Of a stretch of 33,188 bases of DNA, positions 1 through 33,188 are shown one piece after another. The translations under genes and the position numbers were made by a program. The stretch covers positions 1-33,188 of the forward strand of contig JADHWK010000023.1 in the NCBI GenBank assembly GCA_016783505.1, given 5' to 3'. Source of the stretch: Candidatus Zhuqueibacterota bacterium (GTDB taxonomy: Bacteria; BS750m-G25). Every line of letters starts with the position of its first letter. The first letter of the stretch is position 1. The notes beneath the pieces were generated by a model. The model worked only from the letters and a program-made list of their open reading frames with translations, had not been told where the DNA came from and did no database searches.

Positions 1-24
1 AATTTTCGAGGGGATTGGTGAGAT

Positions 25-933
25 TTAAAGTTGTTTTCCTTCCCGGGTAATCCTTAAGTCACTGAGGGCGATAGCACCTACTGCGGCCTCTTCCGGTAGG
101 GGGGTGAGTACGGAAAGAAGCCCCTTATCGAAGTCAATACCCATCACCAGCCCCAGGGCACGGTCGTTTCCCCAAAGGTCGCGCAGGGAAACCAGCCGAT
201 TTAGAAGCAGGTCCCGGTGATGTCGGACTAACCCCTCTGTACCCCTGACGCCAATTCGGCGCCATTCTACCCGCAGAAGTCTCCCCTTTCCGAAATACTC
301 CCTGAATTTTTTCTCCCGATAGAGGGATCTTTCCCCTTGGGTTTTCAGCTTCGCCCCTGAAGGGACGGGCATTCGGTAAATGATGGGGCCTTTTGTCCCT
401 CTTAGCCCTAAAGGCCGGTAGGCCCGCAGGATGGGTTCTAGCTCTTGGGTCCTCTCTAAGGCTATGATAATCCGGGGTCTGAGAAGGTCAATGAGATGCC
501 ATTTCAGGACCCTTCCTATCTCTCCATCAATAAGCCCGGTGGTGTCAATAATCACCTTTTCCACCGCCCGGGTGACCCGGTCGAGATTGATCCTGGCCCC
601 GGTTATGGTGGGCAACAGGTGTCCTACCGGAGAGGTGGACCCGGTAAAATACATATCACGCACGACGATATTTTCCCAACCGATAAATCCCCCCTCGACC
701 AGTCCCCAGGCGATGGTAGTGGGGGGTCCCAGGTGGGATTGCCCCATGTCCAGATCAACTACGCCAACAGACCCTTCCTCTGACAAAAGGTCAGCTAAAC
801 CTTCCACTAAGGTTGTTTTCCCCGTTCCAGGTCCGCCAAGGACCATTACGATCCGATTTTGGGATCTCAATACTTCTCTTTCCAGTTCGGAGGAAAAGGA
901 AAACCCCCCGAGTTTTTCCACAAACGTTTTCAC
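25..933 (-). CDS. Clp1/GRC3-type polynucleotide 5'-kinase-like ATPase
   Basis: A 302-residue P-loop protein. The Walker A motif GGPGTGKTT is at residues 33-41 and the Walker B-like VVDLDMGQ at 58-65. The D-x-D-x-GQ pattern is characteristic of the Clp1/Grc3 family, which phosphorylates 5'-OH ends of RNA or DNA using ATP. Residues past about 220 form the variable C-terminal part. The start is GTG (CAC on the plus strand at 931-933) and lacks a clear Shine-Dalgarno (SD) sequence. It lies downstream of the M29 peptidase gene on the same strand but is separated from it by 355 bp containing hairpins, so it is probably a separate transcript. The family is known mainly from eukaryotes and archaea, with scattered bacterial members. 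The substrate in this organism cannot be read from sequence. Confidence 0.82.
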   Translation of the reverse strand: MKTFVEKLGGFSFSSELEREVLRSQNRIVMVLGGPGTGKTTLVEGLADLLSEEGSVGVVDLDMGQSHLGPPTTIAWGLVEGGFIGWENIVVRDMYFTGSTSPVGHLLPTITGARINLDRVTRAVEKVIIDTTGLIDGEIGRVLKWHLIDLLRPRIIIALERTQELEPILRAYRPLGLRGTKGPIIYRMPVPSGAKLKTQGERSLYREKKFREYFGKGRLLRVEWRRIGVRGTEGLVRHHRDLLLNRLVSLRDLWGNDRALGLVMGIDFDKGLLSVLTPLPEEAAVGAIALSDLRITREGKQL

Positions 934-1176
934 CTGAAAATAGACCGCAGATTACACGGATGACACAGATTTACCCCTTTTAGATATTCAACCTTTAAGT
1001 ATCTACTATCTTACAAGGTAAAATTGTCTAACGGGGTGAACACAGATTTTTATACACGATTCTTGGATAATATTTAACCAAATAGCTTGGAACAATAGAA
1101 TTAACCCAATTATCCATTTATCCAAATATCCAAGAATATGTAATTTCGTCTGAGAATACATATTTTCATCCCCCTT

Positions 1177-1196
1177 CATCCCGAAGGTTCGGGATG
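1177..1196. repeat. Dispersed palindrome (TCCCGAA-type), copy 1
   Basis: A perfect inverted repeat, CATCCCGAA against TTCGGGATG with a two-base centre, extended by CCCC/GGGG flanks. It is one of at least seven intergenic copies of the same short palindrome in this window. There is no T-run directly after it, so it is not an obvious terminator. Confidence 0.7.
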
Positions 1197-1233
1197 GGGG
1201 TTTCATTAATATTCCCTGCATAACATAAATAAT

Positions 1234-1272
1234 AAAGCCCAGAGGCTTGAGTCGAAAATCTGGGCTTTTTTT
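1234..1272. terminator. Terminator-like hairpin downstream of the M29 peptidase gene
   Basis: Stem AAAGCCCAGA / TCTGGGCTTT with a 15-nt loop. A run of seven Ts follows on the plus strand, and a TTTATTATTT stretch follows on the minus strand. The M29 gene ends 17 nt away on the minus strand, so the hairpin most likely stops that transcript, and it could act in both directions. Confidence 0.7.
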
Positions 1273-1288
1273 GTTAAAGGTTTTAAGG

Positions 1289-2245
1289 TCAAACCACAAT
1301 TTCTCCATCTTTCATGATGAGCTTTCCGTCAATCTTTAAGGTGGGGTTCTTCAGGATGCCGTCCAGATGGCTGGGGACGTTTATACTTCCCCCCATGGAG
1401 ATGTTGTCCCCGAGGGCAATATGCACCGTGCCAATGGCCTTCTCATCCTCCAGCACCAATCCGGTGATCTGGGCCATGTAGTTGGTGCCGATGCCCAACT
1501 CGGCGATGTTCCGGGCCGATCGTCCGAAAGGTCTTAAGAGTTCCTTTAGTCGGTCGGCTTCTCGATCCCCGGAGATTTCTTCAGCGTAACCGTCTTTTAC
1601 CACAATTTTTATAACGCTTTCCTTCAACAACCCCACTCCGGCCATGGATCCATCCACCACGATGACCCCCTGGGATGCTCCCTCAACTGGGGCCAGATAG
1701 GCCTCCCCGGCGGGCAGATTACTCATGTCGCCAGGGTTATGGACCAGTCCCGTATCCGGGTGTCCCTTCATTCCCTCGATGGGAAGGGTAATGTCGGTTC
1801 CCGCCGGGGTGGTCACGTGGGCCTCCTTTCCTTCATCCAGGATTTTATTTAACTTCATGGTCAGGTAGGCGATCTTCTTGTAATCGGCGTTCAGGGTTCG
1901 GATCATGCAATCCTCACTGATCCCCGGCAGGGTGGCGATGCGCACCCCGGCCTGGCTCGCCTCTCGTCGGGCATCAGTATGGGTGAGGGAGCGGGAGGTG
2001 GGGCATAACACCACATCCACTATCTTCATGAGGTGGGCGATGGGTTCCGGGGGTTCCTGACCATGGGTTTCCCGGGGAATGATCTCTAACAGCATCGCCT
2101 CGGTGCCCAATTCCTTGGCCGCTTCCCATAAAGCGTAGCCGATCTTCCTTTCCGGCTCATCGGTGATTACCAACAGGCTCTCCCCGGCTTTGGCGGCCAT
2201 GCAATCCCGAACCGCAATTAAAGCTGCATTGTGTAGTGGCTCCAT
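1289..2245 (-). CDS. M29-family aminopeptidase (thermophilic-type metallopeptidase)
   Basis: About 318 residues. Family features are visible in order: an N-terminal Rossmann-like half (LLVITDEPERKIGYALWEAA), then the C-terminal metal-binding half with EAYLAPVEGA, NIAELGIGTN, GTVHIALGDN and NVPSHLDG. These hold the Glu, Glu, His, His and Asp positions expected to bind a two-metal site. M29 enzymes remove N-terminal residues from peptides in the cytoplasm. I chose the start at 2245 because GAGAGG lies 8 nt upstream. An upstream in-frame ATG at 2269 has no SD. The protein is shorter than the roughly 400 residues usual for AmpS/AmpT, as is common for the compact branch of the family. Confidence 0.85.
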   Translation of the reverse strand: MEPLHNAALIAVRDCMAAKAGESLLVITDEPERKIGYALWEAAKELGTEAMLLEIIPRETHGQEPPEPIAHLMKIVDVVLCPTSRSLTHTDARREASQAGVRIATLPGISEDCMIRTLNADYKKIAYLTMKLNKILDEGKEAHVTTPAGTDITLPIEGMKGHPDTGLVHNPGDMSNLPAGEAYLAPVEGASQGVIVVDGSMAGVGLLKESVIKIVVKDGYAEEISGDREADRLKELLRPFGRSARNIAELGIGTNYMAQITGLVLEDEKAIGTVHIALGDNISMGGSINVPSHLDGILKNPTLKIDGKLIMKDGEIVV

Positions 2246-2296
2246 ATCCTTAACCTCTCTATTTTCCATCGGATTTCTATAAACATAAGACCCAAT

Positions 2297-2668
2297 TTAA
2301 CGATAATTCCAAAACCACATATTATAATCTTCTATAAGCTGCTGATTTTTACCTTTTTGCTTCATTTCAACCTTGGCTAAAGGAATAGCAATTTTACATC
2401 TTCCCTGCTTCCCTTTACAAAACAATCCATAAAACTCAAGATCAGAGCACTCATCAATATCTAAAATGTCAGTAATTTTAATATCATAATGGATTTTCTC
2501 CAATGGTCCTGTTTCTTCAGGATACTTCGCATCAAAGGGAAATGATAAATTTTTGTTCAAATAATGATGATACACATTCAAAGTTTTCTCTGAAACTTTA
2601 GGAAGGTTTTCATCTTCTTTGACTTTTAAGATATGAGCTACTCGCTTTTCATAGTTTTCTATTGACAT
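2297..2668 (-). CDS. Conserved hypothetical protein (small, cytoplasmic)
   Basis: A 123-residue protein with no signal peptide or membrane segment. It has a charged N-terminal helix (EKRVAHILKVKEDENLPKVS), a central YHHYLNKNLSFPFDAKYPEE stretch and a distinctive C-terminus ending YNMWFWNYR. I recognise the pattern as a widespread uncharacterised family sometimes labelled calcium-binding, but I cannot support that function from sequence. AGAGG sits 6 nt before the ATG. It lies 52 nt downstream of the cupin gene on the same strand. It is clearly AT-richer than the M29 gene beside it, consistent with recent acquisition of the 2.3-4.5 kb block. Confidence 0.75.
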   Translation of the reverse strand: MSIENYEKRVAHILKVKEDENLPKVSEKTLNVYHHYLNKNLSFPFDAKYPEETGPLEKIHYDIKITDILDIDECSDLEFYGLFCKGKQGRCKIAIPLAKVEMKQKGKNQQLIEDYNMWFWNYR

Positions 2669-2720
2669 TGTTACCTCTTGGAAGGTGTAAGGCGAAGGTG
2701 ATGCCTAAATAAGATTCACG

Positions 2721-3068
2721 TTAAGATCGTATCATTATCAAAATCATCTTGAATTTCTTTACTGCTCTCAAAGCATGTGGTTGATTGGCTGGCATTATAA
2801 CCATTTCACCTTTTTTCAGGTAGAGAGGTTTTCCAGAGATAACAATTTCTGCTTCACCATCAAGAAGATGAACCAAGGCGTCAAATGGTGCTGTATGTTC
2901 ACTCAATCCTTGCCCCTCATCAAAAGCGAAAAAGGTCACTGTCCCTGTCTTTTTTTTAATTATCGTTCGACTCACTACAGAACCTTCTTGATAATCCGCC
3001 AAATCAATTAATCTTACCGCTTGCGCTTCAAGCTTTTTCATGCTTGTTCGTTCCTTATTATGATCCAT
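2721..3068 (-). CDS. Single-domain cupin protein
   Basis: 115 residues forming one small beta-barrel cupin. Motif 1 is near FDEGQGLSEHTAPFDALVHLLDG, with metal ligands most likely His, Asp and His. Motif 2 is GEMVIMPANQPHAL, with a conserved PxxxPH turn. Proteins of this size usually bind a metal and sense or convert a small molecule, and the substrate is unknown. The first ATG has GAGGTG 7 nt upstream. An internal ATG (MKKLEAQ) has its own AAGGA and would give a 105-residue product. The gene begins 35 nt after a GTTAGGC box read on the minus strand, an arrangement like an integron cassette. Confidence 0.82.
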   Translation of the reverse strand: MDHNKERTSMKKLEAQAVRLIDLADYQEGSVVSRTIIKKKTGTVTFFAFDEGQGLSEHTAPFDALVHLLDGEAEIVISGKPLYLKKGEMVIMPANQPHALRAVKKFKMILIMIRS

Positions 3069-3102
3069 TCTTTTTCACCTCATTATTCTTTCAAACGATT
3101 TC

Positions 3103-3213
3103 GCCTAACCTTCCCAGTATATGCGATGTTGCGACCGAAGGGAGCAATGTCCTGTCTGTCCTGAACCTATCCAAGGAAAGGCCAAGGAGCGTAGCGACGA
3201 TGCGTATATGCTG
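3103..3213 (-). repeat. attC-like imperfect inverted repeat upstream of the cupin gene
   Basis: Arm 1 (3115-3137) and arm 2 (3191-3213) form an imperfect inverted repeat around CAGTATATGCG / CGTATATGCTG, 53 bp apart. Read on the minus strand the element ends with GTTAGGC (3103-3109), a consensus attC end box, and the cupin gene starts just after it. The opposite end box is degenerate (GCGCGCG), so the attC assignment is tentative. Confidence 0.35.
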
Positions 3214-3277
3214 AAAGCGCGCGCTCTTTAATTTGTCTCAAGCGAAACATAGATGTTGAGCTTGAGATTTTCCGTAA

Positions 3278-4342
3278 TCAAAGGTGTTTCTTAAAAAAAT
3301 CAAGCTGATCGCTTACGCTTATCTCGAAGTTATCTCCAATATAAATATCAAAGTGACCGATTGAATAGTGCTTAACTTCTGCATATTTCCTCAATTCTTT
3401 TTCGGTTTCGGGGCTTATTGGAGCTAAGCTGTCATTATCACATATCTGAATCAGGATTGGGCAGTGTGCGTTCCGGGCGTGTTCGACCGGTTTGTATCCG
3501 TGTGACCGGAGAATGATACGAGCACAGACTTCGTTAATAAAATTCTCCGATGCAAGTTTCCCGTAGCCGTCATAAGCATCTGAAATAGGGAAAAAAGCAA
3601 AACTTCCAGGTTTCCCTACGATAGGTATTTTATGGGGCGAAAGACCGAAGCGGGATCTCATCATATCACGCTGTCCGTGAACAACCAGACGGAGAATGTG
3701 TCCGATGCCTAATTTTTTTAAAAACATTTTGTTTGAGGCACGACTATCCAGCCCTGGACATTGTGCGACTACACAGGCAATATTTTTATCTTTTGCAGCG
3801 ATTACAATACCATATCCACCGCTTGCAGAGGTTCCCCACAGAGCAATTCTTGCCGGATCAATCTCCTTGAGACCCCGAGCATACTCGATCGCTGCTGAAT
3901 AATCTTCCAGTTGGTACGGAATCAAAAGCAGCTGTCGTGGTTCCCCCTCGCTTTCACCAAAATGCCTGTAATCGAATGCAAGCACAGCAAACCCGGCTTC
4001 CTGATATCGAAGAGCATAAGATTCCATGATCATATCCTTGGTTCCCCCAAAACCATGTCCCATAATTATACATGGAACGGGAGCAGACAAATTCTCAGGT
4101 AGATACAGCCATGCGCTTAATGATGTTCCTTTAACTTGAAAAGTCACATTTTTTCTTGACTGGGGTGGTTTTGCATCTACCTCCTTGGTTTCTTGTTGCG
4201 CTATTACCAGGTGTTGCTTTGGAACCGAAAAGCCAGGGACAAAAGCCATAATAGCCACAATTGCTAGTTCAAGGACAAATAATCCAATAAGAATACCAAT
4301 AATGAGGCCAATGATTTGAAGAATCATTATTACTATTTCCAT
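3278..4342 (-). CDS. Membrane-anchored alpha/beta hydrolase
   Basis: 354 residues. A single hydrophobic segment at about residues 5-37 anchors the protein, followed by an alpha/beta-hydrolase fold. The oxyanion-hole motif is GHGFGG (95-100). The nucleophile elbow is WGTSASGG with Ser172, a GxSxS variant rather than strict GxSxG. The acid is probably the Asp in QICDNDSLAP, and the catalytic His is in SIGHFDIY near the C-terminus. The family includes acyl hydrolases and dipeptidyl-peptidase-like enzymes, so the substrate is unknown. A weak purine-rich SD precedes the ATG. Codon use is AT-rich like its cupin neighbour and unlike the GC-rich OPT gene upstream. Confidence 0.85.
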   Translation of the reverse strand: MEIVIMILQIIGLIIGILIGLFVLELAIVAIMAFVPGFSVPKQHLVIAQQETKEVDAKPPQSRKNVTFQVKGTSLSAWLYLPENLSAPVPCIIMGHGFGGTKDMIMESYALRYQEAGFAVLAFDYRHFGESEGEPRQLLLIPYQLEDYSAAIEYARGLKEIDPARIALWGTSASGGYGIVIAAKDKNIACVVAQCPGLDSRASNKMFLKKLGIGHILRLVVHGQRDMMRSRFGLSPHKIPIVGKPGSFAFFPISDAYDGYGKLASENFINEVCARIILRSHGYKPVEHARNAHCPILIQICDNDSLAPISPETEKELRKYAEVKHYSIGHFDIYIGDNFEISVSDQLDFFKKHL

Positions 4343-4581
4343 ATTATTTTCTTCTTCTATATTAATTTATACATATGACCTATTAAAAAATAAAAATAAA
4401 TAAAGAGTAATTCTAGTTATCCATAAACAGTAATTTTTTTACAAGGCCACGGATGGTCGAGCATCTTCCTCCTGCGCGCTTATTGCATATAACTATTGTA
4501 TTTACGAAACAAGTTTCGCCAATCCTTCCAATATAGCCTATATTGCGAAAAAAAGTTCGCTAATTCCCCTTAGCTGCAAAT
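4343..4581. other. AT-rich intergenic spacer with second copy of the 3.1-kb repeat
   Basis: No gene is seen. The segment 4514-4550 resembles 3100-3136: both carry TTCGCC, then CCTTCC, then an ATAT..GCGA block. Within it AATATAGCCTATATT is palindromic. The remainder (about 4350-4440) is strongly AT-rich and may hold the promoter of the hydrolase gene, but no clear -35/-10 pair is visible. Confidence 0.5.
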
Positions 4582-4974
4582 TTATGGGCCATTTATTTTT
4601 ATCTCCCTTTTTCTCCTCGCCGAACCTTCGACTTTTTCATGACCTGGTCCAAAAGATATAAATTTGTTTTTCAGTAATTTCTGAAGAAAAACTGTCAGCC
4701 GGGTTTCTACCGGTTCCACCCGTTCCCCAAACTTTTCCCTGAGCCGGTGAGCGATGTGGCCTCCCGGGGTTTTACCGTCAATGAGGGACCAGACCCGACT
4801 GCCAAACTCGTCTAAGTGCACCCGATAGGTTGAGGGTTTTATCCTGGCGGCCAGCCAGCGGCCAATTCTGTTGTTCTTATACCGGGGGACCAAAATGGTC
4901 ACTCTCCCATCTGACCTGTTTTCCCAATCCCGGATTCGGTGGGGCTTCACATCCATAAGGCTTAATTCTTCCAT
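4582..4974 (-). CDS. PqqD-family peptide-chaperone-like protein
   Basis: 130 residues. The central part (LDEFGSRVWSLIDGKTPGGHIAHRLREKFG) matches the winged-helix core of PqqD, where hydrophobic-x-W-x-L-I-D-G followed by a helix is typical. PqqD-family proteins bind precursor peptides and hand them to radical SAM enzymes. The many free-standing homologues with this layout have no proven partner. No radical SAM gene or precursor peptide is adjacent: the OPT transporter gene is upstream and the hydrolase gene downstream. A basic N-terminus (VPRYKNNRIGRWLAARIKPS) precedes the domain. No strong SD supports the chosen ATG, so the start is uncertain. Confidence 0.8.
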   Translation of the reverse strand: MEELSLMDVKPHRIRDWENRSDGRVTILVPRYKNNRIGRWLAARIKPSTYRVHLDEFGSRVWSLIDGKTPGGHIAHRLREKFGERVEPVETRLTVFLQKLLKNKFISFGPGHEKVEGSARRKREIKINGP

Positions 4975-5019
4975 GATTAGCGATTATCCCGAATCTGGAA
5001 ATTCAACAATTAATAATTC

Positions 5020-5140
5020 TGAATTGTTAATTGCTAATTGCTAATTGTTAAAACCTAAGCTCCAGCAGCAATCAGTCCCGAGCATTCGGGACAATCATCA
5101 ATCATTTCAGTCGCATTCGGTATGTTCCGAATCTGGGATT
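5020..5140. repeat. Dispersed repeat pair, copy 1 (partner at 9299-9405)
   Basis: About 120 bp. It begins with alternating TTAATTGCTAATTG units, passes through TAATTGTTAAAACCT and AGCAGCAATCAG, and ends with TCCGAATCTGGGATTA. Copy 2 has the same blocks in the same order. This copy contains a TCCCGAG..TTCGGGA palindrome (5075-5092) where copy 2 has AGCAATC tandem units. It lies directly beyond the 3' end of the OPT gene and touches its stop codon. Confidence 0.7.
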
Positions 5141-7163
5141 ATATCTCCCCCGGCTCGGCCATCTTTTTCCTCAGGTTTCTGACGGGTATGCTGATTAACA
5201 TATAAAAAACTAAGGCGAAGATGATAAGGGAAGCCCAGCCGCTCTCGGCGATAGATGGGAGCTTGACCTGGAGGATTACCAAAAAGGCCAAAATCACCCC
5301 GGTTAACGCCTCCCCGGCGATCAGTCCCGAGGCCACCAAGATGCCGATGTTTGAACCCCGGTTTTTCTGTTCCTCGTCGCCGGCCCGTTTATGGATGATC
5401 TTTTCGGCGATCCATTTGATGATGCCCCCCACGAATATGGCGGCGGTGGTTTTAAAGGGCAGATACATCCCCACCGCAATCAGCATCGGGGAGGGGGATT
5501 TGATAAGGATTAATCCCACCGAAAAGGCCATTCCCGCCAGCACCAGGGGCCAGGCCATCTCGCCGAGGACGATACCTTTAGCGAGCATGGCCATCAGGCC
5601 GGCCTGGGGGGCGGGGAGCTCGGTGCCGCCGATGCCCCCGGTGCCGCTGATGAGGCTGGCATCATGGAGGACGGATATGGGTATGATGAGGACAAAGGAG
5701 GCGACGATCACCCCGAGGATCTCGCCCACCTGCATCCGCCAGGGGGTGCCGCCCAGGATGTGCCCGACCTTCAGGTCCTGTATCATGTCCCCGGCGATGC
5801 CGGTGGCACAGCAGACGACCCCGGCTACCCCGAGCACTGCGGCGATCCCAGGTTTTCCCGTGACCCCCAAAAGCACCATCAGCAGGGCGGCCACGATGAG
5901 GGTGGACAGGGTCAGGCCGGAGATGGGGTTATTGGAGGAGCCGATCAGACCCACCAGGTATCCGGCTACGGCGGCGAATAGAAACCCGGCCAGCACCATC
6001 ACTAAGGCGGCGATTAAAGCCCCCCAGAAGTTCTGGGCGAAATAGTTATAGAGCACGGTGATGGGTATGACCAGGATGACGATGGCGGCGATGACCCAGG
6101 TGAAGGGGATGTCGAATTGCAACCGTGAGGGTTTTTCACCGGTTCTCTTCATGGAGCGCATGTCGGCGATGGCCTTGCCGATGCCGGCGGTGAGGTTTTT
6201 CCGAATGTTATACAGCGTATAGAAGGCCCCCACCAGCATGGCCCCCACGGCGATGGGCCGTACGATGGCCAGCCAGGAGGCGGTAGCCACATGCATCCAT
6301 CGCTGAACGAGTGAAAGTCCAGCCAGGTCCTTGAGGTTCACCATTGAGGCAATGGGTCCCTCCACCCCGTTCATAAAGATCACCAGGGGGATCAACAGGA
6401 GCCAGGCGAATATCCCCCCGGAGAAGACGATGGAGGCCAAGCGGGGGCCGATGATGTAGCCCACCCCCATTATGGCCGGGGAGGCTACCGGTGACTGTAC
6501 GGCCATTCCCCCCTTGAAGTTCATGGCCTCACCAAAGGGGGAACCGTCCCGGATGAACTGGATTTTAGAGGCTTTAAACGGTAACCACTGGGTGACGTAT
6601 TCCTTGAAAATTGTGATGCCATTAGAATTTTTTAATAGTTCGATGAGGGCGGAAATACCCATGGCACCAAAGAGGAATTTAGCCCCGGTCTCCCCGTGCT
6701 GTCCGGCTTTGTGTATCTCCGAGGCGGCCACGCTTTCGGGAAAGGGGAGGTCGGCCTCCACTACCAGGGTGCGGCGGAGCATGATGACAAAAAACACCCC
6801 AAGCAGCCCCCCGATTAGCATGATCATGGTGCCTTCCCAATAATTTAACCCTTCCCAGATACCGGCGATGACGAAGGCGGGTATGGTGAAAATCGCCCCG
6901 GCCACCAGGGCCTCCCCAACCGAGGCGGTCGTCCGGGCCAAGTTTTCTTCAAGAATGGAACCCCTCCAGATCCGGAAGAAGGCCATGGCCACCACCGCAG
7001 CAGGAAAGGTGGCGGCGATGGTCATACCGGCCTTTAATCCAACATAGGCATTAGCAGCCCCCAGCACACAGGCCATGATAACCCCCAGGATGAGGGCCCT
7101 TATACTAAACTCTCTCATGGACGTTTCTGCGGGAACATAAGGCTTGAATTCCTGATTACCCAT
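5139..7163 (-). CDS. OPT-family oligopeptide transporter
   Basis: A 674-residue polytopic membrane protein with about 16 predicted hydrophobic segments. The N-terminal signature NAYVGLKAGMTIAATFPAAV and the repeated glycine-rich segments (LMVLLGVTGKPGIAAVLGVAG, GEILGVIVASFVLIIP) are typical of prokaryotic OPT transporters. This family takes up peptides, or metal chelates in the YSL branch, using the proton gradient. Length agrees with the family. AAGGAG lies 7-8 nt before the ATG, and a good sigma-70 promoter sits about 50 bp upstream. High GC content matches the core genome. M29 aminopeptidase on the same strand could process imported peptides, which is inference. Confidence 0.9.
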   Translation of the reverse strand: MGNQEFKPYVPAETSMREFSIRALILGVIMACVLGAANAYVGLKAGMTIAATFPAAVVAMAFFRIWRGSILEENLARTTASVGEALVAGAIFTIPAFVIAGIWEGLNYWEGTMIMLIGGLLGVFFVIMLRRTLVVEADLPFPESVAASEIHKAGQHGETGAKFLFGAMGISALIELLKNSNGITIFKEYVTQWLPFKASKIQFIRDGSPFGEAMNFKGGMAVQSPVASPAIMGVGYIIGPRLASIVFSGGIFAWLLLIPLVIFMNGVEGPIASMVNLKDLAGLSLVQRWMHVATASWLAIVRPIAVGAMLVGAFYTLYNIRKNLTAGIGKAIADMRSMKRTGEKPSRLQFDIPFTWVIAAIVILVIPITVLYNYFAQNFWGALIAALVMVLAGFLFAAVAGYLVGLIGSSNNPISGLTLSTLIVAALLMVLLGVTGKPGIAAVLGVAGVVCCATGIAGDMIQDLKVGHILGGTPWRMQVGEILGVIVASFVLIIPISVLHDASLISGTGGIGGTELPAPQAGLMAMLAKGIVLGEMAWPLVLAGMAFSVGLILIKSPSPMLIAVGMYLPFKTTAAIFVGGIIKWIAEKIIHKRAGDEEQKNRGSNIGILVASGLIAGEALTGVILAFLVILQVKLPSIAESGWASLIIFALVFYMLISIPVRNLRKKMAEPGEI

Positions 7164-7210
7164 TTTCCACTCCTTTCTTGAACGTCTACATTATTATTAA
7201 CTTGAAATTT

Positions 7211-7239
7211 AAGATAGTATTTCTAATGGAAAAAGTCAA
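7211..7239 (-). promoter_or_regulatory. Predicted sigma-70 promoter for the OPT gene
   Basis: Read on the minus strand: -35 TTGACT (7234-7239), a 17-bp spacer, -10 TATCTT (7211-7216). The OPT start codon is about 48 bp further on. It diverges from the TlpA promoter in the same gap. Confidence 0.55.
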
Positions 7240-7271
7240 GTAAAATTTTTAAAAGTTTTCAGATAATTCTC

Positions 7272-7300
7272 TTGACAAAATAACTAATTTTGTATATATT
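7272..7300 (+). promoter_or_regulatory. Predicted sigma-70 promoter for the tlpA-like / cytochrome operon
   Basis: Consensus -35 TTGACA (7272-7277), a 17-bp spacer and -10 TATATT (7295-7300), followed 23 bp later by the GTG start and its AAGGAG. Match and spacing are close to ideal. Confidence 0.7.
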
Positions 7301-7323
7301 AAACATTAAATAAGGAGAAAATC

Positions 7324-7944
7324 GTGGGAAAATGGTTGCTACTGATGTTGGTATGGCTGTTGTTCGTTCATGGGGGCTGGGCTGAAGAGAAGAGCGAGGA
7401 AAAAGGCCCCAAAGAGGGGGAGGAAGCCCCCACCTTTTATAGACAAACCCTGGATGGGAAAGATTTTTTCCTGCGTGACTGGTGCGGAAAAGAGCTCCGC
7501 CAGCCGTGGCTGAACAAGGAGAAATACGTAATCGTTCTGTCGTTCTTCGCTACCTGGTGCGTTCCCTGCCAGAGGGAGATTCCCGAACTGGAAAAGTTGT
7601 CTGAAAAATATAGGGGGAAGAATGTAAAATTCTACCTTATTGATATCCAGGAAGGTAAGAGGAAGGTCAAAAGATTTGTTAAGGCAAAGGGCTACAAATT
7701 TCCGGTACTTATGGACCGCTACGGAGCGGTGAAGGAACTATATGGGGCCGCCACCCTGCCCCGGCTGTTTGTCATTGACAAACAGGGGATTATTCGATTA
7801 ATAAACAAGGGGTTTGGGGAGAACGCCGAAGAAATTTTGAAGAAAATTGAGGATACTATTGATGCGACACTGGCGGAGCCGGACCAGCCCCCTGCTGACC
7901 CTGGAGGCGAAAAATCCCCAACAATACCCCCTGAGGAACGATGA
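7324..7944 (+). CDS. TlpA/ResA-like periplasmic thiol-disulfide oxidoreductase
   Basis: 206 residues. A signal peptide (MGKWLLLMLVWLLFVHGGWA) leads to a thioredoxin fold with active site WCVPC at residues 78-82 in FFATWCVPCQREIPEL and a cis-Pro region TLPRLFVIDKQG. An acidic N-terminal tail and a proline-rich C-terminal tail extend the domain. TlpA/ResA proteins reduce or oxidise Cys pairs outside the cytoplasm, classically in cytochrome c maturation. The start is GTG with AAGGAG 7 nt upstream. Its stop overlaps the next ATG by 4 nt (ATGA), so it is translationally coupled to a tetraheme protein. The tie to c-type heme proteins is therefore strong, though a dedicated role for that partner is inference. 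Confidence 0.88.
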   Translation: MGKWLLLMLVWLLFVHGGWAEEKSEEKGPKEGEEAPTFYRQTLDGKDFFLRDWCGKELRQPWLNKEKYVIVLSFFATWCVPCQREIPELEKLSEKYRGKNVKFYLIDIQEGKRKVKRFVKAKGYKFPVLMDRYGAVKELYGAATLPRLFVIDKQGIIRLINKGFGENAEEILKKIEDTIDATLAEPDQPPADPGGEKSPTIPPEER

Positions 7945-9245
7945 AAACTGGTTTCATAAAATTATGCTTGGTTGGTTTCGGGGTGATCCTATCGGGTTTT
8001 TTCCTTTTCATCCTATCCGATGATTCAAAAACACGGTTGGTCATCCTTCACACCAACTCCACCAACGGGATTTTGGAGAACTGCGGCTGCCCCCACGAGC
8101 CCTTGGGCGCCCTGGAGAAGCGTTCAGCCAAAATAAAGGAGATTCGTTCTTCTTGGTCCGATGTATTGGTCTTGGACTCCGGGGATATTTTACCAGCCAT
8201 TGAGGATACGATGAAGGCCAGATTGGCCCTCAAGGCGATGGAGATCATCGGTTACGACGCCATGACTATCGGTGATCAGGAATTTATCAACGGCCCGGCT
8301 TTCTTCAAGCATGAAGTATTGGGCTCTGGACTCCCCTTTGTCTCCGCCAATCTTTTCTGGAGAGATAGTCATAAACCGGTGACGAAATCTCACCTCATTA
8401 AGAAAATTGCTGGACTGAAGATCGCCATCATTGGGATTATCGCCCCGAATGCGGTTTTCTTCTTTCCTGAGGAAAAGGGAGAATGGTTCCAGATTAGGGA
8501 TTACGATAACATTCTGGAGGGATTGCTCAAGGATCTCAGAAAAAAAGCGGACTTTATCGTTCTTCTTTCCCACTCAGGATATGATGAGGACCGAAAGATC
8601 GCCAGGAAATTTCCGGACATTGATCTTATCGTGGGGGGGCATTCCCAGACCAAGCTGGAAAGGCCTGGGAAAGTGGGGAACACCCTTATCGTTCAGGCTG
8701 GTGGGAACTGCCGGTATCTGGGAAGGTTGGATTTGACGTTTAACAGAAAAAAGAAGTTATCCCATTACCGGGGCAAACTGATTCCCTTGACCCTGGACAT
8801 GCCCAACGACCCACGGATTATTGAGCTGATCAGGGAATACGAGAAGCATTTCTTCGGGGATGTCCGTCCCATTCCCCACATTGGCACCATTCCGCTGAAA
8901 TTTGGGGTCGCCAGGGCTGAAGACTGCAGGGAATGTCATGAGCTCCAGTATGATAGGTGGCAGAATACCCCCCATGCCCGGGCATTTGAGATTATTCAGG
9001 AAAGGGGAAAAGTGTATAATCCCGAATGCCTATCCTGCCACACCACCGGATACGGCAGGGAGGACGGATTCAAGAGGATAGATCTGACGCCGGGGATGGT
9101 GGGGGTTTCCTGCACGGAATGTCATTACGTGGATAAAGACCATCATGCAGAGGCCGTTAAGGAAGCAACCTGCGTGCGCTGTCATAATCAAAAGAACAGT
9201 CCCGATTTCGGCTATCCTGAATATTTAAAGAAAATCGTCCATTAA
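7941..9245 (+). CDS. Metallophosphoesterase-like protein with C-terminal tetraheme cytochrome domain
   Basis: 434 residues. An N-terminal hydrophobic anchor (about 5-25) precedes a UshA/5'-nucleotidase-like domain: ILHTNSTNG (36-44), LDSGD (78-82), LLSHSGYD and IVGGHSQTK. Four CXXCH heme motifs follow (CRECH, CLSCH, CTECH, CVRCH) in a cytochrome c554-like segment. Compared with UshA, the first metal-ligand motif HTNDxHG reads HTNSTNG and the GNHE motif reads GDQE, so key ligands are missing. A family-typical ENCGCP cluster (C48, C50) follows at once. It is probably exported and heme-loaded in the periplasm. It is coupled to the upstream TlpA-like gene. The catalytic role is unknown and electron transfer is likely. 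Confidence 0.85.
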   Translation: MKTGFIKLCLVGFGVILSGFFLFILSDDSKTRLVILHTNSTNGILENCGCPHEPLGALEKRSAKIKEIRSSWSDVLVLDSGDILPAIEDTMKARLALKAMEIIGYDAMTIGDQEFINGPAFFKHEVLGSGLPFVSANLFWRDSHKPVTKSHLIKKIAGLKIAIIGIIAPNAVFFFPEEKGEWFQIRDYDNILEGLLKDLRKKADFIVLLSHSGYDEDRKIARKFPDIDLIVGGHSQTKLERPGKVGNTLIVQAGGNCRYLGRLDLTFNRKKKLSHYRGKLIPLTLDMPNDPRIIELIREYEKHFFGDVRPIPHIGTIPLKFGVARAEDCRECHELQYDRWQNTPHARAFEIIQERGKVYNPECLSCHTTGYGREDGFKRIDLTPGMVGVSCTECHYVDKDHHAEAVKEATCVRCHNQKNSPDFGYPEYLKKIVH

Positions 9246-9298
9246 CCCAAATCCGAAAATTTAACACTGACCGAAGGTTCGCCGTGGCGAAAAAACAC

Positions 9299-9405
9299 TG
9301 AATTGTTGATTGTTAACTGCTAATTGTTAAAACCTGGGCTCAAGCAGCAATCAGCAATCAGCAATCATTACCAGTGTCGTTCTGTGCCTTCCGAATCCGG
9401 GATTA
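9299..9405. repeat. Dispersed repeat pair, copy 2, with AGCAATC tandem units
   Basis: This copy shares with 5020-5140 the order: alternating TTGATTG/TAATTG units, TAATTGTTAAAACCT, AGCAGCAATCAG, CAATCATT, and TTCCGAATCCGGGATTA. Three perfect heptamers AGCAATC run from 9346 to 9366. It sits between the tetraheme gene and mgtC, ending close to the mgtC ribosome-binding site. Confidence 0.7.
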
Positions 9406-9419
9406 AAGGAGGAACTTCC

Positions 9420-9878
9420 ATGGAAATTTGGATTTATCTGGGAAGGCTGGTGTTGTCCATCATTTTAGGGGGTCTCATCGGCTATGAGCGGGAGACGGAG
9501 CATAAACCGGCCGGTCTGCGTACCCTAACGCTGGTTTCCCTGGGATCCTGTCTGTTCATGATCATATCTATCAGGACGGCCCAGGGGTTGGAGAACGTGG
9601 ACCCCACCCGGATCGCCGCCCAGGTAGTGACCGGCATCGGTTTTCTGGGGGCCGGGGCTATCCTCCACGCCCGGGGCGCCGTCTACGGGTTGACCACGGC
9701 GGTCTCCATCTGGTTGGTGGCGGCCATCGGCTTAGCAGCCGGGGCGGGACTGTACATCGAAGCCGTGGTTGTCACCATTTTGGGCTTTATCATCCTGCGT
9801 TCAGCAGAGAAATTCTTGTACAAGAAAGACAAAAAACAGAATGAATCTGTGCTGGACTCCGATGAAGATAAAGAATAG
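9420..9878 (+). CDS. MgtC/SapB-family membrane protein
   Basis: 152 residues with four to five hydrophobic segments. The family motif is clear: GGLIGYERETEHKPAGLRTL near the start and GIGFLGAGAILHARGAVYGLTTA in the middle. MgtC/SapB proteins are inner-membrane proteins, and MgtC itself supports growth at low magnesium and modulates the F-type ATPase. The function of short environmental homologues such as this one is not settled. AAAGGAGG lies 7 nt before the ATG, which favours this start over upstream in-frame options. The C-terminus is a short charged tail (KKDKKQNES). A strong terminator follows. Confidence 0.9.
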   Translation: MEIWIYLGRLVLSIILGGLIGYERETEHKPAGLRTLTLVSLGSCLFMIISIRTAQGLENVDPTRIAAQVVTGIGFLGAGAILHARGAVYGLTTAVSIWLVAAIGLAAGAGLYIEAVVVTILGFIILRSAEKFLYKKDKKQNESVLDSDEDKE

Positions 9879-9909
9879 TGTGATTTTTTCCCTGCGGCGA
9901 GAAATCTGA

Positions 9910-9937
9910 GCGGGACCCCACTGGTCCCGCTTTTTTT
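9910..9937 (+). terminator. Rho-independent terminator after the mgtC-like gene
   Basis: Stem GCGGGACC / GGTCCCGC with a 5-nt loop and seven Ts directly after. It lies 32 nt beyond the stop codon. Confidence 0.92.
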
Positions 9938-10100
9938 ATACTTGCATTTATGGGAAATTTTTGTTAGATTATTTTAACTGATATTTTCATTTTTCAATTA
10001 TGGTTAAGCGCAACGACGGATATCATCGGCTGGGCGGCGGGGGGAAATGGGGTGATTTTGCATTATCATTAAACTTGATATAAAATATATGAGGTGTATA

Positions 10101-10957
10101 ATGAATAACGATGAAACAAATCAACCACTTAGTAATGGTGACAAAGCCTTTTTATCCAAAATTTATGAAAGCACCTGGGAGAATGTTCGAGGCACTGAAA
10201 AATCTATAATTCAATATATTATCATAATAGTTACAGTAATTGCTATTGTAGCATACTCACTTTACTTTAATAAATCCTACCTTGTTTTTAGCTACAGTAA
10301 TTTCCCAAATCATACTTTTTTGGGGATTAAATTTAATTATTGAAGCCAATTTTGAATATAGAAGGAATCAAAAAAATGTCGTATGTTGAGAAAGATATTC
10401 TTAGGAATTAAATCAACAGAATAATTCCAACTTATTACCATGATGTTAAATATCAATTAATGGAAAAATATAAAATTTATTTCTTTGTCTTTATTCTATT
10501 CATTAGTATTATTCCCTTAATATATTTATATTTTGGGTTTTCATTTCTTTCTTGCCAATTCATTAGGATTGGTTTAATTGGCTTTTTACTTGTTTCCGTT
10601 CTCACTGCCTTTTTTTTGATTTCTTTCAATAGTAGTTGTGATAATAGATTTCAAGCTATTTTATGGAATATCAAGAACAAAATTAAATCTAAACAGCAAA
10701 ACGAAATGGAAGATAATATAATATTTCTTAGAGCCTGTTTTTATGTTCTTCCTTTTCTCATTCCATTCTTTTTACTTTTGCTATATTTTTCTTTAGACTT
10801 TAACTATGATACAAAAATATCCACTCAAAATCACCTCAAAATTGCATCTGTTGTTATCATTCAAATAATAGGTCTAGTTGTCACATGTCTATTCGACAAA
10901 AAAAGGGCATTGGCATTAAACAATTTCATAAAGGAAACTGATAATAGCCGGAGTTAG
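10101..10957 (+). pseudogene. Decayed AT-rich membrane-protein gene (frameshifts plus stop)
   Basis: Three frames read in turn give one continuous protein. Residues MNNDETNQ... to a membrane segment (IIQYIIIIVTVIAIVAYSLY) are in frame 1. After the T-run near 10285-10289 the sense moves to a second frame (ATVISQIILFWGLNLIIEAN, 10291 on). After the A7 run near 10374 it moves to a third (VEKDILRN), meets TAA at 10409-10411, then runs open through LMEKYKIYFF to 10957 with three more membrane segments. The layout suggests a roughly 280-residue protein with N-terminal and C-terminal membrane pairs; the family is unknown. Base composition is far more AT-rich than selA, which starts 4 nt later. GAGGTG precedes the first ATG. 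Homopolymer sequencing errors could explain the frameshifts but not the TAA. Confidence 0.65.
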
Positions 10958-10960
10958 ACC

Positions 10961-12406
10961 ATGTCCAAACTTTCCCGAAGCTTGCGGACTTCTTTTAGCC
11001 TGACCGATAGTCGAAAATTACTGGCCAACCTCCCATCGGTTGAAAGGATGCTTGTCCTTTGGGAAAAAGAGGGGCTAAAAAATTTTCCTAGGTGGGTGGT
11101 GGCTGAACTCATTCGGACCGAAATCGGCCAGGTTCGTGAAAAGGTGAAACGGGGAAAGCTATCCCGGGTTCCTGACGAAGGGGAACTTTTAGCTTTGGTG
11201 TCGGATAAACTATCCAAACTGTTCTCGCCCAGTCTGAGGAGGGTGATCAACGGGACGGGTATCATCCTTCATACTGGTCTGGGCCGGGCTCCCTTTCCCC
11301 ACGCCGTTCAAGAAAGTCTGGTTAGCCTGATAAATAGTTACACCAATCTGGAATTAGATATTGAAAGCGGCCGGCGGGGGGAGCGGATCAGGCACGTGAA
11401 AAAACTGCTTTGCCTTTTGACCGGGGCTGAGGCAGCGGCGGTAGTCAATAACAACGCAGCGGCTGTTCTATTGACGTTGAACACCCTGTCAAAAAGGAAG
11501 GAAGTCATCGTCTCCCGGGGGCAGTTGATCGAGATCGGGGGTTCCTTCCGCCTCCCTGACGTAATGGCACAGTCCGGGGCTAAGATGGTGGAGGTGGGTA
11601 CTACCAACCGAACAAGGTTATCAGATTACGAAAATGCCATTGGTCCAAGAACACGGGCTATCCTCAGGGTTCATCCCAGCAACTACCGGATATTGGGATT
11701 TACCCAGGAAGTGCCTTTGGAGGAGTTGGTTAGTCTAGGGGAAAAATACCAGCTTCCCATTATTGATGATTTGGGCAGTGGGGTGCTGGTAGACCTGAGG
11801 AAATACGGCCTGCCATACGAGCCGGTAGTCTCCGAGAGCATAAGGAAGGGGGCGGCGGTGGTTTGCTTTAGCGGGGATAAGGTCTTAGGTGGGCCCCAGG
11901 CTGGCATTCTGGTCGGAAAAAAAATCTATCTGGACAGGATTAAAAAGAATTCCCTGATGCGGGCGTTACGCTGCGGCAAGTTGACCTATGCTGTGCTGGA
12001 GGCGGTATTAAAGCTATATTTCGATGAAAAAAAGCTGGTATCCAACCACCCGGTGTTCAGGATGCTGACGGAATCGGCTGAGGACATAGGGCAAAGGGCA
12101 AAGTACTTAGTTGAAAGTTTAAAGTTAAAAATTAAAATTGATAAACTAATAATTAAAGTTGAGGATTCGGAAGCAGAAACAGGGGGAGGGGCGCTTCCGC
12201 TGGAGAAAATCCCCAGCAAGGCGGTTTCCATTAAACCCAAAAGGATTTCGGTTGACCGATTAGCCAAAGCCATGCGGCTAAACGAACCGCCGATTATCGG
12301 ATATGTGAAAGATGATAAATTTTATCTGAACATGAGGACGGTGAGGAATGATGAGGTGGGACTGATCAAGGAAGCTATCGAAAAAATATTTCTGGACGGC
12401 GGATAG
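10961..12406 (+). CDS. selA: L-seryl-tRNA(Sec) selenium transferase
   Basis: 481 residues, near the usual 460-480 for SelA. This PLP enzyme converts seryl-tRNA(Sec) to selenocysteinyl-tRNA(Sec) using selenophosphate. Visible features are the N-terminal helical domain (SLTDSRKLLANLPSVERML), the conserved INGTGIILHTGLGRAPF, AAAVVNNNAAAVLLTL, the TTNRTRLSDYENAI segment and the PLP lysine K307 in CFSGDKVLGGPQAG. GGAG lies 7-8 nt before the ATG. It abuts a decayed AT-rich gene upstream and lies on the same strand as selB, 1.1 kb downstream. A patch at 12116-12170 is unusually AT-rich (lysine/isoleucine-coded) but stays in frame. Confidence 0.95.
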   Translation: MSKLSRSLRTSFSLTDSRKLLANLPSVERMLVLWEKEGLKNFPRWVVAELIRTEIGQVREKVKRGKLSRVPDEGELLALVSDKLSKLFSPSLRRVINGTGIILHTGLGRAPFPHAVQESLVSLINSYTNLELDIESGRRGERIRHVKKLLCLLTGAEAAAVVNNNAAAVLLTLNTLSKRKEVIVSRGQLIEIGGSFRLPDVMAQSGAKMVEVGTTNRTRLSDYENAIGPRTRAILRVHPSNYRILGFTQEVPLEELVSLGEKYQLPIIDDLGSGVLVDLRKYGLPYEPVVSESIRKGAAVVCFSGDKVLGGPQAGILVGKKIYLDRIKKNSLMRALRCGKLTYAVLEAVLKLYFDEKKLVSNHPVFRMLTESAEDIGQRAKYLVESLKLKIKIDKLIIKVEDSEAETGGGALPLEKIPSKAVSIKPKRISVDRLAKAMRLNEPPIIGYVKDDKFYLNMRTVRNDEVGLIKEAIEKIFLDGG

Positions 12407-12722
12407 GATTAAAATTCAGCAAGTTTTAGTTTGCCAGTTCTATATAGTCGGTCGCCTGAACGAACCGATCGAAGCACGAGATCCTATAATCCTTACACTA
12501 TTAGGTAGATTTAGCGATAAGGCTAACTGGTCTAATAAAGCGAAGTTATCTAAAATCTATAAATCTACACTTTAAATTAAATCATTATTTAATTGAGCAA
12601 ACAAATTCCGCTAACCCATCCCGTAGGTTCGGGACTAAAACACAGAAAGGGAAGAATTAATTTATAGGTCCTAAATGTCTTCAACATTCGGCAATGTCAG
12701 ATAAAAAATAGAGGATAGTATC
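12407..12722. other. Intergenic region with an interrupted inverted repeat
   Basis: No gene is seen. I looked for tRNA(Sec) because of the flanking sel genes and found no acceptor/T-arm pattern. An inverted repeat GTAGATTTA (12505-12513) / TAAATCTAC (12560-12568) encloses a second stem GATAA/TTATC. A smaller TCGGT/ACCGA hairpin lies near 12450-12470, and a TCCCGTA..TTCGGGA palindrome is at 12619-12634. Confidence 0.5.
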
Positions 12723-13472
12723 ATGGTCAAATGGGCGGGAAAGATCATTGGGGGTGGCATTGGGTTTGCCCTGTTCGGACCTATCGGGATGATCATCGGG
12801 GGAATGTTGGGGGATAAGTTCGATAAGAAGGCCGAGTTGCTGAGCCTGTCGAGTCAGGGGCGGGGCTATGGTCCCCGTCCCCGGGGTAAGGTGGACCAGG
12901 GTTCCTTTGCCGTGACCCTTTTGGTACTGTTTGCTCACGTCAGCCGGGCTGACGGCAAGGTGACTTCAGCCGAAGTCCAGTTCGTTAAACGGTTTCTTAT
13001 TGACAAGTTCGGTCGGGTTGAAGCTGCCGACCTCATGCAGATATTCAAGGGGGTAGTGAACCAGCACTACCGGATTGAAGAGGTGGCCTGGCAGGTAAAG
13101 AACCAGATGGATTATTACTCCAGGCTGGAGCTGCTTCACATCCTGTTCGGCATCGCCAAGGCCGATGAACTCATCAGCCCCGGTGAGCTGGAAGCCATCC
13201 AGTTAATTTCCGATCATCTTGGGATAAAAGCCCAGGATCATCTATCCATTAAGAATATGTTCTTCAAAGAGGATAAATCGGATTATAAAATTCTGGGCGT
13301 TTCTTCAATAGCCACCGCAGAGGAGATCAAGCGCGCCTACCGGAATTTAGCCCAGAAATACCACCCCGATAAGGTCACCCATCTGGGAGAGGAGTTTCAA
13401 AAACTGGCTCAGGAAAAATTCGTCCAAATAAAAAAAGCCTACGAAAGCATAAAAAGGCAAAAAGGGTTTTAG
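12723..13472 (+). CDS. TerB-like / J-domain protein (DjlA-like co-chaperone)
   Basis: 249 residues in three parts. First is a glycine-rich hydrophobic N-terminus (GKIIGGGIGFALFGPIGMIIGG), probably membrane-associated. Next is a TerB-like helical domain at about 60-165 (VTLLVLFAHVSRADGKVTSAEVQFVKRF and LHILFGIAKADELISPGELE, with the paired acidic DG/DE turns of that fold). Last is a C-terminal J domain with YKILGVSSIATAEEIKRAYR and the HPD motif in YHPDK, which stimulates DnaK ATPase. The order matches DjlA. GAGG lies 8 nt before the ATG. It sits between selA and selB on the same strand. A direct role in selenoprotein synthesis has no sequence support. Confidence 0.88.
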   Translation: MVKWAGKIIGGGIGFALFGPIGMIIGGMLGDKFDKKAELLSLSSQGRGYGPRPRGKVDQGSFAVTLLVLFAHVSRADGKVTSAEVQFVKRFLIDKFGRVEAADLMQIFKGVVNQHYRIEEVAWQVKNQMDYYSRLELLHILFGIAKADELISPGELEAIQLISDHLGIKAQDHLSIKNMFFKEDKSDYKILGVSSIATAEEIKRAYRNLAQKYHPDKVTHLGEEFQKLAQEKFVQIKKAYESIKRQKGF

Positions 13473-13524
13473 GGGGAAGGAGCTTATTAGCTGGATAGTT
13501 GTAATCATTATATCAAGATAAGGG

Positions 13525-15417
13525 ATGTCTCACATTATCATCGGCACTGCCGGACACATTGACCACGGCAAAACGGAGCTGGTTAAGGCGTTGACGGGGA
13601 TGGACACCGACCGCCTGCCAGAGGAGAAAAAACGGGGGCTCACCATTGACCTGGGGTTTGCCTTCTACGGGGAAAACGCCGCCATTATTGATGTCCCCGG
13701 GCATGAACGGTTCATCAAGAATATGGTGGCCGGGGTGGCCACTATTGATTTGGTGCTGTTCGTTATCGCCGCCGATGACGGCATCATGCCCCAGACAAGG
13801 GAGCACCTAGATATTTTAAACTTATTGGGGGTAAAAAAGGGATTGGTTGCCATCACTAAGATTGATCTGGTAGAAAGGGATTGGCTGGATCTGGTGATTG
13901 ATGAGGTGCATAAATTTGTGGAGGGGACCTTTCTAGATGAAGCACCCATCCTCCCCGTGTCGTCAACAACGGGGGAAGGCATTGAGGCCCTCAGGAAGGT
14001 TCTGGATGGGGAATTGGCCAGGGCGCAAGCCAAACCCTTCCGCCAGCTATTCCGCATGCCCATTGACCGCGTGTTTACAATTAAGGGTTTCGGAACGGTG
14101 GTTACAGGAACCGTCCTGTCGGGAACGGTCAGGGTAGGGCAAACCCTGGAATTGCTTCCCCAGAGAAGGGAAATGAAAATCCGGGGGATTCAGAAGCACG
14201 GGAGGACCGCGGAGACGGCCCGGGCCGGGGATCGAGCGGCCCTGAATCCAATGGGGATCGGTAAGAACGAACTGGCCAGGGGGGATGTGCTGGCCCAGAA
14301 AGGCTATCTTAAGCCCAGTCCCTTTTTGGATGCTCGTCTGAACCTGTTAAAATCGGCCCGAGGGATGAAAAACCGCACCCGGGTGAGGCTTCACATCGGC
14401 ACCAAGGAAATTTTGTGCCGGGTAGTTTTGTTAGAAACGGACCGATTAGAACCCGGGGGGACGGAGTGGGTGCAATTTCTGCTGGAGAGCCCTTACGCTG
14501 CCATCCCCGGTGACGCCTTTGTCATCCGGAGTTATTCCCCCCAGCTCACTATCGGTGGGGGACGGGTTATTCATCCCCATCCACCCAAACACCGGCGTTT
14601 TCAAAGAGATGTATTGCAGTTTTTGCGAACCATGGCGGGGGGAAATCCCCGGGAGATCATCGAGGCGAAACTTATGTTGTCCCGGAAAAATACCCTTCTA
14701 ATGGCCCGCTTAGTGGAGGAGGGAGGGGTGGATCCCGATTTAGTTAAGACCATAATTGCTGAGTTGGTGAAAGAAAATATTATCCTTTCCCTGGATGATG
14801 AAGGAAAGATCCTGTTCCATCGGCAAAATATTAAAAGTGCTTCAGAAGAATTTATTCGCATTATTGAAAATTTCCATCGGGCCCATCCTGATCATCGGGG
14901 GTTGGCGCTGGCGGAGCTCAAAGCCAAGTTTAACCGGGAGGTTCATCCCGCCCTGTTTGAGAAAATCCTTAAAGACTTGGAAAAGGGGAGGAGGATTAAA
15001 CGAGAGGGGAATTTAGTACGGTTGGCCACCTACCGGGTGCGACTCTCGCCCCAGCGGGAAAAATTGATCAATCGAATTGAGGAAATTCTTTTGGATGGAG
15101 GGGTTCATCCCTCGGGGATCCAGGAAATAGCGAAGATGCTGGATACCCGGCCCGGTACTGTCAATGAACTGGCTACTATCATGCAGGATATGGGTAAACT
15201 AGCCCGGGTGGATAATTCTCATTTTTTCCATCAACGGATGATCGAGCAGGCCCGGGAGAAGATCTCCCAATTTTTAAATGAACAGGGTGAAGTTACCATC
15301 AGTGAGGTGGGAAAACTCCTAAATACAAGCCGAAAATATTCCGTTCCCCTGATGGAATATTTTGACGCCGTTGGCTTTACCGAGCGCAGGGGGGACGTAA
15401 GGGTAAAGAAGGGCTAA
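13525..15417 (+). CDS. selB: Selenocysteine-specific translation elongation factor
   Basis: 630 residues, typical of bacterial SelB. The GTPase domain opens with [11 protein letters not shown] (G1, about 7-17) and carries [18 protein letters not shown] (switch I), DVPGHERF (G3) and TKID (G4). Two EF-Tu-like beta-barrels follow, then winged-helix repeats in the C-terminal third (from about residue 390) that bind the SECIS hairpin of selenoprotein mRNAs. SelB delivers Sec-tRNA to in-frame UGA codons. It is 52 nt downstream of the J-domain gene. AAGGG is immediately before the ATG, which is closer than ideal. Neither selC nor selD is in the window. Confidence 0.95.
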
Positions 15418-15797
15418 TGCCGTTCCCGTTTAATAAAATGGGGTCCGTTAATATCAGTAAGTATCTTGCCGTCTATAAAAGGCAACTTCTTTACAAATGT
15501 GTCAAGTTTTGATAGAGTTTTCGCATTTATTCTAAAGGGTGAAAAAGTCCCGTTGCCTGTTTTTCGGTGACGCGGCCAGTATCGGCTTTCGGTGCGGACG
15601 CATCTTGGGATAACGGCCTTCGGTATTCGGTAAGACCGGGTTACCAATAATTAATACCGGGCTTCGATACGGGTTTTCCCGAAGCTTCGGGACTAAACGA
15701 ATGACGAATTACTTCCACTACAGCCTTTTAAACCCCCTGAAATTTAATCTCGTTGGTTTAAGGCGAAACTTCGCTAGTATTATGAGGGCTTTTCAAT
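15418..15797. other. Intergenic region, no supported gene
   Basis: About 380 bp. A 77-codon open frame on the minus strand (15414-15647) lacks a recognisable domain or ribosome-binding site and overlaps the selB stop, so it is not called. The segment 15600-15700 is rich in TTCGGTA/ACCGGG fragments resembling the dispersed palindromes, with a clean TCCCGAAGCTTCGGGA copy at 15677-15692. No terminator with a T-run is visible. Confidence 0.5.
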
Positions 15798-16820
15798 ATG
15801 GTAAAGGAAGCGATGTTCTATGAGAAGGTTGACGGCGGTAAGGTCGTCTGCCGCTTGTGCGCCCATTACTGTAAAATCCTACCGGGAAGAATTGGAATCT
15901 GTGGGGTGAGGGAAAACCGGGAAGGGACTCTGTTTACCCTGGTATATCAAAAGGCCATTTCTACCAGTGTAGACCCGGTGGAAAAGAAACCCGTTTTCCA
16001 TCTCTACCCGGGGTCGGGTTCCTTTTCCTACGCCACAGTGGGCTGTAATTTTCACTGTAAGTTCTGCCAGAACAGCAACATCTCCCAGTTCAGCAAACAG
16101 AGGACAGAATATATCCCGGGGCAGGATATTACACCCGAGCAAATAGTGGCCATGGCTCAGGGGTATGAATGCAGGAGTATCGCCCATACCTATACCGAGC
16201 CGATCATCTTCTTCGAATACGCTTATGAGATCGCCCAAAAAGCCCATGATGCCGATATAAAAAATATTTTCGTAACCAACGGCTATTTTACCGAAGAATC
16301 GTTAAAGGCCATCGCCCCCTATCTGGATGCCGCCAACGTGGACTTAAAAAGCTTTGAAGACCGATTTTATCGCCGATTAGTGGGGGCTAAGCTTCAGCCG
16401 GTTTTGGATTCACTGAAAATGATGAAGAAGCTGGGCATCTGGGTAGAGGTGACCACCCTGATCATTCCTACACATAACGATTCCGAAGATAATTTGAAAA
16501 ATATCGCCAGTTTTATCCACGATGATCTGGGGTCGGAGACCCCCTGGCACATTAGCCGGTTCTACCCCCACTATAAACTGATGGATGTGCCCCCGACGCC
16601 GGTTGCCACTTTACGAAAAGCCCGCCAGATCGGTCTTAAGGCCGGCCTGCGATATGTCTACAGCGGTAATGTTCCCGGGGATGAGGGGGAAAGTACCTAC
16701 TGTTACCAATGTGGAAAAGTACTTATTAAACGATGGGGATATCAAATTCTGGATAATAAAATTAAAAATTCAAAATGCTTCTACTGTGGAGCGGCTATTG
16801 ATGGAGTTGGGATGGGGTAG
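15798..16820 (+). CDS. amrS: AmrS-type radical SAM protein (AmmeMemoRadiSam system)
   Basis: 340 residues. The radical SAM cluster motif is CNFHCKFC (CX3CX2C), about residues 78-85, and the flanking VGCNFHCKFCQNSNISQ is a strong family signature. An N-terminal zinc/cluster-like CRLCAHYCKILPGRIGICGVR and a C-terminal CYQCGK...CFYCGA pair are also typical of this family. It is named for its association with AMMECR1 and Memo domains. Neither partner gene is adjacent here, so the name rests on the radical SAM protein alone. The reaction is unknown. GAGG lies about 10 nt before the ATG. The stop codon is 9 nt before the first attC-like element of the downstream array. Confidence 0.88.
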   Translation: MVKEAMFYEKVDGGKVVCRLCAHYCKILPGRIGICGVRENREGTLFTLVYQKAISTSVDPVEKKPVFHLYPGSGSFSYATVGCNFHCKFCQNSNISQFSKQRTEYIPGQDITPEQIVAMAQGYECRSIAHTYTEPIIFFEYAYEIAQKAHDADIKNIFVTNGYFTEESLKAIAPYLDAANVDLKSFEDRFYRRLVGAKLQPVLDSLKMMKKLGIWVEVTTLIIPTHNDSEDNLKNIASFIHDDLGSETPWHISRFYPHYKLMDVPPTPVATLRKARQIGLKAGLRYVYSGNVPGDEGESTYCYQCGKVLIKRWGYQILDNKIKNSKCFYCGAAIDGVGMG

Positions 16821-16828
16821 TGCTTTAT

Positions 16829-16917
16829 GCTTAATAATTCCTTTCTTTTCGAAATGTTACATTACTCAAATTACATGTTATAACACGGCGTTTAGGCAGT
16901 ATCATAATATGTTAGTC
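16829..16917 (+). other. attC-like site 0 (start of array)
   Basis: The 5' box is GCTTAAT (16829-16835), the 3' box GTTAGTC (16911-16917). It is homologous along its length to attC X at 20854-20937, including an identical 24-bp block (16877-16900 against 20898-20921). The boxes are imperfect, so the call rests on this homology and on position directly between two genes. Confidence 0.5.
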
Positions 16918-16960
16918 CTATCAACTTGATTAGTTTCAAACCAAAATAGGAGGAACTACA

Positions 16961-18139
16961 GTGAAGGCAAGGAAGATTAACGAAAGTATCTACTGGATGG
17001 GTGCTATTGACTGGGATAGACGTTTGTTCGATTCTCTCATACCGCTTCCTGATGGGACGAGTTACAATGCCTACCTGGTTCAAGGAAGCGAGAAAACGGT
17101 ACTGTTAGACACCGTTGATCCCACCATGGTGGATGTTCTTCTGTCCCAATTAGCGAGCGTCCCAAAAGTTGATTACATTGTTGCTCACCATGCCGAACAA
17201 GACCATTCTGGGGCCATTCCCCACGTCCTGGAAAGGTACAAAGACGCAAAGGTGCTTATGACCCCCAAGGGGAAAGGGATGCTCATAGATCACTTGTCCA
17301 TTCCAGAGGATCGGGTGATCGCGGTTAAAGATGGGGAGGTTCTGTCGCTTGGCGACAAGACGCTGGAGTTCATTTTCACGCCCTGGGTGCATTGGCCGGA
17401 AACTATGGTCACCTATCTTCAAGAGGAGCGCATCCTGTTCAGTTGTGATTTTTTCGGGTCGCATTTGGCCACTACCGATTTATACGTTACCGATGAGGCT
17501 CGCGTGTATGAAGCCGCCAAGAGGTACTATGCAGAGATTATGATGCCCTTCCGCAAGGTCATCCAAAAGAACTTGGACAAAATCGGTAGTCGTGAAATCG
17601 CTCTGGTAGCGCCAAGCCACGGTCCCATCTACGACCGACCAGCTTTTATCATAAACGCCTACCGAGGCTGGATCTCGGAGGAGCCCCAAAACGTCGTAGT
17701 TCTCCCATACATATCCATGCACGGCAGTACCAAGAAAATGGTGGAATACTTGACCAGTGCGTTGACCGAAAGAGGGATCACAGTTTACCAATTTGACTTG
17801 GTCGTGACTGACATTGGAAAGTTGGCGATTGCTCTGGTGGATGCCGCCACCATTGTAATTGGGACGCCTACGGTTCACCTTGGGCCACATCCTCTTGTTT
17901 TCTATGCCGCACACTTGGCCAATGTTTTGCGCCCTAAACTAAAATTCGCCTCGATTATCGGGTCCTACGGCTGGAGCAGTAAAGCGGTTGAACAGATTGC
18001 CGGGTTGATTCCGAATCTGAAAGTAGAGATATTGAGTCCAGTACTCTGTAAGGGATTTCCCAGAGAGAGCGATTTTGATGCCCTGGACAAACTGGCGGCT
18101 GCCATTGCAGGCAAGCACAAGGAACATAACTTGATCTAG
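16961..18139 (+). CDS. A-type flavoprotein / flavodiiron protein (O2 or NO reductase)
   Basis: 392 residues. The N-terminal metallo-beta-lactamase-like diiron domain has HAEQDH at 77-82 (HxExDH), then His in PWVHWPE, Asp in SCDFFGSH and His in APSHGPIYD, the full ligand set of flavodiiron proteins. From about residue 250 a flavodoxin domain binds FMN (PYISMHGSTKKMV, GTPTVHLGPHP, GSYGWSS). No rubredoxin extension is present. Such cytoplasmic enzymes reduce O2 to water or NO to N2O, protecting anaerobes. The start is GTG with AGGAGG about 7 nt upstream. It lies between attC-like site 0 and attC A, so it is probably cassette cargo. Confidence 0.92.
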   Translation: MKARKINESIYWMGAIDWDRRLFDSLIPLPDGTSYNAYLVQGSEKTVLLDTVDPTMVDVLLSQLASVPKVDYIVAHHAEQDHSGAIPHVLERYKDAKVLMTPKGKGMLIDHLSIPEDRVIAVKDGEVLSLGDKTLEFIFTPWVHWPETMVTYLQEERILFSCDFFGSHLATTDLYVTDEARVYEAAKRYYAEIMMPFRKVIQKNLDKIGSREIALVAPSHGPIYDRPAFIINAYRGWISEEPQNVVVLPYISMHGSTKKMVEYLTSALTERGITVYQFDLVVTDIGKLAIALVDAATIVIGTPTVHLGPHPLVFYAAHLANVLRPKLKFASIIGSYGWSSKAVEQIAGLIPNLKVEILSPVLCKGFPRESDFDALDKLAAAIAGKHKEHNLI

Positions 18140-18164
18140 CGACACTTTTTCAAGATGGGAAGCG

Positions 18165-18295
18165 GCCTAACAAGCGGTTGCATCCGACCGCACTTTCGAG
18201 GTGGTTTTTGGAGTCTTTTTAGCATTTGGAAGGTGTCTTTCTGTGTTTCATCCGTCGTATGAGCCGCGCGGAGGCTGAGCTCCATTCCGTTATAC
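18165..18295 (+). other. attC site A
   Basis: 131 bp from GCCTAAC (consensus 5' box, 18165-18171) to GTTATAC (18289-18295). The inner arms CAAGCGGTTGCATCCGACCGC and GCGGAGGCTGAGCTCCATTCC are partly complementary in the manner of long attC sites. The next gene starts 24 nt beyond it. Confidence 0.65.
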
Positions 18296-18318
18296 CTATA
18301 AAAAATGGAGAAAATATT

Positions 18319-19491
18319 ATGTCTAAAATTAATAATTTATTTTTACTTCTCTTTGTTTCATTTATCATTTTTTCACATTATCTCTATGGACAATCACCAG
18401 AAAATACACCACAAAAAGTATATAGATACTGTTATGTGGTCAATTCTAAAGATTGGTATAAGAATCAGGGAAAATTGTGGAAATTAGAAATATCAAAAAA
18501 TCCACATAATGAAGATGCATGGTACAACTATTTTTTTGCAGCCAGATATGGGTGGGCAAATGTTAAAGGACAAACTAATACCAGAGAAGCGCTTATGGAT
18601 TCAATCTATAATGAAATGGGTAAAGCTATTCCGAATTCCTGGGTATATCATTATATACATTATTATAATTATGCCACTGATTTTTCTCGTCTTGAAAAAG
18701 CTTATCAAATTAATCCAAATAGACCTGATTTATATTGGGAATTTATAAAGGAATATACACTGACAGGACAGAAACACAAGAGCTCTGAGTTTTGCAAAAA
18801 GCTGTATGAGAGTAAGGATATTTCAACTGGCATTTATAATTTGAATTACAATATGTTGAATTCAACAACCAAAAATTCAATTTTATTTACAAATGGAGAC
18901 AATGACACATACCCTGCCTGGGTATTACAGCAAGCAAAAGGGATAAGAAAAGATGTATTAATCATAACAATGCACGGGATATTTTCATATCGAGATTATC
19001 TAAAATCAATTTTAGCTGATAAAGGTATCAATTTAAATATAGAAAAATTATCAAAAACCGACGTTACTTCATATTTTAATGCACTGGTAAAATCATTGAG
19101 AACAAACTATCCTAATATAATGATTCATATAGCCCGGACAGTTTATAAACCTTATTATGAAAGATTTAAGGATAAATTATACCTGACTGGATTTGTATTT
19201 ACGTATAGTGAAAAGCCTTTTAACAGTGATGAAAGTAATAGAAAGATAATTGAAAATGACCTTAGATTAGATTATTTAGATATTGATTGGTATGCTGATT
19301 TACATGTCTCAGAACCATTGGTGAATCAATTAAATCTAATGTATGTTGATCCTTCTCTAAAATTAGCTGAATATTATAATTTGAAAGGAGATATTAAATC
19401 TGCAATAAAATGGAAGAATAAAGCCTTATTCCTTTCAAAAAGAGCAAATGATGAAGATTTAATAAAAAAGATAGAAGAAAAGAATTGGTGA
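18319..19491 (+). CDS. Secreted protein resembling the soluble part of DUF2723 proteins
   Basis: 390 residues. A signal peptide (NLFLLLFVSFIIFSHYLYG) precedes a repeat-rich helical region at about 50-170 with TPR-like spacing (NPHNEDAWYNYFFAAR, NPNRPDLYWEFIKEY). It then has ILFTNGDNDTYPAWVLQQAK and GIRKDVLIITM. That NGDNDT..P..(L/Q)Q..GIR.DV pattern is familiar from the periplasmic half of DUF2723 (glycosyltransferase-like) membrane proteins of Bacteroidota. Here the membrane half is absent. GGAG lies 8 nt before the ATG. It is very AT-rich, unlike both neighbours. It is a cassette between attC A and attC B. Function unknown; Bacteroidota origin is inference. Confidence 0.75.
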   Translation: MSKINNLFLLLFVSFIIFSHYLYGQSPENTPQKVYRYCYVVNSKDWYKNQGKLWKLEISKNPHNEDAWYNYFFAARYGWANVKGQTNTREALMDSIYNEMGKAIPNSWVYHYIHYYNYATDFSRLEKAYQINPNRPDLYWEFIKEYTLTGQKHKSSEFCKKLYESKDISTGIYNLNYNMLNSTTKNSILFTNGDNDTYPAWVLQQAKGIRKDVLIITMHGIFSYRDYLKSILADKGINLNIEKLSKTDVTSYFNALVKSLRTNYPNIMIHIARTVYKPYYERFKDKLYLTGFVFTYSEKPFNSDESNRKIIENDLRLDYLDIDWYADLHVSEPLVNQLNLMYVDPSLKLAEYYNLKGDIKSAIKWKNKALFLSKRANDEDLIKKIEEKNW

Positions 19492-19499
19492 CAAATTTG

Positions 19500-19634
19500 G
19501 CATAACAATTGGCTCAAGCTGACCGCAAGGGCGATGGCGCGAATGGGACGTTTGGTGGTTTCTTTGAAGTTTTGTGCATAATTTAACATATTGATTACAT
19601 TATCCTTGCGGCAGCTTATTCAAAATCGTTAGGC
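19500..19634 (+). other. attC site B
   Basis: 135 bp from GCATAAC (19500-19506) to GTTAGGC (19628-19634). The reverse complement of the right end aligns with the left end over about 27 bp with scattered mismatches (AAC, ATT, AAGCTG and CCGC shared). The middle GGTGGTTTCTTTG recalls the central part of Vibrio-type repeats. It begins 9 nt after a stop codon. Confidence 0.8.
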
Positions 19635-19774
19635 GTGCAGGTCGTATTTCAACACCTGAATTTTTTTATTTTTGACATCAACATGTTTTAATCCTTCCTT
19701 GATTTTTCATAAGTTCAACAAGATATTAGTTTCAATTTCCGATCTGTAGTGTATTTTTGTTATTGGAGGAAGTA

Positions 19775-20554
19775 ATGAAAATTCCAATATATCAAGTTGA
19801 TGCTTTCACAGACAAAGTATTTGGCGGTAATCCAGCCGCAGTCTGTCCTTTAGATAATTGGGTAGATGATGAAATTCTTCAAGCCATTGCCGCCGAGAAC
19901 AACTTATCCGAAACAGCTTTCTTCGTTAAACAAGGCAATGATTTTGAGCTAAAATGGTTCACGCCAAAGACAGAGGTTGAATTATGCGGCCATGCTACCC
20001 TCGCTTCAGCCCACATCCTTTATAACCATCTGGATTACAAAGATCATCAAATAAACTTTATTACCAAAAGCGGCGTTTTAAAGGTTACTAAAAAAAATGA
20101 TATTATTTCCATGAATTTCCCTTCAACAAAACCGGTGCCGGTTGAAATTCCAAAAGAACTAACCAATGGTCTTGGATATGAACCTTCTGAAGTACTCAAA
20201 TCAAGGGATTATCTCGCTGTTTTCAAAGATGAAGAAACAATCCTTTCAATCAAACCGGATTTTGAAATTCTAAAGAAACTGGATTGCCTGGGGATAATTG
20301 TCACCGCCAAGGGAAACAACTCTGATTTTGTATCGAGATTCTTTGCACCGGGGGTGGGCATTCCTGAGGACCCGGTAACGGGTTCAGCCCATGTTACTTT
20401 AGTACCTTATTGGTCTGAAAAATTGAACAAAAAATCTTTGTATGCAATTCAGATGTCAAAGCGTAGGGGTGAATTATTTTGTGAAGATTTGGGGGAGCGT
20501 GTATTGATTTCAGGAAAAGCGGTCACATATTGTGAAGGATCAATTGTATTATAG
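19775..20554 (+). CDS. PhzF-family phenazine biosynthesis-like epimerase/isomerase
   Basis: 259 residues, the usual PhzF length. Family motifs: QVDAFTDKVFGGNPAAVC at the N-terminus, ENNLSETAFF with the presumed catalytic Glu46, PKTEVELCGHATLASAH, and GIPEDPVTGSAH in the second half. The fold is two diaminopimelate-epimerase-like halves. PhzF itself isomerises a phenazine precursor, but most cassette-borne or orphan members have unknown substrates, and no phenazine genes are nearby. GGAGG lies 5-6 nt before the ATG. A roughly 140-bp leader after attC B separates site and gene, longer than in the other cassettes. It ends 18 nt before attC C. Confidence 0.9.
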   Translation: MKIPIYQVDAFTDKVFGGNPAAVCPLDNWVDDEILQAIAAENNLSETAFFVKQGNDFELKWFTPKTEVELCGHATLASAHILYNHLDYKDHQINFITKSGVLKVTKKNDIISMNFPSTKPVPVEIPKELTNGLGYEPSEVLKSRDYLAVFKDEETILSIKPDFEILKKLDCLGIIVTAKGNNSDFVSRFFAPGVGIPEDPVTGSAHVTLVPYWSEKLNKKSLYAIQMSKRRGELFCEDLGERVLISGKAVTYCEGSIVL

Positions 20555-20572
20555 ATTGCGTTCTCTTTTGAC

Positions 20573-20653
20573 GGCTAATGAGATCAAACCAGTTTTTTCT
20601 ATTTTGTAAGTACATCGGGCGTTATTAGCGGATGATGCCCGGTCCCGTTAGGC
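20573..20653 (+). other. attC site C
   Basis: 81 bp from GGCTAAT (20573-20579) to GTTAGGC (20647-20653). The reverse complement of the right end matches the left end over about 14 bp with transitions only (TAATGAGATC against TAACGGGACC). An inner ATCGGGC / GCCCGGT pair forms the apical stem. Confidence 0.72.
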
Positions 20654-20694
20654 CGTATTATCCATTTTCAGAGAATAGAAAAAGAAGCATAAGG

Positions 20695-20826
20695 ATGACT
20701 GATAACAAATTCAATTTAAAAACTATTTGAGAAGGAATAGCTGGAGCGGCCGCCATCGCTGTCACCTTTGAGACGCCCATGTTTCGGCCCTGGCGTATTA
20801 GGTGGGGTGCTACCGATTCAGGTTGA
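20695..20826 (+). pseudogene. 5' remnant of an SRPBCC-like gene, copy 1 (in-frame TGA, truncated)
   Basis: ATG at 20695 opens MTDNKFNLKTI, then TGA, then EGIAGAAAIAV.. PMFRPWRIRWGATDSG and a stop. The RPWR.RWGATD pattern matches the N-terminal region of SRPBCC-fold proteins, whose roughly 150-residue domain should follow and is missing. Copy 2 at 22729 has GGA where this copy has TGA, so the stop is a nonsense change rather than selenocysteine. It follows attC C immediately, as a cassette gene would. Confidence 0.65.
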
Positions 20827-20853
20827 TACCCTGCGAATGGATTAATGCTTTTT

Positions 20854-20937
20854 CCTTAACTAATTTTTTCCGAATCGCTTGATTACCAAAATGACGTGTT
20901 ATAACACGGCGTTTAGGCAGTCCAATATAAGTTAGGC
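20854..20937 (+). other. attC-like site X
   Basis: 84 bp from CCTTAAC (20854-20860) to GTTAGGC (20931-20937). It contains a 12-bp palindrome GTGTTATAACAC and the 24-bp block shared with site 0. The SDR gene starts 36 nt after it. Confidence 0.55.
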
Positions 20938-20972
20938 GGTTTTGCTTATTTAATTGAATATTGGAGATAGTT

Positions 20973-21731
20973 ATGGATTTTTCTGGTAAATATGCATTAG
21001 TTACTGGAGGTTCCCGGGGAATAGGTAGGGCTTGTGTTGAGGCCTTTGCAAAGCATGGTGCACGTGTCGCTATTAATTATCACCATAATGCAGATGCAGC
21101 ACAAGATACTATTGACAGATTGCCAGGTGGTCCGCATTTGATGATAAAGGCGGATGTATCGGATCCTAATTCAGTGAAAGAGTTGATTGAAAGAGTTACG
21201 AATGATTTTGATGGTTTAGATATCGTTGTGAATAATGCTGGTATATCACAGAAACATCCAATAGATGAGATTGAGTATAATACATGGCAGGAAGCCTGGC
21301 AGCGAGTTATGGCGGTTAATCTATTCGGTCCGGCAAATGTTATGTACTGGGCAGCCCAATACATGATGAAAAGGAGTGGTGGTCGCATAGTCAATGTTTC
21401 GTCACGTGGTGCATTTCGAGGTGAACCTGAACAGCCTGCATATGGTGCTAGTAAGGCCGCTTTGAATTCAATGAGTCAGTCATTGGCTCAAAAGTTAGCC
21501 AAATACAATATTTTCATCGGTGTAGTTGCTCCTGGATTTGTTGAGACCGATCTCTCATCAAAATATTTATCAGGTCCGGAGGGAGATAATATAAGGAATC
21601 AGAGTCCGCTGGGTAGAGTTGCACGACCGGAAGAAGTGGCATATGCAGTTTTATTTCTTGCTTCAGAGGGTTCAGAATATATGACTGGTGCGATCATAGA
21701 TGTAAATGGTGCGAGTTATTTACGTTCTTAA
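20973..21731 (+). CDS. Short-chain dehydrogenase/reductase (FabG-like SDR)
   Basis: 252 residues of a classical SDR. The cofactor motif TGGSRGIG is at 11-18, NNAG near residue 89, the catalytic Ser in NVSSRGAF, and YGASK holds the Tyr-Lys pair. The C-terminal PLGRVARPEEVAYAVLFLASEGSEYMTGAIIDVNGA is typical of the FabG-like group. An Arg following the TGGSR position and Asn-Tyr after strand 2 (INYHHN) suggest NADP(H). It probably reduces a ketone or oxidises an alcohol, and the substrate is not predictable. The ATG at 20973 is preferred over TTG at 20961 because GGAG lies 6 nt upstream. It is a cassette between sites X and D. Confidence 0.92.
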   Translation: MDFSGKYALVTGGSRGIGRACVEAFAKHGARVAINYHHNADAAQDTIDRLPGGPHLMIKADVSDPNSVKELIERVTNDFDGLDIVVNNAGISQKHPIDEIEYNTWQEAWQRVMAVNLFGPANVMYWAAQYMMKRSGGRIVNVSSRGAFRGEPEQPAYGASKAALNSMSQSLAQKLAKYNIFIGVVAPGFVETDLSSKYLSGPEGDNIRNQSPLGRVARPEEVAYAVLFLASEGSEYMTGAIIDVNGASYLRS

Positions 21732-21769
21732 GTGTATCAGTATTTAACTTATAATCAGGTATCTAAACC

Positions 21770-21832
21770 GCTTAACCAGTCGCTTCACCTGATCCCGAAG
21801 GATGGGGACAGGTGAGCTCCGAACCGTTGGAC
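21770..21832 (+). other. attC site D (consensus short attC)
   Basis: 63 bp from GCTTAAC (21770-21776, full RYYYAAC match) to GTTGGAC (21826-21832, full GTTRRRY match). The inner stem TCACCTG (21785-21791) / CAGGTGA (21809-21815) is perfect, extended by TCCC/GGGGA. Bases left unpaired between the outer and inner stems fit the extrahelical bases of attC sites. Confidence 0.85.
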
Positions 21833-21849
21833 GTCAAGAAGAAACGGTC

Positions 21850-22629
21850 ATGAACGAGATACATGAGGCCAATAGAAAGGGCTGGGATGCTGCTGCGTTA
21901 GCAGGGCTTGGTCAGGCGGATCGCACGATAGACTGGCGACGTTGCCACCGCGATGCACGCCTCGTGTTCACTGAGCAGGAGCTAAAATGGCTTGGCAATG
22001 TCAGCGGCAAGAGGGTATGCGTTCTGGGAAGCGGAGACAACCTTGCCGTTTTTGCTCTCGCGGGGCTGGGGGGCGAGGTGACCTCTGTTGACATTTCGCA
22101 GGAGCAACTCAACATTGCCAACAAGCGAGCGTCCCAACTCGGGCTGTCCATCGCCTTCGTCCAAGCGGATGTCATTGATCTGTCCCCACTGGACAGTAAA
22201 TGTTTTGATGTGGTCTACACGGGTGGCCATGTTGCAGTATGGGTGTCTGACCTGCAGAAGTACTACAGTGAGGCAGCTCGCATTCTGAAACCCCGCGGAC
22301 TGTTCGTTGTCAACGAATACCACCCTTTCCGGAGGATATGGAAGGAATCGAAGCATACCCTCGAGGTTGCATTCAGCTATTTTGATCGCGGCCCACATCG
22401 ATGGGACAGATCGGAAGATATCCCGGGCGCAGAACCGGGGTCGTTGCCCGCGTACGAGTTTCATTGGACTGTCAGTGAGTTCTTAGCAGCAGTAGTGGAT
22501 GCAGGATGCGAGTTGTTATTGGTGGATGAATTCGGTGATGAACCAGAAGCATGGGAAATCGCTCCTTTGGCAGGATTGCCTCAATTCTTGTTGATAGTCT
22601 CTAGAAAGAAGGAATGTCCGAAAACCTAA
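21850..22629 (+). CDS. Class I SAM-dependent methyltransferase
   Basis: 259 residues. The SAM-binding motif I is VCVLGSGDNLAVFALAGLG at about 57-75, the motif II acidic residue is in VTSVDIS, motif IV in FDVVYTGGHVAVW, and post-motif LKPRGLFVVNEYHPF. An N-terminal helical region (EANRKGWDAAALAG) and a C-terminal half with FHWTVSEFLAAVVDAGCELLLVDEFGD resemble Methyltransf_11/25 small-molecule enzymes. The substrate is unknown. The ATG is 18 nt after attC D and lacks a strong SD. The gene's TAA stop lies inside the 5' box of attC E. It is GC-richer than the neighbouring cassettes. Confidence 0.88.
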   Translation: MNEIHEANRKGWDAAALAGLGQADRTIDWRRCHRDARLVFTEQELKWLGNVSGKRVCVLGSGDNLAVFALAGLGGEVTSVDISQEQLNIANKRASQLGLSIAFVQADVIDLSPLDSKCFDVVYTGGHVAVWVSDLQKYYSEAARILKPRGLFVVNEYHPFRRIWKESKHTLEVAFSYFDRGPHRWDRSEDIPGAEPGSLPAYEFHWTVSEFLAAVVDAGCELLLVDEFGDEPEAWEIAPLAGLPQFLLIVSRKKECPKT

Positions 22630-22687
22630 TGCAGCCGATTTGTCTCAGGCCATGCGGCCTGACAAACGGCTGATCAGGGTGTTAGGC
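22624..22687 (+). other. attC site E (overlaps upstream stop codon)
   Basis: 64 bp from ACCTAAT (22624-22630) to GTTAGGC (22681-22687). Arms 22632-22651 and 22656-22672 pair as CAGCCG, TTTGT and CAGGCC blocks, leaving one A and a CT unpaired on the left arm and a 4-nt loop. Long stem plus extrahelical bases is the hallmark of a folded attC strand. Confidence 0.85.
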
Positions 22688-22832
22688 CGTCTTATCTATT
22701 TTCAGAGAATTGAAAAAGAAGCATAAAAATGGCGGATAACAAATTCAATTTAAAAAATATTGGAGAGGGAATAGCTGGGGCGTTTGCCATCGCCGCCGCC
22801 TTTCTAACGCCCATGTTTCGGCCCTCTAAAGC
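22688..22832 (+). pseudogene. 5' remnant of an SRPBCC-like gene, copy 2 with shared cassette leader
   Basis: This segment is highly similar to 20654-20800 from the attC end through the leader, the ATG (22729 here) and the first 34 codons (MADNKFNLKNIGEGIAGAFA..), up to PMFRP. After that the two diverge abruptly: this copy continues into unrelated sequence holding a TCCCGAA palindrome. An open frame runs on to 22941, but its tail has no protein character. Both copies are therefore broken descendants of one cassette. Confidence 0.6.
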
Positions 22833-22895
22833 TACCGGTAGATGTCACTTACACGCCAATTTTTTGGTGGCGGGTCATCCGCCGGAATTTCTGGG

Positions 22896-22960
22896 ATGTC
22901 AATATAATAGTCCCGTCCCGAAGCCTCGGGATTTGGGATGACATCCTTGATGTGCATGGA
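22896..22960. repeat. Shared intergenic element, copy 1 (partner at 29165-29221)
   Basis: Order of shared blocks: ATATAATAGT, CCGTCCC, a TCCC../..CGGGA palindrome, ACATC, TTGA and GCATG. It lies just upstream of the truncated lipoprotein copy. The TATAAT may be incidental. Confidence 0.55.
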
Positions 22961-22980
22961 AGAATTTTGAAAGGTCGAGC

Positions 22981-23176
22981 ATGTCAAGAGAATCAACGTT
23001 TGATGTAAGTTACAGATTTTATTGGGTTTGTTTTTTTATCGGACTGTTGTTTTTGGGGGGTTCTGATTCTGTCTGGATGTTGCCGCAAACTTGTCAGGAA
23101 AGAAGTGCGACCCAAGCCCGATGAAGATGTTACCTATGCCACATTATCCGTGCCGATTCCATGGTTACACGAATAG
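22981..23176 (+). pseudogene. Truncated, frameshifted copy of the lytic-transglycosylase-like lipoprotein gene
   Basis: This matches the first 200 bp of the gene at 26059, including the start, the membrane/lipobox region and a 42-bp block identical in both (from ACTTGTCAGG to GATGAAGATGT). A G5 run in the intact gene is G6 here, shifting the frame inside the signal peptide. Homology ends at a TAG near 23176. Without repair it cannot make the lipoprotein. Confidence 0.8.
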
Positions 23177-23326
23177 GCTGCACCAGCGTCTTACTCTACA
23201 AGTTATATAATATGCATAATTTAGTAGTGGTCGATTTTACTTTTTGTCAAATGGCCGATGCTCATTTTGCTTTTACGATCGGATTTGTTAGATTATCGAA
23301 GAACAAACAGAAGTTGGATCCTGAAA

Positions 23327-24520
23327 ATGCCTAAAAGAGCATTATACATTTTTTCTCTCATGCTGATCAGTTTATCTTTATTGCTGGTACTTAGTGGCTG
23401 TTCAGTGATGAGGCCCAAGTGGAAAAGCGTTGAATTGAATAACGATGAACTTGAAACTGCAGAACGACTCAGGATTGGTGAAAAAGAATTAAGAAAAATG
23501 AAAGCCAAGCAGTTATATAAGTTTAGGGAACAGGAACTTGATCGATACTTGGGCTACTTTCAGGAGATTGAGCCGGATTTAAGAAAGCGCGTACAGCATC
23601 TGGCGCGGAAATTTGTCAGTCAGCCTTATCAGATTTTTTTATTGGGAGAGTTTTCCTATGAAATTTACGACATGGATCCGCTATACTCTCTCAAAAAAAG
23701 TGATTGTGTGGTGTTTTGTGAACATGTATACGCTATGGCCTTAGCCCAAAACTGGTCCAACTTCTTTTCCCTATTGCAGAGAATTCGCTATAAAAACGGG
23801 CAGATCGGTATACTCACACGCAATCACTATACTGTAGCCGACTGGGATTACAATAACGCTTGGTTGGTTGAAGACATCACCGAAGAGCTTGCAGGGGATA
23901 AAGCCGTGAAGGATACTATGATTGTGGATAGGGCGCGCTTTTTTAAAAAGTGGGATATCGGTCAGGATATACCGGTGGATACACTGGAATGGGTTTATAT
24001 TCCATATGAGGTACTTCCCGAAATTGTGAATGAACTGCAAATGGGGGATTTCGTCAACATTGTTCGTGGAGACGAGGACGGCAAATGGGTCGGGCATGTG
24101 GGCTTGATCACTATAGGTAATGACGGCACAGTTAATTTTCTCCATTCTGTCAGGCCTCAGGTGGTCGAGCAGCCGATTATGGAACTATACTATGATGCGG
24201 AGAAATACAATAAAGAACGTCGCAAAGTTAATGAAAGGCTCAAGAAGAAAAATAGAGAAATCGAGCGGTATAATGCCAAGCTTCGAGCCCATGAAGATGG
24301 AACAAGAGATAAAAAAGAGAAAGAGTTGCTATCGCTGAAGCCTTATTTTTTAGGCTTTAAATTCCTGCGCCTGAAGGAAGATCCGATCAGCGAATTGATT
24401 CAAATAGATGGATCAGATGCTCCCAGGATTACCATTCCATCGGGGGTGTTACGGCATTCGGTTCGGGAATTGGAGGGGGTTCCAGAGACAAAAAGTGAGG
24501 AAAGAGAATCGATAGAATAA
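23327..24520 (+). CDS. DUF1460-family lipoprotein (NlpC/P60-like amidase fold)
   Basis: 397 residues. The signal ends in the lipobox LSGC (about residues 22-25), so it should be a lipoprotein. The domain at about 100-300 carries KKSDCVVFCEHVYAMAL (Cys nucleophile in the DCVxFxE context), RNHYTVADWDYNNAW and GHVGLITI (His), matching DUF1460, a papain-like fold related to N-acetylmuramoyl-L-alanine amidases. A charged helical segment (about 310-345) follows. It probably cleaves peptidoglycan or muropeptides at the envelope. The start at 23327 is set by the signal peptide; upstream in-frame codons have no support. No clear SD. NagA and a lytic-transglycosylase-like gene follow. Confidence 0.8.
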   Translation: MPKRALYIFSLMLISLSLLLVLSGCSVMRPKWKSVELNNDELETAERLRIGEKELRKMKAKQLYKFREQELDRYLGYFQEIEPDLRKRVQHLARKFVSQPYQIFLLGEFSYEIYDMDPLYSLKKSDCVVFCEHVYAMALAQNWSNFFSLLQRIRYKNGQIGILTRNHYTVADWDYNNAWLVEDITEELAGDKAVKDTMIVDRARFFKKWDIGQDIPVDTLEWVYIPYEVLPEIVNELQMGDFVNIVRGDEDGKWVGHVGLITIGNDGTVNFLHSVRPQVVEQPIMELYYDAEKYNKERRKVNERLKKKNREIERYNAKLRAHEDGTRDKKEKELLSLKPYFLGFKFLRLKEDPISELIQIDGSDAPRITIPSGVLRHSVRELEGVPETKSEERESIE

Positions 24521-24640
24521 CTTGTGGGCGAGTAAAAAATGATTTGTGCTCATTTTAATCTGTAACCAAATAACAATAACAACAAAGCTTTTTCTGCAAA
24601 TATGATCTAAAATGCGAATAAATATAGAGCTATAATAAAA

Positions 24641-25798
24641 ATGGCTAGAGAACTAATATTAAAGAATTGCAAACTCTACTATTCGCTCAATGATAGTGAA
24701 CTTGTGGACGTTTTGATTCAAGATGGCGTCATCATTCAAATAGGAAAGATTACAAATAATCATGAAAATGGACATTTCCTTGATACTGATGGGAGAATTG
24801 TCGTACCTGGTTTTATAGATGTTCATATACAAGGTGCCGGCGGTGCCGATATTCTGGATGGCTCCCTTGATGCTTTACAAACAATATCGAAGACGCTCGC
24901 TCGCTTTGGAACAACGAGTTTTCTAGCAACTACTGTGGTTCATTCCAATAGTGATAATATCCATCTAGAATTGGCTGCAAAACATACTGGAGAAAATCTT
25001 GGAGGAGCAAATCTACTTGGTATTCATCTGGAGGGACCCTTTGTAAACCTTCAAAGAAGGGGTGGGATGTCAAGGAGTAGTATATCTGATCCCTCAACCA
25101 AAACGCTCGAAGATATTCTGAATATTACGGCTGCATCATTAAAAATTATGACCATCGCCCCGGAACTCGATGGCAGTTTAGATGTCATTCATCAACTTGT
25201 CAATCGTGGTGTGGTTGCTTCATTTGGTCATTCCAATGCAACCTACGATGAAACCAAAATTGGGTTTGATGCCGGCATATCCCATGTCACCCATATTTTC
25301 AACGCGATGCCCCCTTTTCACCACCGAACACCTGGGCCGCTCCTGGCGATTTTTGAAGCGAACGATATCAGCGTTCAAATCATTGCTGATGGTGTTCATC
25401 TTCATCCCGGCATAATTAAAATGATCTACCAGATAATTGGCGAGGGTAGGTCAATTTGTATCACTGATGGTATACAAGCGATTGGACTGCCAGAAGGAAG
25501 GTACTTGTACAATGGGAGAGAGTACGAATCGAAAGATGGCGTAGCTCGTTATCTCGATGGGACACTCATCGGTACAGCAATTGGGTTGGATCAATTAGCC
25601 ATGCGATTCAAGAAATTCAACAATTGCTCGTTTGAGGCGGCAATGAATACAGTAGCGAAGAATCCCGCTAAACTCCTTGGTATTGAAGATCGAAAAGGAT
25701 CAATAGGGGTTGGGAAGGATGCTGATTTAGTCGTGTTTGACACTGATTATTCAGTTTGGGCGACAATAATTGATGGCAGGATTATTTTCCAAAAATAG
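24641..25798 (+). CDS. nagA: N-acetylglucosamine-6-phosphate deacetylase
   Basis: 385 residues, the normal NagA length. An amidohydrolase fold: PGFIDVHIQGAGG near the start, HLEGPFVNLQRRGG (metal-binding Glu), ASFGHSNATYDE and HVTHIFNAMPPFHHR (metal His residues), ADGVHLHP, and ITDGIQAIGLPEG with the catalytic Asp. The C-terminal NPAKLLGIEDRKGSIGVGKDADLVVFD is also typical. It converts GlcNAc-6-P to GlcN-6-P in amino-sugar catabolism and wall recycling. The usual partner NagB is not adjacent. Its neighbours here are two wall-directed lipoproteins, suggesting use of sugars released from peptidoglycan (inference). The ATG is clear, but no SD is visible. Confidence 0.95.
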   Translation: MARELILKNCKLYYSLNDSELVDVLIQDGVIIQIGKITNNHENGHFLDTDGRIVVPGFIDVHIQGAGGADILDGSLDALQTISKTLARFGTTSFLATTVVHSNSDNIHLELAAKHTGENLGGANLLGIHLEGPFVNLQRRGGMSRSSISDPSTKTLEDILNITAASLKIMTIAPELDGSLDVIHQLVNRGVVASFGHSNATYDETKIGFDAGISHVTHIFNAMPPFHHRTPGPLLAIFEANDISVQIIADGVHLHPGIIKMIYQIIGEGRSICITDGIQAIGLPEGRYLYNGREYESKDGVARYLDGTLIGTAIGLDQLAMRFKKFNNCSFEAAMNTVAKNPAKLLGIEDRKGSIGVGKDADLVVFDTDYSVWATIIDGRIIFQK

Positions 25799-26058
25799 TA
25801 GATGGAATATCTATCAATATTGTCAACAAAATAATCTCATTGGACTACGGGATATTGTATAATTTACACGCCAGCAATTCTCTTTTTATATCCGCTTAAA
25901 GCACTATTCAATCTATCCCTAGCCGTAGTATCTCCAGGGAGGTTATGGGAAGGATGAATATACAACTTGATAAGGTATTATTATTTGGTGGAATACCAAA
26001 CTTAGGTTCGTTAATGATCCCGGTTCTACCTCAACCCAAGCATATAAGGAGGTGAAGC
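25799..26058. other. Intergenic region upstream of the lipoprotein gene
   Basis: 260 bp without a gene. A TATAAT hexamer lies at about 25856-25861, but no properly spaced -35 box is evident. The last bases hold AAGGAGG, the ribosome-binding site of the next gene. Confidence 0.4.
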
Positions 26059-27084
26059 ATGTCAAGAAGATTTATGCTTAAGGTTAATCACCAATTTTTT
26101 CGGATTTATTTTTTTATCGGTCTGTTGTTTTTGGGGGTTCTTATTCTGTCCGGATGTTACTGCAGACTTGTCAGGAAAGAAGTGCGACCCAAGCCCGATG
26201 AAGATGTCACCCGGACAACATTGTCTGCCCCGATGCCGTGGTTGCATGAACCGGCTTCGCGATGGGAGAGGGATTTTACCGGCTCTCGACGCGATAGCCT
26301 TATCCCTGTTCCAAAAGCCGATCTTGAAAAAGAGGGTATCGGGATTAAAACCCGCATATATGATCTCTTTGATCGATGGGGGTTGAACGACGACATTCGC
26401 GGTAACCGGGGTACCCATTATGCAGATGTAACGGGAGAATGTAAGGGGATGATTGAGCTGGACTTCGCCTTAACACAAGAAGAATGGCAAAGGCCGGAGA
26501 ATAAAGCAAAATACTATCGAGCTGTGGACAAACTTATCAACAGGATCGGCAACACGCTTTTGGCAGATTTCGGAAATAAACTAAGGGGCCAAGAAAAGGA
26601 GCTCTTTCTGCGTGCCCTCAAAACCCTTGCCTGGCAGGAAAGTAAATGGCAGCATTACTTACGTTACAAGGATTGGTTTTTTATCATCGTCAGCAGCGGC
26701 TCTTATAACAAACTGCATGACTGGGGCATCACTCAAATAGCCCGTTCCTCTTTTAATCCTGATATTCTACTGAACAAAAACTTTTTCGATAGTAAAGCTT
26801 ATTGTTCAATCTCCAGCAGCCTATATTACGGATTTATGGAATATTATTTTTGTTACATGGAGGCCAGGGAGAATCCCGACAATGGTATCAGCTTGTTTAA
26901 TAAAATCATTGGTGGTTACAATCGCTATTCTTCCGGTTACAGCTCCAGTTGCTTTGAGCTGGCAAAAAACGATGAAGCTTACCGTAACTATCAAATTCGG
27001 GCAATGGGAGGATTCAAGGACAATTTTATCCTAAAACCGTGGGAAAGGCTAATGAAGTCCACTAATGAAACCATAAACCAGTGA
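26059..27084 (+). CDS. Lytic-transglycosylase-like lipoprotein
   Basis: 341 residues. The signal and lipobox are in FLGVLILSGCYC (about residues 22-34), after a long basic N-terminus. The C-terminal domain (about 165-320) resembles the lysozyme-like SLT fold: ALKTLAWQESKW (presumed catalytic Glu), HDWGITQIARSSF (in place of the common GLMQI) and GGYNRYSSGYSS (in place of the YNGG loop). Such enzymes cut the glycan strand of peptidoglycan. The assignment is by motif order and not certain. AAGGAGG is 6-7 nt before the ATG. The 5' 200 bp is duplicated, broken, at 22981. It works in a context of DUF1460 and NagA genes. Confidence 0.72.
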   Translation: MSRRFMLKVNHQFFRIYFFIGLLFLGVLILSGCYCRLVRKEVRPKPDEDVTRTTLSAPMPWLHEPASRWERDFTGSRRDSLIPVPKADLEKEGIGIKTRIYDLFDRWGLNDDIRGNRGTHYADVTGECKGMIELDFALTQEEWQRPENKAKYYRAVDKLINRIGNTLLADFGNKLRGQEKELFLRALKTLAWQESKWQHYLRYKDWFFIIVSSGSYNKLHDWGITQIARSSFNPDILLNKNFFDSKAYCSISSSLYYGFMEYYFCYMEARENPDNGISLFNKIIGGYNRYSSGYSSSCFELAKNDEAYRNYQIRAMGGFKDNFILKPWERLMKSTNETINQ

Positions 27085-27217
27085 GGATAGTCGCCATCTA
27101 TACCCGAACATATTATTCTTATTGTCTTTAGGTTACATCTTTTATTCATCAAAACTTCCCTTGCCAAATTGGTCATATTAGATCGTTATGATAAAGATCT
27201 TTTTCTAGGGAAAATCT

Positions 27218-27557
27218 GTGGGACACATTACAAATTCAAAGAATAGTTTAGTTCCTCTGATCGACAGGTTGAATAAATACCCAAATCGGTTTGGTGGACA
27301 ATAACATTTTACGTGAAATATTGTCGCTACTGTTCTCAGAACGTGTGAGCTCAGTAAATAAAGATATCTGCCTCGGTTGTGGCGTATGTATTTCGGCTTG
27401 TGAAAAAAACGCTATTTCACTAATTCCTCGTAAAAATCCCACCATCCCGAAGGGAACTATAAGGGAACTCTATAAAACCATCTTGCGAGAAAAGGGCAGA
27501 TTAACAACTTTTATTGTTAACAGATTTAATAGAGAGGTTGATAAATTTTTACAATGA
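27218..27557 (+). pseudogene. Decayed 4Fe-4S ferredoxin-type protein gene
   Basis: From GTG at about 27218 the frame reads GHITNSKNSLVPLIDRLNKYP and then leaves the sense frame. Removing one A from the AAA at about 27282-27284 restores PIGLVDNNILREILSLLFSE. Just after that the sequence jumps straight to DICLGCGVCISACEKNAISL, a single 4Fe-4S motif, and a normal C-terminal tail (RELYKTILREKGRL). Intact relatives have a longer middle and usually a second cluster, so both a frameshift and an internal deletion are likely. The 27291-27557 piece remains open and could in principle be expressed. Confidence 0.6.
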
Positions 27558-27682
27558 ATTAGGATACATAAAAATTGTAAATAGTTCTGCTGAGCCTTGC
27601 CGAACCTGACCCTACAAGGCAGGGCCATTGATTCCCATTTCATCAAAGGTTGTTTAATGCCTGTGCGCTACCGGTGAAAATA

Positions 27683-28330
27683 ATGATTGTACTATTAACA
27701 CTGTTGACGATAGTTACAGCGTCTTTACACATTCACGCTGAATATCAGGGTCCACGATATCACGTCTACTTGTTCAAACCACTGACCATGGTTTTCATCC
27801 TGCTTATTGCTATACAAGTAGGACAAAATGATGGTTCACTTTACAAATATGCAATTGTAGTCGGCCTGGTCTGTTCCTTGGCCGGGGATGTGTTTTTGAT
27901 GCTTCCATCAGATAGATTCATCGCTGGGCTCATCAGTTTTTTTATCGTTCATATTTTATACATAACGGCGTTTACATCCGGGATTGGCTTAAGTTACTCG
28001 TGGTGGTTATTGCCTCCTTTCGTTATTTGTGGTATTTTCATGTTCTTCATCCTTTCACCGTACCTTGGTAAACTGACGCTGCCCGTCCTGGTGTATGTAG
28101 TGGTGATTTTGGTCATGGCATGGCAGGCATGGGAGCGATGGAACTATATTGGGCAAAGTAAAGCATTACTGGCTTCCTTTGGAGCAGTGTTATTTCTCAT
28201 TTCGGATTCAGCACTGGCCCTTAACCGTTTTCGAGGACAATATATAAGTGCTCGAGCTTTGACCTTGAGTACCTATTTTGCTGCACAATGGTTGATTGCT
28301 CTCTCAGTTGGTCAGCAACCATTACAGTAA
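27683..28330 (+). CDS. YhhN/TMEM86-family membrane protein (lysoplasmalogenase-like)
   Basis: About 215 residues with eight predicted membrane segments. Family motifs are present: YLFKPLTMVFILLIA near the N-terminus, CSLAGDVFLMLP in the third segment, and the late FLISDSALALNRF. The conserved Asp residues in the last two are the presumed active-site residues. Some YhhN/TMEM86 members hydrolyse the vinyl-ether bond of lysoplasmalogens; other functions are unproven. The start is uncertain: ATG 27683 follows a weak GGTG, and in-frame GTG 27674 or TTG 27650 would add up to 11 residues. It is flanked by broken genes. Confidence 0.82.
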   Translation: MIVLLTLLTIVTASLHIHAEYQGPRYHVYLFKPLTMVFILLIAIQVGQNDGSLYKYAIVVGLVCSLAGDVFLMLPSDRFIAGLISFFIVHILYITAFTSGIGLSYSWWLLPPFVICGIFMFFILSPYLGKLTLPVLVYVVVILVMAWQAWERWNYIGQSKALLASFGAVLFLISDSALALNRFRGQYISARALTLSTYFAAQWLIALSVGQQPLQ

Positions 28331-28702
28331 TAAAATATTTCCAGAGATACTGAGTTTCTCACTTGATATGATTTAGGGATATCATGGGAGCGTTATATTT
28401 CAAGAAGCAAAAGTCACCGATCTTCACAGCTAGCCAACTGTACTATCCATCAGGCTTATTGGATTGATCATAATATCTATGTCTTTTTTACTCAGGTCTA
28501 ACACCGCATTTGATACGTGGTCGTTACGGTTTTGGATGTAAATCAAACGCATTCAAGAATAGTAGGAGAAAAATGAGGGGAATAGCACCTGGACGTAATT
28601 CCAACCAAAGTGCCTCCTGAGGTAGGGATTTAATAAGAATCCCTATCAAAAGTAAAAGGTGAAAGGAAATCAAGGCAAATCTTAAGTGAAGGGAGTATTA
28701 AA
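28331..28702. other. Intergenic region, nothing recognised
   Basis: 372 bp with short open stretches but no convincing gene. A TAGGGATT..AATCCCTA inverted repeat lies at about 28622-28648. AAGGGAG at the right end is the ribosome-binding site of the next gene. Confidence 0.4.
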
Positions 28703-28948
28703 ATGATTTTTGCAATTTGTTTGATCGTGGTGGGGGTCGTCTTTTTGCTGAAAAATGTCGGGGTTATCACCGGGGATGCCTGGGACATCATCTGGCCACT
28801 GCTCATAATCTACCTCGGTCTCTCCATGATCATCCGTAGAAAAAACCCCGAATCTAAGTGGGGGTGGTGCTGGCCCCGGATGTGTTATGACGAGGAACGA
28901 TCCAGAGAATTTCATAGAAAAATGGGAACCAAGGAGGATGAGAAGTGA
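28703..28948 (+). CDS. Small LiaI/DUF5668-like membrane protein
   Basis: 81 residues. Two close hydrophobic segments (FAICLIVVGVVFLLKNVGVI and DIIWPLLIIYLGLSMII) joined by a short GDAWD turn form the typical LiaI/LiaF-type N-terminal module, where the second helix begins W-P-L-L-(L/I)-(I/V). A basic, tryptophan-containing cytoplasmic tail follows. Related modules occur in envelope-stress proteins, but a lone copy has no assigned job. AAGGGAG lies about 8 nt upstream of the ATG. No partner gene is next to it. Confidence 0.8.
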   Translation: MIFAICLIVVGVVFLLKNVGVITGDAWDIIWPLLIIYLGLSMIIRRKNPESKWGWCWPRMCYDEERSREFHRKMGTKEDEK

Positions 28949-29276
28949 TATAGGAGACATAAAATAGAAAAATATACATAGGAATTAGACTGAAAACAAC
29001 CCTGAAATGATTCCGCAGGATGCTGAATTGCCAACACGTGCGGGATTACAGGGGAGGGATGGTTCAAGGCAAAGGGCAAATTTTATGTCGCTGTGGCTGG
29101 CGGTTAACCTTTACAGTTAGGCGGTTTATTTAACATGTATGTCATTACAGTTGGAATTACTGAAATGACGATATAATAGTGCCGTCCCTTAGATTCGGGA
29201 TAACATCATTGACGAGCATGACGTTTGTCATCGGTGGTAACCCGTGGAATTGCAAGGTCCCGAAAGGAGCAAACCG
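28949..29276. other. Intergenic region with a possible attC end and a shared element
   Basis: No gene is seen. GTTAGGC at 29116-29122 is followed by GGTTTATTTAA, much like the GTTAGGCGGTTTTGC at the end of site X (20931 on), so it may be the right end of another attC. No good left box is visible (best candidate GCCAAC at 29030). The 29165-29221 segment is the second copy of the element at 22896. Confidence 0.4.
29165..29221. repeat. Shared intergenic element, copy 2
   Basis: It shares ATATAATAGT, CCGTCCC, a TCCC..CGGGA palindrome (29185-29200), ACATC, TTGA and GCATG with 22896-22960, in the same order. Confidence 0.55.
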
Positions 29277-29627
29277 ATGTTTAGTGGATTACTGCTTAAA
29301 GAAAGTCTAAAAGAAGCCAGCGTCCTGGATGTGATTCGGGTTACCAAGATAGAAAAGTGGGATGTTGATAACACCGCTGATTTTCAACCCAAAACTTGGA
29401 CCGCAATTTTTTTCGAAGGGGATGAAAGTCAAGTTGATAATACAGCGGAGAAATTGAGTCAATCACTCAAGCCACGCTGGTATGCCAATATCTCCACCGT
29501 GAACAACGAGTATGTAATCTTTCCCAACAAAGTTTTTAAGTATACAAAAGGGGATAAGCAAAAGATAACGGAAGCGGTAAAATATGGTCTATCGTTAGGT
29601 ATTCCCGACCACCAGCTCGATTGGTAA
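29277..29627 (+). CDS. Conserved hypothetical protein
   Basis: 116 residues, soluble, no signal peptide. It opens MFSGLLLKESLKEASVLDVI, has an alternating strand/helix pattern (WTAIFFEGDESQVDNTAEKL, WYANISTVNNEYVIFPNKVF) and ends GIPDHQLDW. The compact alpha/beta layout resembles a small ferredoxin-like fold, and the family appears widespread but uncharacterised. The ATG at 29277 is chosen because AAAGGAG lies 7 nt upstream; longer in-frame options have none. If the GTTAGGC at 29116 is a real attC end, this would be its cassette gene. Confidence 0.75.
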   Translation: MFSGLLLKESLKEASVLDVIRVTKIEKWDVDNTADFQPKTWTAIFFEGDESQVDNTAEKLSQSLKPRWYANISTVNNEYVIFPNKVFKYTKGDKQKITEAVKYGLSLGIPDHQLDW

Positions 29628-29676
29628 GAATAAAGCTTTGAATTCTGTTATCCTAAATTTGTCTAGCTTTGATACT

Positions 29677-30387
29677 ATGGGTAATATTCAGGACATGCAG
29701 CATCATTTTGAGCGTGTGGCTTCGGTGTATGCCCAAGTTCGCCACACCGATCCTGGCGTCATCGAAGCGATAATCACCCACTTGCCACGCGATAATCGTT
29801 TAGTTAATGTAGCTGACCTCGGCTGCGGACCGGGACGCTATTCAGAAATCATTGTGGCACGACTCGATAGTAATCTAAGGCTTTTATGTTGCGATAATTC
29901 TGGAGCCATGCTAGCGGAATGCTGCAGACCTATGAGTAGGAAGTTCCCTTCTAAGCATATCCGCTACTGTCTCGCCAATGCCAACGACCTACCTTTCGCC
30001 GATGGCTGCTTCAATGCTGTCACCACCTTCAATGCGGTTCACCATTTCGATCTTGATTGTTTTATTGCAGGAGCAGCACGCATTTTGTGCCGTGACGGAC
30101 TTTTGTCCATCTGTACCCGCACACCCGAGCAGAATGCCCGCATTGTGTGAGGAAAGTATTTCCATAGGTTTATTTAATACGAAACCAGATTGTACCGGCG
30201 TGAACACCTTGAAGAGGCGATCGGTGGTACATTGGAACTGCAATTGGTAGGTATACAGGTATTCAAGCATGTGCGGACGGAGTTGGTGAAGTCACTGTTG
30301 AAGCGAGGCCGCAATTTCCACTATTCAACGTTTGCACTTTATTCTGGTGAGGAATTTGACCGGGTGATGGTGACATTCGCTAAGTGA
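29677..30387 (+). pseudogene. SAM-dependent methyltransferase gene with two in-frame stops
   Basis: One reading frame carries MQHHFERVASVYAQVR, the SAM motif VADLGCGPGRYSEII, LLCCDNSGAML, and AVTTFNAVHHFDL. TGA at 30148-30150 interrupts it after PEQNARIV, and TAA at 30178-30180 follows. The same frame then reads YETRLYRREHLEEAIGG up to TGA at 30385. Both stops fit single-base changes (TGG to TGA, GAA to TAA). The N-terminal 158 residues keep the SAM-binding half, but the C-terminal substrate part is lost, so activity is doubtful. Confidence 0.75.
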
Positions 30388-30625
30388 ATGACCGACATCA
30401 GCAACAAAGGCATGATCGAATTACCTCCAGGAACACACTGGTATTAGCGCAGCGAATATAAAGATTTACTGGGCCGATCCAGAAAATGGTGAAACACCTG
30501 CAGTTGTCTTTACGGACACGTAGATGTTTTGACCCTTTTTTAATATACCCCCTCAACCTTTTTTAGGAACTTTTCCTTTTATCTATCGTTAAAATTTAGT
30601 AGAAATAGGGAAAAAGGAGGAGAAA
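30388..30625. other. Intergenic region upstream of the PDZ gene
   Basis: There is no complete gene. A 35-codon open stretch ending at about 30523 (IKIYWADPENGETPAVVFTD) looks protein-like and may be the tail of a lost gene. A candidate ECF-type promoter lies in the right part. Confidence 0.4.
30567..30591 (+). promoter_or_regulatory. Candidate ECF-sigma promoter for the PDZ gene
   Basis: GGAAC followed by a 16-bp T-rich spacer and CGTT, the GGAAC-N16/17-CGT form common to extracytoplasmic-function sigma factors. The start codon is about 35 bp further on. A single match of this size can arise by chance. Confidence 0.35.
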
Positions 30626-31543
30626 ATGAAGCCTTTAAAAATTCGTCCGGTGCCAGTGGGATTTATTTTATTGATCTTTTTGGCGGTTGGGCCAGGATAC
30701 GGACAGGGGATGGGGGCTTACGCCGCCGTGGGTGACGGGGACAAGGTGGGATGGCTGGGTGTTTATCTGGATAATCTCACCCCTGAAATTAAGGAATCCT
30801 TAGATTATGGGGGCAAATATGGGGTGTTGGTTGAGGAAGTGGCAAAGGATAGCCCTGCTGAGGAAGCCGGTATCGAGGACGGGGATATTATCGTGGAATG
30901 GGATGGAAAAACGGTCAAAAACATTTATAAACTTAAGCGGTGGATCCGGGAGGGAAAAGCCGGGGACAAGATGACCGTAAAAATCTTTCGGGACGGTGAA
31001 GAAAAGGTTCTTGAGGTTGAGGTCGGGGGAAGGCCGTGGGGACCGCCGGGGTTGGGATTTTTCCGTTGGGGGCCGGAGGGATTTTTCGAAATGGCCAAAG
31101 AGGAGCGGGCCTGGCTGGGGGTTAGATTACAGGATTTAACGGATCAATTAGGGAAATACTTCGGGGTAAAAGACGGAAAGGGTGCCCTGATATCTGAAGT
31201 GTTAGAAGATAGCCCAGCAGAGGAGGCGGGTCTTAAGGCCGGGGATGTGGTGATTCAATGGGATGACGAGAAAATAGAAGATGCCCAAGGGCTTCGAAGT
31301 TGGGTGCGGGAAGCCGGGGTGGGCGATGAAATAACCCTGTTGGTAAAACGGAATAGGAAAAAAAAGAAATTCAAAGTGAAACTGGCCGAAGCACCAGAAA
31401 AATACAAAACCTGGGATTTCCCAATCTTTGGTCCCCAAAAATGGAAATATTTCTATTATCCTGATTATCCTGAGCGAAAAGGGCCTTTTAGGTGGTATTA
31501 TCGCTGGGGACCTGACTGTGAGGAGGAGGATTTTGATCTTTAA
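30626..31543 (+). CDS. Exported tandem-PDZ protein
   Basis: 305 residues. A signal peptide (PVGFILLIFLAVGPGYGQG) is followed by two PDZ domains, about 40-130 and 165-255. Each has the carboxylate-binding region (GWLGVYLDNLTPE; AWLGVRLQDLTDQ) and the DSPAEEAG..DGD(I/V) helix characteristic of HtrA/DegP-type PDZ repeats. No trypsin-like protease domain is present, so it is not DegP itself. The C-terminus is aromatic and basic (WKYFYYPDYPERKGPFRWYYRW), then acidic. It probably binds unfolded or C-terminal peptides in the periplasm. AAAGGAGG precedes the ATG. A terminator follows, so it forms a single-gene transcript. Confidence 0.85.
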   Translation: MKPLKIRPVPVGFILLIFLAVGPGYGQGMGAYAAVGDGDKVGWLGVYLDNLTPEIKESLDYGGKYGVLVEEVAKDSPAEEAGIEDGDIIVEWDGKTVKNIYKLKRWIREGKAGDKMTVKIFRDGEEKVLEVEVGGRPWGPPGLGFFRWGPEGFFEMAKEERAWLGVRLQDLTDQLGKYFGVKDGKGALISEVLEDSPAEEAGLKAGDVVIQWDDEKIEDAQGLRSWVREAGVGDEITLLVKRNRKKKKFKVKLAEAPEKYKTWDFPIFGPQKWKYFYYPDYPERKGPFRWYYRWGPDCEEEDFDL

Positions 31544-31587
31544 ATAATGACTGCCGATTTCTTGGAAATTCTAGGATATTTTTTCTA

Positions 31588-31620
31588 AAGCCGTAGACTT
31601 GGTGAGCCTACGGCTTTTTT
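31588..31620 (+). terminator. Rho-independent terminator after the PDZ gene
   Basis: Stem AAGCCGTAG / CTACGGCTT with a 12-nt loop, followed by a run of Ts. Confidence 0.9.
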
Positions 31621-31721
31621 ATGGTTGACTAAAAATAACCTATGTCTGCCCATATGACACCATGCAATGCCCATACGACAGACTTGGGGACAGGGAAAGG
31701 GGAATTTATTTATGAATTTTT

Positions 31722-31737
31722 TTGGCACGATGATTGC
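31722..31737 (+). promoter_or_regulatory. Sigma-54 (-24/-12) promoter upstream of hsp20
   Basis: TTGGCACGATGATTGC matches the sigma-54 consensus YTGGCACGRNNNTTGCW at every fixed position except the last (C for W). The GG and GC elements have the required spacing. It lies 66 bp before the hsp20 ATG, and no CIRCE operator is visible. Confidence 0.7.
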
Positions 31738-31802
31738 CTATTTAAATAACGAAATTTGGGAAAAAGAAAAAATTCATGGAAATTAAGGAAAGGAGGTCTA
31801 AA

Positions 31803-32228
31803 ATGACGTTAGTCAAATGGCAACCGACCAGATCGCTGTTCAGGCCCAGTTTCTTTTTCGATGACCTTTTTGGTTTGAATCGGCCCTTTTTTGACAGGGA
31901 CTTCAGTCCCAGGATGGACATCGTGGAGAAGAAAAACGATTTCGTCCTCAGTGCCGAGCTGCCCGGTGTGAACAAGGAAGATGTAAAGGTTACTGTCGAA
32001 GATGATATGCTGACGATCAAGGGCGAGAAGAAAATTGAGAAGGTTAACGATGAAGGGAATTTTTACCATGCTGAGCGGGCTTACGGCAGTTTCTGCCGCA
32101 GTTTCAGGCTGGGTGAAGAGGTGTTAAGGGACAAGATTAAGGCTCAGTTCAAGGACGGGGTGTTAACTGTTAATCTTCCCAAGGCCAAGGTCGTTGAGCC
32201 CAAGGCGATCAAAATTTCCGTCAACTGA
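31803..32228 (+). CDS. Hsp20 / alpha-crystallin small heat-shock protein
   Basis: 141 residues. An N-terminal arm (WQPTRSLFRPSFFFDDLFGL) precedes the alpha-crystallin domain at about 38-130: RMDIVEKKNDFVLSAELPGV, KVTVEDDMLTIKGEKK, AERAYGSFCRSFRL and FKDGVLTVNLPKAK. The C-terminal IKISVN holds the I-x-I/V motif that docks between subunits. It is an ATP-independent holdase forming oligomers in the cytoplasm. AAAGGAGG lies 5-6 nt before this ATG, which rules out the in-frame upstream start at 31776. The sigma-54-type promoter upstream suggests activator-dependent control rather than, or alongside, a heat-shock sigma factor. Confidence 0.93.
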   Translation: MTLVKWQPTRSLFRPSFFFDDLFGLNRPFFDRDFSPRMDIVEKKNDFVLSAELPGVNKEDVKVTVEDDMLTIKGEKKIEKVNDEGNFYHAERAYGSFCRSFRLGEEVLRDKIKAQFKDGVLTVNLPKAKVVEPKAIKISVN

Positions 32229-32271
32229 AACCCGCAGATATTATCAACGGGGTGAAAAGCGGTTTTCTAAC

Positions 32272-32310
32272 AAAAGCCGGAAGCTTTATGTTTCCGGCTT
32301 TTTTATTTTT
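32272..32310 (+). terminator. Rho-independent terminator after hsp20
   Basis: Stem AAAAGCCGGAA / TTCCGGCTTTT with a 9-nt loop and a T-rich tail, just upstream of the next promoter. Confidence 0.92.
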
Positions 32311-32315
32311 AATAC

Positions 32316-32344
32316 TTGACATTGTTATAAAATTTTTGTATAAT
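32316..32344 (+). promoter_or_regulatory. Consensus sigma-70 promoter for the ogt-like gene
   Basis: -35 TTGACA (32316-32321), a 17-bp spacer, -10 TATAAT (32339-32344): a perfect match. The ATG is only 8 nt after the -10 box, so the transcript should start at or next to the start codon. Confidence 0.85.
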
Positions 32345-32352
32345 ATTTAATA

Positions 32353-32910
32353 ATGAAAAAAATCTACTATTCATTTTGCCAAACCCCTCTTGGGGAGGTT
32401 CTTTTGGTATTCACCCCACGGGGGTTATGTCGGTTGGCTTTGCCTCATGAACCGGCGGATGGTGTCTTAGTTTCCATAAAGAAGACCTATGGGGACTATC
32501 ATCTAATTGAAGATAGCACAAAATATAATGGGGTAAAGATCGAACTGGAACGTTATTTTGGTGGCGAGTTAAAGAAATTCTCATGTCCCCTTGATCCTTC
32601 GGGAACCCCTTTCCAGCAGAAGGTCTGGAAAGTCCTGAGGATGATTCCCTTTGGCCAAACCCGATCCTATGGGGAGGTGGCCCTTAAGATCGGGAAACCA
32701 GGGGCGGCGCGGGCGGTGGGATCGGCCTGTGCCCGAAATCCCATCCCCATCCTGGTGTCCTGTCATCGGGTGGTGGGTAAGGACGGCTCTCTTGTCGGCT
32801 ATGGCGGGGGGTTAAGAATTAAGAAATATCTTCTTGAGCTTGAAAAAGAAAGGGCAGGGGAGCAGGGGGGTTGTACTGATTGTTTAGGAATTTCTAAAAA
32901 AGGGCTTTAA
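32353..32910 (+). CDS. ogt: Methylated-DNA--protein-cysteine S-methyltransferase
   Basis: 185 residues. An N-terminal ribonuclease H-like half is followed by the DNA-binding and active-site half: GTPFQQKVWKVLRMIPFGQTRSYGEVA (helix-turn-helix), ARAVGSACARNPIPI (arginine finger), and VSCHRVVGKDGSLVGYGGG with the acceptor Cys. The usual PCHR motif reads SCHR here, a conservative deviation near the active Cys. The protein removes methyl groups from O6-methylguanine in a suicide reaction. A short charged tail follows the domain. No SD precedes the ATG, and the promoter spacing implies a leaderless mRNA. Upstream terminator and own promoter make it a single-gene unit. Confidence 0.93.
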   Translation: MKKIYYSFCQTPLGEVLLVFTPRGLCRLALPHEPADGVLVSIKKTYGDYHLIEDSTKYNGVKIELERYFGGELKKFSCPLDPSGTPFQQKVWKVLRMIPFGQTRSYGEVALKIGKPGAARAVGSACARNPIPILVSCHRVVGKDGSLVGYGGGLRIKKYLLELEKERAGEQGGCTDCLGISKKGL

Positions 32911-33175
32911 AGTAGATCAGAATATCAACAAATTAATAGTAAGAAAATCAGATTATCAGTGTATCAGATTTTATCCTGATGTTCCGATTCACTGATCTTC
33001 CGACTGATATCCTGATCACCTGATATACTTATTTCCATCATTCCACCATTCCATTATTCCAGTTGTCCCGAACCTTTCGGAAAGATCTTGGGACGGGTCT
33101 GAGTTCTAACTGTCGGAACATTTGAATGGTTTTGGATGACAAAACAGCAATCATATCGTTAGTTCAGGAGGAAGA
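32911..33175. other. Intergenic region with CTGAT-rich stretch and palindrome
   Basis: 265 bp without a gene. At 32945-33025 short units built on TCAGAT/CTGATC/CTGATAT recur irregularly on a T-rich background, and 33028-33061 has ATTCCA units. A degenerate TCCCGAACCTTTCGG palindrome is at 33066-33080. Confidence 0.45.
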
Positions 33176-33188
33176 ATGAAACGAATTT
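33176..33188 (+). CDS. Start of a gene cut by the window edge
   Basis: ATG followed by AAACGAATT, with CAGGAGGAAG placed 4-8 nt before it, a strong ribosome-binding site. Only MKRI is visible, so nothing can be said of the product. Confidence 0.6.

Follow-up and report, generated by a model that had tools for sequence, protein, structure and literature searches.

Evidence for a Short Integron Cassette Array without an Integrase among Chromosomal Genes of a Deep-Branching Uncultured Bacterium

The stretch of DNA analysed here (contig C13, 33,188 bases, referred to below as the window) almost certainly carries a genuine CALIN, that is, a short, truncated cassette array that lacks an integrase and sits amid chromosomal genes. 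Its best extent is about 16836-22825, and its neighbours are chromosomal, with a radical-SAM gene on the left and an amidase-like gene on the right. A CALIN has at least two attC sites on one strand less than 4 kb apart and no associated integron integrase gene. In this array, four covariance-model matches lie on the plus strand with gaps of 0.8-2.1 kb, and the TIGR02249 integrase profile had no match on C13, with every protein of the genome bin falling below its cut-off. Of the parts of a complete integron (intI with its family-specific domain, attI and a Pc promoter), the one trace was a relic of intI, which lies on a different contig; no attI or Pc promoter was identified. We observed directly the attC sites, their orientation, the cassette organisation, a repeated cassette bounded by R', the relic, and that the contig has no intI.

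Just left of the array, at 10961-15417, the window also holds a SelA-like gene (recognised by eye) and a SelB gene. The pair suggests that the organism uses selenocysteine. No tRNA-Sec was found in the window, and an Rfam scan of the window yielded nothing relevant.

attC Sites in the Array

We built attC covariance models from known sites, namely those of plasmid-borne class 1 integron cassettes and of arrays that neighbour intI in other genomes, and searched both strands. Model R1 contained 15 sites, all from outside this genome, and model R2 contained 30, including sites on other contigs of this genome and none from the window. The arms were aligned with N-filled loops; MAFFT applied to untrimmed attC misaligned them. 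Covariation strongly backs the R2 structure, with 86.7% of cells paired (21.7-38.6% when the partners were slid); it shows 87 double-sided changes, where shuffling would lead one to expect 33. With filters off, R2 gave four plus-strand matches in the array, at E 6.5e-10 to 2.2e-3:

18165-18295, + strand: attC, R'' GCCTAAC, R' GTTATAC, long variable terminal part; R2 26.0 bits, E 2.8e-4; arm-and-pairing score 34.8
19500-19634, + strand: canonical attC, AAGCTG A CCGC / GCGG CAGCTT, R' GTTAGGC; R2 49.0 bits, E 6.5e-10
21770-21832, + strand: short attC (63 nt); R2 42.5 bits, E 2.5e-8; R1 E 0.001
22624-22687, + strand: attC with a strong hairpin and atypical R'' spacing; R2 22.3 bits, E 2.2e-3; fold z -4.45

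The next-best R2 match was the reverse strand of 19500-19634, at E 0.24. The sites at 18165, 19500 and 21770 have paired R''/R' and L''/L' arms, an unpaired extra base and a variable terminal part, and in the predicted fold of 19500-19634 both R''/R' and L''/L' close. Arm spacing in the array sites is canonical, e.g., GCATAACAATTGGCTCAAGCTGACCGC...GCGGCAGCTTATTCAAAATCGTTAGGC. R1 found 21770, matched 19500 only in part and missed 18165, because it could not span the long variable parts. An independent scorer of arms and pairing, trained on the 15 outside sites, gave 49.7, 36.6 and 34.8 for three array sites. Among 150 dinucleotide-shuffled copies of the window and in control contigs totalling 1.26 Mb, scores that high turned up at most 0.03 times per 33 kb. 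None of 1000 shuffled versions of the 5.9 kb around the three sites reached their scores.

The initial annotation had counted seven attC or attC-like elements in the array. Four of them were matched, all on one strand, by a model that contained no window sequence, and two belong to the variant family described below. The remaining one is degenerate and matched no model.

Cassette Genes and a Repeated Gene-Less Cassette

Single plus-strand genes of differing base composition had been proposed to lie between the sites, and this is what we see. There are five genes, all on the plus strand, and the distance from stop codon to attC is -6 to 38 nt:

16961-18139, + strand: cassette gene 1, flavodiiron protein (metallo-beta-lactamase-like and flavodoxin domains); Pfam ODP E 5e-27
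18322-19491, + strand: cassette gene 2, 389-aa protein with a signal-peptide-like start, 28.6% G+C, without a family
19775-20554, + strand: cassette gene 3, PhzF family; PF02567 E 6e-62, TIGR00654 above cut-off
20973-21731, + strand: cassette gene 4, short-chain dehydrogenase/reductase (SDR); PF13561 E 4e-60
21850-22629, + strand: cassette gene 5, SAM-dependent methyltransferase; PF08241 E 4e-18

Their G+C contents, in order, are 49.8, 28.6, 39.1, 42.3 and 53.3%, set against 45.0% for the window. The flavodiiron assignment made from the bare sequence was borne out by the Pfam match above and by PDB 1ycf (E 2e-65, residues 6-383); the diiron ligands, HxExDH followed by His/Asp/His, are present by eye, and the protein had no viral match. 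The protein of cassette gene 2 matched no Pfam or NCBIfam family and no plasmid protein. Its motif NGDNDTYPAW is reminiscent of the tail of Bacteroidota DUF2723-type proteins. Plasmid matches to the methyltransferase were distant only. The cargo is metabolic or without a known family, as the initial annotation had supposed for the flavodiiron gene, and is not of the resistance type.

One unit of the array, cassette X, carries no gene, and part of it recurs at the right edge:

20647-20930, + strand: cassette X, gene-less unit with an open reading frame broken by a stop; repeat D1
22681-22825, + strand: second copy of cassette X, truncated 5' part at the right array edge; repeat D1, 86% identical

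Both copies of D1 (145 nt), at 20647 and 22681, have the R' core GTTAGGC as their very first bases, just where a cassette boundary is expected. The matching 3' part of cassette X lies at the left edge, and both edges of the array are partial cassettes. We considered whether integration of a circle had split cassette X between the edges, and this is unneeded; loss of neighbouring cassettes suffices.

A Family of Variant attC-like Sites

The other three sites have an R' and a degenerate 5' arm, and their best model match was at E 4.8:

16836-16917, + strand: variant attC-like site with TGTTATAACA core at the left array edge, forming the 3' part of a unit like cassette X; R' GTTAGTC at 16911-16917
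20571-20653, + strand: degenerate attC-like site, outer R''/R' stem ACGGCTAAT / GTTAGGCCGT, R' GTTAGGC at 20647-20653
20857-20937, + strand: variant attC-like site closing cassette X, R' GTTAGGC at 20931-20937; covariance model E 4.8

The covariance model did not recognise three of the seven as canonical attC, and this counts against the CALIN reading. The site at 20571-20653 folds with the R''/R' outer stem and without a canonical L''/L', and had no covariance-model match. The site at 16836-16917, also without a match, is 81% identical over 58 nt to 20864-20921. The TGTTATAACA core recurs in eight copies on six contigs: two each on C13 and C30, and one each on C23, C37, C53 and C72. Members of this family have an intact R' and a weak R'', and the covariance model does not accept them. 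On C13, C30, C37, C53 and C72 they lie at the position expected of an attC, between single genes, with R' (GTTA) facing the next gene in the same orientation as the neighbouring canonical attC.

The likeliest reading of the TGTTATAACA sites is a subfamily of attC-like elements specific to this lineage. A fuller proposal would make them a distinct attC subfamily of this lineage, with a conserved palindromic tip and a weak R'', used by a former or hidden IntI in a genome that kept dispersed cassettes after integrase loss; we regard this as possible though doubtful. Since the family is common to six contigs, it also argues that these come from one organism and are not stray contigs.

Arrays Elsewhere in the Genome

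Many such arrays are scattered over this genome, in which either the integron system has decayed or the integrase was missed by the assembly. Counts of attC for the whole genome come from model searches together with the stretches that we inspected. Across the bin, R2 gave 16-18 sites on 12 contigs (18 at E <= 1e-3), most of them in its own training set, and further attC are present on at least 11 contigs besides C13. R1, trained without any site of this genome, gave five sites at E <= 0.01, on C39, C17, C2 and C30. Rows of genes and attC like that on C13 were seen in the inspected stretches of C17, C30, C39, C44, C53 and C72. By attC matches (16), the bin ranked fourth among 140 genomes, and the top three all have intI.

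Some of these loci have features of their own. The minus-strand array at C30 1547-7586 mixes canonical attC (1547, 4837 and 5823) with TGTTATAACA-type sites (2992 and 7565), and its cassette unit at 3053-4765 resembles, by eye, glutaminyl-tRNA synthetase, an unusual cargo. On C39, the minus-strand array at 535-6070 has four or five attC, one of them near-perfect (4479-4541), and carries several lipoprotein-like small proteins. Another genome of the searched set had ten attC matches and no TIGR02249 match (E <= 1e-40), a second CALIN-rich case.

A candidate-phylum chromosome, the setting suggested for the DNA, is compatible with our comparisons, in which none of 145 genomes shared more than the domain. 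Homologues of the radical-SAM gene (at most 66% identity, no genome of the same phylum being among those compared) never had the flanking gene order of C13.

Integrase Search

No intI was found on the 33.2 kb contig and no intact copy in the 2.51 Mb bin. The bin is in 89 contigs and 59.9% complete, and the absence of an integrase is provisional because an intact copy may be missing from it. There is a relic at C44:2911-3190, which preserves family residues 1-55 and 262-304 in two adjoining frames. It is frameshifted, and about 200 residues (about 56-261) are deleted. Against the intact IntI of another genome, the two parts are 66% identical over 58 aa and 88% identical over 42 aa. The relic adjoins a PDZ/DegP-like gene, and a cassette array on the same strand follows downstream of it. 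Pseudogenes of intI are common, making up nearly a third in one survey (PMC2426708). Both the relic and the incompleteness of the bin fit the earlier suggestion that the integrase was lost or lies outside the window.

Other recombinases in the bin were considered and rejected as intI. Full-length genes on C36 and C87 and fragments on C82 and C62 matched integron integrases weakly (25-47%), compared with 66-88% for the relic. The C36 and C87 recombinases look like ordinary Xer-type enzymes.

Origin of the Array

We infer past IntI activity, loss of mobility in cis and expression of the cargo. Each cassette is one gene plus one attC hairpin, and IntI would have captured it when the folded bottom strand of the attC recombined at G^TT of R'. 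Most probably the array was left stranded once intI decayed or became separated from it. A rearrangement may have brought it to its present position as a block, or insertion at secondary (attG-type) sites may have put it there. The array would now be static in cis, and IntI supplied in trans could still excise or copy its cassettes. A study of archaeal integrons describes CALINs as mobilisable only in trans (PMC9668308).

The array might instead belong to a still-working integron, with an intact intI somewhere in the 40% of the genome that was not assembled, or be a displaced fragment of a larger sedentary chromosomal integron, with shuffling in trans continuing. The incomplete and fragmented bin, its 12 contigs with model-confirmed attC and the partial cassettes at both array edges all favour this, and the IntegronFinder authors note that draft genomes inflate CALIN counts (PMC9024848). 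However, the sole intI found is dead, and the array lies inside its contig with unrelated genes on both sides and therefore was not merely split from intI by assembly. We consider a working integron a serious possibility, if on balance the less probable state. A different history would have cassettes inserted one by one at non-integron attG-type sites, with the small arrays arising by dispersal and not by the break-up of one integron. Such insertion is a described IntI activity (Loot et al. 2024, cited in PMC12901181), and there are single-attC loci among housekeeping-looking genes (on C2 beside a DnaB-like gene, and on C73). The left edge of the array, however, has an attC-like site instead of a cassette abutting a bare GTT of the chromosome, and we think this history unlikely.

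It is very improbable that the inverted repeats are REP/MITE-like elements or terminator hairpins in ordinary gaps of a normal row of genes. The TGTTATAACA family, a dispersed palindrome in eight copies, speaks for such elements, but its members sit at cassette junctions with R' co-oriented with the neighbouring canonical attC on five contigs. The canonical sites differ in sequence yet retain the R/L architecture of attC with covariation, and terminator-like sites are not in excess.

Relation to Known Cassette Arrays

The locus resembles a CALIN as IntegronFinder defines it, including one gene per attC, but departs from it at three of the seven junctions, which are either degenerate or members of a palindromic attC-like family specific to the lineage. 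With the sedentary chromosomal integrons of Vibrio and Xanthomonas it shares heterogeneous cassettes, a gene-less cassette and a host-typical attC subfamily beside diverse ones; unlike them, it has no functional intI or attI that we could find, and the arrays are short and spread over at least 12 contigs. CALIN-rich archaeal MAGs offer a similar setting: they too come from uncultured lineages, and a single MAG can hold numerous attC on numerous contigs (as many as 107 attC, more than 18 contigs; PMC9668308). Here the lineage is bacterial, the sites are fewer and a dead intI relic is visible.

CALINs and CALIN-rich MAGs are already known, and among complete genomes CALINs occur about as often as complete integrons do (PMC9024848); this case adds a somewhat unusual attC-like subfamily and a visible dead integrase. 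The practical lesson is a modest one, given how common CALINs are and how many MAGs have already yielded them. With this finding the range of cassette arrays takes in a deep-branching, uncultured bacterium. Its genome combines numerous arrays with a conserved attC subfamily and a dead integrase, a combination that bears on how CALINs form and persist.
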